Assembly (NCBI GenBank): GCA_017509255.1
Contig: JAFWQA010000003.1
Coordinates: forward strand, 1 to 47,018
From: Clostridia bacterium
Lineage (GTDB): Bacteria; Bacillota; Clostridia; Christensenellales; Aristaeellaceae
Direction: 5' to 3'
DNA: 47,018 nt
A model generated the notes under the pieces. The model saw nothing but the letters and a program-made list of their open reading frames with translations. It made no database searches and was not told the origin of the DNA. Position numbers and translations under genes: made by a program. The stretch's first letter is position 1, and each line of letters begins with the position of its first letter. Shown one piece after another: positions 1 through 47,018 of the stretch.

Positions 1-459
1 GCAGCTCTCCAGCGCGCCGCAAAGCTCCGTGCCCAGCCGGATCACGTCCTCCTCCGTCATGATATGCGTTTGTGCGTAGTCCTGAAAGCAGGTCAGCAGC
101 TCCATCCGGATGAACAGCGTCCACCCGATGCCGTCCTCATTTTCCTCAATGGCGCAGTCCTCCACGTTCACGATGTGGGCGGACACGCCCTTCAGCTCGT
201 TCATCGTGCGGATCTCCTGAACATAGCCCTGCAGCATGTCCAGGTAATACGCGCGCGCCCGGTCCGGGGAGCCCAGCTCCCGCAGGATCTCCTTTTCCCC
301 GGTCTCGCCGTCGGGCAGGCGGATCACCTTGATGGCGCACTCCTCCGTCTCCCCGGCGGAAACACGCTCCGCGCGGTACACGGTCCCGTAGGAGCCCTCC
401 CCGATGACCTCCGCGATATTCCATTCTTCCCAGCCCCTGGGCAAAACCGGCACCTGCAT
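1..459 (-). CDS. Ser/Thr protein kinase, N-terminal part (runs off window)
   Basis: Reading leftwards from an ATG at 459, the frame stays open to the window edge (153 residues, no stop). Residues 20-25 form the glycine-rich loop GEGSYG, followed by TVYRA. Lys44 in CAIKV is the expected ATP-anchoring lysine, and the Glu in QEIRTM near residue 89 fits the helix-C glutamate. FIRMELL resembles the hinge. These are the N-lobe features of eukaryotic-type (Hanks) Ser/Thr kinases; the catalytic loop and any sensor domain lie outside the window. An in-frame stop at 484-486 and a purine-rich stretch about 10 bases upstream support this start. The gene follows the portal gene by 38 bases on the same strand, so co-transcription with the phage packaging genes is likely, although a kinase is not a usual member of such a module. 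Confidence 0.85.
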   Translation of the reverse strand, partial: MQVPVLPRGWEEWNIAEVIGEGSYGTVYRAERVSAGETEECAIKVIRLPDGETGEKEILRELGSPDRARAYYLDMLQGYVQEIRTMNELKGVSAHIVNVEDCAIEENEDGIGWTLFIRMELLTCFQDYAQTHIMTEEDVIRLGTELCGALESC

Positions 460-497
460 CCCCTGAAACCCCTTGAACCCGTATTATGATCCCTGTG

Positions 498-1877
498 TTA
501 TGCATCATTATACGGGGAAGCTCCGGTTTCTTCAAGCACTTTCCGATGCGGATCCTCCTCCGGCAGTCCCAGCCGCGTGAACGCGCCCAGGTCCCGCCCC
601 CGGCCCCGCAGCTCGGCGAGGGCCTCCCGCCGGGTGATCAGTCCGGCGCGGTGCAGGGCGATGACCGTGCGGGCAGACTGCTCCAGGATGTCCGCGCGCT
701 CCCGCGGCGGAGTGATCAGCACGGGCTCAAACACCAGCTCCGGATCCCGGAGCGGACGGCCCCAGCAGGAGAGCGCCATCACGGGCAGCAGCTTTTCCAG
801 CGCGGGGCGGAGATGCCGCTCCTGCATCTGGCCGATCAGCTCATAGTAGTTCTTCAGGTCGGATTCTCCGGTGGCGTTCATGCCCTGCGGACTGCGGCCG
901 AAAAGCCGCGTGGCGGGAATGCCGGACGCGCCGGCCATGTCCATCATGAAGGCCTCATAGATCTCCGCCAGACCGGAAAAGGTGTAGGGGTGGTTCTCGT
1001 ATTCGTCCCCGGCGGAAAGGATCTGCAATCCGAAGGAGTCGCGCATGCGGTTCTGCTCCTCTATGGACGCCAGCACCCGCTGGCGCTGCGCGTCCGTGCC
1101 GAGGGCCAGCAGCTCGCCGAAGTCGCTCATCTTGAGCGTGGTCACGTTCGCCTGGAAAACCAGCCGGGCAATGTTCGCGGAGGTCACGGAGCGTTTTTCC
1201 AGCTCCTCCCCGATATGCTCCAGCTCGCTGGCGCCCCAGTATCCCGCGGCGATCTCCTCCCGGCGTGGAAGCTCCCGCCCCACAAAGCGCAGCACCCGGC
1301 TGTGGTGCACCCGCAGGGTGCCCAGCTCCTCCGTGTCAAAGTCGTAGTACATCGGGCAGCCGAAGTCCGGATCGTCCAGGTCGGTCTCGGTCTCCGGGGA
1401 CGGGGTCACCCCGTCGGTCCGGTCGCGCACCAGCAGGCCGCGGAAGTCCCCGGGCAGGATCAGGTCCGGGTCCAGGGGCTCGGAGAGCATGTCCTCCTGA
1501 TGCTCCAGCACCATCAGGGCACAGGCGCCGCCGTAGAGGCGCGCCCATCGGATCGCGTTCGTTATCTCCCTGCGGATCTCATGGCGCGCCTCCAGGCGGC
1601 GGAGCTGCTCCAGCTGCCCGGCGGGGATGCCGGGCAGGTCGTACCAGGACCGCGTCATGTCCTCGCCCGGCATATCGATGATCCTTTTCGCGAGCCAGCT
1701 GGTCCGGTACAGTTCGGTCAACCGGGCGGGATCCGACGTCAGCGGGACGCGGACCCCGCCCGGCGGGAGACCGGCGCGCTCTCCCGGGCGCGTCAGAAAA
1801 GCCGGCATGCCGTCAGCCGAAGGCCTTCTTCTTTCCGTTTCCACACGGTGTGTTCCTTTGCGGCGGTGTCGGCTCAT
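498..1877 (-). CDS. Phage portal protein, DUF1073-type
   Basis: 459 residues, full length for a portal of the phage_portal_3/DUF1073 family. The N-terminal block has the typical LYRTSWLAKRIIDMPGEDM stretch (about residues 55-73), followed by RSWYDLPG. Further conserved family-like segments are RWARLYGGA, FEALMMDMAG-like EAFMMDMAGASGIPATRLFG, and the GMNATGESDLKNYYE block around residues 330-345. Portals form the dodecameric ring at the capsid vertex through which DNA is pumped by terminase. The gene lies downstream of the large terminase gene (46 bases apart) in the usual order. No MuF or capsid gene follows; a kinase does. The reading frame is intact, so recent decay is not apparent. The same Pfam family has at times been linked by name to the anti-CBASS Acb1 protein; the length and context here favour portal. 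Confidence 0.85.
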   Translation of the reverse strand: MSRHRRKGTHRVETERRRPSADGMPAFLTRPGERAGLPPGGVRVPLTSDPARLTELYRTSWLAKRIIDMPGEDMTRSWYDLPGIPAGQLEQLRRLEARHEIRREITNAIRWARLYGGACALMVLEHQEDMLSEPLDPDLILPGDFRGLLVRDRTDGVTPSPETETDLDDPDFGCPMYYDFDTEELGTLRVHHSRVLRFVGRELPRREEIAAGYWGASELEHIGEELEKRSVTSANIARLVFQANVTTLKMSDFGELLALGTDAQRQRVLASIEEQNRMRDSFGLQILSAGDEYENHPYTFSGLAEIYEAFMMDMAGASGIPATRLFGRSPQGMNATGESDLKNYYELIGQMQERHLRPALEKLLPVMALSCWGRPLRDPELVFEPVLITPPRERADILEQSARTVIALHRAGLITRREALAELRGRGRDLGAFTRLGLPEEDPHRKVLEETGASPYNDA

Positions 1878-1923
1878 AGAAAGCTCCTTTCCCTGTTTCG
1901 TATTCGCGGGAGGCTGAACGTCC

Positions 1924-3162
1924 CTACGGCAGCCTGAACCTGTCGGTTTTCGTGTGACACAGGTACCGCAGCGCGTCCATGGCGTGGTCGCGCTCCTTCA
2001 GGGGCTTTTCCTCACCCCGCAGGCGCGCCCGGTCGTCCCAGACGTAGGAATGCATCTCCCGCAGCAGCTGCGGGCAGCGGCTCCTTTCGGCCAGCACCTG
2101 CCGGCTGCCGATCAGCACGCCGGTGACGGCGATGCCCTCCCGCACCTCGTTCACCGCGTTCAGCACCCGGTAGCCCCGGTTCTTCATCTCCACGCGCAGG
2201 CTGGCCGCGCTGGGGTCGATGATGATCTGGGTGTCCCGGTCCCCGCCGAGAAAGGCGTCCAGGTCCTCCGCGTACTGCGCGTCCGTCTTCTGGCGGCGCG
2301 CGGCGCGGGAATCCCAGTAATACTCCTTCGCGATCCGGTAGGTATGCCCGTCGTCCCGCGCGTCCAGGAACACGCAGGGGTTCACCGTGCCGTAGTCCAC
2401 GGCGCAGAACCGGCGCATGCCCTCATACATTTCCGGGCCCGTTTCGTCATAGGTGTTCTCCGTGTCATCCCACATGGGATAGACCGCTCCCTCGGCGCTG
2501 ACCCATTCCCCCAGGATGTACTGCCGGTAGAACACGCCGGTGAAGGACCGGGCGTAGCTTTCCCGGATCGCCGGGCTCAGCGTCAGGTTGTCCTCCATGG
2601 TAAAGTGCAGGCGGTACAGCCCGATCTCCTCCGCCCGGTCGATGAAGTCCGTTTTGATGTAGTGGTAGGCCCCGTTCGGGTTGCAGTTGAGAAAGATGCG
2701 GCTGCCCTCCACGGAGCAGCGCCCGATCATCTGGTCCACAAAGCTGCGCGGGAAAAGCGCCGCCTCATCGGCAAAGGCGCCGGCGGCGGTCAGGCCCTGC
2801 AGACGGTCCTGCGCGTTGTCCTTGTCCGCGCCGAAGAGATAATAGGTGTTCCCGCCGATGAGCACGGCGGCCTCCGCGCGCTTCCATACATACGGGATGC
2901 CCAGCGTCTCCAGCATGGAGAGCATCGGCTCCAGCACGTTGCGCCGGAGCGCGCCGCTGGTGACGCCCGCCAGGATGAAGCACTGCCCACGGTAGGTCTT
3001 CAGGCTCCAGCGCAGAAAGGACAGGATCATCGCCACGGTCTTGCCGGAGCGGATGGCCCCGTCCGCCAGCATCATGCGGCAGCGCTCGTGCCCGGAGCCC
3101 TTTTCCCACCAGTGCAGGGCCATCTGCTGCTTCCGGGAGAAGGGACGGAACTGAAAGCTCAT
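1924..3162 (-). CDS. terL: Phage terminase large subunit, PBSX type
   Basis: 412 residues, normal length for PBSX-family TerL, the ATP-driven motor and nuclease that packages phage DNA. The Walker A element GAIRSGKT is at residues 35-42 and the Walker B FADEAAL at about 130-136. A coupling-type motif follows (FLNCNPNG near residue 157). The C-terminal nuclease fold is marked by CAVDYGTVNP, IIIDPSAASL and DHAMDALRYL, which carry the acidic metal ligands. It overlaps the small-subunit gene upstream by four bases (ATGA), indicating translational coupling. The frame is intact over its whole length and its composition matches the neighbourhood. Confidence 0.95.
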   Translation of the reverse strand: MSFQFRPFSRKQQMALHWWEKGSGHERCRMMLADGAIRSGKTVAMILSFLRWSLKTYRGQCFILAGVTSGALRRNVLEPMLSMLETLGIPYVWKRAEAAVLIGGNTYYLFGADKDNAQDRLQGLTAAGAFADEAALFPRSFVDQMIGRCSVEGSRIFLNCNPNGAYHYIKTDFIDRAEEIGLYRLHFTMEDNLTLSPAIRESYARSFTGVFYRQYILGEWVSAEGAVYPMWDDTENTYDETGPEMYEGMRRFCAVDYGTVNPCVFLDARDDGHTYRIAKEYYWDSRAARRQKTDAQYAEDLDAFLGGDRDTQIIIDPSAASLRVEMKNRGYRVLNAVNEVREGIAVTGVLIGSRQVLAERSRCPQLLREMHSYVWDDRARLRGEEKPLKERDHAMDALRYLCHTKTDRFRLP

Positions 3163-3542
3163 CGGAAAAGCTCCTCCACTTCCTTTTCTCCCGGGGAGGT
3201 CATGGCGATGAACTCCTCCAGCGCCTTCTCCGACGCCGCCTCCTTCGCGTCCGCCGGGGCGGACAGGAAGCGCACGTGCTGCTGATTGATCAGCGTGGCG
3301 CTCCTTCTCAGCTGGTCAAAGCCCGCCCGGCGGATCTCGATCAGGCCGTCCTGCCGCAGCATCTCCACCGCGTCCGCCAGCTCCAGGCGGTAGCCGCGCC
3401 GCACCCAGCGCGCCAGCCTGTCCTCCGTGACGCCGATATAGCCCAGGATCTCCGGCACCCCGCACTGCAGGGCGCACAGCTCCTCAAAAAGCTCCTTCGT
3501 CAGTTCCCTGCGCATGCCGCGCAGCGGCTGCAATTCTTTCAT
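3159..3542 (-). CDS. terS: Phage terminase small subunit-like protein
   Basis: 127 residues. A helix-turn-helix-like stretch around residues 30-52 (CGVPEILGYIGVTEDRLARWV) fits the DNA-recognition domain of small terminases, which bind the packaging site and recruit the large subunit. The rest is helical and ends in an acidic tail. It stops inside the start of the large-subunit gene (ATGA overlap), which is the main support for the call. The start ATG at 3542 follows GGGAGGG about 5 bases away. Transcription diverges from the LUD gene at 3609; the region between is only 66 bases and must hold both promoters. No close family was recognised by sequence alone, so the name rests on position, size and the predicted DNA-binding segment. 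Confidence 0.75.
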   Translation of the reverse strand: MKELQPLRGMRRELTKELFEELCALQCGVPEILGYIGVTEDRLARWVRRGYRLELADAVEMLRQDGLIEIRRAGFDQLRRSATLINQQHVRFLSAPADAKEAASEKALEEFIAMTSPGEKEVEELFR

Positions 3543-3569
3543 AGACCCTCCCGTGTTTTATGGTATAAT
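3542..3569 (+). promoter_or_regulatory. Sigma-A promoter of the LUD gene
   Basis: A -10 TATAAT at 3564-3569 is preceded after 16 bases by a -35-like TAGACC at 3542-3547 (4 of 6 matches to TTGACA). It overlaps the 5' end of the divergently read small-terminase gene. Confidence 0.6.
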
Positions 3570-3608
3570 GGCTGTGATGGAGTGAAAAATTAAAGGAGGA
3601 ACCGTACC

Positions 3609-4238
3609 GTGAATGAGAATATCGTCAAACGGAATGAACTGCTCGCTCAGACCGTGATCAGGGGACTGCAGTCCCGCAACATGTCCGGCTATTACGCCGC
3701 GAATAAGGAGGAGGCCCTGGCCAAAGCGCTGGAGCTGATCCCGAAGGGCGCCACCGTCACCATGGGCGGCGGCATGAGCGTGCACGAGATCGGCCTGACG
3801 GACGCCCTGAAGCAGGGCGACTATCACTTTATCGACCGGGATAAGGAAGCGGACAAGCGCGCCGCCATGCTCATGGCCTATGACGCGGACGTGTATCTGG
3901 CCAGCGCCAACGCCATCACCCAGGACGGCGTGATGGTGAACATCGACGGAAACTCCAACCGGGTCTCCGCCATCGCCCAGGGGCCGAAAAAGGTGATCTT
4001 CATCGTGGGGATGAACAAGGTGTGCGACGACGTGGACGGCGCCATGAAGCGCGCCCGCAACGTGGCCGCGCCGATCAACGCGCAGCGCTTCGGGCTCTCC
4101 ACGCCCTGTACCAAAACCGGCACCTGCATGAACTGCAAGAGCCCGGACACCATCTGCTGCCAGTTCCTGATCACCCGGTTCTCCCGGCATGCCGGCCGGA
4201 TCCATGTGATCCTGGTGAATGACGTTCTGGGGTTCTGA
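3609..4238 (+). CDS. LUD-domain protein (lactate-utilisation C / YkgG-like, DUF162)
   Basis: 209 residues starting at GTG 3609, with AAGGAGG ending 8 bases upstream. The GATVTMGGGMSVHEIGL stretch (about residues 48-64), followed later by YLASANAITQDGVMVNIDGN and GPKKVIFIVGMNK, is characteristic of single-domain LUD proteins, relatives of LutC and the C-terminal part of LutB. The C-terminal region carries a cysteine pair region (TGTCMNCKSPDTICCQF, about residues 174-190) that also occurs in stand-alone clostridial members and could bind metal. LutB or LutA partners are not present, so participation in lactate oxidation is not supported here. It is probably monocistronic, with its own promoter at 3542-3569. 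Confidence 0.9.
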   Translation: MNENIVKRNELLAQTVIRGLQSRNMSGYYAANKEEALAKALELIPKGATVTMGGGMSVHEIGLTDALKQGDYHFIDRDKEADKRAAMLMAYDADVYLASANAITQDGVMVNIDGNSNRVSAIAQGPKKVIFIVGMNKVCDDVDGAMKRARNVAAPINAQRFGLSTPCTKTGTCMNCKSPDTICCQFLITRFSRHAGRIHVILVNDVLGF

Positions 4239-4239
4239 G

Positions 4240-4440
4240 AAAGGGCTTCCCCCTGGTGGGGGACCGAAGGTAAGCGGTGACCCGGTGGGTCAATTGCCAA
4301 AAGGCTTCCCCCTTGTTGGTCTGATGACTCGTTCATACTGCAGGAACGAAGCGGTACCAAAAGGCTTCCCCCTGGTGGGGAAGCTGTCAGCCGAAGGCTG
4401 ACTGATGAGGGGGGCTATCGCTCAACCAGCTCGAAAGGAT
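4240..4440 (+). repeat. Dispersed repeat block, three degenerate copies, left of the DUF559 gene
   Basis: The core GGCTTCCCCCTGGTGGGG recurs at about 4246-4262, 4302-4319 (diverged) and 4362-4380. The last copy continues into AAGCTGTCAGCCGAAGGCTGACTGATGAGGGG, which contains a small hairpin (TCAGCC/GGCTGA). An inverted copy of the core (CCACCAGGGAGAAGGC) lies at 4844-4862, just right of the DUF559 gene. Similar short GC-rich repeats are scattered through many gut Firmicute genomes (general knowledge, not checked here). The block has no coding potential I would defend. Confidence 0.7.
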
Positions 4441-4445
4441 CCTCT

Positions 4446-4802
4446 ATGAAGTCACTCAAGAACGCAAATCTGACCGAATACTCAAAAAAGCTCCGAAAAG
4501 AGATGACCAAAGAAGAGCGTCATCTCTGGTATGATTTTCTGAAAACCTTACCTGTTACTGTTCATAGGCAGAAGGTGCTCGGTCCGTATATTGCAGATTT
4601 CTTCTGTGCCGAAGCCAAGCTTGTGATCGAACTGGACGGATCTCAGCACTACTCCGATGATGGGATCCATGCAGATCAGGAAAGAGACGCGTTTTTCAAA
4701 GAAGCCGGTATAACGGTCGTACGGTATACGAATCTTGATATTAACCGGAATTTCAACGGAGTTTGCGGAGATATCTGGGAAAGGGTCATGAATAAGAAGT
4801 AG
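4446..4802 (+). CDS. DUF559 endonuclease-like protein
   Basis: 118 residues with the DUF559 pattern: a basic N-terminus (LRKEMTKEERHLWYDFLK), then a PD-(D/E)XK-like core. The core has Asp51 in YIADFFC, Glu62 and Asp64 in VIELDGSQHY, and a C-terminal GITVVRYTN. The fold is related to very-short-patch repair endonucleases; the cellular role of stand-alone DUF559 proteins is unsettled. The gene is clearly more AT-rich than its surroundings and is bracketed by copies of the same dispersed repeat in opposite orientation (4240-4440 and 4806-4865). This suggests it moved in together with the repeat. The start at 4446 has GAAAGGA about 6 bases upstream. Confidence 0.85.
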   Translation: MKSLKNANLTEYSKKLRKEMTKEERHLWYDFLKTLPVTVHRQKVLGPYIADFFCAEAKLVIELDGSQHYSDDGIHADQERDAFFKEAGITVVRYTNLDINRNFNGVCGDIWERVMNKK

Positions 4803-4805
4803 CTG

Positions 4806-4865
4806 TGCGCTTTCCCCCTCATCCGGCCCTTCGGGCCACCTTCTCCACCAGGGAGAAGGCTTTTT
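4806..4865 (+). repeat. Inverted copy of the dispersed repeat, right of the DUF559 gene
   Basis: CTTTCCCCCTCATCCGGCCCTTCGGG and then CACCTTCTCCACCAGGGAGAAGGC form a mirror of the left-hand block. An internal hairpin (GGCCC TTC GGGCC) is present, and the TTTTT at its right edge could make it act as a terminator for the DUF559 gene. Confidence 0.6.
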
Positions 4866-4907
4866 CTGTCATTTTGAAAAATATTTCATTTATTTTGTAA
4901 AATATAC

Positions 4908-4936
4908 TTGACAAGATGTAAGCCAGGTGGTAAGAT
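4908..4936 (+). promoter_or_regulatory. Strong sigma-A promoter of the membrane protein/Xre pair
   Basis: A perfect -35 TTGACA (4908-4913), a 17-bp spacer, and -10 TAAGAT (4931-4936). The predicted start near 4943 leaves a leader of about 84 bases containing GC-rich inverted segments before GGAGGT and the ATG at 5027. Confidence 0.85.
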
Positions 4937-5026
4937 GCTGACTGTCGGGAGGGACGTGACCGCGGAACGGCCCTCCGGGAAGGAACTTTTTGACCAATCG
5001 GTTTTCATTCAAACGGAGGTACCACT

Positions 5027-5551
5027 ATGGATCATTTTTACTGGGTCATCGGCTTTGTCGGCGCGCTGGCTGTCGGCGGCATCCTGTACCTGATCACAGG
5101 GAGAAAGAACAGGGAAAAGTCCGAATATGACGAGCGCCAGCAGATCGCCCGCAAAACCGCCATTACGCTTGCCTATACCGTGCTGATGGTCTACCTGGCC
5201 GCCTGGATGGTGCTCAACGCGCTGGAGATTCCCTTCTTCCGCACACCGGCGTCCATCTTCATCGGCATGATGCTTTCCGCCACCGTCTTCGCGATCTACG
5301 CCGTCTTCCATGACGCGTATTACTCCTCCCTGACCAGGAACAGCGGCTTCCCCGTCATTTTCCTGCTGATGGGCCTGACCTGCGTCATCAGCGGCATCCG
5401 CGGCAGGCAGGGCGACGCCGTCCCGGGCACGGGCGAATCCCCCTCCGATCTTTCCCTGATCGCCGGGGCCTGCATCCTTTTGCTGGTCATCTGCGTGCTC
5501 ATCAAACGCCATATGAACAAAAAAGCGGAAGCTGAGGCGAAGGACGAATGA
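5027..5551 (+). CDS. Multi-pass membrane protein paired with an Xre regulator
   Basis: 174 residues with about five hydrophobic segments: residues 4-24, 50-70, 76-98, about 105-122 and about 143-162. The first loop is charged (GRKNREKSEYDERQQIARK), a pattern common in small clostridial membrane proteins of the DUF2178/DUF3796 kind. The stop overlaps the start of the Xre gene (ATGA at 5548-5551), so the two are translationally coupled. Such membrane-protein/Xre pairs are frequent in Firmicutes; the role is unknown. GGAGG lies 8 bases before the ATG. Confidence 0.75.
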   Translation: MDHFYWVIGFVGALAVGGILYLITGRKNREKSEYDERQQIARKTAITLAYTVLMVYLAAWMVLNALEIPFFRTPASIFIGMMLSATVFAIYAVFHDAYYSSLTRNSGFPVIFLLMGLTCVISGIRGRQGDAVPGTGESPSDLSLIAGACILLLVICVLIKRHMNKKAEAEAKDE

Positions 5552-5751
5552 AGAATCTGAAGCTGAAGGCCGCCCGCGCCGGCAGGGACCTGTCCCAGCA
5601 GGAGCTGGCCGACATGGTCGGCGTCTCCCGCCAGACGGTCAACGCCATCGAAAAGGGCGACTACAATCCCACCGTGAAGCTGTGCCTGGCCATCTGCAAG
5701 GCGCTGGGCAAAACGCTGGATGAGCTTTTCTGGCCGGATGAGGAAGAATGA
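5548..5751 (+). CDS. Small Xre-family transcriptional regulator
   Basis: 67 residues, essentially one HTH_3 domain: LSQQELADMVGVSRQTVNAIE is the helix-turn-helix (residues 14-34), followed by NPTVKLCLAICKALGKTLDELFW. This is the compact YozG/Cro-like type. It is coupled by a four-base overlap to the upstream membrane-protein gene, and a rho-independent terminator follows at 5767-5802. It probably represses its own promoter at 4908; no operator was identified. Confidence 0.92.
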   Translation: MKNLKLKAARAGRDLSQQELADMVGVSRQTVNAIEKGDYNPTVKLCLAICKALGKTLDELFWPDEEE

Positions 5752-5766
5752 TCACATCCTGCGCAG

Positions 5767-5802
5767 ACAGGCAGAGCTTTTTCGCTCTGCCTGTTTTTTT
5801 TG
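5767..5802 (+). terminator. Rho-independent terminator after the Xre gene
   Basis: An 11-bp perfect stem (ACAGGCAGAGC 5767-5777 with GCTCTGCCTGT 5784-5794), a six-base loop, then an uninterrupted T run. Confidence 0.93.
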
Positions 5803-5808
5803 CCGTCC

Positions 5809-6234
5809 TCAGATCCATATGGCGTCCTCCGGCAGCGTGATGTTCTCCAGCGCGGAAAGATACCATCGGTGCGCGGTGGTCAGGCTCACGGCCAGGTCCC
5901 GCGCCACGCCGCGCAGGCTCCTGTTCTCCGTGACCCGCAGCCACAGCGCTTCCGCCTCCCCCTTCCGCAGGCCGCACAGCGCGTCCCCGATCTGGCAGTT
6001 CAGCCGGTCCAGCAGCTCCAGGTCCTCCAGCAGCTTTCCCTGATAGGTGTTGATCAGGAGCAGCGCCCGCACATAGGGCGGGTCCGGGTCCGGCGAGGAG
6101 GTGACCCGGTCCAGGGAATAATCCGTGATGCCCAGGCTGCCCAGGGTATCCTTCAGCCGGGTGATCTGATCCGTTTCCAGCCGGATCCGCCTTTTCAGCT
6201 TTTCCGGCTGCCGCAGCCAGGCAGCCACCGTCAT
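5809..6234 (-). CDS. Phage-type sigma-like regulator (DUF1492/ArpU-like)
   Basis: 141 residues from ATG 6234. The N-terminal half is a helical coil (RRIRLETDQITRLKDTLG). The C-terminal half holds a sigma region-4-like helix-turn-helix: EALWLRVTENRSLRGVARDLAVSLTTAHRW (about residues 96-125). This architecture is typical of DUF1492 proteins and ArpU-like regulators that switch on phage late genes. A longer start at 6321 is possible, but 6234 gives an ATGA overlap with the upstream stop and is preferred. It is probably a partner of the packaging genes at 0.5-3.5 kb, now separated from them by unrelated genes. Confidence 0.8.
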   Translation of the reverse strand: MTVAAWLRQPEKLKRRIRLETDQITRLKDTLGSLGITDYSLDRVTSSPDPDPPYVRALLLINTYQGKLLEDLELLDRLNCQIGDALCGLRKGEAEALWLRVTENRSLRGVARDLAVSLTTAHRWYLSALENITLPEDAIWI

Positions 6235-6530
6235 TTCATCCTGCACAGGAGCACCTCCCCCTTCTGCCTCCAGCGCCGCAGAAAGCTTTTTCCGTCCGTG
6301 CCCGTGAGGGCGTAAAACCATTCGGAATCAAAAAAGCTCCGCAGCTCCCTGAGCGTTTTGTCCGCCTCCCGGCTGTCCGGCTCCCGCCGCGCCCTGGCCT
6401 CGGCCCGCTTCAGGTCGCCCAGGGCCTGCGCGACGATCGCCAGCTTCAGCGGCAGCAGCTCCGGCACGTCCAGAAAGACGCCGCCCTCCGTCTCCTCCCG
6501 GCTCAGTTCGTTTTCCTGCCCGTTTTCCAT
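6231..6530 (-). CDS. Phage-associated hypothetical protein
   Basis: 99 residues with the pattern DVPELLPLKLAIVAQALGDL, then FFDSEWFYALTGTDGKSFL. I associate this layout with small hypothetical proteins lying immediately before ArpU/DUF1492-type regulators in clostridial prophages; the function is unknown. The RBS GGAGG is about 10 bases upstream. It overlaps the next gene by four bases. The leader on its 5' side contains a terminator-like hairpin (6611-6633) and DnaA-box-like sequences (6668-6729). Confidence 0.7.
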   Translation of the reverse strand: MENGQENELSREETEGGVFLDVPELLPLKLAIVAQALGDLKRAEARARREPDSREADKTLRELRSFFDSEWFYALTGTDGKSFLRRWRQKGEVLLCRMK

Positions 6531-6610
6531 CCGTTTTTCCTCCGTTTTTCCGGCATCCCGTCGGACGCCCGTTCAGGGCCGGCCCCTGATCCGGCAAAAG
6601 CGTAGCAAAG

Positions 6611-6633
6611 AAAAAAACAGCCCGAAAGGGCTG
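6611..6633 (-). terminator. Terminator-like hairpin in the leader of the phage regulators
   Basis: Read on the minus strand: stem CAGCCC, loop TTTC, GGGCTG, followed by seven T. No gene ends just upstream of it, because the preceding operon already stops at 6804-6826. It therefore lies in the leader of the gene at 6530 and could be an attenuator or antitermination target. Confidence 0.75.
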
Positions 6634-6667
6634 AAAATGTCCCGCAATAATTGAGAAATTCCCCTTA

Positions 6668-6729
6668 TTATCCGCATGATTTTCCTTTGTTTTCCGTGTT
6701 TCCATGCTTATCCTGCACATTTATCCACA
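6668..6729. promoter_or_regulatory. Cluster of DnaA-box-like sequences
   Basis: TTATCCACA at 6721-6729 is an exact DnaA box. TTATCCGCA at 6668-6676 differs at one position, and TTATCCTGC at 6708-6716 is weaker; all share one orientation. They could be DnaA-controlled promoter sites or an old phage/plasmid replication element; no replication gene is nearby. Confidence 0.4.
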
Positions 6730-6803
6730 GGAAAGAGCAATAACTGAGCAGTTTTATCCCTCCCTCCCGGACAGCGCCCGTCCTGCCGGCGCGGCAAACA
6801 AAA

Positions 6804-6826
6804 AAACCGCGAATCGATCGCGGTTT
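6804..6826 (-). terminator. Terminator of the RyR/HD operon
   Basis: On the minus strand: a 9-bp stem (AAACCGCGA/TCGCGGTTT) around a five-base loop, then a T run. It lies 122 bases after the stop of the last operon gene. Confidence 0.9.
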
Positions 6827-6947
6827 CTCTTTCCACCTTTGGTGAGCCTATCATAACACAGCCGGTTTTGCCCGCGCAAGACAGCAAACCGTACTTCTTT
6901 GCCGCATTCCGTTCCGTTTCGTTCCTTTTTTTCGGGCCCGTCTCTGC

Positions 6948-8042
6948 TCACACCACGCCCTTAAACTCCTCGATGAGTTCGAGGGTGAGCTCCTCCAGGC
7001 GGGCCGGATCGTAGGGGCCGAAGTACAGCTTGTCCCGGATGATCTCCTCGTCCGGCGTGGTGATCGCGTAATAGTCCCGCAGATTGGCATACAGCGCCAG
7101 CGCGTCCGGATCCTTTTCCTTGAGCAGCTTCTTGTACCAGCTCTGGGCTTCCTTGTCCTTATCCAGCTTCTGCAGCTCCCTGGCCATGGACCAGAACACC
7201 TTGTCCAGCGCGTCCGCGGCCTTGGTGTACTTCTTGGCGGTGATCTGGTCCCCGATCTTTTTCGCGTTCGTCTCATCCAGCCAGATCAGCGTCTCCAGCA
7301 TCGCGCTCAGCTCCTTGACGGAGGGTCTGCCCTCCTTGGTCCGCAGTATTTTGCTCAGGATCAGCGCGTCCTGCATGGAGGCCCACTTGTCCCCGGCCTC
7401 CCGGTTTTTGCACTGGATCGGACTCTGCTTACGGTCGGAGTCATAGCTGACCCAGGTGCCGTCCTCCCGGTCGTACAGGCCCACCATTGCATACGCGGTA
7501 TACAGCGTCTTGTAGGTGATCTTGTCCGGCTCCTTCGGATGCTCCGCCAGGTACTCCGCCATCTCCTCCACGGTGGTGATGGATCCCGGGATGCTCTCCG
7601 CGCCGGCGTCCTTATACTCGGTGTGGATGATCTGCTGCTCCAGGCGGTAGATATTTTCCGCCACGACCAGGAAACTGGCCTCCTTCATGGACGTTGCGCG
7701 CATCTGCTTCGGCAGCGCCTCCATCCAGTCCTTGCGCAGATAGACCTTCGCCGGGCCGGTATCCTTCGGCACAAAGGTCCCGTTGGCGAAGGAGACGTCG
7801 GACATCTCAAACGCCGGCTCCGGCCAGACGCGCTCCAGGATGATGCATTTGAGCCCCTTCATTTCAAACTCGCCGGGGTTGGTATACAGGTATTTGTCCA
7901 GCTCGTTCACGACCTCGATCCGGCCCTTCTGTTTTCCCTTCAGCGCCTTGTCGACGGTCGGCAGCCCGGAATCCGCCTGCGCAGCGGGGATCAGGGCGGT
8001 CAGAAGGGTCAGGACCAGCGTCAGCAATAAGGCTTTCTTCAT
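6948..8042 (-). CDS. Secreted protein of unknown function, third gene of the RyR/HD operon
   Basis: 364 residues with a clear Sec signal peptide (basic MKKA, then a leucine-rich core; cleavage likely after AQA near residue 23, no lipobox). The mature part is charged and mostly helical. It includes a segment starting ELDKYLYTNPGEF, and a C-terminal half rich in helical pairs (residues about 240-360; EAQSWYKKLLKEKDPDALALYANL) that resembles a single tetratricopeptide-like unit. I do not recognise a family. It starts 26 bases after the HD gene, behind a strong RBS (GGGAGGGG), and is followed by a terminator. It is therefore the last cistron of the operon beginning at 11783, and may act outside the membrane as a sensor or effector partner of the membrane protein encoded first. 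Confidence 0.8.
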   Translation of the reverse strand: MKKALLLTLVLTLLTALIPAAQADSGLPTVDKALKGKQKGRIEVVNELDKYLYTNPGEFEMKGLKCIILERVWPEPAFEMSDVSFANGTFVPKDTGPAKVYLRKDWMEALPKQMRATSMKEASFLVVAENIYRLEQQIIHTEYKDAGAESIPGSITTVEEMAEYLAEHPKEPDKITYKTLYTAYAMVGLYDREDGTWVSYDSDRKQSPIQCKNREAGDKWASMQDALILSKILRTKEGRPSVKELSAMLETLIWLDETNAKKIGDQITAKKYTKAADALDKVFWSMARELQKLDKDKEAQSWYKKLLKEKDPDALALYANLRDYYAITTPDEEIIRDKLYFGPYDPARLEELTLELIEEFKGVV

Positions 8043-8068
8043 CGTTCTCCCCTCCCGTGTATTCGGTT

Positions 8069-10108
8069 TTATTTCAGTCTGTAGATCCGCAGCCCGTCAA
8101 ACTTCCGGATCAGGCGGAGCATGCTGTTGAAGGGCATCCAGTCCCGGCCCTGCACGTCCTTCGGCAGGCTCAGGTAATGCTGCCGCAGGGCTTCGGGGGA
8201 CCGTTCCCCGTCCTTCATCTGCTTATGCCGCCGCAGCTGCTCCCGCAGGGCGCTCCGGGCCGCCTTTTCGCTCTGCCCCTCCGCGGGCGTGACCGGCAGC
8301 GTTTCGTATTCGCTGCCCTCCCGCCAGCCCATCCGGGCATGGTCCAGCACCCACCTGCCGTGCTCCATCGGGGCGAAGGTGTCGATCTCCTCCTGCGTAA
8401 AGGCGTGCAGCATCTCAAAGGCCACCGGGCGGTCGGTATAGAAGCAGTCGATGGCGTTCAGATACCGGCCGAAGCTCTTGACCTGGTTGATGTTCAACAG
8501 CTTGTATTCCAGGCTCAGGGCGTCAAAGTCCCTTTCCAGCTCCTCCGGCCGGACCTCGTCCTCCCTGCCCTGGAAATTGTAGCGGGCGTTCAGGGCCACG
8601 GCAAAGTCGTACATGTGCAGGAAGCTGCTGCGGGACAGGTAGGTATGCTTGCTGACGTAGTCCGCCACCCGGGTGTCGGCGCGGACAGCCAGCCGCAGCC
8701 CGGAGGTGTCCACGATCCTCTCGATATCGGCGGTGAACCGCTGCCCCTTCTCCGCCATGTCGCTGTAATCCTTGAGCCGCGGCGGCCTGCCCTCGCCCCC
8801 GGCGCTTTCCCAGGCGGCGTAGTCCGCCTCCCAGCCGCGGATCTTGTCCAGCTCCTCCCGGTCATAGTAGTACACGGCGTCCAGCCGGTCCGGCCCGAAG
8901 CGGAATTCCGCGCCCATCGGGTGCAGCTCCGTGCGGGAGTTGCGGCCGTAGGCGGTGCGGTCCCAGCACTGCAGCTCGTCGCAGAGCATCAGCAGCCAGG
9001 CCAGCGGGTACTGCTCCATTTTCAGGGGCGGCCGGCGCTTTTCCGGATCCTTGTAAAAGCAGACGCTGAACTTGAACAGGCTGTTGTGCAGAAGGATCGC
9101 GCCCAGCACGTCCGCGTGGGCGGCCGTCAGCTCCTCCGGCAGGTACGCCCCTTCCAGCTCCCGGTACAGGCGCATGGCGCTGAAGTACGCGTGGTCCATG
9201 AAATAGCTGAAGCGCTCCGGCTCCGCGGGCTTGCGGCGGATCACGTCCAGCAGGTATTCCTCCGTGAAGCCGTAGGCCTTGCCCAGCCGCTGGGTGACGC
9301 GCCGGGCCGTCAGCTCGTCCGCGCCGGAAATGCTGCCTCCCAGCAGGCTTTCGAAGCGCCGCGCCGCCTCCGGGGTCATCCGGGTCAGGGGCTCCAGGTT
9401 GCGGTAAGCCGGATAGGGGCATTCCTTTCCCCGGTCCTGCCGGCTGACCTCAAAGTAGCTCATCACCTGCTCAAAGGGCAGCTCAAAGGGGTATCCGATG
9501 TCGTGGAAGAGCGAGGTCAGCCCCCAGTATTCCAGAAAATCGCAGGCCGCCTCCCGCGAGCCCGGCTCCAGCCCCAGGTCCCGCGCGAAGCATTCCCGGT
9601 AGGCCGCGTTGGTCTGATACACCGCCAGCCCCAGCGTGAACACGTATACCGAGTGGGAATAGTGGTCACGGTGCTTGAGCAGCAGGCTGCTGCCGTTGGT
9701 CTCATACTCGCTCAGCAGCTCCGCCGCCTTGCCGCCGCGGCCGTAGCGCCCCATGAACATCTCCAGGAAGCAGTAATAGATGTTGTAGGCATCCTCCGCC
9801 GTGCCGGAGTCGATGAACCGCTCCAGCTCCCGCTCCAGGCACAGGCGGTCGATGTCCGCCTGCATGTCGCGGGGGATCTGCCCCGGCTTCAGGCTGGTGC
9901 CCTGCAGGACGCCGGTCCTCTCCTCCTCCGCGGTGACCGCCGGATCGAAGAGCAGCCCCTCGCAGCCGTCGTGCAGAAAGCGCAGCGCGGCGCCCTTCAG
10001 GTCATTCGCGTTCACCGCCGCGTGCAGCGCCGGCTGCTCCGGGCCCAGGTCCCGGCCGAAGCGGGCCAGGTTCCTCTCCCGCATCCTTTCCAGTGCCGTG
10101 TATGCCAT
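8069..10108 (-). CDS. HD-domain phosphohydrolase with degenerate RyR-like C-terminus
   Basis: 679 residues from ATG 10108, chosen because GGAGG precedes it by 7 bases; an in-frame ATG at 10159 would overlap the previous gene by 38 bases. A full set of HD-type metal ligands is visible: His152 (HYSHSVY), His202-Asp203 (LFHDIGYP), His341 (ILLHN) and Asp377 (LLMLCDELQCWDR). The core is therefore likely an active metal-dependent phosphohydrolase, of the kind that cleaves nucleotides or cyclic nucleotides. The C-terminal 100 residues (MEHGRWVLDHARMGW near 581-595, then LPKDVQGRDWMPFNSMLRLI near 648-667) follow the layout of a RyR domain in diverged form. The preceding gene encodes a clear RyR domain 13 bases away, so the two probably sense the same ligand. 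The substrate is unknown. No signal peptide or membrane segment is seen, so it should be cytoplasmic. Confidence 0.85.
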   Translation of the reverse strand: MAYTALERMRERNLARFGRDLGPEQPALHAAVNANDLKGAALRFLHDGCEGLLFDPAVTAEEERTGVLQGTSLKPGQIPRDMQADIDRLCLERELERFIDSGTAEDAYNIYYCFLEMFMGRYGRGGKAAELLSEYETNGSSLLLKHRDHYSHSVYVFTLGLAVYQTNAAYRECFARDLGLEPGSREAACDFLEYWGLTSLFHDIGYPFELPFEQVMSYFEVSRQDRGKECPYPAYRNLEPLTRMTPEAARRFESLLGGSISGADELTARRVTQRLGKAYGFTEEYLLDVIRRKPAEPERFSYFMDHAYFSAMRLYRELEGAYLPEELTAAHADVLGAILLHNSLFKFSVCFYKDPEKRRPPLKMEQYPLAWLLMLCDELQCWDRTAYGRNSRTELHPMGAEFRFGPDRLDAVYYYDREELDKIRGWEADYAAWESAGGEGRPPRLKDYSDMAEKGQRFTADIERIVDTSGLRLAVRADTRVADYVSKHTYLSRSSFLHMYDFAVALNARYNFQGREDEVRPEELERDFDALSLEYKLLNINQVKSFGRYLNAIDCFYTDRPVAFEMLHAFTQEEIDTFAPMEHGRWVLDHARMGWREGSEYETLPVTPAEGQSEKAARSALREQLRRHKQMKDGERSPEALRQHYLSLPKDVQGRDWMPFNSMLRLIRKFDGLRIYRLK

Positions 10109-10121
10109 GCTTTTTCCTCCG

Positions 10122-11783
10122 TCATTCCTCCGCGCCGACCAGGCTGCGGATCGCCTCATAGCTGTCCCAGTCGTATTCCTTCACTTCCCGCGTGAGCTGC
10201 TCAAAGGGCTTCAGGCAGTCATGCCGCTTCGCCGCGTTGTCCCGTACCGGCGCGTACTCCCAGCCGCGCAGGAAGAAGAAGCGCATCCAGCGGCAGTGCT
10301 CCAGCTCCAGGAAGAGATCCTGCTCCTCCGGATCCATTTCCAGCTGCCGGATCCGGTCCGCCGCCTTTTTCAGGGTCTTCGCGTTCAGCGGCACGTCCCG
10401 CCCGAGCAGGGCGCGCACCTTGACGGAAATATGGTCCGCGGCGGCCACATTGCTCTCCCGGTACACGGAGGGCAGCGCTCGCCAGTAATCCCGGAAGCCC
10501 GGATCCTTCAGGGCATAGTCCCGCAGAGCGGCGCCCACGGGCTCCGACGTGGAAGGTGCCTGCCCCTTCCTGTCCAGCTCCCGCCAGCGGTACCGCGCCG
10601 CGATCATGCAGGCGCGGTCCATGAAGGACTGCTTCAGCACCGCGTTCTCGGTGTACAGCTCCTCGTCCGTGCCGAACAGCGTGACGCCCGAGCCCGGCGC
10701 GTCCAGCCGGTCCGCCAGGTCCGGATACAGCATCTGCGCCGTCTGCAGGCCCGAGGCCCGGACGTACAGGCCCTTCCGGCTGCCGCACTCACTGAGCGAA
10801 CGCAGCGCGCGCAGGTTCTCCTCCTCGCTGTCCAGGCAGAGGATCACCCGGTCCGCGTCCTCCAGGTCCGCCAGCGTCAGGCCCATATATTCCGCGTGGA
10901 AGGTGAGGCTGTCCTGCCCCTCTTCCGCCGCGACCGACCGCCGCAGGCGCTCCCGCAGGAGCTTCGCCTCCGGATCGCATTCGTCCGCCCCGTAAACGTC
11001 GTAGGCCACGCCCCCGCAGCCCCGCAGATAGATATTCTTCAGCAGGCCCCGGATCAGGATCCGCTTTCCGTACTCCCCGAAGCCGATGACGGCCACGCGG
11101 TCCTCCGGGTTCTCCCCGTCCCGGCGCAGCGGGTGCTTTTCCCAGTACTCCCGGGCGCACAGGTCCGTCATGTTCACCACGGTAAAGCCCCGGGACAGGG
11201 CGGTGGACTCCGGCGCGCCGCGCAGGCAGAGAAAGACCTGCCTCCCGGCGCCCTCCGCGCCGTTCAGCTCCTCATAATGTGCCCGGGCGTAGGCAGCGGC
11301 CTCCTCATCCGTGTCAAAGGCGATCACCTGGCGGCTTGTGCCGAAGGCCTCCGGCAGCTCCTCGGCCACCGTCGGCACAGCCAGCGCGCCGGACAGCTGC
11401 TTCTTCAGCCCCTCCGAGCCGTGCAGCGCCACAGCGTCCCGCCGGGAGGCCGTCCTCCCCGCGCGCAGGGAGGCAAAGATGTTCTTCAGCACGCGGAGGA
11501 TCAGGTTGGCGGACACGATCATGCCGCTCCAGCGGCCGATCTCCAGCAGCGCCAGCGTGCCCCAGTGCCACGGCTCCCGCTCGGCCATGCCTTGCAGCAC
11601 CTTTGGGTCCGCGTCAAAGGAAAAGGCGTACTGGCGCACGGCGCTGTACAGGGTCTGAAGCAGGAGCTCCGGCATCCGCAGCGGGTCGGGTCTGCAGAAA
11701 TAGTAGATATAATAGCCCGCCAGCCCCGCGACGAACGGCAGCAGGAGCCAAAGGCGGGATAAGCCCTTCGGATTCTTCTTCAT
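10122..11783 (-). CDS. Membrane protein with TrkA-N-like Rossmann and C-terminal RyR domain
   Basis: 553 residues. Two hydrophobic segments (about 10-29 and 73-99) anchor the N-terminus. A Rossmann-type nucleotide-binding domain follows, with VAVIGFGEYGKRILIRGLL at 230-248 (GxGxxG-like) and DADRVILCLDSEEENLRAL at 308-327, as in TrkA-N/RCK regulatory domains. Near residue 438 comes PSVYRESNVAAADHI. Residues about 493-545 match the RyR pattern: LEHCRWMRFFFLRGWEYAPVRD, KRHDCLKPF, then KEYDWDSYEAI. Prokaryotic TrkA-N plus RyR fusions are known as predicted nucleotide-linked signalling or conflict proteins; no function is established for this arrangement. It is the first gene of a three-gene operon with a sigma-A promoter at 11843-11871. 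Confidence 0.85.
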   Translation of the reverse strand: MKKNPKGLSRLWLLLPFVAGLAGYYIYYFCRPDPLRMPELLLQTLYSAVRQYAFSFDADPKVLQGMAEREPWHWGTLALLEIGRWSGMIVSANLILRVLKNIFASLRAGRTASRRDAVALHGSEGLKKQLSGALAVPTVAEELPEAFGTSRQVIAFDTDEEAAAYARAHYEELNGAEGAGRQVFLCLRGAPESTALSRGFTVVNMTDLCAREYWEKHPLRRDGENPEDRVAVIGFGEYGKRILIRGLLKNIYLRGCGGVAYDVYGADECDPEAKLLRERLRRSVAAEEGQDSLTFHAEYMGLTLADLEDADRVILCLDSEEENLRALRSLSECGSRKGLYVRASGLQTAQMLYPDLADRLDAPGSGVTLFGTDEELYTENAVLKQSFMDRACMIAARYRWRELDRKGQAPSTSEPVGAALRDYALKDPGFRDYWRALPSVYRESNVAAADHISVKVRALLGRDVPLNAKTLKKAADRIRQLEMDPEEQDLFLELEHCRWMRFFFLRGWEYAPVRDNAAKRHDCLKPFEQLTREVKEYDWDSYEAIRSLVGAEE

Positions 11784-11842
11784 GCCGGAGTCCTTCCTTC
11801 CGTTTCCGGATCAGGTTTTATGCGCGTTGATCAGATAGGCTT

Positions 11843-11871
11843 ATTATAGGGGAATCCGCGCGCTTTTGCAA
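11843..11871 (-). promoter_or_regulatory. Sigma-A promoter of the RyR/HD operon
   Basis: On the minus strand: -35 TTGCAA (11866-11871), a 17-bp spacer, -10 TATAAT (11843-11848). The leader to the ATG at 11783 is about 53 bases, with GGAAGGAAGG before the start. Confidence 0.85.
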
Positions 11872-11878
11872 CAGAGCG

Positions 11879-11911
11879 CAAAAGACCGGGGACGCGTATG
11901 CGCCCCCGGTC
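11879..11911 (-). terminator. Terminator after the transglutaminase-like lipoprotein gene
   Basis: An 8-bp stem GACCGGGG/CCCCGGTC (11884-11891 with 11904-11911) followed on the minus strand by TTTT. It lies 16 bases past the stop at 11927. Confidence 0.8.
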
Positions 11912-11926
11912 CGCATGCGGAGCGGC

Positions 11927-13429
11927 TCAGTGCTCCACGTAATTGATGTAATTGTCCTGCGCCCACTTCAGCAGCACGCTGTGCCCCTTCGGGATCTGCA
12001 CCACCAGCTCCGGGCAGTTCACGACCGCGTTGTCCGCGATCTTTTTGATGCCCGCCGGCAGCACCAGGTATTTCAGGCTTGAGCTGTTGGCGAAGGCCCG
12101 GCTGCCGATCTCGGTGCACTTGCTGCCCACGACGATCTCCACCGCGCCGGTATAGGCAAAGGCTTCCTCATCCACCCGGGTCAGGTCCTTCGGCAGGATC
12201 ACGAGCCGGCCGGAGGGATCCACCAGCGGGTAATCGCTCAGGGTCAGCTCCGCCTTCGGGAAAAGGTCCACCGCGTCCTCATCGTAGACGTACAGCACAT
12301 AGCTGCCGTAGCATTCGTAGCAGTAGCCCGTGCCGTAGCTGCCGCTGTCATGCAGCTTCATGAACAGCAGGTCCGGAGCCCCGATCGTGCCTGCGTCGCA
12401 GTTGGTCACGTCCGCGATATAGCGCCGGCCGTTCACCGTCACGATGTTCCACATATGCCCTTCGCCCGCGTCGCTGTCCACGCTCATCTGGCCGGTGACG
12501 GTCGTGCAGGAGGCATTGCTGAAATCGCTCAGCTCGCACAGGTAGGCAAAGGCCTTGGAATAGCCCTCGCACACCACCTCGTGGAACGGATCCCCGTCAA
12601 ACACCCAGATCATCTGCCACGGGTTGCCGTACTGCGCCTGGCCGGCCGCGGCCTCCTCATTGTAGGAGACCAGGTCGCAGATCTCCTCCTTGTAGGAATA
12701 CAGCTTCTCAATATCGGGCTCGCCGGCGTGCTCATCCACGATGGCCTGCGCCTTTTGGATGGCCGCGACGGCGGTCTGGATCTTGGCGGAATCCGTTTCA
12801 TAGTCGGACGTGCTGCTGCAGAAGTCCGGGGAAACGGTAAAGGTGAGACCGAATTTGGAAACATACAGCTGATACGCCCCGTCGATATACCGGGCGCCGA
12901 ACCAGTAGGTGTACGACCAGCCCTGGGTCTTTTCGTACCAGTACATTTCATACGGGCAGTCCGCCAGCAGCGCGTGCATGACCTTTTCCCAGTCCGGCGC
13001 GAACTTCTGTTTGAATGCCGTCTTTGCTGCTTCCGCGACCGTGCCGTCCGTAACGACCTGCGATACGCCCAGCTCCGCGGCGGTCCAGGTCGTCTTTCCG
13101 TCATAGATCAGGCCGGTCTCCAGCTCCAGCTTCGCGGAGCTGTTCGTGCCGGCAGCCAGGGAATAGCAGAAGCTCTTCATCCGGTCATACGTCCGGCGGT
13201 CCGTGGTGCCCAGGTCCTGGCACGCCAGATAGTTCGGCACGGGCGCGGGCCGGTTGATCCGCTTCAGATAGGTCAGGAACAGCGAGCTGCTGCTTTCCCC
13301 GCCCGCGGGCTGGGTCATATGCACGGTCTCCGGCTCCGCCGGGATCTCCGCCGCCTCCGCGCAGGCGGAAAGGGCGGCCGCCAGCGCAAGGACCAGCACC
13401 AGTATCAGCAGGATTCCTTTTCTCATCAT
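11927..13429 (-). CDS. Transglutaminase-like lipoprotein with C-terminal LRR_5 repeats
   Basis: 500 residues. The signal peptide ends in the lipobox LSAC, so Cys23 is the likely lipidated residue. The transglutaminase/papain-like core shows Cys287 in VVCEGYSKAF, His325 in GEGHMWNIV and Asp340 in RYIADVTNCD, the expected catalytic order. The last 100 residues are BspA-type LRR_5 units (LTRVDEEAFAYTG, CTEIGSRAFANSSSLKYLVLPAGIKKIADNAV). Such secreted proteins are thought to act on cell-surface or extracellular proteins as crosslinkers, proteases or adhesins; which applies here is not visible. The gene has its own promoter (13509-13537) and terminator. Confidence 0.88.
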   Translation of the reverse strand: MMRKGILLILVLVLALAAALSACAEAAEIPAEPETVHMTQPAGGESSSSLFLTYLKRINRPAPVPNYLACQDLGTTDRRTYDRMKSFCYSLAAGTNSSAKLELETGLIYDGKTTWTAAELGVSQVVTDGTVAEAAKTAFKQKFAPDWEKVMHALLADCPYEMYWYEKTQGWSYTYWFGARYIDGAYQLYVSKFGLTFTVSPDFCSSTSDYETDSAKIQTAVAAIQKAQAIVDEHAGEPDIEKLYSYKEEICDLVSYNEEAAAGQAQYGNPWQMIWVFDGDPFHEVVCEGYSKAFAYLCELSDFSNASCTTVTGQMSVDSDAGEGHMWNIVTVNGRRYIADVTNCDAGTIGAPDLLFMKLHDSGSYGTGYCYECYGSYVLYVYDEDAVDLFPKAELTLSDYPLVDPSGRLVILPKDLTRVDEEAFAYTGAVEIVVGSKCTEIGSRAFANSSSLKYLVLPAGIKKIADNAVVNCPELVVQIPKGHSVLLKWAQDNYINYVEH

Positions 13430-13508
13430 CTTTTCAGCCTCCGTTTATTCTCCGGGACCGGAAACCGGTCCCCTTCGTTCAGTTTTTTCCGCCTCTGACT
13501 TCCACCCC

Positions 13509-13537
13509 ATTATATGCTCAAAAGGGTTATTAATCAA
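13509..13537 (-). promoter_or_regulatory. Sigma-A promoter of the transglutaminase-like lipoprotein
   Basis: On the minus strand: -35 TTGATT (13532-13537), 17-bp spacer, -10 TATAAT (13509-13514). The leader of about 75 bases contains a perfect GGGACCGG/CCGGTCCC hairpin around 13453-13472. Confidence 0.85.
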
Positions 13538-13580
13538 ATCGGCCGCCCCGGCCCTCCTTTTCCATTATCCTCCTTCGCCA

Positions 13581-14123
13581 TTACAGATCCGTTATTCCCC
13601 GCCCCTTCAGGCCTTCCCGGGCGGGCACCAGCAGCGGGTACCGCGCGTCCCACTGCAGCCCGTCCCAGAAGACACCGAAAAGCACGTCCTTCCCGTCCTC
13701 CAGATGCACCCGGATCCCGCGGAAATCGTCCGAAAAGCACCGCCAGTTCTCCCAGCCGAAGGCCTTGTCCCGGTACTCCGGCAGCAGCCGCCCGAAGAGC
13801 TCAAAAAGCTCCTGCCGCGTGCGGAACAGGTCCACGCCCGTCATCGGGGAGTCGACGGCCGGCCGGTCCGGCAGCAGCAGCACGTCCGAGGGCACCAGAT
13901 AGGTGACCCAGATGGGCGGCGCCGCGCCGTTCGGCGGCAGCATGGTCTCCAGCATCAGGCGCAGCCCGTTCCGGAAGGCAACGGCGATATCCCGCTGCTC
14001 ATCGTCCCAGCGGGTCACCTGCCACTCCTCCGCCTCCGGCACCATCTCCGGAAACAGCTGGCAGAAAAACGCGTACAGATCCTCTCCCGAATCCGTATAC
14101 GGCGTCACGTCCAGATCCTTCAT
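13581..14123 (-). CDS. Hypothetical cytoplasmic protein
   Basis: 180 residues, acidic and rich in aromatic residues (DEEWQVTRWDDEQRD-like start; WENWRCFSDDFRGIRVHLEDGKDVLFGVFWDGLQW near residues 125-155). No signal peptide or membrane segment. I do not recognise the family; the pattern of alternating hydrophobic strands in the second half suggests an alpha/beta immunity-like or SMI1/SUKH-like fold, but this is only an impression. It stands alone between two secreted-protein genes on the same strand, 150 bases from each. Codon use and GC content match the neighbourhood. Confidence 0.75.
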   Translation of the reverse strand: MKDLDVTPYTDSGEDLYAFFCQLFPEMVPEAEEWQVTRWDDEQRDIAVAFRNGLRLMLETMLPPNGAAPPIWVTYLVPSDVLLLPDRPAVDSPMTGVDLFRTRQELFELFGRLLPEYRDKAFGWENWRCFSDDFRGIRVHLEDGKDVLFGVFWDGLQWDARYPLLVPAREGLKGRGITDL

Positions 14124-14180
14124 ATCCGTATCCTTTCATTCGCGACCTTTTCGTCTGTCTCTTTCCTTAAGCATACAACA

Positions 14181-14208
14181 GGCTGTCAAGAGTTCCCTCC
14201 CGACAGCC
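14181..14208 (-). terminator. Weak terminator after the second transglutaminase-like gene
   Basis: Stem GGCTGTC/GACAGCC (14181-14187, 14202-14208). On the minus strand it is followed by TGTTGT rather than a clean T run, so it is likely but weak. Confidence 0.5.
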
Positions 14209-14243
14209 CGTTCTTCCCGCTTTATTCCGTTTTCTCTTCCGCC

Positions 14244-15836
14244 TTACGGCTCCGTCACCAGGATGCCCTTTCCCTCCGCGTACTCCGCGGCCGCCGGGCT
14301 GTCGGTGATGAAGATCAGCTTTCCGCAGCCGTCAAAGGCGTCCGCCGCGATCTTCGTCACGGAAGCGGGCAGCGTGACCGTCCGCACGCCGCTGTTCCTG
14401 AACGCTCCCGCGCCGACGGTCTTGCAGCCGGGCTGGATCACCAGCGTGGTCGCGCGGCTGCCGGCGAAGCCCTCCGCCGGGACCGCCGTCATGCTCTTCG
14501 GCAGCGTCAGCGTGCCGGTCTCCTGAATGTCCCAGCCCGCCAGGCGGAAATTCATATCGACCGTTGACGTCATTTCCGCTTTGATCCGGACCCTGTCCGC
14601 CCCGATCAGGAACTCCGTCTTCCCCAGGCCGCATTTCATGATCTCCTCCAGAATGGACTGATAGCCCGAAAAGCCGCTCGCTCCTCCGTCCTCCGACCGG
14701 ACCCAGACCTCCAGCGCCCCGCTCGCCGTGCCGGCGTTCAGCGCCGCCTGGATCTGTTCCGGAACAGTCTTCCAGCCGTATTCATAGGTGGTCTCATCAT
14801 AGTAATAGTCTCCGAAATCCATCCATTCCCCGGTATGGATATAGTAATTTTCCTCCATGGAAACGCACTCCGCGGCATGCTCCCCGCCCTGCGTCCCGTC
14901 CTCATAGGCGTGGGAAGAGACCTGCTTCATGGCCGCCGCGTTCACGCAGAAGAAGTCATGGCCCTCCCAGCCGTCCTTCTCCGTGCCCTCCCCGGGCATA
15001 TAGGAGCCTCCGCAGTCCCAGGTCGGATCGGCCTGATACCAGTCCCCGCCCAGCTGCAGCGTGTTCCAGGCGTGGTTCGGCCCGAAGGCGCGGTCCGCGG
15101 GGATCCCCGCGGTGTTCAGCAGCAGCGCATACGCCTTGGAAAAGCTGTCGCACACGCCGTAGTGCATGAAAAGGATGTCCGGCCCGTGATATTCCCGCGA
15201 GTCATCGTAATACGCGTTCTCGGTCAGCCAGTCATACAGGTTCAGCGCCGTATCCCATTTCGTGGCTCCCCTGCAATTGTACACGATCTCCTCTGCCGCC
15301 TCCTCCAGGGTCGGATTCACGCCGTCATCCGCGATATCGAAATCGATCATCGCGAAGCCCAGCTGGGAGCCCCCACTGTCCTTGTGCTTTATCGAAACAT
15401 AGGCCGAATAGGACCCCGCGCTGTAAAACTTGTAGGAGATCTGCGTTCTCCCCGTGTTTTCATGGGTAACAAAGAGGACGCCGCCCTGGTCTCTCTCCTC
15501 GTCAGTGATATACCAGAGAAAATCATAGTCGGCCGGATCGGATCCGTCCGTCAGGGTGGCCGTGAATTTCAGGGTCTTCGTCGGCGCTTTGGTCCCGGTG
15601 CAGGCAAAATCGATCGGCCCGTCGACATACATATAATCGCTGTCGCCGTTGGCTGCCGGCCCCGTTCTCCGCCGCGCGCGGACTTCCTCCATCACCTTCT
15701 GCTTTTCCCGGATCCCCTGCAGCATCTGCTGCCGGTACGGATCGGTTTTTTCAGCGGCCTCCGCCGCGCCGGCCAGGCCGAACACCAGGACTGCCAAAAT
15801 AAAGAATACCGGGATAACGCGCCAGATCCGTTTCAT
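14244..15836 (-). CDS. Secreted transglutaminase-like protein with C-terminal LRR_5 repeats
   Basis: 530 residues from ATG 15836 (GGAGGG 6 bases upstream; a longer frame opening at 15998 lacks an RBS and would bury the signal peptide). The signal peptide (KRIWRVIPVFFILAVLVFGLAG) is probably cleaved after AEA near residue 28; there is no lipobox. Residues 75-170 look like a beta-sandwich (PKD/Ig-like; GSYSAYVSIKHKD). The transglutaminase-like core has Cys229 (YGVCDSFSKAYALLLNTAG), His255 (NHAWNTL) and Asp270 (YQADPTWD), a complete triad. The C-terminus carries LRR_5 units (CKTVGAGAFRNSGVRTVTLPASVTKIAADAFDGC). It is a relative in design, not a close copy, of the lipoprotein at 11927-13429. Confidence 0.9.
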   Translation of the reverse strand: MKRIWRVIPVFFILAVLVFGLAGAAEAAEKTDPYRQQMLQGIREKQKVMEEVRARRRTGPAANGDSDYMYVDGPIDFACTGTKAPTKTLKFTATLTDGSDPADYDFLWYITDEERDQGGVLFVTHENTGRTQISYKFYSAGSYSAYVSIKHKDSGGSQLGFAMIDFDIADDGVNPTLEEAAEEIVYNCRGATKWDTALNLYDWLTENAYYDDSREYHGPDILFMHYGVCDSFSKAYALLLNTAGIPADRAFGPNHAWNTLQLGGDWYQADPTWDCGGSYMPGEGTEKDGWEGHDFFCVNAAAMKQVSSHAYEDGTQGGEHAAECVSMEENYYIHTGEWMDFGDYYYDETTYEYGWKTVPEQIQAALNAGTASGALEVWVRSEDGGASGFSGYQSILEEIMKCGLGKTEFLIGADRVRIKAEMTSTVDMNFRLAGWDIQETGTLTLPKSMTAVPAEGFAGSRATTLVIQPGCKTVGAGAFRNSGVRTVTLPASVTKIAADAFDGCGKLIFITDSPAAAEYAEGKGILVTEP

Positions 15837-15911
15837 TTCTTTCCCTCCGGACATAAAGAATGGGATGACCCGTGATTCCGCTGTTTCCTCTGTGATTGTA
15901 ACCGTGCCCTG

Positions 15912-15940
15912 ATTATACTCCCCGCCCGGTGTTTTTTCAA
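15912..15940 (-). promoter_or_regulatory. Sigma-A promoter of the secreted transglutaminase-like gene
   Basis: On the minus strand: -35 TTGAAA (15935-15940), 17-bp spacer, -10 TATAAT (15912-15917). It is divergent from the HD/lipoprotein operon. Confidence 0.85.
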
Positions 15941-15981
15941 CCCCGGCCGTTTTTCCCCACCCCGCTCCGCGCTTTGTTTCA

Positions 15982-16065
15982 TTTGCTTTACAGGACACGG
16001 GGCCCCTTCTGTCGAATATATTTATTTCGGTAACGCCATCAGAAGAATGAAAAGGAGCTTCCTAT
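15982..16065 (+). promoter_or_regulatory. Conserved upstream element, copy A (before the HD/lipoprotein operon)
   Basis: This stretch aligns over its whole length with 22209-22291, which precedes the internalin-like gene. Shared blocks include TTACAGGACAC, GTCGAATATA, GGTAAC and TCAGAAGAAT. It contains a -10-like sequence near 16017 but no convincing -35 at the right distance, so an activator or another sigma factor may be needed. The RBS AAAGGAG lies in its last part. Confidence 0.7.
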
Positions 16066-16690
16066 GGAACAGTTTGACCTGGATCTCCAGCGGGACCGTT
16101 TCCTGAAGATCTTTGACGAAAAGATCTCCGACCGCGAGGGCAAGGACGCCCTGCGCGCCTGGCTCACCGGCAGCGAATGCGACTTCTTCACGGCGCCGGC
16201 GAGCACCAAATACCACGGCAATTACGAGGGCGGGCTGTGCGAGCACTCGCTGGACGTATACGACATGGCCGTGCGTCTGGAAAACCTCTACGCGGAGGAT
16301 ATCCGGAAGCAGTACCTGGTGCTGAACCGCCCCTACGACCGGGCGCGGTTCCAGGAATCCATGGCGGTGGCCGCCCTCTTCCACGACCTGTGCAAGGTCA
16401 ATTTCTACACCGTCAAAATCCGCGGCCGCAGCAGCATCTTCACGGTGGAGGAGCAGCTGCCCTTCGGCGGGCACGGCTCCAAGAGCGTGTATATCCTGTC
16501 CAAATACCTCAAAGACATCCGGGACGAGGAAGCCATCGCCATCAACTGCCACATGGGCTTCTCCCGCGCGGTGGACAGCACGGTCTCCCTCGGGGAGTCC
16601 TTCCACTATTCTCCCCTGGCCTGGCTGATCCACGTGGCGGATGAGGCCGCCACCTTCCTGCTGGACCGGGTGAAGCCCGAGGAATACTGA
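16064..16690 (+). CDS. HD-domain hydrolase
   Basis: 208 residues with a complete HD signature: His61 (LCEHSLDVYDMA), His107-Asp108 (LFHDLCKVNFY), His137, His163 (INCHMGF) and Asp193 (HVADEAATF). Length and layout fit the small phosphohydrolases of clostridia related to the HD part of YhaM; nucleotide or nucleic-acid hydrolysis is expected, substrate unknown. It is cytoplasmic. It is unusual in being 32 bases upstream of a large surface lipoprotein gene, apparently in one transcription unit started from the conserved element at 15982-16065. Confidence 0.88.
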   Translation: MEQFDLDLQRDRFLKIFDEKISDREGKDALRAWLTGSECDFFTAPASTKYHGNYEGGLCEHSLDVYDMAVRLENLYAEDIRKQYLVLNRPYDRARFQESMAVAALFHDLCKVNFYTVKIRGRSSIFTVEEQLPFGGHGSKSVYILSKYLKDIRDEEAIAINCHMGFSRAVDSTVSLGESFHYSPLAWLIHVADEAATFLLDRVKPEEY

Positions 16691-16722
16691 CAAATACCCC
16701 ATACCGAAAAGGAGGCGTAAAG

Positions 16723-19700
16723 ATGAAAAAATGGACTCTGCTCTGTATTCTCCTGACCGCGCTCCTGGCCGCGGGCTGCGCCTGCGCGGCATCCTCCGGG
16801 AACTTGGGGGATAACATAGCATGGGATCTGAACGACAGCGGCACCCTGACTCTCTCCGGCTCCGGCGCCATGCCCGGTTTTGAGATCCAGTATGACCTGG
16901 TGTACGATGAGTATTACACCACCGCGCCGTGGGGCGCCGAAAGAAAAAGCATCCGTTCCGCTGTCATTGAGACGGGCATCACCGGCATAGGAAGCAGCGC
17001 GTTCAGCGGGTGTACGGCTCTGACGAGCGTCTCGATCCCGGGCAGCATGACCGCCATCGGCAGTTCCGCTTTCTCCGGCTGCACCGGCCTGACCGGCATC
17101 ACCGTTCCGGACAGTGTCACAAGCATCGGCAGCTCTGCCTTCTCCGGCTGCACCGGCCTGAAAAGCATCTCCCTCCCGGGCTCCGTCACCGTCATCGGCA
17201 GCTCCGCCTTTGACGGCTGCACCGGCCTGACGGGCAGCATTGCCATTCCGGACGGCGTTACGCTCATCAACAGCAGCGCCTTCAGAAACTGCTGGCGGCT
17301 GACCGGCGTTACATTTCCCGACGGTGTCCGTCTCATTGACGAAAACGCCTTCAGCGGATGTACGGGGCTGACCGGCATCACTCTCCCGGCAGACCTGGTC
17401 AGGATCGGAAACAGCGCCTTTTCCGGATGCTCCGGACTGAGCTCCGTGACCCTCCCCGGCGGGGTCGTCAAGATCGGGAACCGGGCCTTCTCCGGCTGCA
17501 CCGGACTGACCGGCAGCATCGCGGTCCCGGACGGCACCACCGACATCGGGGAAGGCGCTTTCCCCGACAGCTCCGTACAGCTGACAGCCCATGTCGGCAG
17601 CAGCGGAGCCAAGGCGCTCGGAAAAGCAAATTACCGTTTCCGGTGCGGCGATCATCCGGGCCTCCTGTTTCAATACCTGTACGACAACGGGGAGCTGATT
17701 GGGCTGGAGATCATCGACGCGGATGATAACATCACGTCCGCTGTCATCCCGGACGGCGTCACCCGCATCGGCAGCTCCGCTTTCGCCGGCTGTACCGGGC
17801 TGACAGGAAGCATCACGCTGCCGGACAGTGTGACGGAGATCGGCGAAGGAGCCTTCTCCAACTGTCCCGTCCGCATCACGGCCCGGCTCGGCAGCGACGG
17901 AGCCAGGGCGCTCGGCAGCGCGGGTTACAGCTTCTTCTGTGAGGACTACCCGGGACTCCGCTTTCAGGAAACGGACAGGCTGACCCTGACGGGCGTTGCG
18001 GACAAGTCCGTTGCCTCCGTCGTGATCCCGGACATCGTAACGGGTATCGGCGATTATGCTTTCCAAAATTGCACCGCCCTGACAGGCATCACGATCCCGG
18101 ACAGCATCACAAGCATCGGCAAAGGAGTATTCTCCGGCTGCACCGGCCTGATCCGCGTCATCATCCCGGATGACGTCACAAGCGTCAACGCCGACGCGTT
18201 CAGCGGGGTTTCCAACGTCTTCGTCCGCATCGGCAGCAATACAGCCAGAGCGGTCAGCGCGGCAGGCGGCAGCTACTGCAGTGAAGAGTACCCCGGATTC
18301 CGGATATCGGAAACGGACGGACTGATATTGGCCGGTCTTTCCGACTGGACCATGACCTCCGTTACTATCCCGGATATCTTTACCGGCATCGGTTACAGAG
18401 CCCTCGCCTACATGAGCCGGCTGACGAGCGTCACGATCCCGGACAGTGTCACGACGATCGCCAAAGAAGCTTTCCGGGCCAGTTCCGCCCTGCAGACCGT
18501 CAGGATCCCGGACAGCCTGACAAGCATAGGAGACCTCGCCTTTTATGACTGCGATCCCGAGCTGTATGCCAGTGTCGGCAGCGACGGAGCCAAAGCCCTC
18601 AGCAGAGCGGGCTACAGTTTCCGCTGTGAAAGCTGCCCCGGGATCAAACTGAAATACGCTTACGCCAACGGTGAAATAACCGGACTGGAGGTCGTCGGTT
18701 CAGATAAAACGATCACCTCCGCCGTCATTCCGAGCGGTGTCACCTGCATCGCAAAATGTGCTTTTGAGTTATGTAAAAATCTGACTGACATCACGATCCC
18801 GAACACCGTCACCCGCATCGAAAACAGCGCTTTTGCCTCCTGTGAAAAACTGACAGGCATCACGATCCCGAACTCCGTCACCCGCATCGGAGACAGCGCC
18901 TTTGTCAGATGCATCAGCCTGACAGGCATCACGGTCCCGGACAGCGTCACGAGCCTCAGCAGCAACGTTTTTTCCCAGTGCACCGGCCTGAAGAGCGTCA
19001 AACTGTCCAACAGCATTCCGAGCATCGGCTACAGAGCCTTCTATCTTTGTACCGCTCTGACATCTGTCACGATCCCGGACAGCGTGACCCGCATCAACAG
19101 CTATGCTTTTGACGAATGCACCGCCCTGACAAGCATCACGATCCCGGACGGCGTCACCGCCATTGAAGAGAGGACCTTCCGCAGCTGTACCGCCCTGAGG
19201 AGCATCACGATCCCGGTCAGCGTCACCAGCGTCGGCACGAATGCCTTCGTCAAATGCAGCAGCCTGAAGAACGTTTTCTATGCCGGGGCGGAGCCCCAGG
19301 CAAGAGGGATCAGCATCGCGGACGGAAACACGAGGCTCACCGGCGCCGTCTGGCATTATGACGGCAGCGGATACCAGCCGGTCACGATCGTGACCCAGCC
19401 TCAGGATACTGAAGTGCAGGCCGCCGGAAAAACCGCCACAGTCACCGTCTCGGCAGCCGGCGACGGGCTGGAATACCAGTGGTATCTCCGGAACAGGGGC
19501 AAAACCCTTTTCTCCAAATCCTCCGTCACCGCCGCCGAATACTCGGTCAGCATGACGGAAGCCAGCGACGGCCGGCAGGTCTACTGTGTGGTCTCCGACA
19601 AATACGGCAACAGTGTTCAGAGCAATACCGTCACCCTGAGTATTTCCGATCCGCTCGCCATTACCGTCCAGCCAAAGACCGTGCGCGTCAGCGCCGCCGG

Positions 19701-20733
19701 GATCACCGCCCGGACCTCTGTGACCGCCACCGGGCGGGGGCTGACCTATCAATGGTATGTGAAAAACCCCGGCGGCGCTTCCTTCCAGAAGTCCTCTGTG
19801 ACCCAGAGCACCTACTCGGTGAAGATCACGGAGAAAAACAGCGGCCGGCAGATCTACTGCGTGGTCACGGACTATTACGGCGAGACCGTACAGTCCGCGA
19901 CCGTTGTCCTGAGCATCAAAAAGGAACTGACCATCACCACCCAGCCGAAATCCGTCAGGGTGAAACCCGGGGAAACGGCAAAGGTCACCGTCAAGGCAAC
20001 AGGAGACGGGGTCAGATACCAGTGGTATCTCAAGGATCCTGACAAGAGCGCTTTCTCCAAATCCTCCGTCACGACGTCCTCCTATTCCGTCCAGCTCACC
20101 GACGCAAAGGACGGCCGGCAGCTGTACTGCGTCGTTTCAGATGAATACGGGAATCAGCTGCACAGCAAAACCGTCACGCTGACCCAGGAGCATTACGCCC
20201 GGATCACCACGCAGCCCAAGTCCGTCAGGGTAAAGCCCGGCGGAACGGCGAAGGTCACCGTCAAAGCGACAGGCGACGGCCTGAAATACCAGTGGTATCT
20301 CAAGGATCCCGGCAAGAGCGCTTTCGCCAAATCCTCCATCACCGCGTCCACCTATTCCGTCCAGCTCACCGACGCAAGGGACGGCCGGCAGCTCTACTGC
20401 GCCGTCACCGACCAGTACGGGAACACCGTTCAGACCAGGACCGTGACCCTGACCCAGGAGCATTATGCCCGGATCACCACGCAGCCCAAGTCCGTGACAG
20501 TGAAGGCCGGGGAAACGGCAAAGGTCACCGTCAAGGCCGCGGGCGACGGGCTGACCTATCAGTGGTACCTCAAGGATCCTGACAGAAGCGCCTTCGCCAA
20601 GTCCTCCGTCACGGCATCCGTCTACACCGTCCAGATGACCGCGGCCAAGAGCGGCCGGAAGGTCTACTGCGTCGTGACCGATCAGTACGGAAACACGGTA
20701 CAGACAAAGACCGTTACGCTGACGGTCCAATAA
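16723..20733 (+). CDS. Large BspA-type LRR_5 lipoprotein with five Ig-like repeats
   Basis: 1336 residues. The signal peptide ends with lipobox LAAGC (Cys19), so it is membrane-anchored. Residues about 75-870 are LRR_5 units of the form AFSGCTGLTGITVPDSVTSIGSS, interrupted by spacer segments with the motif GSDGAKALG..YSFRCE that divide the solenoid into blocks. From about residue 885 to the end come five repeats of about 90 residues (TTQPKSVRVKPG, QWYLKDP, GRQLYCVVTDQYGN), an Ig-like set; the last three are nearly identical at DNA level. BspA-type proteins serve in adhesion to host or other cells. GGAGGCG precedes the ATG. It follows the HD gene by 32 bases; the paralogue at 20817 follows by 83. 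Confidence 0.92.
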   Translation: MKKWTLLCILLTALLAAGCACAASSGNLGDNIAWDLNDSGTLTLSGSGAMPGFEIQYDLVYDEYYTTAPWGAERKSIRSAVIETGITGIGSSAFSGCTALTSVSIPGSMTAIGSSAFSGCTGLTGITVPDSVTSIGSSAFSGCTGLKSISLPGSVTVIGSSAFDGCTGLTGSIAIPDGVTLINSSAFRNCWRLTGVTFPDGVRLIDENAFSGCTGLTGITLPADLVRIGNSAFSGCSGLSSVTLPGGVVKIGNRAFSGCTGLTGSIAVPDGTTDIGEGAFPDSSVQLTAHVGSSGAKALGKANYRFRCGDHPGLLFQYLYDNGELIGLEIIDADDNITSAVIPDGVTRIGSSAFAGCTGLTGSITLPDSVTEIGEGAFSNCPVRITARLGSDGARALGSAGYSFFCEDYPGLRFQETDRLTLTGVADKSVASVVIPDIVTGIGDYAFQNCTALTGITIPDSITSIGKGVFSGCTGLIRVIIPDDVTSVNADAFSGVSNVFVRIGSNTARAVSAAGGSYCSEEYPGFRISETDGLILAGLSDWTMTSVTIPDIFTGIGYRALAYMSRLTSVTIPDSVTTIAKEAFRASSALQTVRIPDSLTSIGDLAFYDCDPELYASVGSDGAKALSRAGYSFRCESCPGIKLKYAYANGEITGLEVVGSDKTITSAVIPSGVTCIAKCAFELCKNLTDITIPNTVTRIENSAFASCEKLTGITIPNSVTRIGDSAFVRCISLTGITVPDSVTSLSSNVFSQCTGLKSVKLSNSIPSIGYRAFYLCTALTSVTIPDSVTRINSYAFDECTALTSITIPDGVTAIEERTFRSCTALRSITIPVSVTSVGTNAFVKCSSLKNVFYAGAEPQARGISIADGNTRLTGAVWHYDGSGYQPVTIVTQPQDTEVQAAGKTATVTVSAAGDGLEYQWYLRNRGKTLFSKSSVTAAEYSVSMTEASDGRQVYCVVSDKYGNSVQSNTVTLSISDPLAITVQPKTVRVSAAGITARTSVTATGRGLTYQWYVKNPGGASFQKSSVTQSTYSVKITEKNSGRQIYCVVTDYYGETVQSATVVLSIKKELTITTQPKSVRVKPGETAKVTVKATGDGVRYQWYLKDPDKSAFSKSSVTTSSYSVQLTDAKDGRQLYCVVSDEYGNQLHSKTVTLTQEHYARITTQPKSVRVKPGGTAKVTVKATGDGLKYQWYLKDPGKSAFAKSSITASTYSVQLTDARDGRQLYCAVTDQYGNTVQTRTVTLTQEHYARITTQPKSVTVKAGETAKVTVKAAGDGLTYQWYLKDPDRSAFAKSSVTASVYTVQMTAAKSGRKVYCVVTDQYGNTVQTKTVTLTVQ
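19380..20733 (+). repeat. Five tandem repeats of about 270 bp encoding Ig-like domains
   Basis: The QPK-to-VTL module recurs with a period near 270 bp. The copies starting near 19930, 20200 and 20470 are the most alike and share long identical stretches, which points to recent expansion by recombination. Two related modules end the paralogue at 20817-22115. Confidence 0.85.
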
Positions 20734-20816
20734 GCGCCCTACCCGATCCATCCTGTTTCTCCCCCGGGCCGCCCCGCGGCAGCCCGGCCGACCCATAAAC
20801 CAAAGGAGGCGTAAAG

Positions 20817-22115
20817 ATGAAAAAGTGGACTCTGCTCTGTATTCTCCTGACCGCGCTCCTGGCCGCGGGCTGCGCCTGCGCGGCATCCTCCGGGACCTGC
20901 GGGGACAGTCTGACCTGGTACCTGGATGACAGCGGCACCCTGACCGTATCCGGCACCGGCGTCATGCAGGACTACCGCTCCGACCTGGACCCCGTGAACG
21001 CCCTGGCCCTGCCGGATGCGCCCTGGGCGGGTGAAAAGCAAAAGATCACCGCCGCCGTCATCCAGCCGGGCGTGTACGGTATCGGGGACTGCGCCTTCTC
21101 CGGCTGCGCCGCCCTGAAACAGGTGACCGTGCCGGAGGGCACGGCGCGCATCGGCGCGGAGGCCTTCCGCGATTGCGCCGCCCTGAAGAGCGTCACCCTC
21201 CCCGCGAGCGTGATGTATCTCGGCAATATGGCCTTCCAGGGCTGCGCCGCCCTGGAGCAGATCGCCCTCCCTGAGGGCGTCGTCTATCTCGGCATCGCCG
21301 CCTTCTCCGAATGCCCGGCCCTGAAGAGCGCCGCGCTCCCGGAGGGCATGGAGGAGATCCCCGACTACGCCTTCAGCGGCTGCAGCGCCCTGGAGAGGCT
21401 GATCCTTCCGGAAAGCCTGCTCCGCGCCGGCCGCGGCGCCTTCCCGGCAGACGGCGTCAAGTCCGTTTACTATGCCGGCACAAAGACGCAGGCGCAGCAG
21501 ATCACCGGCCCGGAGGAGGAAAAGGGCATCCTGGCCAAATCCTCCTGGCATTACGGCTACGGGCATAACACGGCGAAGATCACGGCCCAGCCGGAGGACG
21601 CCGCCGTGAGCGCGGCCGGGGAGACCGCGGCCGCCGAAGTCAAGGCGACCGGCGACGGACTGACCTATCAGTGGTACGTCAAGGACCCGGGGCAGGAGAA
21701 GTTCTCCAAGTCCTCCGTCACCGCCGCGAAATACTCCGTCGCCCTAAAGGAATCCTCCGACGGCCGGCAGCTGTACTGCGTCGTCTCCGACCAGTACGGC
21801 AACAGCGTCAAGAGCAAGACCGTCACCCTGCGCATCATGAAGCCCCTGGCCATCACCGTGCAGCCCTCCAACGCGAGGGTGAAAAAGGCCGGGGATACCG
21901 CGGAGGTCAGCGTCACCGCGACCGGCGACGGCCTGACCTATCAGTGGTACCTCAAGGACCCGGGTAAGACGGACTACAAGGCCTCCTCCGTCCAGAAGGC
22001 GGTCTACTCCACCTCGCTGACCGCGGCCAAGGACGGCCGGATGCTCTACTGCGTCATCACCGACGCCTACGGCAACCAGGTCCAGACCCGTACCGTCCGC
22101 CTGAGCATTGAATGA
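20817..22115 (+). CDS. LRR_5 lipoprotein with two Ig-like repeats, paralogue of the preceding gene
   Basis: 432 residues. The first 26 residues, including the lipobox LAAGC, and the 12 bases before the ATG are the same as in the gene at 16723. After that the proteins diverge. Residues about 65-215 are LRR_5 units (YGIGDCAFSGCAALKQVTVPEG), and residues about 250-432 are two Ig-like modules (TYQWYVKDPGQEKFSKSSV; GRQLYCVVSDQYGN). It looks like a shortened duplicate whose N-terminus was kept or recopied by gene conversion. A strong terminator follows at 22144-22171, closing the operon begun at 16064. Confidence 0.9.
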   Translation: MKKWTLLCILLTALLAAGCACAASSGTCGDSLTWYLDDSGTLTVSGTGVMQDYRSDLDPVNALALPDAPWAGEKQKITAAVIQPGVYGIGDCAFSGCAALKQVTVPEGTARIGAEAFRDCAALKSVTLPASVMYLGNMAFQGCAALEQIALPEGVVYLGIAAFSECPALKSAALPEGMEEIPDYAFSGCSALERLILPESLLRAGRGAFPADGVKSVYYAGTKTQAQQITGPEEEKGILAKSSWHYGYGHNTAKITAQPEDAAVSAAGETAAAEVKATGDGLTYQWYVKDPGQEKFSKSSVTAAKYSVALKESSDGRQLYCVVSDQYGNSVKSKTVTLRIMKPLAITVQPSNARVKKAGDTAEVSVTATGDGLTYQWYLKDPGKTDYKASSVQKAVYSTSLTAAKDGRMLYCVITDAYGNQVQTRTVRLSIE

Positions 22116-22143
22116 TCCCCTTTTCCCTCCCGCATATCCCTTG

Positions 22144-22171
22144 CAGGCCGCCCTTCCGCGGCCTGTTTTTT
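22144..22171 (+). terminator. Terminator of the HD/lipoprotein operon
   Basis: Stem CAGGCCGC/GCGGCCTG (22144-22151 with 22158-22165), six-base loop, then six T. Confidence 0.93.
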
Positions 22172-22208
22172 CCGCCGTCCGGCCCGCCGCCCGTCCGTAT
22201 TGTTACAA

Positions 22209-22291
22209 TTGGCTTACAGGACACAGGGCCTTTTCCGTCGAATATAATTTCTCTGGTAACACCGTCAGAAGAATATAAAGGACCTTCCTAT
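22209..22291 (+). promoter_or_regulatory. Conserved upstream element, copy B (before the internalin-like gene)
   Basis: Homologous along its full length to 15982-16065. It has a perfect -10 TATAAT at 22243-22248, but the -35 position holds GACACA or GGACAC, a poor match. The copy ends 14 bases before the ATG and has its own RBS (AAGGAG). Confidence 0.7.
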
Positions 22292-22305
22292 TCAAGGAGA
22301 TAAAA

Positions 22306-23838
22306 ATGACGCATCCCTTCCGTACCGCACTGCTGACCATCCTGCTCCTCTTCCTGCTCTGCTTCGCCTCCGCCGCGTCGGCGGACGTCGCCCTGGACAA
22401 GGCGCATTTCCCGGACGATGCCTTCCGGCAGCTGCTCTCACAGAAAAAATACGACCGGAACGAAGACGGCACCCTGCAGGACGAAGAGATCTGGGACCTG
22501 GCGCTCCTGAACGCCGACGGCCTGGGCATCTCCTCCCTCCGGGGCGTCGAACACCTGACCGGCCTCACGCAGCTGGAATGCCAGAACAACAGCCTCACCT
22601 CCCTGGACGTGAGCGAGCTCTGGGGACTGGAATACCTGGACTGCAGCAGCAATGCCCTCACCGCGCTGAACATCTCCGGCTGCTATTATCTGGAATCCCT
22701 CTACTGCTCCGGCAACAAGCTGAAAACGCTGGACGTGAGCGGGCGCTCCGAGCTGGTCAGCCTGGAATGCCAGGGCAACCTGCTCACCTCGCTGGACCTG
22801 ACCGACTGCTTCTCCCTGGAGGCGCTGGACTGCTACGGCTGTAAGCTGACTGATCTGACCCTCACCGGCTGCGGCGCCCTGGGCTATCTGGATTGCCGCG
22901 GCAACCAGCTGACGGAGCTGGACCTGACGGACTGCAGCGACCTGTACCGCCTGAACTGCCAGAGCAACCTGCTCCAGGCGCTGGACGTGACCCCCTGCAC
23001 CGACCTGATGACCCTCTACTGCCACTCCAACCCGCTGGCCTCCCTGACCGCGCAGGGCCTGGCAAAGCTGAAATACCTGGACTGCCACGGCGGCAGGCTG
23101 ACGGCGCTGGACCTGACAGGAAACGCCGCCCTGGGCACGCTCTACTGCCACGCCAACCGGCTGGAATCATTGACCCTCTCCGGCTGCGCATCCCTGTACC
23201 GGCTCAACTGCCGCGGCAACCGGCTTGCAAACCTGAACCTCACGGACTGCGGAAGCCTGTCCGCCCTGCGCTGCCAGAGCAATCAGCTCACCGCGCTGGA
23301 CCTGTCCTCCTGTCCGGAGCTTTTTCAGCTGTACTGCTATTCCAACCCGCTGACGGAAGTCAGCATCACGAAAAACGCAGACCTGAAAAGGACCGCCCTG
23401 GACGGGGACATGGAATGGAAGGACGGCTGGAAGCTCTTCCTGATCGACGAACCGGACAACACCCGAAACAGCCGGGACAGGGAAGACGAATTCTTTGAGC
23501 AGGACCGCGGCCCCGACGACCTGGACGACTACGGCGACCAGACCGACTGCAAGCTCGGCCTGGACGAGGACGACGTGCTCGCGGGCCTGTACCCGTCCGC
23601 CTGCGTGATCCTTCCCTCCGCCCTGAAGACGGTCAGCGAGGAGGCCTTCCCCGGCACAGCCGTAACGAATATCGTGATCCCGGGCTCCGTCACCTCCATC
23701 TCCGGAACCGCCTTCCCGGCAGCAAAGCCCGCCCTCTGGTGCTTCGCCGGCTCCCCCGCCGCCGCCTGGGCAAAGGAAAACGGCTATAAGGTCTTCACGG
23801 TCAACGCGGCGTGGCTCACCGAAATGAAAAAGAAATAA
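22306..23838 (+). CDS. Secreted internalin-like leucine-rich repeat protein
   Basis: 510 residues. The signal peptide is likely cleaved after ASA near residue 25. Residues 30-60 (FPDDAFRQLLSQKKYDRNEDGTLQDEEI) form the EF-hand-like cap often preceding clostridial LRR solenoids. About 15 LRRs of 21 residues follow (pattern LxxLDCxxNxLTxLDLTxC), with a cysteine at nearly every turn. After residue 375 comes an acidic linker (RDREDEFFEQDRGPDDLDDYGD), then one LRR_5-like unit at the C-terminus. No anchor motif is visible, so it is secreted or held by other means. A conserved element shared with the HD/lipoprotein operon sits directly upstream, suggesting common control. Confidence 0.9.
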   Translation: MTHPFRTALLTILLLFLLCFASAASADVALDKAHFPDDAFRQLLSQKKYDRNEDGTLQDEEIWDLALLNADGLGISSLRGVEHLTGLTQLECQNNSLTSLDVSELWGLEYLDCSSNALTALNISGCYYLESLYCSGNKLKTLDVSGRSELVSLECQGNLLTSLDLTDCFSLEALDCYGCKLTDLTLTGCGALGYLDCRGNQLTELDLTDCSDLYRLNCQSNLLQALDVTPCTDLMTLYCHSNPLASLTAQGLAKLKYLDCHGGRLTALDLTGNAALGTLYCHANRLESLTLSGCASLYRLNCRGNRLANLNLTDCGSLSALRCQSNQLTALDLSSCPELFQLYCYSNPLTEVSITKNADLKRTALDGDMEWKDGWKLFLIDEPDNTRNSRDREDEFFEQDRGPDDLDDYGDQTDCKLGLDEDDVLAGLYPSACVILPSALKTVSEEAFPGTAVTNIVIPGSVTSISGTAFPAAKPALWCFAGSPAAAWAKENGYKVFTVNAAWLTEMKKK

Positions 23839-23891
23839 GGAGCCCCGGCCGGCAGGCATAAGCCTCCCCGGCACAGAGCTCCCCCTCCGAC

Positions 23892-23925
23892 GAACGGAAG
23901 CCGGGCAAACGCCCGGCTTCCGTTC
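23892..23925 (+). terminator. Terminator-type hairpin between convergent genes
   Basis: A 15-bp perfect stem (23892-23906 with 23911-23925) around the loop AAAC, with TTT shortly after on the plus strand. It ends the internalin-like gene and separates it from the convergent gene at 23944. Confidence 0.8.
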
Positions 23926-23943
23926 TTTCATCCCAAACCAAAC

Positions 23944-25284
23944 TCACGGCACCCGGCAGAATACCAGGGAATCACTGCCCTGTGCAAAGGTCTCGGCGGC
24001 GCTGCCCGCCTTGCCGTAGATCTCGATGACGTCCTCATCCTCCAGCACCGCGCAGCCCGACAGAAGATCCGGGGCGATGGAGGTCACGCTCTTCGGGATA
24101 TAGATCCTGCGCAGGGACTGGCAGTTGGCAAACGCCTTAGCCCCGAGAGTCTTCACCCCGTCCGCGATCCTGACGTTCTCCGCGTCGATCCCCGCAAAGG
24201 CCTCCGAAGCAATAGTCTTCGTGTCCGCGGGCGTCACGAATTCGGGGTTGTTCATCACCGGCACAGCGGATATGCTGACCGCCCGGACCGCGATCCGCGC
24301 ACTGTCCCCCGATCCGATGAGCCTGACCCGGAAGAGCGCGCCGCTTTCCGCCTGCGTGCTCAGGGAGAAATGGTACCCGGGCCCGCTGTCGTCATCCGAT
24401 TCGAGGATGTTCCCGTTCTCCGTGTTGATCCGCTCGATCACCGGGTCCGCCCCGGCCTGCGCGCTGAAGGAGTACAGCTGGTTATATTCCGAATTCGTAT
24501 CCAGGATAAAATGCTCACATTCCCCGGGATCGATGTTGACGTAGGCCGTGCTCACCGGCGCCCAGGACGTGTCCATGCCCACGGCGTCCGGCCCGTAGGT
24601 CACGTTGAACCTCCCCGTGCCGGCAGCGGTGGCGCACCCTGTTTCCAGATAATAGACACTCCCGCTCACCAGCCCCGCTTCCAGGAAAAACCGCCTGTCC
24701 GGATCGTCAGGGCTCTTATACGCCGACTCGGCGATCTTGTTCCATTCCCCGTCGTACAGCACGGCGGCCGCATCCTGCCGATCGTCCACGGAGCGGAACA
24801 GGTAATCGCAGGTGACCTCCGGCAGGACCTTCAGATACACCTTCTTCCCGGGCTCGCTGATATCCATATAAGTCGACGACTTCCCCGTGCAGTACCCGGT
24901 CTTGGTGAATTCGACCGTCTCTGTTTCCAGCCGGACGCTGAAGCTGACGGCGGAAGGGAACATGAGATACAGGTCATATGTGCGGCCCGCGCGGTACAGT
25001 CCCGTAAAGCTGACGGGGCAGCCGCCGCCCGTAAGGTCCCTGTACACCGTCCCGTCCTCCTCAACGTACCCGTACGTATAGCGCGTACCGCAGTTGACGG
25101 TGATCACGTACCGCGACGTCACGCCGACCGTAAAGGTGACCGTGGCATAGTCCCCGGCCGGCACGGAGGAAACCACCAGCCCGTGCAGCTCGAGCTGCAG
25201 CGCCCCCTCCCCGCCGGAAACAGCCGGCACCGCAAACACAGCGATCACCAGAAGCAACAAGCAAAACCGATACAGGTTTCTCAT
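23944..25284 (-). CDS. Secreted protein with beta-sandwich region and LRR_5 tail
   Basis: 446 residues from ATG 25284 (GGGAGG upstream; a longer start at 25329 would add 15 residues before the signal peptide and lacks an RBS). The signal peptide MRNLYRFCLLLLVIAVFAVPAVSG is likely cleaved near residue 23. Residues 25-330 contain strand-rich stretches with the flavour of bacterial pre-peptidase domains (YDLYLMFPSAVSFSVRLE; ECEHFILDTNSEYNQLYSFSAQAG). The last 90 residues are LRR_5-like (TKTIASEAFAGI, VKTLGAKAFANCQSLRRIYIPKSV). Function unknown; surface or secreted role likely. Confidence 0.82.
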   Translation of the reverse strand: MRNLYRFCLLLLVIAVFAVPAVSGGEGALQLELHGLVVSSVPAGDYATVTFTVGVTSRYVITVNCGTRYTYGYVEEDGTVYRDLTGGGCPVSFTGLYRAGRTYDLYLMFPSAVSFSVRLETETVEFTKTGYCTGKSSTYMDISEPGKKVYLKVLPEVTCDYLFRSVDDRQDAAAVLYDGEWNKIAESAYKSPDDPDRRFFLEAGLVSGSVYYLETGCATAAGTGRFNVTYGPDAVGMDTSWAPVSTAYVNIDPGECEHFILDTNSEYNQLYSFSAQAGADPVIERINTENGNILESDDDSGPGYHFSLSTQAESGALFRVRLIGSGDSARIAVRAVSISAVPVMNNPEFVTPADTKTIASEAFAGIDAENVRIADGVKTLGAKAFANCQSLRRIYIPKSVTSIAPDLLSGCAVLEDEDVIEIYGKAGSAAETFAQGSDSLVFCRVP

Positions 25285-25357
25285 ACCCGGCCTCCCGTTA
25301 TCCTTCCCGGGCGCAAAGCGCCGCAGCAAACACTATCCACTTTCATCCTCTGCCTTC

Positions 25358-25386
25358 TTTATACCATACCCCCCGCCGTTTCACAA
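25358..25386 (-). promoter_or_regulatory. Sigma-A promoter of the secreted protein gene at 25284
   Basis: On the minus strand: -35 TTGTGA (25381-25386), 17-bp spacer, -10 TATAAA (25358-25363). Confidence 0.75.
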
Positions 25387-25544
25387 GGGACAGATTTTTC
25401 AAAGGACAAGGAAACAAAAGAAAGGAAAAGGCTCACCGGCAGCAGCACCGCACTCACTCACAGAAAGAAAAACGGGAAAAGAGAGGAAAAAAGAGACAGA
25501 AACGCATCCGATAGCAACACAATTACATAAGCCCATGTAAACAA

Positions 25545-25572
25545 AAGGCTCTCCCCAAGCGGGAAGAGCCTT
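25545..25572 (-). terminator. Terminator of the STAND gene
   Basis: On the minus strand: stem AAGGCTCT/AGAGCCTT extended by CCC/GGG pairs, then TTGTTT. It lies 143 bases past the stop. Confidence 0.8.
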
Positions 25573-25714
25573 ATAAATCAACGGGTTCGGGAAACGGAGC
25601 AGGTCGATTCCAAAAAAATTTGTAATTGCAATGCATTTTGATATGCAAAAGAAAAACTCTGCGTTTAATATATTTATTAATCGCAGAGTATGTTCAGTAG
25701 GATTGAATTCGCGT

Positions 25715-28700
25715 TTATTTCAGTCCGGCAAGTGAGATGATCTCTTCTATTGGTTCTTCTCCAACTTTCATTTCTTTAAAACTTGCATTGTTGGCAATGA
25801 GAATATTAAATATTTTTTTCCCAATATTCGTTGTAATTTTTTCTCTGTCTTTCCAAAAATCTCTTATTCGGCTTCTGGTATATGATACTTCTCCTTTCTT
25901 TGCTTTTTTCAGCAGGCACAGCAGCTCATACAACATTTGTATTTTATCGATCTCCTTGGCTATTTTCCCATTTTCGTCTCCTGTTTGCGACCATTCGTTC
26001 CACAGGAGCAAATAATCTGATAAATCCGATATTTCCGGCTTTATTCCCATCATATAGAGTTTTTCAGAAAAAGCTGTTTCCTCATCCCGTAATTCATTTT
26101 CTTTTTCACAGTGAGGTATAATATCCCCCACATGTGTTTCTCCCAAATCATGGATCAAAAGCATATTTAATATCTTCTGTTTATCATATCCTTGCACATC
26201 ATCGCATACTGCAGGCAAATACAAAAGTCCTATAAGATAACACATATATGTATGTTCGAGAGTTGTTTCGATAGTTTCCCCCTCGTCTTGCATTTTCATA
26301 TACTCATCGGCAGATATGTGGGAAGGCAATGTATCATGGTAAAGCCAGCCCATTCGCTTCACACTCTTTATTTTGGACAATTCTTCAAAGATACTCACCG
26401 GATTAAAAGCATCTTCTGAACTGATTAAGGGAGCTTTCTCCAGCTTTTTCAGACATTGTTCAAAGTAGCTGACCTGGGTCCTCAGATATGATATAAATAA
26501 TTCCATCTCTTTTCTGGTTGTATAAATGTTTATAAACTTTTTGATCGCAGGGATAATAAATGCCAATGCTTCATATGCCATATCATCTTTGGGTTTATTG
26601 AATTTTTTATCGTAAAAGAAAGAAGGAACCCTGACTATTTCACCGTTTTTCGGGTATCTTGTTTCTGCCATTGGCGTCCCTAATCTGATTTGAAACAAAT
26701 CACATAATGTGAATAACTCTAACGCAAGAAGAGTATACTCTTTTCCGGTTTTTTCAAACTCTTCCAGCCTGCTGGCTATCAGATGATAAGTATTATAAAA
26801 ATCCAGGCTGTTATATATCACTTCCCTTTTACTCTTCATACTTCTATCACCATAAAACTGCAGATAGAATTCCCTGTTCACTTTTCGGCTTTCTTCATTG
26901 CGAATCAGCTCATTTAAGTACTTTGCCAGTTCTTTTATGCTTCCCTCCGGACTCATATAGATATTGCTGATAACAATGGATCTCCATGCTATTTCCTTCT
27001 CAGGATAGTTCTCAGATGAGTCCGGATCTTTGTATTCCTCCAGTAATTTCTTTTCACTGTCCAGCAGTCTTTTTACCTGTCTCCCATAAAGTTCTTTATC
27101 CAGTCTCCCTAATAAATAGACAATAGTTGCCTTTCCTTCATAACTCAGTTTATCAAAGTGCCTTTCAGCAAATCCAAGCACATGCTTATCCATGTTGTAT
27201 CTTTTTATGTAAGCTCTTATAAAAGAACATATTCTATGATCAAATAGTTCATTAACCAAATCATAATCTTCTGCTGACAGTCCCTCTTTCTTGATGTAGT
27301 TTGCATAATTCCGTGCAATCAGGTATCTGGCAACTTCTTTTTGTGTGCGGAAAACTTCAAAGGTTTTGTTGCTGATCAGTTTGTTGGACGAAACATTTTC
27401 AAATCGGGCTCTCTTGATTTCATCATAACTCCTGTCCGGTCTGTAATTGTACAGATAGCAGGCTTTAGCCGCATTATCCATTTGATCCGCCGGTATACTG
27501 CTATTTGTTTGTCTTTCAACGAGCTCAAAATATTCATCCTCTTTAGGGCTACTGCTTTTGTTAATTAATTCATTCCAGATTTTCAGAAGCAGATTGGTAT
27601 CGATCTCCAATATGTGCATTTTGTCGATTCGTTCTTTTACTCTCTGGATTACCTCGTCCGTGCCGACCCCGCGAAGTTTGCAAAATGCCTCAATAAAGGC
27701 TGTGTATTTATCCTTTGCACTGACTTTTTTTGTCAGCATTTTGTTCATATACATAATATATAAAGAATTGTGTTCCTCATCCTGTTTCGATCTTTCAATC
27801 CCATTATGTCCCGTGTCTATACAATATATGATTTTACTGTAATCCTTCCCTATCCCGCTTTTCATTTCCAAATCAATTGAGTTTTCTATATTTGCCTTCT
27901 TATACAAAACATACTGATCTATACCGTCAATAATACAGCATGCAGGCCTTTGAAGGTCTGACGCCTTTTTCAGTCCTTCCTGAAGAATAGATTTAAACTC
28001 CTTCATGAATTTTTTCCCAAAGGCAGCTGTGTTAAGGTTTTCTTCTCCTTTGCTCTTCTGGCTGTCAAGATACTCTCTGAGTTGTCCGACATCAATATAG
28101 ACCGGAATATATTCATTTGTCCCGTTCGCATACCTATACAGCATGTTCAGATATAAAACGGTCATGCATACACTTTTACCGACCCGTAAATCTCCACGGA
28201 CAGTCAGACATGTCTGGTCCTTTGTTTGTGCTTCAGAGATGATTCTCGTCAGAGTATTAATAAAACCGTCCTTCACATCTACCGGAACCATACTTTTATC
28301 TTTTTCTGTTTCTTGTTTTAAATCCGAAGATGCTTTGAAAAGAATATCCAGATTCTTCCATTTATCCTCTTCCCGGACTTCTTCAAATTTGATTATTTCT
28401 TTCTCCAGTTCCAGCTTATCAGTATTCTGTACCCCAAACAGATATTTCAATGCTTGTTCCTTAATAAATTTCTTGCTTATTGCCAGAATGGATGATACTT
28501 CATTCTCAGAGCCGCGTATCCCCCATTGATTATTTCTGTAGATCAGGCTTTTATGATGATGATGCTTTTCCGCATCATATTCATGGATTCCGTAAGAAAT
28601 TGCTTCTTCTGTCAAGGGAGCTCCAACAATATAATCAAAATTATGTTCATTATCCGTATGTTTATCTCCATAAAGCCTTAATCCGAAGTACCGGCTAATA

Positions 28701-29449
28701 GTTGCATCCGTTTTTTCTATTTCTTTTTTATCTTTTTCCAGGTACCAATACAAAGCATTCTCACAGTAATCTGTCCGCGGTGCATGAGCTACAAGAACAT
28801 TTAGCAGCCTGTTTTTTTCTTTTGTTTTTATCAGCTTCGCTTTGTTTTCCCTTATTTTCTCATCAACTTCCCTGCAGCCTATACAAAGCAGCTGTTTTTC
28901 TCCGTCTACCCATTTATTCACCCAGTTGCTGTTGATCACTAAAAAGTTCAGATCACCAATCTGTCTGAAATGTGTTTTTGCGTCTGCATAGCTTCCTTGA
29001 ATGCTTTCGCAAAACTCCAAATACTTTTTAAATCTGTTTTCATTGTAAAACTTATATCCCGCTTTCCCATCCGGCAATGTACAGGGTATGATCTCTGCCC
29101 CGGTATAATAAGTATTTACATCATGATTCCCACAGCAAATAATAATATGATTACTGCTGATTCCCAGTTCATTAGTCAGGTAATCAAAATATTCCTTTGC
29201 CTTTCTGTAAGCTTTCTCCGCTTCTTCATCCCATTTTTTTGCTTTTTCATCATCCGGCAGTTCCGGATCTATTGTACTGTTTATTGTTGTCCAATCTATC
29301 ACATCGCCGTTATAAACAAGTATAAGATCTTCAGGATTGAAGTGCATATCCTTCAGCTTTTCAACCAGTTTGGAAAATGCCTTTTGTTTCTTCGGTGCCG
29401 GCATTTCAGAAGTAATATGAAAATCGGAAAGCTGTAATATCGTCTGCAT
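25715..29449 (-). CDS. Calcineurin-like phosphoesterase, STAND-type NTPase and HD nucleotidase in one protein
   Basis: 1244 residues, three recognisable parts. (1) Residues 1-300, metallophosphoesterase: LSDFH (Asp9, His11), NGDVID 48-53, GNHD 107-110, AHAP 221-224 and GDKH 261-264. (2) Residues about 395-800, P-loop NTPase: Walker A GDLRVGKS 419-426 and Walker B CCIIDGIDQY 504-513, followed by long helical sequence as in STAND proteins. (3) Residues about 1060-1180, HD domain of the HDDC2/YfbR type: His1066 (LEHTYMC), His1100-Asp1101 (LLIHDLGETHVGDI) and Asp1168 (EIDKIQMLYEL). STAND proteins of the Avs type are sensors that switch on a fused effector. Here either flanking enzyme could be the effector, the HD domain most simply by draining deoxynucleotides. 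AT-rich, single-gene unit with promoter 29721-29749 and a leader of about 265 bases. Confidence 0.88.
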   Translation of the reverse strand: MQTILQLSDFHITSEMPAPKKQKAFSKLVEKLKDMHFNPEDLILVYNGDVIDWTTINSTIDPELPDDEKAKKWDEEAEKAYRKAKEYFDYLTNELGISSNHIIICCGNHDVNTYYTGAEIIPCTLPDGKAGYKFYNENRFKKYLEFCESIQGSYADAKTHFRQIGDLNFLVINSNWVNKWVDGEKQLLCIGCREVDEKIRENKAKLIKTKEKNRLLNVLVAHAPRTDYCENALYWYLEKDKKEIEKTDATISRYFGLRLYGDKHTDNEHNFDYIVGAPLTEEAISYGIHEYDAEKHHHHKSLIYRNNQWGIRGSENEVSSILAISKKFIKEQALKYLFGVQNTDKLELEKEIIKFEEVREEDKWKNLDILFKASSDLKQETEKDKSMVPVDVKDGFINTLTRIISEAQTKDQTCLTVRGDLRVGKSVCMTVLYLNMLYRYANGTNEYIPVYIDVGQLREYLDSQKSKGEENLNTAAFGKKFMKEFKSILQEGLKKASDLQRPACCIIDGIDQYVLYKKANIENSIDLEMKSGIGKDYSKIIYCIDTGHNGIERSKQDEEHNSLYIMYMNKMLTKKVSAKDKYTAFIEAFCKLRGVGTDEVIQRVKERIDKMHILEIDTNLLLKIWNELINKSSSPKEDEYFELVERQTNSSIPADQMDNAAKACYLYNYRPDRSYDEIKRARFENVSSNKLISNKTFEVFRTQKEVARYLIARNYANYIKKEGLSAEDYDLVNELFDHRICSFIRAYIKRYNMDKHVLGFAERHFDKLSYEGKATIVYLLGRLDKELYGRQVKRLLDSEKKLLEEYKDPDSSENYPEKEIAWRSIVISNIYMSPEGSIKELAKYLNELIRNEESRKVNREFYLQFYGDRSMKSKREVIYNSLDFYNTYHLIASRLEEFEKTGKEYTLLALELFTLCDLFQIRLGTPMAETRYPKNGEIVRVPSFFYDKKFNKPKDDMAYEALAFIIPAIKKFINIYTTRKEMELFISYLRTQVSYFEQCLKKLEKAPLISSEDAFNPVSIFEELSKIKSVKRMGWLYHDTLPSHISADEYMKMQDEGETIETTLEHTYMCYLIGLLYLPAVCDDVQGYDKQKILNMLLIHDLGETHVGDIIPHCEKENELRDEETAFSEKLYMMGIKPEISDLSDYLLLWNEWSQTGDENGKIAKEIDKIQMLYELLCLLKKAKKGEVSYTRSRIRDFWKDREKITTNIGKKIFNILIANNASFKEMKVGEEPIEEIISLAGLK

Positions 29450-29720
29450 GTTATAAACCCCTTTTCGCTGTTTTTTTCAAATCAAAATTCCATTATGAGG
29501 TTGATCCGGCGATCCCTGCTAAATTACTTTTTTCATCTTCCTCGGCTGCTGCCTTGGAACAAATGAATATAAATATCAGACATAAAATCGACCGTCTCTC
29601 AAAGCATAAAAAATCTCACCTTGTTATCGGTTCGTTTCTATGGCTTTATCCAAAAAGCCGGCAGGCCGTTCGCTGGGATCTGAATAATAATATGTCATTA
29701 CAATATATAACAATGATTTA

Positions 29721-29749
29721 TTTATATCATACTGATATACTTTGTACAA
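29721..29749 (-). promoter_or_regulatory. Promoter of the STAND gene, related to the SIR2 promoter
   Basis: On the minus strand: -35 TTGTAC (29744-29749), 17-bp spacer, -10 TATAAA (29721-29726). The block from about 29711 to 29780 aligns with 34187-34250 upstream of the SIR2 gene, with shared GTATGATATAAAT, AGAAATC and CCGG segments. Confidence 0.75.
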
Positions 29750-29800
29750 CAATGATTTCTGCACTTTTCCGGTTCTTTTATTTGCAATTTCATAGTAAAA

Positions 29801-29828
29801 GCTGCCTCATTTTTCTTAATGAGGCAGC
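29801..29828 (-). terminator. Terminator of pcp
   Basis: An 11-bp stem (GCTGCCTCATT/AATGAGGCAGC) followed by TTTT on the minus strand, 90 bases after the pcp stop. Confidence 0.85.
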
Positions 29829-29917
29829 CCTTTTCATGAGTGTAAATGCCGTCATGCTGATTCGGCATTTCATTTTAATCCGTTTAACTCTGTTGGTTCT
29901 TTCTGCCCATTTAAAGA

Positions 29918-30511
29918 TCAGCACTCTGCCATGCACACCCTCAAAGCCGTCTCCAGCGCCTCTACACACCGCACGCTGTCCAGCACACTCTCCGGCGGCA
30001 CATGGATGAAGCCCGCAGGGATCTCCAACCCTGTTTTCCGCAGGTGATCCATCAGCAGATAAAACACATCATTGCACACATAAGTCCCCGCGGTATACGA
30101 CACCTCCGCAGGATAACCTTTCTCCCGCAGCTCCTCCACGATCCTTTCCACCGGCAGGCCGGAAAAGATCCCGTCCGGTCCGGCAGGATCGATCCTCTCA
30201 GCCTCAGGCTGGTTCCCTTCATTGTCCGGGATCCTTGCCTGCCTCCAGTTCACCGCAATCTTCTCCGGCGTCACAGCCGTCCTGCCGCCCGCCACCCCGG
30301 TGCACAGCACCAGGGAAGGCTTCAGTTCCTCCACCAGGGAAACGACCTTTTCCCCGGCCATCCCGAACACCACAGGCAAAAGCTCCTTCCGCACTACAAA
30401 GCCGCAAAGCTCCTCCGGCAGCAGACGCACCGCCTCAAAGGAAGCATTGGTCTTCTCCCCTCCGAAGGGCTCAAAGGCCGTCACCAGAATTGTTGGTAAT
30501 GCATTATTCAT
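29918..30511 (-). CDS. pcp: Pyroglutamyl-peptidase I
   Basis: 197 residues, slightly below the usual 200-215 but complete. It removes N-terminal pyroglutamate from peptides in the cytoplasm. The family landmarks are present: VTAFEPFGG at residues 10-18, LPVVF, GRTAVTPEKIAVNW, the catalytic Cys in AGTYVCNDVFY (about residue 143) and the catalytic His in GFIHVPP (about 167). The catalytic Glu is likely in the VTPEKIAVN region. GC-rich like the host backbone, in contrast to the AT-rich genes on both sides. GGAGGAG precedes the ATG. This suggests that foreign DNA landed on both sides of a resident gene, or that the gene was carried in from a GC-rich source. Confidence 0.95.
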   Translation of the reverse strand: MNNALPTILVTAFEPFGGEKTNASFEAVRLLPEELCGFVVRKELLPVVFGMAGEKVVSLVEELKPSLVLCTGVAGGRTAVTPEKIAVNWRQARIPDNEGNQPEAERIDPAGPDGIFSGLPVERIVEELREKGYPAEVSYTAGTYVCNDVFYLLMDHLRKTGLEIPAGFIHVPPESVLDSVRCVEALETALRVCMAEC

Positions 30512-30651
30512 GACACTCCTCCAATGATGCGCACAGATCCCAAATAATATATCATTTTACAATATTATATCCCAGGATCGGCCTTCAGATATAGCCCAAG
30601 AGAAAGAATTGACCTGTGTCACGGATATTTCCCTTTGCTCTTATATGAATG

Positions 30652-32808
30652 TTACTTGCCTAACCTTATCAGCTTTTCCTCTTTCAATTGTTCTTTCATT
30701 GCCAGATTAACAACGAATAAAACAAATTCGGTCTCTTTGGAATTTTTTTCAAGCGTTCCTTTATACATAAATAATTTTGTATTATCAGGAATGGGCACTT
30801 CATCCAGAACGATCTTATTGGATTGTGTAACTTTTCCGATATTATCATTTACAGTATCAATGATTTGTGAGTATTTCTCTGAAGCCGCAGCATTGGTCAC
30901 ATATTGGACCAGAGAAAGGAACGCCGCGCCATCCAAATTATAGCAATTCCATATTTTATACAAATGATCTATAAGATCACGCTTGTTTATACTATTCTCC
31001 TTTTGCATTTCGCCTTCAATAATCGCATAAGGTTTTTGGTCCCTGTAAGCAGTGATATCCGCTTCTCCAGCCCTTTTCATGGAGAGTGACACACCCTTAC
31101 GTTCCTCGCGATGGATATCCAGTAATCTGTTCTGACGCAGCAGATCTGCCAGACGGTCGTTAAAAAAGTCTTCATAGTTTTCATCATCTGAATATGCATA
31201 GTTCATCATGGTAAGGAAAGCTCTTTGCATGTCTTCTATCAGGCCCGATGGATGCGCTTTTTCCTCTGAATCGCGAATCAGTTTCCTAATGTTCTCCTTC
31301 ACCGGATAAGGAATCGTGTCGCTCTCCAGCTCAGCATATCTTCTGTACAGATTTTTTATTGTTTCAGAATACTGACCATATTTCCAGTGATAGAGAACTT
31401 CATTTTTATCATGCGGAACACTATCGTTTGTATATCCCAGCAGTGACAGACAATTGTTTGCATTGATTCTCGGTAAATCATCAATATGATGCGATAATGA
31501 ATAGAACAGATTAATACATTGACTGTAAATCGGATCAATGTTTTCATCAACACTAGTTGCTCTTTGTATTTCTCCCTTATAATGTTCAAAGGTTGATATC
31601 AGCCTGTTATCTTTCATCAAGTATTTGACAGCAAAGGCATCAAAAGGATTCACATAATTATCGTACCATTCTTTATCCGGCAGGATATCCTCCTTACTGA
31701 CTTCCCGGAAAATCGTTTTAAAATAATTGATCGTATCTTCCAGCAGATCAATATATCTTTGATTGTATTCTTCATTCCCAAATATTCTTTTCATTTGACT
31801 GACGATCACATCATGTTTTGCCATATCCACCGGTTTCAACAGGACATTGACAGCAATAAATGAAAAGTATTTTGAATGCCAGATATGATGGCGATCAATG
31901 CATTTGTAAAAAGCTGCTTCTGCTTCCCTGTCCTTGTCCAGGATAATATACAGGAACGGCATGTATTCCGATAGTTTCTCCGTATATTTCTTTGTTTCCT
32001 CATGCAGATATCTGTCCGCGCAATCCATAAAACTGTTCAGATTCACCAGCCATTCCTCGGAATAATCCATAAAAGGGTAGATTTTTCCTTGATGACTGAA
32101 ATAGGTCTCCTTTATTTCCTGTCCTGCCATTGTGTGGAGCTCTTCATATTTCATCCTCCCCACGCAATAATTTAAATCCATAACGGTATACTTAAATTCA
32201 ATTTCCTTCAGATATTTGCAATACAGCCTCTTTAATACTTTCTCTTTCCACGGATCATTTCTTTCATTCTGGTAATCCCTTAACAAAACGATCAATCCCG
32301 GAAGAACCAGGGTGGTCAATGTCTTCAGATAGTTGGAGGGGCGTTCATCATCCTGTAAATACAAAGCAGGAAGCATTAAGCCTGCGCACATTCTAAGGTT
32401 ATAGGATGCAAATTCCATTTTGTCTTTATCGTAGCTCTTCCATGTTTGTTCTTCAACATGAGCAACAGAGCCGGTGTATACATTTCCCCGACGTCTGAAA
32501 TCATCCATTCTGTAATTATGGAAAGCTTCCGCTGTAGAAAACAGAAAATCATGTCCCGGCACATCGGATAATTCTTCCTTCAGCCAGTCGGAAGTCCCTT
32601 CAGAACACAGGAAGTCCACAACGAAAAGAATAAGAGATAAAAGATCATAAACACCGTAATTGGCCAGAGTCCTTACAAACGAAATATACTTTTCTTCTTT
32701 TTTATCAAGACTTTTAAAAATGTCATCTATGTTCACCTCATATTGCTCCAGCATCATTCCCAGCCACAAGTGCTGTTTAAATTCCTCCAGCAACTGAGTA
32801 TTGACCAT
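30652..32808 (-). CDS. Large protein with possible PD-(D/E)XK tail, partner of the SIR2 gene
   Basis: 718 residues from ATG 32808 (AAAGGGAG upstream; an upstream in-frame ATG at 32901 has no RBS). Residues 1-540 are helical, with no motif I can name. Near the C-terminus, GEADITAYRDQKPYAIIEGEM (Asp584, Glu598, Glu600) followed by DHLYKIWNCYN has the order and spacing of a PD-(D/E)XK nuclease core, though the expected lysine is replaced or shifted. A C-terminal PD-(D/E)XK-like domain on a large helical protein is common among uncharacterised defence proteins. It starts 89 bases after the SIR2 stop on the same strand and shares its AT-rich composition, so the two probably work as a pair. Other possibilities are a sensor or nuclease independent of SIR2. 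Confidence 0.75.
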   Translation of the reverse strand: MVNTQLLEEFKQHLWLGMMLEQYEVNIDDIFKSLDKKEEKYISFVRTLANYGVYDLLSLILFVVDFLCSEGTSDWLKEELSDVPGHDFLFSTAEAFHNYRMDDFRRRGNVYTGSVAHVEEQTWKSYDKDKMEFASYNLRMCAGLMLPALYLQDDERPSNYLKTLTTLVLPGLIVLLRDYQNERNDPWKEKVLKRLYCKYLKEIEFKYTVMDLNYCVGRMKYEELHTMAGQEIKETYFSHQGKIYPFMDYSEEWLVNLNSFMDCADRYLHEETKKYTEKLSEYMPFLYIILDKDREAEAAFYKCIDRHHIWHSKYFSFIAVNVLLKPVDMAKHDVIVSQMKRIFGNEEYNQRYIDLLEDTINYFKTIFREVSKEDILPDKEWYDNYVNPFDAFAVKYLMKDNRLISTFEHYKGEIQRATSVDENIDPIYSQCINLFYSLSHHIDDLPRINANNCLSLLGYTNDSVPHDKNEVLYHWKYGQYSETIKNLYRRYAELESDTIPYPVKENIRKLIRDSEEKAHPSGLIEDMQRAFLTMMNYAYSDDENYEDFFNDRLADLLRQNRLLDIHREERKGVSLSMKRAGEADITAYRDQKPYAIIEGEMQKENSINKRDLIDHLYKIWNCYNLDGAAFLSLVQYVTNAAASEKYSQIIDTVNDNIGKVTQSNKIVLDEVPIPDNTKLFMYKGTLEKNSKETEFVLFVVNLAMKEQLKEEKLIRLGK

Positions 32809-32897
32809 CTTTCTCCCTTTCCGCAGAATTTTTCTGCATGTGGTTTTTCCGTGAAGAAAACATGTTTTCAGCCCGTTTCTTCTGTTCCGGACAGGGA

Positions 32898-33974
32898 TCA
32901 CAGAATACCGTTATTCTTTATCTCCAGGATGATTTTATCATAAGCATCCTCATATGAATCACAGTTTTTTCCGATCGTATAACTCTTTACCGTTATGAGC
33001 TCCTGAGCCATCATTTTATGCAGTTTCCGTTTCCCATCATTCGCCCGTTTCCGCCATTCTTCTTTCTGAGGATCGTTCTTCTCGATGTCGTCCAAAACAT
33101 CATAGAAAACGATCTGATTCTTCAGATAGTCTTTCATCCCGAAGCGGTTCGTGTAATACAGATATGCCCTCTGCGTGAGCAGCCACCATATATCCGATTC
33201 ACATTCTGTCAGTCCAAGCCCAATGATTGCAATATTGGAGGTAAAGAATTTTTCCCCCCATATCCCCTGAGGCTTTTCAGTCCCCGCAAGGATCTTCACG
33301 ATCTTCTTTCCCAAACTGGGATACTGTCCTTCATCGTTCAGCTCTTTACTGAGTTTTGTGACATTATACATATAGTGTTCAAAGCCCAGGCATATCGTAC
33401 TCGGCAATGCTGTTATCCCATGCAGATGATAGAACGGGACACCGCCCGAAACACCGGTGGACCTGCTGATGCTTTTCGGCGGTCCCATGATCTTCCCGTT
33501 ATAGCTGTAATTGTCATCAAAAGCCGTTTCCAGCAGAAATTCATAATTGGTCGTCATAACCGCATCCGGATTAAGTTCCGGAATCTTTCTGTGGATCGCG
33601 TCCGGCGGAAGCTCAATATGGGCTATCCTTGCAGCAATATCCGCCTTGATGATCGAATAAACCGTATCCAGGGCCCGGATCGTTTTTTTGCCGTCCAGAT
33701 AGCCGATTTTACGGACTTTGTTCCCCGTCCCCAGGCTGTCCAGTTGTTTTTGATAATCTTTGCAGATCTCATTGTAAAGCTCCTGCAAAACTGCAGCATC
33801 CTTTACTTTTGACATATATTCATTCACGATTCTTTCGAATTCCAAAGGCATGGAAATATCTTCTTCATAATGTACCTTCAGCCGGTCAGCTGTTTTTTTC
33901 AGCAGTTCTCCCCATGCAGAACTTGTTTTCAGGCAACGATTCAATCCATTCCCGATCAGCAGACAATTCTCCAT
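32898..33974 (-). CDS. SIR2-family protein, predicted NADase of a defence module
   Basis: 358 residues from ATG 33974 (GCAGGGGA about 8 bases upstream). The fold markers of SIR2_2-type proteins are LLIGNGLNRCL at 5-15 (glycine-rich nucleotide loop), VMTTNYEFLLETAF at 139-152, FYHLHG at 181-186 with the catalytic histidine, and NIAIIGLGLTECESDIWWLL further on. In phage defence (Thoeris-, DSR- and Avs-type systems) such domains hydrolyse NAD+ on infection; by family, this one is probably the killing effector. It is the first gene of a two-gene unit with the following 718-residue protein. The promoter is at 34199-34227, with a leader of about 217 bases. Confidence 0.88.
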   Translation of the reverse strand: MENCLLIGNGLNRCLKTSSAWGELLKKTADRLKVHYEEDISMPLEFERIVNEYMSKVKDAAVLQELYNEICKDYQKQLDSLGTGNKVRKIGYLDGKKTIRALDTVYSIIKADIAARIAHIELPPDAIHRKIPELNPDAVMTTNYEFLLETAFDDNYSYNGKIMGPPKSISRSTGVSGGVPFYHLHGITALPSTICLGFEHYMYNVTKLSKELNDEGQYPSLGKKIVKILAGTEKPQGIWGEKFFTSNIAIIGLGLTECESDIWWLLTQRAYLYYTNRFGMKDYLKNQIVFYDVLDDIEKNDPQKEEWRKRANDGKRKLHKMMAQELITVKSYTIGKNCDSYEDAYDKIILEIKNNGIL

Positions 33975-34198
33975 TTCTTTTCCCCTGCTCTTCCTTTGTT
34001 TTTGTATCACTCTGAACAAATGAGGATGATCATAAGGCGGATCCCGGATTTTATAAAAACGGTCAGGTCATCTGATATGCAAACATATCCATGAATCCTT
34101 CATGATCACTGCATACAGGCAAAGCTTTCAGACCGTTTCCCTGAGACTGTTCCGGGATGCTTCCAGATGCTGTTTTGTTACAAAGTATAACAACATCA

Positions 34199-34227
34199 TT
34201 TATATCATACGTCCTTCCCTTTCACAA
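34199..34227 (-). promoter_or_regulatory. Promoter of the SIR2 unit, related to the STAND promoter
   Basis: On the minus strand: -35 TTGTGA (34222-34227), 17-bp spacer, -10 TATAAA (34199-34204). Sequence on both sides matches the region around 29721-29749. Confidence 0.75.
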
Positions 34228-34335
34228 CGATTTCTTTGCATTTCCCCGGTTTTTGTTGCCCTTTCCCCATGATCCGTGCACACTGCAGCACCCTGCAAAA
34301 ATCATGGAAGAAACAAGCCTTCACAGTCATTTTTC

Positions 34336-34442
34336 AAATCTATCGGGTTGAAAGCCAAAAATCTGTCGGATTGAAAACTCCAAATCCGTCGGATTGAAAA
34401 CTCCAAATCCGTCGGATTGGAATTGCAAAATCTGTCGGGTTG
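34336..34442 (+). repeat. Five iterons, exact 23-bp period
   Basis: The 15-base unit AAATCYGTCGGRTTG starts at 34336, 34359, 34382, 34405 and 34428, always 23 bases apart. The eight-base spacers are AAAGCCAA, AAAACTCC twice, and GAATTGCA. Units differ only at a few positions. The array ends 31 bases before the ATG of the DUF4143 ATPase, and the last unit overlaps its likely promoter, so it looks like an operator for a protein that binds repeatedly along nearly one face of the helix. Confidence 0.93.
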
Positions 34443-34451
34443 TGTTATCCT
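34423..34451 (+). promoter_or_regulatory. Possible promoter of the DUF4143 ATPase gene
   Basis: TTGCAA (34423-34428), 17 bp, TATCCT (34446-34451); 4 of 6 matches in each box. The spacer is almost entirely the fifth iteron, so a protein bound there would block or recruit polymerase directly. Confidence 0.5.
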
Positions 34452-34473
34452 TGCGTTGTGTGAGGTGATATTC

Positions 34474-35760
34474 ATGAAGAAAATCATGGACAGGGAGAAG
34501 TACATTCCCCGCCTGATAGACCCGGCGGTGGAACGCTATCTGGCGGCTATGGGCTCCGTGTGTATAGAAGGCCCGAAGTGGTGCGGCAAGACCTGGACCT
34601 CATCCTATCACAGCAACAGCGAGGTCCTGATCGGCGATCCGGCCAACAACTTCCAGAACCGCAGGCTGGCCGAGATGTCTCCCGACCTGGTGCTGGAGGG
34701 AGAGACCCCGCGCCTGATCGACGAGTGGCAGGAGGTCCCTTCGCTCTGGGATGCGGTCCGATACACCGTGGACAAGAGAGGCGAAAAGGGGCAGTTTATC
34801 CTGACAGGCTCAGCCACGCCGAAGCGCAGGGGCGTGCTTCACAGCGGAGCCGGCCGGATCGGCAAGCTGCGTATGCACCCCATGTCCCTCTTCGAGTCCG
34901 GGGATTCCTCCGGCAAGGTCAGCCTGCAGGAGCTCTGTGCCGGACAGCTCGTCCCGGCGGTCACAGGTGACGTCGATCTCCATACGCTTGCCCGCCTGAC
35001 GGTACGGGGCGGATGGCCGGGAAACCTGAACACCGATGAGGCAGATATCTCCCTGCTGCCCAATGAATACCTGAAGGCCGTGATCGACGATGACATAAAC
35101 CGTGTCGACGGCATCAGGCGGGACGGCAGGAAGGTCCGCCTGCTGTTGCGGTCCCTCGCCCGCAATGAGAGCACGACCGTCACCAATCGCACTCTGAAAA
35201 ACGATATCCGGGAGACCGATGACGAGGATATCGATGTGGAGACAGTCGCAAACTATCTCGATATCTTTAACCGCCTGTTCCTTACGGAAAACACGCCGCC
35301 CTTCTCCACAAAGCTGCGCTCCTCTGTGCGGGTCAAGCAGGCTGAGAAGCGTCATTTCTGTGATCCGTCCCTGGCCTGTGCACTGCTGAACGCGACGCCG
35401 GAGATGCTGATCGGTGACCTGGAGACCTTCGGTTTTCTTTTTGAGGCTCTGTGTGAGCGCGATCTGAAAATATACGCTGAATCCTTCGGCGCAATGCTCC
35501 GGCATTACCAGGATTACTCGGGCAATGAGATCGATGCAGTCATCGAACTGCAGGACGGCACCTGGTGCGCCGTCGAAATCAAGCTCGGTGCGAACAGGAT
35601 CGAAGAAGCCGCCGCGAATCTGATCCGTATCCGTGACAAGATCATAAAAGACGGCGGGAAAGCCCCGTCGGCCCTGGTCGTTCTCTGCGGCCTGTCCGGC
35701 GCCGCCTATCAGCGTCCGGACAGCGTCTTTGTCGTTCCGCTTACCGCACTGAAGCCCTGA
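34474..35760 (+). CDS. AAA ATPase with DUF4143 (AAA_14-type)
   Basis: 428 residues from ATG 34474, with GAGGTGAT 5-12 bases upstream. A TTG at 34417 would place the start inside the iterons and is rejected. Walker A GPKWCGKT is at 33-40, Walker B LIDEWQEVP at 81-89, and sensor-like FILTGSATPKR at 108-118. The C-terminal DUF4143 part ends with a PD-(D/E)XK-like pattern (EIDAVIELQDGTWCAVEIKLG). These ATPases are widespread in gut bacteria and of unsettled function; toxin-antitoxin-like or mobile roles have been suggested. GC-rich and intact. Five iterons lie immediately upstream, which points to tight autoregulation. Confidence 0.9.
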   Translation: MKKIMDREKYIPRLIDPAVERYLAAMGSVCIEGPKWCGKTWTSSYHSNSEVLIGDPANNFQNRRLAEMSPDLVLEGETPRLIDEWQEVPSLWDAVRYTVDKRGEKGQFILTGSATPKRRGVLHSGAGRIGKLRMHPMSLFESGDSSGKVSLQELCAGQLVPAVTGDVDLHTLARLTVRGGWPGNLNTDEADISLLPNEYLKAVIDDDINRVDGIRRDGRKVRLLLRSLARNESTTVTNRTLKNDIRETDDEDIDVETVANYLDIFNRLFLTENTPPFSTKLRSSVRVKQAEKRHFCDPSLACALLNATPEMLIGDLETFGFLFEALCERDLKIYAESFGAMLRHYQDYSGNEIDAVIELQDGTWCAVEIKLGANRIEEAAANLIRIRDKIIKDGGKAPSALVVLCGLSGAAYQRPDSVFVVPLTALKP

Positions 35761-35774
35761 GTTCTCCCCCTTCC

Positions 35775-35803
35775 TTTACATCCTCCCCCATTCCCTGTAT
35801 AAT
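35775..35803 (+). promoter_or_regulatory. Sigma-A promoter of the riboswitch/amidohydrolase unit
   Basis: -35 TTTACA (35775-35780), 17-bp spacer, perfect -10 TATAAT (35798-35803). The start near 35810 is just before the aptamer. Confidence 0.9.
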
Positions 35804-35820
35804 ATTTCCGTCAACTGAAT

Positions 35821-35912
35821 AACGCCTATGAAGAGTGCGCGAGGGACAAGCCCTGTGACCGCACGACAACCTGCCGGGAACGGTAAGGTGCCAAAGCTTG
35901 ACCGATGGGATG
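35821..35912 (+). ncRNA. SAM-I/IV-variant riboswitch aptamer
   Basis: The conserved core of SAM-clan aptamers is visible: TATGAAGAG, GCGAGGGACAAGCCC, TGACCGCAC, ACAACCT and AAGGTGCCAAAGC. P1 is CCTAT (35825-35829) with ATGGG (35905-35909). P2 pairs GTGCG with CGCAC around an inner GGG/GCCC stem. P3 pairs ACCTGCC with GGTAAGGT. A P4 hairpin is absent, which fits the I/IV variant rather than classic SAM-I. By family the ligand is S-adenosylmethionine; this is not tested for this copy. Confidence 0.85.
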
Positions 35913-35963
35913 AAGTAAAACAGGAAAAATCAGTCCCGTCGGAACGATGGGACTGATTTTTTT
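35902..35963 (+). terminator. Riboswitch expression platform: antiterminator or terminator
   Basis: The terminator is an 11-bp stem AAATCAGTCCC/GGGACTGATTT (35927-35937 with 35949-35959) followed by T. The antiterminator is CCGATGGGA (35902-35910, the 3' strand of P1) pairing with TCCCGTCGG (35934-35942), nine pairs with one G-U. The two are mutually exclusive, so ligand binding should stabilise P1, free the terminator, and turn the gene off. Confidence 0.88.
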
Positions 35964-36004
35964 CTGTTCTGTGCGCTCTTCCGGCATGAAAGGAAGGGTG
36001 CTGT

Positions 36005-36832
36005 ATGAAAGAGAATATCCCCGACGGCCGCTTTGTTTCCTCTCCCCGTTTCCCGGTCTTCCACGTCCCGCATGACGGGCGGGAGTTCCCGGCGGAGCTG
36101 GTCTCCTCTGTTCGTATTCCATGGGAGGAGTTCCTGGCGTACCATGAAAAAATGCGCGATACGGACATGCGCTTGGTGATCCCGGATTCTTATTCCCATA
36201 ACGGCTCGTCCTGCATCTTCCCGGTCAGCAGGCTGCTCTGCGACCCGGAGCGCTTCCCTGGGCCGGAGGAGCCCATGGAAAGATACGGCATGGGCTTCTG
36301 CTATGAAAAGGCATATGACGGGCGGGTGATCAAGTCGGTGACGGAGGAGCTGCGGGAAAAGACCCTCCGGTATTACCGGGCGCACCACGCCCGGCTGGAC
36401 GGGATCTGCGAAAGACATTCCCGGATCCTGTTCTTCGACCTGCACAGCTATTCGGATGAGATCCTTCCCCCGGAGCGCCGGGGAGAAAGCACGCCCGACC
36501 TGTGTATCGGGACGGAGGAAAGGTTTACGCCCGCCTGGCTGAAGGACCTTGTCCGGAAGCATTTCCTGCGGGCCGGCTTCTCCGTGGCGGAGAACACGCC
36601 CTATCCGGGCTGCCTGATCCCGGGCGCCATTCTGTCCGGAAGGACGGACTGCGACCTCATCGGGATCATGCTGGAGATCCATAAACGCGCCTACTGCGAC
36701 GAAAGCGGGAAAAGCATTCCCGAAAAGCTGTCTCTCCTCCGGGAAACGGTCCGGAGGACCACGGAGGAATGCCCGGCGGCGGAAGCCGCCGCACGCAAAA
36801 GCGGCGGCTTCCGCCCCGAAACCGGAATTTGA
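36005..36832 (+). CDS. N-formylglutamate amidohydrolase-family protein under SAM-type riboswitch control
   Basis: 275 residues with the family's landmarks: FHVPHDGREFP at about 18-28, VIPDSYSHNGSSCIFPVSRLLCDPERF at 58-84, ILFFDLHSYSDE near 140-151, DLCIGTEE near 163-170, and PYPGCLIPG. The fold (PF05013) is a zinc-dependent amidohydrolase; HutG removes formate from N-formylglutamate in histidine breakdown. No histidine-utilisation genes are nearby, and the SAM-type riboswitch directly upstream argues for a role in methionine, sulfur or one-carbon metabolism instead. The substrate is therefore open. The start ATG at 36005 follows AGGAAGG. The gene ends in a long hairpin (36778-36815). Confidence 0.88.
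   Translation: MKENIPDGRFVSSPRFPVFHVPHDGREFPAELVSSVRIPWEEFLAYHEKMRDTDMRLVIPDSYSHNGSSCIFPVSRLLCDPERFPGPEEPMERYGMGFCYEKAYDGRVIKSVTEELREKTLRYYRAHHARLDGICERHSRILFFDLHSYSDEILPPERRGESTPDLCIGTEERFTPAWLKDLVRKHFLRAGFSVAENTPYPGCLIPGAILSGRTDCDLIGIMLEIHKRAYCDESGKSIPEKLSLLRETVRRTTEECPAAEAAARKSGGFRPETGI
36778..36815 (+). terminator. 15-bp perfect hairpin inside the 3' end of the amidohydrolase gene
   Basis: Arms 36778-36792 and 36801-36815 pair perfectly around an eight-base loop. It lies within the last codons, 15 bases before the stop, and lacks an adjacent T run. It may terminate weakly or protect the 3' end. Confidence 0.5.
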
Positions 36833-36916
36833 TTTGCAAATTGAGGAATATTTTCGGGAGTGTTGTATAATCGTCTTACGCCTGCGTCTAAATAGTGAAA
36901 GGGGGTATGCGGTGCC

Positions 36917-37444
36917 ATGGAAACGGTAAAGGGCCCTTGCCGTTCGGCTGAGGAAGAGATAACGGATCTGGTCGAAACACATCAGCTTGCACTGCTGCGT
37001 CTGTGTTTTGCCTATTTACATGATCAGGCACTGGCGGAGGATGCCGTTCAGGAGACTTTTCTGAAAGCATATCGGAAACTGGACCAGTTTCAGGGAAACG
37101 CAAATGTAAAGACATGGCTTTCGGCCATTGCGATCAATTGCTGCCGGGATATGAGCCGCGGAAGCTGGTTCCGGCATATAGACCGTTCGGTCTCGATCGA
37201 TACGCTGCCGCTGCGCGCGGAGGAATCAGACCCGGAAAAAGATTCGGTTTCCGTTGAAGTGATGAATCTGCCGATCCGCCTGAGGGAAGTCGTTTTACTT
37301 TATTATTTCGAGGATATGAATACCAATGAGATCGCGGAGACGCTCCGGATATCCCAGCAGGCGGTTTCAGGCCGGCTGATCCGGGCAAGGAAGAAGCTCC
37401 GCGGAGCGCTGAGCGGTCATGAAAGGAGTGAGCGGAATGGATGA
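36917..37444 (+). CDS. ECF-type RNA polymerase sigma factor
   Basis: 175 residues. Region 2 is LLRLCFAYLHDQALAEDAVQETFLKAYRKL, followed by WLSAIAINCCRD (about residues 28-80). Region 4 is LPIRLREVVLLYYFEDMNTNEIAETLRISQQAVSGRLIRARKKL (about 118-163). It overlaps the anti-sigma gene by eight bases, the usual arrangement that keeps the pair balanced. A TATAAT at 36866-36871 lies upstream but has no good sigma-A -35; the unit may be driven by its own product. Target promoters in the window were not identified. Confidence 0.93.
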   Translation: METVKGPCRSAEEEITDLVETHQLALLRLCFAYLHDQALAEDAVQETFLKAYRKLDQFQGNANVKTWLSAIAINCCRDMSRGSWFRHIDRSVSIDTLPLRAEESDPEKDSVSVEVMNLPIRLREVVLLYYFEDMNTNEIAETLRISQQAVSGRLIRARKKLRGALSGHERSERNG

Positions 37445-39254
37445 CAAACGAAACATGCAGGACATACTGAACCATTCTCTTGCCGGATTGCAGGAAGATC
37501 CGTTCCTGGCTCAGCGCGTGATAGCGCAGGCGAAAGGAGAAAAACCCGTGAAAAGAAAAATATCTCTTGCCCTGGTATTATGTATCGTATCAGGGATCGC
37601 CGTCATCGGAACGGCATGTGCCCTTCTCGCTTCTTCCCAGGTGGCGGATTTCTTCCGTCAGTATTGGGGAAAGGATATGGGCGACTGGCTGCAGGAAGGA
37701 AAGATCGCCCAGGTCGGAGAATCGGTGACGGCCGGAGACGTCGTCTTCACGCTGGATGAAGTGGTTTACCGGGATCGCGGGATCTACGGAGTAGGCACCG
37801 CCAGACCCGCGGACCCGAAAAACGTGCTGGTGCCGATGGATCTGGCGGATGACTGGGCCGTCTGTTCCCGGACGGAGGAAGGGAAAGCCCTGATCGCTCT
37901 GGCTGCGGCATCCGGCGGAAAACTGATTACGATCAACTGTATTCCGGAGGCGATCGGCGTGGATGAGGGAACCATGCTCCCTGTGAACGCCGGCGCATAT
38001 AATGTCCGGAATGAGGACGGATCGGTCACCTTCTCCTTTGAGGCCGGCGGATACGCGCTGGAGGACGGGGAGACCTATCAGGTGACGCTCGGTTATGAAA
38101 CCGCCGAGCTCGGAGCTGACGGAAAGCAGGTGGAAGGAAGCCTGAAGCTGCAGTCCGGCACCGTCTCCTTCATGCCTGTCATGACGGCCGAAAAGGCGGA
38201 TGGACCGGAGAGCGCGGCAATCACGGCGGAAAGCATTCCGCGGGAGGACTGTGAGATCATCGTGCCGGATGAATACCGGGAAACCGGAACGATCCCGTAT
38301 TATCAGGCTGTGGCGAATGATTTTTCGGTCATTGCCCGCCCGGAATGGTTTAACCGGAGTGAAATCCTGAAGGAAGAATCCGATACGGGTTATGCGTATT
38401 ATGTCTTCAACGACCACGCGGTGCTGGATGTCGCTCCGGAGTATGTCGGCTACAGTGAATATACGGACGAACCGTTTGACTACAACTGGCATGCGCGTGA
38501 GGTCGATGATCCGGATCTGGAACCGGCCTGGGGCGACAAGCAGGCTTTCTCCTGCAGGATCGCTGCAGTTGCGGCTTTTGTACACTGGGGAGAGGATTTC
38601 GCAAAGGATACAGCGTTTGAGAAAAAAAAGCTGACCTGTCTGTCCTTTGAGGACGCGGACGAAAAGGCAAAACAGATGATGGAGCTTCTGCGCCTGTCCG
38701 GATATGAGCTGACCTGGGCTCTGGATATGGATCTGGACCGGATCAGAGCCCTGGGAAAGGAATACAACGAATACTGGTATGAAAGCGGATCCGGGTTTAC
38801 AAATTCGCCCAGATATGATTATGATCTTGCCACGGCAGAAGACGAAGGCTATTATCTGATCTATACGCAGACGAGCGCGGCAGGCTTGGATGAAACGCAG
38901 GGCAGCGCGTCTTTCTTCATCACATCGAGGGGGATCGTCCATGCGGACGTCCGGTGCTATTACATGATGGGAGAAAAAACGGAAACGCCTGATTCGCTGA
39001 TCTCCTCCGGGAAGGCGGTCGAACGCCTGTATGAAGAAACAGCCAGGTCCAGAAACGGTGAAAAGGTCGTCCGCGTCAAAACGGTCGAATTGACCCATAT
39101 GCCGGTCCGCGCGGAAAACAAACGGGACGGCATGGTGTTCGCGCCGGTCTGGAAGGTGACCTATGTGGACGGATCCGGCGAGAAAAAAGGCTTTGACAGC
39201 TGGGCGGTGTTCAACGCGGTGAACGGAAAGCTGATCGACGCGATATTCCAATGA
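37437..39254 (+). CDS. Membrane-bound anti-sigma factor with large extracellular domain
   Basis: 605 residues from ATG 37437, with AAGGAGTG 7 bases upstream; an ATG at 37419 is in frame but has a poorer RBS. The N-terminal 40 residues are cytoplasmic (MDDKRNMQDILNHSLAGL, then basic KPVKRK). A single membrane segment follows at 43-66, and about 540 extracellular residues. The first part of the outer domain (DFFRQYWGKDMGDWLQEGKIAQVGESVTAGDVVFTLDEVVYRD) has the look of the DUF4179-like region found in clostridial anti-sigma factors. The remainder, with strand-rich segments, is of unknown role and presumably senses an envelope or secreted signal. It is coupled to the sigma gene. Confidence 0.82.
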   Translation: MDDKRNMQDILNHSLAGLQEDPFLAQRVIAQAKGEKPVKRKISLALVLCIVSGIAVIGTACALLASSQVADFFRQYWGKDMGDWLQEGKIAQVGESVTAGDVVFTLDEVVYRDRGIYGVGTARPADPKNVLVPMDLADDWAVCSRTEEGKALIALAAASGGKLITINCIPEAIGVDEGTMLPVNAGAYNVRNEDGSVTFSFEAGGYALEDGETYQVTLGYETAELGADGKQVEGSLKLQSGTVSFMPVMTAEKADGPESAAITAESIPREDCEIIVPDEYRETGTIPYYQAVANDFSVIARPEWFNRSEILKEESDTGYAYYVFNDHAVLDVAPEYVGYSEYTDEPFDYNWHAREVDDPDLEPAWGDKQAFSCRIAAVAAFVHWGEDFAKDTAFEKKKLTCLSFEDADEKAKQMMELLRLSGYELTWALDMDLDRIRALGKEYNEYWYESGSGFTNSPRYDYDLATAEDEGYYLIYTQTSAAGLDETQGSASFFITSRGIVHADVRCYYMMGEKTETPDSLISSGKAVERLYEETARSRNGEKVVRVKTVELTHMPVRAENKRDGMVFAPVWKVTYVDGSGEKKGFDSWAVFNAVNGKLIDAIFQ

Positions 39255-39330
39255 TCCGTATTGAACAAAAAAAGAATTCCGTATAATACCATTTACGCCG
39301 GGATCCGGCGCCGGCCAAGCCCATATCAAA

Positions 39331-39355
39331 GGCGGAAGGGGCCTCCCCTTCCGCC
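39331..39355. terminator. Hairpin between the anti-sigma and PHP genes
   Basis: An 11-bp stem GGCGGAAGGGG/CCCCTTCCGCC with a three-base loop. No T run follows on the plus strand, so termination is uncertain. Confidence 0.45.
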
Positions 39356-39415
39356 TCCCTGAACGCATCAAAGAAATAGAACGAAAAAGAAATCACGATA
39401 AAGGAGAGCCGAAGC

Positions 39416-40207
39416 ATGGACAGACCCGTCAGCATACAGGAAACCGAAAAACGCTCTTACCGCGACTGTCCGGTGGATATCCACAGCCATACCGTCTGGG
39501 GCGCGGATGACGGCGCGGGCAGTCCGGAGGAAGCCCTGGAGCTGATCCGACTGGACCGGGAGGAAGGGATCCGGGTCGTGTTCTCCACGCCGCATTACGG
39601 CATTGAAAACGGATACGCGCCGGACCGGGACACCGTCCGGGAAAGATTCCTTCAGCTGTCCGAAACCGTCAGGGAAAAGCTGCCGGACATGCTGCTTTTC
39701 CCGGGCACGGAATGGTACTGCGCGGAGGATATCCCGGAAAGGATCCGGCGCCGGGAGGCTTTCCCTCTGGGATCCTCCGACTGGTACCTGGTCGAGTTCC
39801 TCGAATACGGGGAGGTGAGCGAGCCGGCAGAGGTCATGCTCGGAAGGCTCAGAAAGCTGAAGGACAGTAAAATCAACACCGTCCTCGCCCACCCGGAGCG
39901 CTATAAGGCCATCCAGGAAGACCCGGACCTGGCGAAAAGGATCTGCGACCTGGGCGTGCTTCTGCAGGTAAACGCGTATGACCTTTTCCTGAACAAAAAG
40001 GAAACGACCCGGAACCTCGCGCAGTGGATGGCAAAGGAGCACCTGATCTCCTTTATCGGGAGCGACATGCACGGCCTCCCGCCCAAGCGCACGCCCCGGA
40101 TGAAGGAAGGCATCCAATGGCTGTATGAGAACGTGGAAAAGGAATACGCCGACGACATCGTCCGCAGGAACGCGGAAAGATATCTCGGCGTGGAAAAGAT
40201 GGGGTAA
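39416..40207 (+). CDS. CpsB/CapC-type PHP-family protein tyrosine phosphatase
   Basis: 263 residues. Metal-binding PHP motifs: VDIHSHTVWGADDGAGSPEEAL (residues 20-40; His23, His25), FSTPHYG (about 56-62), FPGTEWY (about 95-101), VLAHPERY (about 157-164) and FIGSDMHGLPPKRTP (about 211-225). The GADDG variant and the length match manganese-dependent phosphatases such as CpsB and YwqE that dephosphorylate BY-kinases controlling capsule or exopolysaccharide. No kinase or polysaccharide genes are adjacent. AAAGGAGAG precedes the ATG. Confidence 0.88.
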   Translation: MDRPVSIQETEKRSYRDCPVDIHSHTVWGADDGAGSPEEALELIRLDREEGIRVVFSTPHYGIENGYAPDRDTVRERFLQLSETVREKLPDMLLFPGTEWYCAEDIPERIRRREAFPLGSSDWYLVEFLEYGEVSEPAEVMLGRLRKLKDSKINTVLAHPERYKAIQEDPDLAKRICDLGVLLQVNAYDLFLNKKETTRNLAQWMAKEHLISFIGSDMHGLPPKRTPRMKEGIQWLYENVEKEYADDIVRRNAERYLGVEKMG

Positions 40208-40660
40208 GCCAGGCTTATCATGTCAGTCAGCTTTGTTCGTTGATAGTCCCTTGTGGTCGGAGCATCAAACGCGTGATGGCTTGGCTCAGTCGTTAGGGCG
40301 AAGCAAGCGTACTTTGCCACCAAAACAAGAGCCAAATCCTTAGGATTCAACGCATCTCCCTCGTCCCGAAGGACAAAAATTCCCTGGTAAACATACATGG
40401 TGACACAACTCAGTCGGTAGGGAGAAGTCCTCCGGCTTCCGCCCACGAAGATCACGGAGTTGAACCAAAATGGACACGTCACCAGACCTGCAGACGTAAA
40501 ACGCAGGATACTCCCACGGAAATCCTTCCGGGACCCATACATGGGGCATTAGCACAGTTGGTAGAACGAATATGAACTAACTCACTGCTGATGACCACGG
40601 AACATTCACATCCCCGACCAATGTGGATGATGGAAAAAATGGTCGGAAATATTACCAAAT
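40208..40660. other. Array of tRNA-like remnants upstream of tRNA-Ala
   Basis: 453 bases with no credible gene. D-arm-like blocks occur at 40285-40303 and 40409-40427 (CTCAGTCGKTAGGGMGAAG), and at 40551-40564 (CACAGTTGGTAG). The block at 40398-40484 starts with TGGTGAC and ends with the complementary GTCACCA, imitating an acceptor stem with a CCA end, but it lacks a normal T-stem. The stretch 40542-40564 repeats the first 22 bases of the intact tRNA-Ala exactly. These look like decayed or rearranged tRNA genes. Confidence 0.55.
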
Positions 40661-40733
40661 GGGGCATTAGCACAGTTGGTAGCGCGCGACATTCGCATTG
40701 TCGAGGTCAGGGGTTCGACTCCCCTATGCTCCA
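40661..40733 (+). tRNA. tRNA-Ala, anticodon CGC
   Basis: 73 bases. The acceptor stem GGGGCAT/ATGCTCC includes the G3-U70 wobble that identifies alanine tRNAs. The anticodon stem CGACA/TGTCG encloses the loop TTCGCAT, giving CGC, which reads GCG. The T-arm AGGGGTTCGACTCCCCT is regular. The CCA end is not encoded. A terminator follows directly. Confidence 0.95.
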
Positions 40734-40739
40734 CACCCA

Positions 40740-40773
40740 GAACCCGTTGAAAACACTACGTTTCAACGGGTTC
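40740..40773 (+). terminator. Terminator after tRNA-Ala
   Basis: A 13-bp stem GAACCCGTTGAAA/TTTCAACGGGTTC, then TCTTTTGTTTTT. Confidence 0.92.
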
Positions 40774-41017
40774 TCTTTTGTTTTTGAAAAAGCCAGAAAT
40801 CGCAATTTGTGAGCAAAAATAGAGCAAAAACAACGAAGGTGCGTTTTCTCACTGGCATTTTTCGGAAAAACGGCCCGTTCGTTACAAATCCGTTAAATCC
40901 GTAACGATTTTGAAATATGTTGTTTCTGTTCCGGGCCGTATGCTCTTTGTTGCTTTTCCGTGGTGTCTTATGTTTGCTTTTTCTCCCGTCACATAAGGTG
41001 TAGAGAACAATATCTCG

Positions 41018-41046
41018 TTGTCAGAGTCTTTGCTTTTTGATAAAAT
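41018..41046 (+). promoter_or_regulatory. Sigma-A promoter of the restriction-modification operon
   Basis: -35 TTGTCA (41018-41023), 17-bp spacer, -10 TAAAAT (41041-41046); leader of about 40 bases with GGGGAGAGAG before the ATG. Confidence 0.8.
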
Positions 41047-41091
41047 AAAGTTTGTTGTTAATCTGCTTTATCAGGGGAGAGAGATGCACGA

Positions 41092-42153
41092 ATGCTACAC
41101 GCGATAGACTTGTTCTGTGGTGCCGGTGGTCTTTCCAGAGGATTTATGGATGCTGGTGTCGATATTATCCTTGGCGTTGATAATGACAAGGCTGCTTTAA
41201 AAACTTTTGAAAAAAACCACGGGAATGCCATAGGCATGAACGCTGATCTCAGTAAACAGGAAACATTTGACAAGATTCAGGAAATCGCAGAATCTTCCGG
41301 AAGAAGTATTGATCTTGTTATAGGCGGACCACCTTGCCAGGGATTCAGTCTGACTGGTCCGCGTAATTTTGATGACCCAAGAAATAAACTGTACCTCGCC
41401 GTTTTTGCGATGGTAAAACAATACAAGCCTAAAGGTTTTCTTATTGAAAACGTCCCAGGCATGGCGACATTATATGAAGGTCAAATAAAAGAAGAAATAC
41501 TAAAGAGATTTCGTTCTATGGGATATAATGTCGAATGCAAAATTCTAACAGCAGCAGATTACGGTGTGCCACAAATGAGAAAGCGCCTTGTCTTTATGGG
41601 AATTCGCGAGGATATAGGTTTCCCTGCATTTCCAAAGGCGAAAGTTGACGAAGAGCATTATGTCACATGTCGTGAGGCTATCGATGATTTGCCACCCAGA
41701 ACAGAGGAACTTGGGCAGGAGCAAGATGAGTACATAATGGAACCTCGATCCGATTATCAAAAGATGATGCGCAAGGACTGTACCATTCTATGGAATCATG
41801 TTGCTACTGACCATAAGCAATTTGTTAAAGATACTATTGCTCTTGTGCCTGAAGGCGGAAACTGGAAAGATCTTCCGAAGGGCGTTGGAGAAAGCAGGAC
41901 ATTTCATGAGGCTTGGACTCGATATCACGGTGATAAGCCCTCCAGAACTATCGATACCGGGCACAGAAACCATTTCCATTATCAATACAATCGAGTGCCT
42001 ACAATACGCGAAAATGCCAGGCTTCAAAGTTTCCCAGATGATTTTGTGTTTCTTGGAACAAGAACACAGCAGAACCGGCAAGTTGGAAATGCAGTCCCCC
42101 CTTTGTTAGGTAAGGCGCTGGCGGAAAAAATGATTTCGATCATAGAAGGGTGA
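41092..42153 (+). CDS. DNA (cytosine-5) methyltransferase, first of two
   Basis: 353 residues with all the hallmarks of C5 methylases: motif I DLFCGAGGLSRGF (6-18), motif IV GGPPCQGFSLTG with the catalytic Cys (about residue 81), motif VI FLIENVPGM, motif VIII YGVPQMRKR, motif IX RTIDTGHRNHFHY, PTIRENARLQSFPD, and motif X RQVGNAVPPLLG. It transfers a methyl group from SAM to C5 of cytosine in a specific site; the target-recognition region (about residues 200-270) gives no hint of the sequence. AT-richer than the backbone. First of seven same-strand genes; the next starts 7 bases on. Confidence 0.96.
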   Translation: MLHAIDLFCGAGGLSRGFMDAGVDIILGVDNDKAALKTFEKNHGNAIGMNADLSKQETFDKIQEIAESSGRSIDLVIGGPPCQGFSLTGPRNFDDPRNKLYLAVFAMVKQYKPKGFLIENVPGMATLYEGQIKEEILKRFRSMGYNVECKILTAADYGVPQMRKRLVFMGIREDIGFPAFPKAKVDEEHYVTCREAIDDLPPRTEELGQEQDEYIMEPRSDYQKMMRKDCTILWNHVATDHKQFVKDTIALVPEGGNWKDLPKGVGESRTFHEAWTRYHGDKPSRTIDTGHRNHFHYQYNRVPTIRENARLQSFPDDFVFLGTRTQQNRQVGNAVPPLLGKALAEKMISIIEG

Positions 42154-42160
42154 AACATAT

Positions 42161-43381
42161 ATGCTTAATTCGATAGAGCTGTTTGCAGGTTGTGGCGGGT
42201 TGCTTGATGGCTTCGAGCAATCCGGGCATTACAATTTGCTCGCGGCTGTCGAGTGGGAAGAAGCACCGTGCGAGAATCTGCGTCATCGTTTGAAAGACAA
42301 GTGGAACATGGAAGATGCAGATAATCGTGTGCTTCGTTTTGACATTCAACGTACAGAAGAACTAATTCAGGGTTGGAAAGATGACCCGGAATACGGATCT
42401 GGGCTTGGGCTTGATAATCTCATTCAAGGGAAGCGTGTTGATGTTATTGCAGGCGGGCCACCCTGTCAGGCCTATTCTATAGCCGGACGTGTCCGTGACG
42501 AAAATGGCATGAGAGACGATTATCGCAACTATTTGTTTGAGAGTTACCTGAAAGTTGTGAACCATTATCGACCCAAAGCTTTTCTGTTTGAGAATGTGCC
42601 GGGTATTCTGACCGCGAAGCCGGGCAACGGAGAACGATTAATAATTGATATTATTCATGAAGAGTTTGAGAAAGCAGGATATTGTGTTCTGTCAGATTTG
42701 TCAAAAGCGGTAGTTGATATGACGGAATATGGTGTTCCTCAAAACAGGAGCAGGATCATCATTGTTGGCCTTTCTCGTGATGAATATGGTGATAGATGTG
42801 AAGAAATGCTTGAATGCTATTATAAGAAGCATTTAGCATCTTATAAAGTGGAAAAGAAAGCAACTGTCCGGCAAGCAATTGGAGATCTGCCAGGGCTTTA
42901 TCCCCTGGGGAAGACAGAAAAGTACAACGGAAAAAGCATCTCACATAGTCTTCCCGATCCATGGGTAGATAACCATGTTGCCAGGTGGCAATCCGATAGA
43001 GATATTAAGATTTTCAGAATGTTGGAGGAAGATGTTCAGTCTGGCCAGAATAAGTATGTATCCATTGAAGCGCTGAAAAGGCTTTATACAGAAATGACCG
43101 GAAAGACATCAAACGTACATAAATATCATGTTATCAGATGGGATGAACCAAGCAACCTGATTCCGGCTCACTTGTATAAAGATGGTCTCAGGCATATCCA
43201 TCCTGACCCTAAACAAGCTCGTAGCATAACGGTGAGAGAAGCAGCTCGTTTACAAACTTTCCCTGATGATTACGTCTTTTACGGCAGTAATGTTGTAACA
43301 TTTAAAATGATTGGCAATGCTGTTCCCCCTTTGTTTGCAAAGAAAGCCGCATTAGCATTGAGCAAACTGCTGGAAGAATAA
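42161..43381 (+). CDS. DNA (cytosine-5) methyltransferase, second of two
   Basis: 406 residues. Motif I ELFAGCGGLLDGFEQSG, motif IV GGPPCQAYSIAGR with the catalytic Cys (about residue 101), motif VI FLFENVPGI, motif VIII YGVPQNRSRIIIVG, ITVREAARLQTFPD, and motif X FKMIGNAVPPLFAKK. It is only distantly similar to its upstream neighbour, so it is not a tandem duplicate. Two different C5 methylases with one nuclease suggest that each protects one strand of a non-palindromic or degenerate site. Confidence 0.96.
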   Translation: MLNSIELFAGCGGLLDGFEQSGHYNLLAAVEWEEAPCENLRHRLKDKWNMEDADNRVLRFDIQRTEELIQGWKDDPEYGSGLGLDNLIQGKRVDVIAGGPPCQAYSIAGRVRDENGMRDDYRNYLFESYLKVVNHYRPKAFLFENVPGILTAKPGNGERLIIDIIHEEFEKAGYCVLSDLSKAVVDMTEYGVPQNRSRIIIVGLSRDEYGDRCEEMLECYYKKHLASYKVEKKATVRQAIGDLPGLYPLGKTEKYNGKSISHSLPDPWVDNHVARWQSDRDIKIFRMLEEDVQSGQNKYVSIEALKRLYTEMTGKTSNVHKYHVIRWDEPSNLIPAHLYKDGLRHIHPDPKQARSITVREAARLQTFPDDYVFYGSNVVTFKMIGNAVPPLFAKKAALALSKLLEE

Positions 43382-43405
43382 AGCAAAGCGAAAGAGGTGA
43401 TCGAC

Positions 43406-44749
43406 GTGCTGTATTATGACAATTTATATGAGATTGTTTTTCACAGACACGAACACTTCGCATGCGATGAATTCATTGTTATTTCCGGTTATGTTGGGCC
43501 ACAACCGGTGCGCAGAATAAAGGAACTGCCGATAAAATCAACGGTAGTATATGGTATGTATGCAAGCGACGGGATTCATAAAAGCCTGCATGCCTCTTTG
43601 TTGAGAGAAGAAGCAGCGCTTGATAATCTAACGGTTTTGTATTCCACGATGCCTGTGCATACTAAGGCCTACATGTGGCTGCGAAACGGAAAAGTGGTTC
43701 ATTCATTGATTGGATCGGCAAATTTCTCAATGAATGGATTGACAACCCCAAACAAAGAAACACTAGCAGAGACCACTGCCGATACATTCAGACCTTTGGA
43801 GATTTACAGAGATCTTGTTTTTGGACGTAGTATTCCCTGCATCAATGCCACTGTAAGGCAAACAACGAGCCAACAAGAACGCGAAGCCTCCTGGGTTGGT
43901 TATGATCCAAACGTTTGCGAATTACCGTTGTATTTGGAGGAAAATAACGAGCGATACATCCCGCCTGCAAGTGGTATCAATTGGGGCATGGCTAGACTGG
44001 GCGGAAGTCATGTAAACATTAATGACGCGTATATTCCTATTCCGGCAGACAGAGCTGATCATTATCCATTGATGTTCCCTGCAAAGCAAACAGCACCGGT
44101 TAACATGGAGGCTGTATATCGTGAAGGTCATAGACATAATGATACAGTCGAAGTGATATGGGATGATGGAAAAGAAATGACGGTTTTGCTCGAAGGAAGC
44201 CGAGGAAGACTTGATGAATATGGAAATAAAGTATGGTACCCAAAGCAAATCGCATCCAGTCCGAGTAAAGCTGAACTTGGTAAGTATATTCGTTCAAGAT
44301 TAAACATTCCCGAGGGTAAAGCAATTACTTATGACGATTTAATCATGTACGGAAGAGACTCGATTTCTATCTCACTTCAAGGTGAAGGCATTTATTTCTT
44401 TGATTTCTCGCCTCGAAATGCGCTTGATTCAGGCTCCGGCAGAAATTATCCGCCAGTTGTTGTTACAGAACCAGTTAAGTTAATTGCTGAACAAAACAGC
44501 GAATTCTCTCAGGAACAAGTTGATGTTGACAATGAAATTGATGATGAGTCAACTCTGTCAAACAACCCCGCATCACATTCTGTGTTACAAGTACCCGCTT
44601 CTGGTGAACGGGTGGTTCATAAGATATATGGAACTGGTATTGTCAAGCAAGTAAATGATACATATATTGTCGTTTCTTTCGGTGGAACGGAAAAAGAATT
44701 CCAGATCCCGAATGCCTTTGAGTCCGGTTTTTTAAAGAGGCCAGAATAA
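43406..44749 (+). CDS. NgoFVII-like restriction endonuclease (PLD-type)
   Basis: 447 residues from GTG 43406, chosen because AGAGGTGAT sits at optimal distance; GTG 43397 is possible. The half-HKD motif VHTKAYMWL (His85, Lys87) and GSANFSMNG (103-111) mark a phospholipase-D-type nuclease as in RE_NgoFVII and BfiI-like enzymes, which act as dimers without metal. The C-terminal 45 residues (VVHKIYGTGIVKQVNDTYIVVSFGG) resemble the small Tudor-like fold at the ends of UvrD/CarD proteins. Flanked by two C5 methylases and Vsr, so a type II restriction enzyme is by far the best reading. Confidence 0.88.
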   Translation: MLYYDNLYEIVFHRHEHFACDEFIVISGYVGPQPVRRIKELPIKSTVVYGMYASDGIHKSLHASLLREEAALDNLTVLYSTMPVHTKAYMWLRNGKVVHSLIGSANFSMNGLTTPNKETLAETTADTFRPLEIYRDLVFGRSIPCINATVRQTTSQQEREASWVGYDPNVCELPLYLEENNERYIPPASGINWGMARLGGSHVNINDAYIPIPADRADHYPLMFPAKQTAPVNMEAVYREGHRHNDTVEVIWDDGKEMTVLLEGSRGRLDEYGNKVWYPKQIASSPSKAELGKYIRSRLNIPEGKAITYDDLIMYGRDSISISLQGEGIYFFDFSPRNALDSGSGRNYPPVVVTEPVKLIAEQNSEFSQEQVDVDNEIDDESTLSNNPASHSVLQVPASGERVVHKIYGTGIVKQVNDTYIVVSFGGTEKEFQIPNAFESGFLKRPE

Positions 44750-44773
44750 TTGAATTCAGAATAGGAACTAAGA

Positions 44774-45202
44774 ATGGATGTTCATAGCAAAGAGACAAGA
44801 AGCTATAACATGTCGCAGATCAAGGGTACAAACACAAAACCCGAAGAGATTGTAAGGAAATATTTGTTTTCAAAGGGTTTCAGGTACCGCAAAAATGTCA
44901 ATGACTTACCCGGGAAACCCGATATTGTCTTGTCGAAATATCGAACAGTTGTATTTGTTAATGGATGCTTCTGGCATCATCACGAGAATTGCAAATACTT
45001 TGTTTGGCCGCGGAGTAACGCGGAGTTTTGGAAAAAGAAAATTGATGGGAACGTAATGCGAGATTCCATAAACCATGAAAAACTTAAGGCTGCGGGATGG
45101 CGTGTTATAGATGTTTGGGAATGCGAATTAAAAAAGGACAAGCGCGTAACAACCTTGGAATTGTTAATAAAAGCCATATTAGTTCCACCTTCAGTAGGAT
45201 GA
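44774..45202 (+). CDS. vsr: Very short patch repair endonuclease
   Basis: 142 residues, normal for Vsr. SYNMSQIKGTNTKPE at 11-25, then FRYRKNVNDLPGKPDIVLSKYRTVVFVNGCFWHHHENCKYFVWP (about 37-80) carries the catalytic Asp and the zinc-binding Cys/His residues; WRVIDVWECEL closes the fold. Vsr nicks next to T:G mismatches created when 5-methylcytosine deaminates, so it belongs functionally with the two methylases upstream. It begins 24 bases after the nuclease gene. Confidence 0.95.
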   Translation: MDVHSKETRSYNMSQIKGTNTKPEEIVRKYLFSKGFRYRKNVNDLPGKPDIVLSKYRTVVFVNGCFWHHHENCKYFVWPRSNAEFWKKKIDGNVMRDSINHEKLKAAGWRVIDVWECELKKDKRVTTLELLIKAILVPPSVG

Positions 45203-45215
45203 AAGGATTCCATCA

Positions 45216-45644
45216 ATGCCAAAGATTGTTCATAAGCAGAAAGGCCCCTTTGGTGAAACAGTTTATCTGGATGAGAACTTTCGGGTAATCGGTTACGGGC
45301 AGAAGGGCTTGTTCGGGGAAGAAGTGCTCCTGGATAAGGATTTTAAATATGCCGGATCAAAACAGAAGGGTATCCTGGGGGAGGATGTCTATCTGGATAA
45401 GGACTTCCATGTTCAGGGATACGGGCGAAAGAGCCTGGGAGATACGAAGATCTATGTGGACAAAGACGGGCATTATGCCGGTTGGTCCGGTAAAGGATTA
45501 GGTTCAGATCGTATTGGTTTTTTTGATGGAGAGCAAAATAGTGCCACTGAACCTGCGACCAGAAGAAGCATGATCGGTGGGTGGATTTTTCTGGCGATTG
45601 TGCTTGGACTGATTGTCTGGTTTGTGGCATCAATTGTAAAATAG
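45216..45644 (+). CDS. Small repeat protein with C-terminal membrane anchor
   Basis: 142 residues. The first 110 contain four to five repeats of about 24 residues with the pattern KGxxGExVYLDxxFxxxGYGQ, rich in Gly, Asp and aromatic residues and likely a small beta structure. A single hydrophobic helix at about 117-139 ends the protein, so the repeats face the cytoplasm or outside depending on topology (no signal peptide). I do not recognise the family. It follows vsr by 13 bases on the same strand but may be a chromosomal neighbour rather than part of the restriction system. Confidence 0.75.
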   Translation: MPKIVHKQKGPFGETVYLDENFRVIGYGQKGLFGEEVLLDKDFKYAGSKQKGILGEDVYLDKDFHVQGYGRKSLGDTKIYVDKDGHYAGWSGKGLGSDRIGFFDGEQNSATEPATRRSMIGGWIFLAIVLGLIVWFVASIVK

Positions 45645-45654
45645 AGGCTTGAAA

Positions 45655-45969
45655 ATGAAGACGGTAATAGCCATTCGTTCTGGGATTTCAGATACGAGGG
45701 TGTTAAAGAGACCCAAGGATTTGTTTTCTGGTGAGGAGATTGATCGCCTGGATCGCGGACAGTTTGCAGGCATAGGTCGATCAGAGCTTTTTGCTCTGCG
45801 GAGAAAGCTTTCTGATACCTTTGACTGGTTGGATCCTGGAGACTGCGAGATCGGCTCACCGAAAATGTTGGCCTGGGAAAGAAGACTGGATAAGCTAAAC
45901 GATCTGCTGGACGCAGTGGATGAGATCCTGAATCCGGATGAAGAAATTGATGATGAAGAAGACTGGTGA
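45655..45969 (+). CDS. Hypothetical acidic protein
   Basis: 104 residues from ATG 45655 (AGAGG 7 bases upstream; a TTG two codons earlier is less likely). Helical and charged, ending in the acidic run DEEIDDEEDW. Segments such as FAGIGRSELFALRRKLSDTFDWLDPGDCEIG suggest a coiled or helical-bundle protein. No family recognised. Ten bases after the repeat protein, 29 before the small membrane peptide. Confidence 0.7.
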   Translation: MKTVIAIRSGISDTRVLKRPKDLFSGEEIDRLDRGQFAGIGRSELFALRRKLSDTFDWLDPGDCEIGSPKMLAWERRLDKLNDLLDAVDEILNPDEEIDDEEDW

Positions 45970-45998
45970 TAAAGCTTATGATCTACAGAGGCGTCAAA

Positions 45999-46124
45999 AT
46001 GAATGAAAACGAACAAAAGAAAAAAGACCGGCACGACATGCTTAAGGCAATCGGCATTGCCGTTGTCACAATTCTTTTGATAGCCAGTTTTGTTCTCGTA
46101 TTGCGGAGATTCGGTGTTCAGTAA
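45999..46124 (+). CDS. Small single-span membrane protein
   Basis: 41 residues. A charged N-terminus (MNENEQKKKDRHDM) is followed by one hydrophobic helix (IGIAVVTILLIASFVLVL) and a short basic tail. The ATG at 45999 has AGAGG 8 bases upstream; an in-frame ATG at 45978 is less well placed. It ends 14 bases before the convergent exonuclease gene. Function unknown. Confidence 0.6.
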   Translation: MNENEQKKKDRHDMLKAIGIAVVTILLIASFVLVLRRFGVQ

Positions 46125-46137
46125 GTATTTAATTGTA

Positions 46138-46875
46138 TCAAATACTGCATGTACCCTCAATTATCGTGCGAGGTGAACTCATTCCGAAGGAACGAATATA
46201 CCTGCCGATTTTCACACGATCATGCATGTATCTGAGCAGGATTTCCGCACAGGCTCGGCTATCGCTGTCTGCCTGATGATGATCCAAAGAGATCTCATAC
46301 ATGGCGCACATATCGTTCAGTTTATGGCTAACACCTGGCAACTCTGCCCGGCCAATCCGGACCGTGCAGAGATATCGGACGAGATTTTTCCATTGAATAT
46401 CGTATGCCTGAAGGCACTTCTGAAGGACTGTCAGATCAAACGGTGCATTATGCGCTACCAGAATACCGCTGGACAGGATCGGCTCGATCTTCGGCCACAA
46501 TTCCGCGAAGGTTGGGGCTTCTGCGACTTTAGCTGAGTCGATTCCTGTCAGCTGAATATTGAAATAATCGAAGGGCTGTTCCGGGTTCACATAGCTGAAG
46601 AATTCCTGCGTGATCTTATCTTTCTCAATCACGGAAATACCGATGGCGCTCATGCGTTCATTGGCTGCGTTCGGTGTTTCCACATCGAAACAAATATAGC
46701 GCTGATTGGCCGGCATCCGGTCAATCTTTCCGTTTAAGCGTTCAGCCAGCAGCGTATTACGCCGGTTGACAGTCACGTTTTTGACACAGCAGCCAATGGC
46801 TTTTTTCTGGCCGACCAGCACCAGAGCTTTCTTTGCTCTTGTAACGCCGGTGTACAGCAAGTTCCGCTGAAGCAT
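46138..46875 (-). CDS. DEDDh exonuclease (DnaQ-like) joined to a RecD2 C-terminal remnant
   Basis: 245 residues from ATG 46875. Residues 1-48 (LLYTGVTRAKKALVLVG, RRNTLLAERL) match the last segment of RecD2/UvrD_C_2 helicases, including helicase motif VI. Residues 58-230 form a DnaQ-type 3'-5' exonuclease: Asp64 and Glu66 in CFDVETPN, Asp147 in AHNAPFDLTVL, and His200 with Asp205 in HHQADSDSRACAE. The helicase core is missing: sequence above 46875 shows no RecD2 similarity and contains a transcription terminator (46919-46960). It is either a gene fusion left by a deletion, or a DnaQ gene starting at ATG 46716 behind a helicase fragment. Exonuclease activity is likely; the role is unknown. Confidence 0.75.
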   Translation of the reverse strand: MLQRNLLYTGVTRAKKALVLVGQKKAIGCCVKNVTVNRRNTLLAERLNGKIDRMPANQRYICFDVETPNAANERMSAIGISVIEKDKITQEFFSYVNPEQPFDYFNIQLTGIDSAKVAEAPTFAELWPKIEPILSSGILVAHNAPFDLTVLQKCLQAYDIQWKNLVRYLCTVRIGRAELPGVSHKLNDMCAMYEISLDHHQADSDSRACAEILLRYMHDRVKIGRYIRSFGMSSPRTIIEGTCSI

Positions 46876-46918
46876 CGTACATCGCCATAAGTGATTGCTG
46901 CTTAAACCCAAAGATGAC

Positions 46919-46960
46919 GAAAACCCGCAGAGCAGATTGTGATAAGCTCTGCGGGTTTTC
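46919..46960. terminator. Bidirectional terminator hairpin upstream of the exonuclease gene
   Basis: A 15-bp perfect stem GAAAACCCGCAGAGC/GCTCTGCGGGTTTTC (46919-46933 with 46946-46960), with T residues closing the stem on either strand. It probably ends a minus-strand gene whose last codons may lie at 46985-47018. Confidence 0.8.
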
Positions 46961-47018
46961 ACATGACACTCGAAGGGCAATTATTTACCCCGATTTATCC
47001 ATACCGTTCATCTCAAAA

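What the first reader, a model, noticed from the sequence alone, without database searches (positions are those of the whole stretch)
25715..29449. Single-protein candidate defence system: phosphoesterase + STAND NTPase + HDDC2-like HD nucleotidase
Three complete active-site sets are readable in one 1244-residue protein: calcineurin-type phosphoesterase, P-loop NTPase with long helical tail, and an HD domain whose HDLGETHVGDI and EIDK motifs match HDDC2/YfbR 5'-deoxynucleotidases. Known Avs/STAND defence proteins carry one effector; two hydrolases flanking the STAND core is an arrangement I cannot place. Nucleotide depletion is an established anti-phage strategy (dGTPases, dCTP deaminases), so activation of the HD domain on infection is a concrete hypothesis. 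AT-rich island context supports recent gain.
Basis: partly seen in the sequence, partly recalled or inferred. Interest (0 to 1): 0.85.

Follow-up and report, generated by a model that had tools for sequence, protein, structure and literature searches.

The report
NLR-like protein ending in nucleotidase domain
This is a real, rare bacterial protein of an immune-like family whose front end is swapped between different enzymes while its back end is always a nucleotide-cutting domain, which suggests that this constant domain senses or edits the cell's DNA building blocks.

Summary
In detail: one 1244-residue protein carries a calcineurin-type phosphoesterase (Pfam), a canonical P-loop and an HDDC2-like HD domain (Pfam HD_3; best solved relative human HDDC2). 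The reading of two effectors flanking a STAND core changes once relatives are seen. A scan of 84,980 genomes, with patterns taken from the linker before the HD domain, found 21 loci in at least six phyla. All 21 and the window end in an HD_3 domain above Pfam's cut-off, with all six two-metal ligands intact in 22 of 22. The N-terminus is exchanged: phosphoesterase (2), TIR-like (11), PNP-type phosphorylase (2), lipase-like (1), unassigned (4), almost none (2). A canonical Walker A survives in 7 of 22. So the phosphoesterase looks like one of several interchangeable effectors, and the HD is the constant module. Best model: an NLR-like conflict protein whose C-terminal HD domain senses, and probably hydrolyses, deoxynucleotides. 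That role is inferred; HD as effector remains a serious rival. The window also holds a SIR2-like gene pair and a restriction-modification cluster within 16 kb. Nine literature searches found no description of this architecture.

The parts
25715..29449 (-). the whole gene, 1244 aa
28757..29443 (-). N-terminal calcineurin-type phosphoesterase (residues 3-231), the exchangeable effector position
   Evidence: Pfam Metallophos 34.7 bits; motif residues kept in L014
27500..28237 (-). P-loop NTPase region, STAND-like (residues 405-650)
   Evidence: Walker A GDLRVGKS and Walker B CCIIDG; relatives match nSTAND3/NACHT below cut-off; family profile has only weak P-loop hits in solved structures
26387..27499 (-). 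helical linker (residues 651-1021) with the family signature NR[GED]F[HY]L[EQ][YF]YGD
   Evidence: alignment of 22
25718..26386 (-). C-terminal HD_3 domain with RxGW (residues 1022-1244), the constant module
   Evidence: Pfam HD_3 67.8 bits; six metal ligands in 22 of 22; HDDC2 E 2.5e-25 with the family profile
30652..34019 (-). context: SIR2-like gene (32898-34019) overlapping a 749-aa gene of unknown family (30652-32901) by four bases as listed
   Evidence: SIR2_2 20.9 bits, below its cut-off of 24.5; PADLOC PDC-S25 E 7.6e-8
41092..45202 (+). context: type II restriction-modification cluster (two C5 methylases, NgoFVII-type endonuclease, Vsr)
   Evidence: Pfam

Best explanation
A single-protein, NLR-like conflict system. 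An exchangeable N-terminal effector (here a metal-dependent phosphoesterase, elsewhere TIR-like, PNP-type or lipase-like) is held by a STAND-like P-loop switch and a helical linker and released by the invariant C-terminal HD_3 domain. The HD pocket binds a deoxynucleotide, probably a dNMP or dNTP whose level changes during infection, and its intact two-metal centre hydrolyses the ligand and so times or resets the signal. Shown here: the architecture, the exchange of N-termini, the invariance of the HD metal centre. Inferred: the immune role, the switch, the HD as sensor, the ligand. I hold the architecture claim (NLR-like, swapped effector, constant HD) at about 0.85; the confidence given is for the full mechanism with the HD as sensor.
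For: HD_3 above cut-off in 22 of 22, although the scan patterns lie well before the HD domain. Six metal ligands in 22 of 22, RxGW arginine and tryptophan in 21 of 22 each. HD is the best conserved part: mean pairwise identity 0.346, linker 0.271, NTPase 0.202. N-termini differ, also inside one fully supported clade of 11, and are of the kinds known as interchangeable conflict effectors: calcineurin, TIR, PNPase (PMC7159879, PMC8195603, passages). The C-terminus is where NLR-like proteins carry the sensor (general knowledge). Patchy presence over at least six phyla.
Against: No NTPase family above cut-off. Catalytic ligands are never lost, which a pure sensor would not need. L027 has only 43 residues before the NTPase and no other recognised enzyme, so there the HD may itself act. 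Several loci lie among ordinary genes, and the PADLOC comparison of neighbours is inconclusive.
Confidence: 0.45

Rival explanations
1. The HD domain is the main effector: on activation it dephosphorylates deoxynucleotides and starves phage replication. The N-terminal domain is a second effector or an adaptor, and sensing lies in the linker or elsewhere.
For: All six metal ligands kept in 22 of 22 while Walker A is canonical in 7 of 22; L027 lacks another recognised enzyme. Relatives are nucleotidases: a T. brucei YfbR homologue acts on dCMP, dUMP and dTMP (PMC5098729, passages), DatZ on dATP (PMC8065100, passages). Clover shows a defence dNTPase of the HD superfamily (PMC12265719, outline and abstract).
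Against: A second, exchangeable enzyme in front would be redundant in most members; effectors in such systems are normally the variable part (PMC7159879, passages). HDDC2/YfbR-type enzymes act on monophosphates, a less direct way to starve replication (inference).
Confidence: 0.35
2. A regulator of nucleotide or NAD metabolism without an immune role, with the HD enzyme as the working part.
For: A NUDIX gene directly follows the HD gene in L031 and L012; L014 lies beside a phosphorylase and a deaminase-like gene, by reading of the sequences; several loci lie among housekeeping genes.
Against: Rare and patchy: 4 of 297 genomes of the order, own included, 1 of 391 of the class and 1 of 398 of the phylum, own only. 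Swapped TIR-like, PNP, phosphoesterase and lipase-like ends. AT-rich stretch with SIR2-like and R-M genes.
Confidence: 0.1

Closest known systems
STAND/NLR-type conflict proteins (Avs/AVAST, bNACHT, nSTAND families)
   Same: N-terminal effector, P-loop middle, long C-terminal part; exchange of TIR, PNPase and calcineurin effectors (PMC8195603, PMC7159879, passages).
   Different: A conserved metal-binding HD phosphohydrolase at the C-terminus of every member seen; Walker A canonical in only 7 of 22; PADLOC has no model for the window protein and only weak hits for 3 core matches in 22.
TRADD-N proteins with C-terminal HD domains
   Same: PMC8195603 names the HD domain among optional C-terminal effector domains of NCOA6-clade TRADD-N proteins (passage); the nearest printed precedent I saw.
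   Different: There the HD is one option among many; here it is constant and the N-terminus varies. TRADD-N was not tested for here.
HDDC2/YfbR 5'-deoxynucleotidases and DatZ
   Same: HD_3 domain with the same two-metal ligands; HDDC2 E 2.5e-25, DatZ 2.6e-6, YfbR 0.0032 with the family profile.
   Different: Those are stand-alone enzymes of about 175-215 residues; here fused behind an NTPase-like core and a linker.
Clover (CloA dGTPase with CloB)
   Same: A defence HD-superfamily enzyme controlled by nucleotides (PMC12265719, outline and abstract).
   Different: Two proteins with a nucleotidyltransferase partner; here one protein, and none of the four neighbours scanned matched a nucleotidyltransferase.
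DS9_1 anti-phage phosphoesterase (NCBIfam NF053862) and validated metallophosphatases
   Same: Partial similarity of the N-terminal domain; a metallophosphatase is among newly validated defence domains in PMC13092281 (passage).
   Different: 24.7 bits against a cut-off of 420, over about 75 residues; not a member.

Membership tests
HD_3 (HDDC2/YfbR) | Pfam HD_3 above cut-off | tested here: met
   67.8 bits against 22.5; 22 of 22 members above cut-off
HD_3 (HDDC2/YfbR) | two-metal ligands H, HD, D (site A) and E, D (site B) | tested here: met
   22 of 22 at H1066, H1100, D1101, D1168, E1104, D1109; roles from PMC8065100 passages
HD_3 (HDDC2/YfbR) | 5'-deoxynucleotidase activity | not testable with these tools
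   needs an assay
Calcineurin-like phosphoesterase | Pfam Metallophos above cut-off | tested here: met
   window 34.7 bits against 21.5; not reported for L014, which keeps the motif residues
STAND NTPase | Walker A and Walker B | tested here: met
   window canonical; 7 of 22 members canonical for Walker A
STAND NTPase | curated STAND/NACHT family match above cut-off | tested here: not met
   none in the window; relatives nSTAND3 23.1 and 21.6 against 27.2, NACHT 22.5 against 26.7
STAND NTPase | winged helix and predicted STAND fold | not testable with these tools
   structure prediction switched off
Avs/AVAST | match to a PADLOC model | tested here: not met
   0 families at E 1 for the window protein
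Avs/AVAST | C-terminal recognition of phage proteins | not testable with these tools
   needs experiment
Clover | nucleotidyltransferase partner gene | tested here: not met
   no such Pfam hit in the four neighbours scanned
DS9_1 anti-phage phosphoesterase | NCBIfam NF053862 cut-off | tested here: not met
   24.7 bits against 420
TIR (N-termini of relatives, not of the window protein) | Pfam TIR above cut-off or profile match | tested here: inconclusive
   Pfam in 2 of 11 (L018 = L009; L016); 6 more by profile comparison, probability 95.6, E 1.1e-8; L022 by 49% identity to L018; L033 and L021 by eye only; no solved-structure hit

The most novel reading that the evidence does not exclude
An enzyme used as an innate immune receptor: the HD phosphohydrolase at the sensor end of a bacterial NLR-like protein reads changes of the deoxynucleotide pool (for example dNMPs from host DNA breakdown, or phage-altered dNTPs), hydrolyses its ligand to time the alarm, and releases whichever effector is fused in front: a family-wide nucleotide gauge with plug-in killers.
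Probability: 0.3. Interest if true: 0.88.

Novelty: new variant of a known kind. Interest (0 to 1): 0.66.

Why it matters
If the HD domain is the receptor, bacteria have an immune sensor that watches a metabolite pool most DNA phages disturb, built from the same domain as the human nucleotidase-family protein HDDC2. The family offers natural N-terminal swaps over at least six phyla, so sensor and effector roles can be tested by mutating one fixed site. If instead the HD is the effector, it is a nucleotide-depleting defence of an undescribed layout with a second enzyme built in.

Tried and rejected
Plasmid and phage records gave no match to the window protein. L030 against plasmids: 54 records, 15 listed, all 15 covering only its N-terminal part (query residues 8-360); L016: 10 of 10 covering only the HD part. 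Viral contigs: none. Class, phylum and Bacteroidota-class samples added no member. Solved-structure profiles of ten TIR-like ends and of the two phosphoesterase ends found nothing; the L023 N-terminus found one unrelated weak hit. Considered and dropped: the HD as an addition peculiar to this protein (22 of 22 carry it); membership in DS9_1 (far below cut-off).

Defence-neighbour test by PADLOC: inconclusive. I used 10 of the 21 loci, each with one 20-kb control stretch from the same contig, after dropping ORFs under 180 aa, over 1600 aa or with X. At E 1e-10, 43 families matched among 88 neighbour ORFs (25 shown) and 14 among 119 control ORFs. But 21 of the 25 shown are models of Wadjet (Jet) or type II methylase proteins with one member each, so few genes are involved; mad3 matched 2 neighbours and 5 controls.

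The tree has long branches meeting; its deep order is not relied on. The effector labels in it, TIR for L021 and L033 included, were set by me.

Full report
Observation. The gene at 25715-29449 (minus strand) is a single ORF of 1244 residues. Pfam gives Metallophos (residues 3-231) and HD_3 (1059-1184), both above cut-off. A single-sequence search of solved structures gives eight hits up to E 1, all in the HD region, led by HDDC2-type proteins. The P-loop GDLRVGKS and Walker B CCIIDG are present, but no curated NTPase model reaches its cut-off in the window protein. The stretch is AT-rich: GC 0.37-0.39 over 26001-30000, 0.53-0.68 over 1-25000.

Finding the family. A search of 297 genomes of the order with the whole protein found the own gene and three further genomes, whose proteins align in the NTPase-linker region and the HD but not in the phosphoesterase. 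They start with TIR-like ends; Pfam TIR_2 passes in one of the three, 28.3 against 28 bits. I then made a probe from window residues 640-1058, before the Pfam HD match, and scanned one genome for each of 84,980 species: 71 stretches matched, 21 encode relatives. The two patterns used lie roughly 100-200 residues before the HD domain, so HD presence was not built into the search; the linker signature partly was. Three of the 21 (L017, L018, L028) are the same records as L010, L009 and L011, found earlier. Record titles and the tree's taxonomy give Bacillota, Bacteroidota, Verrucomicrobiota, Campylobacterota, Pseudomonadota and Actinomycetota; two are unplaced. Many are metagenome bins. The scan needs exact patterns, so 21 is a lower bound. 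Profile searches of samples added none: 1 of 391 (class) and 1 of 398 (phylum), own genome only; 1 of 198 in the class of Flagellimonas, the centre itself.

Anatomy. All 21 and the window have a variable N-terminus, a P-loop region, a linker with NR[GED]F[HY]L[EQ][YF]YGD, and an HD_3 domain above Pfam's cut-off. N-termini: phosphoesterase in the window and L014 (45% identical, same motif residues; Pfam did not report it for L014). TIR-like in L015, L016, L017, L018, L020, L021, L022, L025, L028, L031 and L033: Pfam for L016 and L018; profile comparison for L015, L017, L020, L025, L028 and L031 (E 1.1e-8; one of the four rows of the other profile is a neighbour of L015 that I judged TIR by eye); similarity to L018 for L022; by eye for L021 and L033. 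PNP-type phosphorylase in L030 and L034, PGAP1-like in L029. Unassigned in L019, L023, L024 and L026. Only 43 residues in L027; 65, partly masked, in L032. A clade of 11 with full support holds 9 TIR-like and 2 unassigned ends; all labels together need 8 changes on the tree, 6 being the least possible.

The HD domain. It is the best conserved part (mean pairwise identity 0.346; linker 0.271; NTPase 0.202). All six metal ligands are present in 22 of 22; R and W of RxGW in 21 of 22 each. The family profile hits HDDC2 (E 2.5e-25), yeast YGL101W (1e-24), archaeal relatives, DatZ (2.6e-6) and YfbR (0.0032). In DatZ these ligands bind two metals, R19 stabilises the intermediate and W20 excludes ribose, and its authors propose the mechanism for all HD phosphohydrolases (PMC8065100, passages). 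That RxGW corresponds to R19/W20 is my inference. A T. brucei YfbR homologue is a 5'-nucleotidase most active on dCMP, dUMP and dTMP (PMC5098729, passages). Walker A, by contrast, is canonical in 7 of 22, with SYKN in 8 and QK[SR] in 3; the lysine is kept in 20 and the Walker B aspartate in 21. Selection holds the HD centre more firmly than the NTPase centre. In 12 genomes with a member that I searched, 9 hold no other match to the HD profile at E 1e-5; 3 hold one stand-alone HD gene in addition.

Context. In the window the same AT-rich stretch holds a SIR2-like gene overlapping a 749-aa gene by four bases as listed, and 41092-45202 encodes two C5 methylases, an NgoFVII-type endonuclease and Vsr. 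In two same-genus genomes (G284, G1281) the sigma-factor gene of window 36917 is kept (84-85% DNA identity), but by blastn about 15 and 10 kb on the island side show no match to window 25-36.8 kb; the next 15 kb of G284 has one 253-base match, in the peptidase gene. This supports variable presence, from two genomes only. Around relatives: Wadjet-type genes (PADLOC; placed at L019 by reading), a methylase and mobilisation-type genes near L029, TIR-, caspase- and HipA-like genes near L021, DUF4062- and MoxR-like genes near L016, TIR-like and macrodomain-like genes near L015, all by eye. L014, L020, L023, L024, L027, L028 and L031 look ordinary by eye. A NUDIX gene follows the HD gene directly in L031 and L012.

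Mechanism. Calcineurin, TIR, PNPase and HTH domains are described as the interchangeable effectors of conflict systems (PMC7159879, PMC8195603, passages). The phosphoesterase is thus most simply the effector, not half of an unusual pair. The constant HD sits where NLR-like proteins carry their sensor. I therefore favour sensing of a deoxynucleotide by the HD pocket, with hydrolysis as a timer. Nucleotide-controlled defence is known: Clover (PMC12265719, outline and abstract) and Gabija (PMC8136825, search listing). The rival, HD as effector, is close: catalytic ligands are never lost, and L027 has no other recognised enzyme.

Novelty. Nine literature searches showed no description of a STAND-type protein with a constant C-terminal HD domain; I read passages, not whole papers. 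The nearest is PMC8195603, which lists the HD domain among optional C-terminal effectors of TRADD-N proteins. PADLOC has no model for the window protein. No claim beyond these searches is made.

Noticed in passing
window 41092-45202 (+): Type II restriction-modification cluster just after a tRNA-Ala gene (40661-40734): two C5 cytosine methylases, an NgoFVII-type endonuclease, Vsr.
   Followed up: partly
window 30652-34019 (-): SIR2-like gene and a 749-aa gene of unknown family, overlapping by four bases. The 749-aa protein had no relative in 248 genomes of the order (own only), viral contigs or plasmids.
   Followed up: partly
window 34417-35760 (+): AAA_14-DUF4143 ATPase, PADLOC candidate PDC-S01 (E 1.2e-61); a 77% identical stretch in one same-genus genome, G1272.
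   Followed up: no
window 29918-30511 (-): Pyroglutamyl peptidase gene (Pfam Peptidase_C15) lying between the HD gene and the SIR2-like pair; related DNA about 30 kb from the sigma-factor gene in G284.
   Followed up: no
window 16723-25329: Neighbouring large proteins with repeated BspA-like leucine-rich segments; Pfam LRR_5 was run and found only for 23944-25329.
   Followed up: no
L031:5968-6477 and L012:4030-4536: A NUDIX gene directly downstream of the HD-family gene in two genomes.
   Followed up: partly
window 46878-47018: The last 141 bases are 100% identical to a stretch of same-genus genome G284, far above the identity of flanking matches.
   Followed up: no
plasmid hits H16-H25: Stand-alone HD family hydrolases related to this HD domain lie on haloarchaeal plasmids (10 of 10 records listed).
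   Followed up: no
L015:11861-12961 and L032:978-2516: Separate TIR-like proteins next to family members, by eye; at L032, whose own N-terminus is short and masked, one could supply an effector in trans.
   Followed up: no
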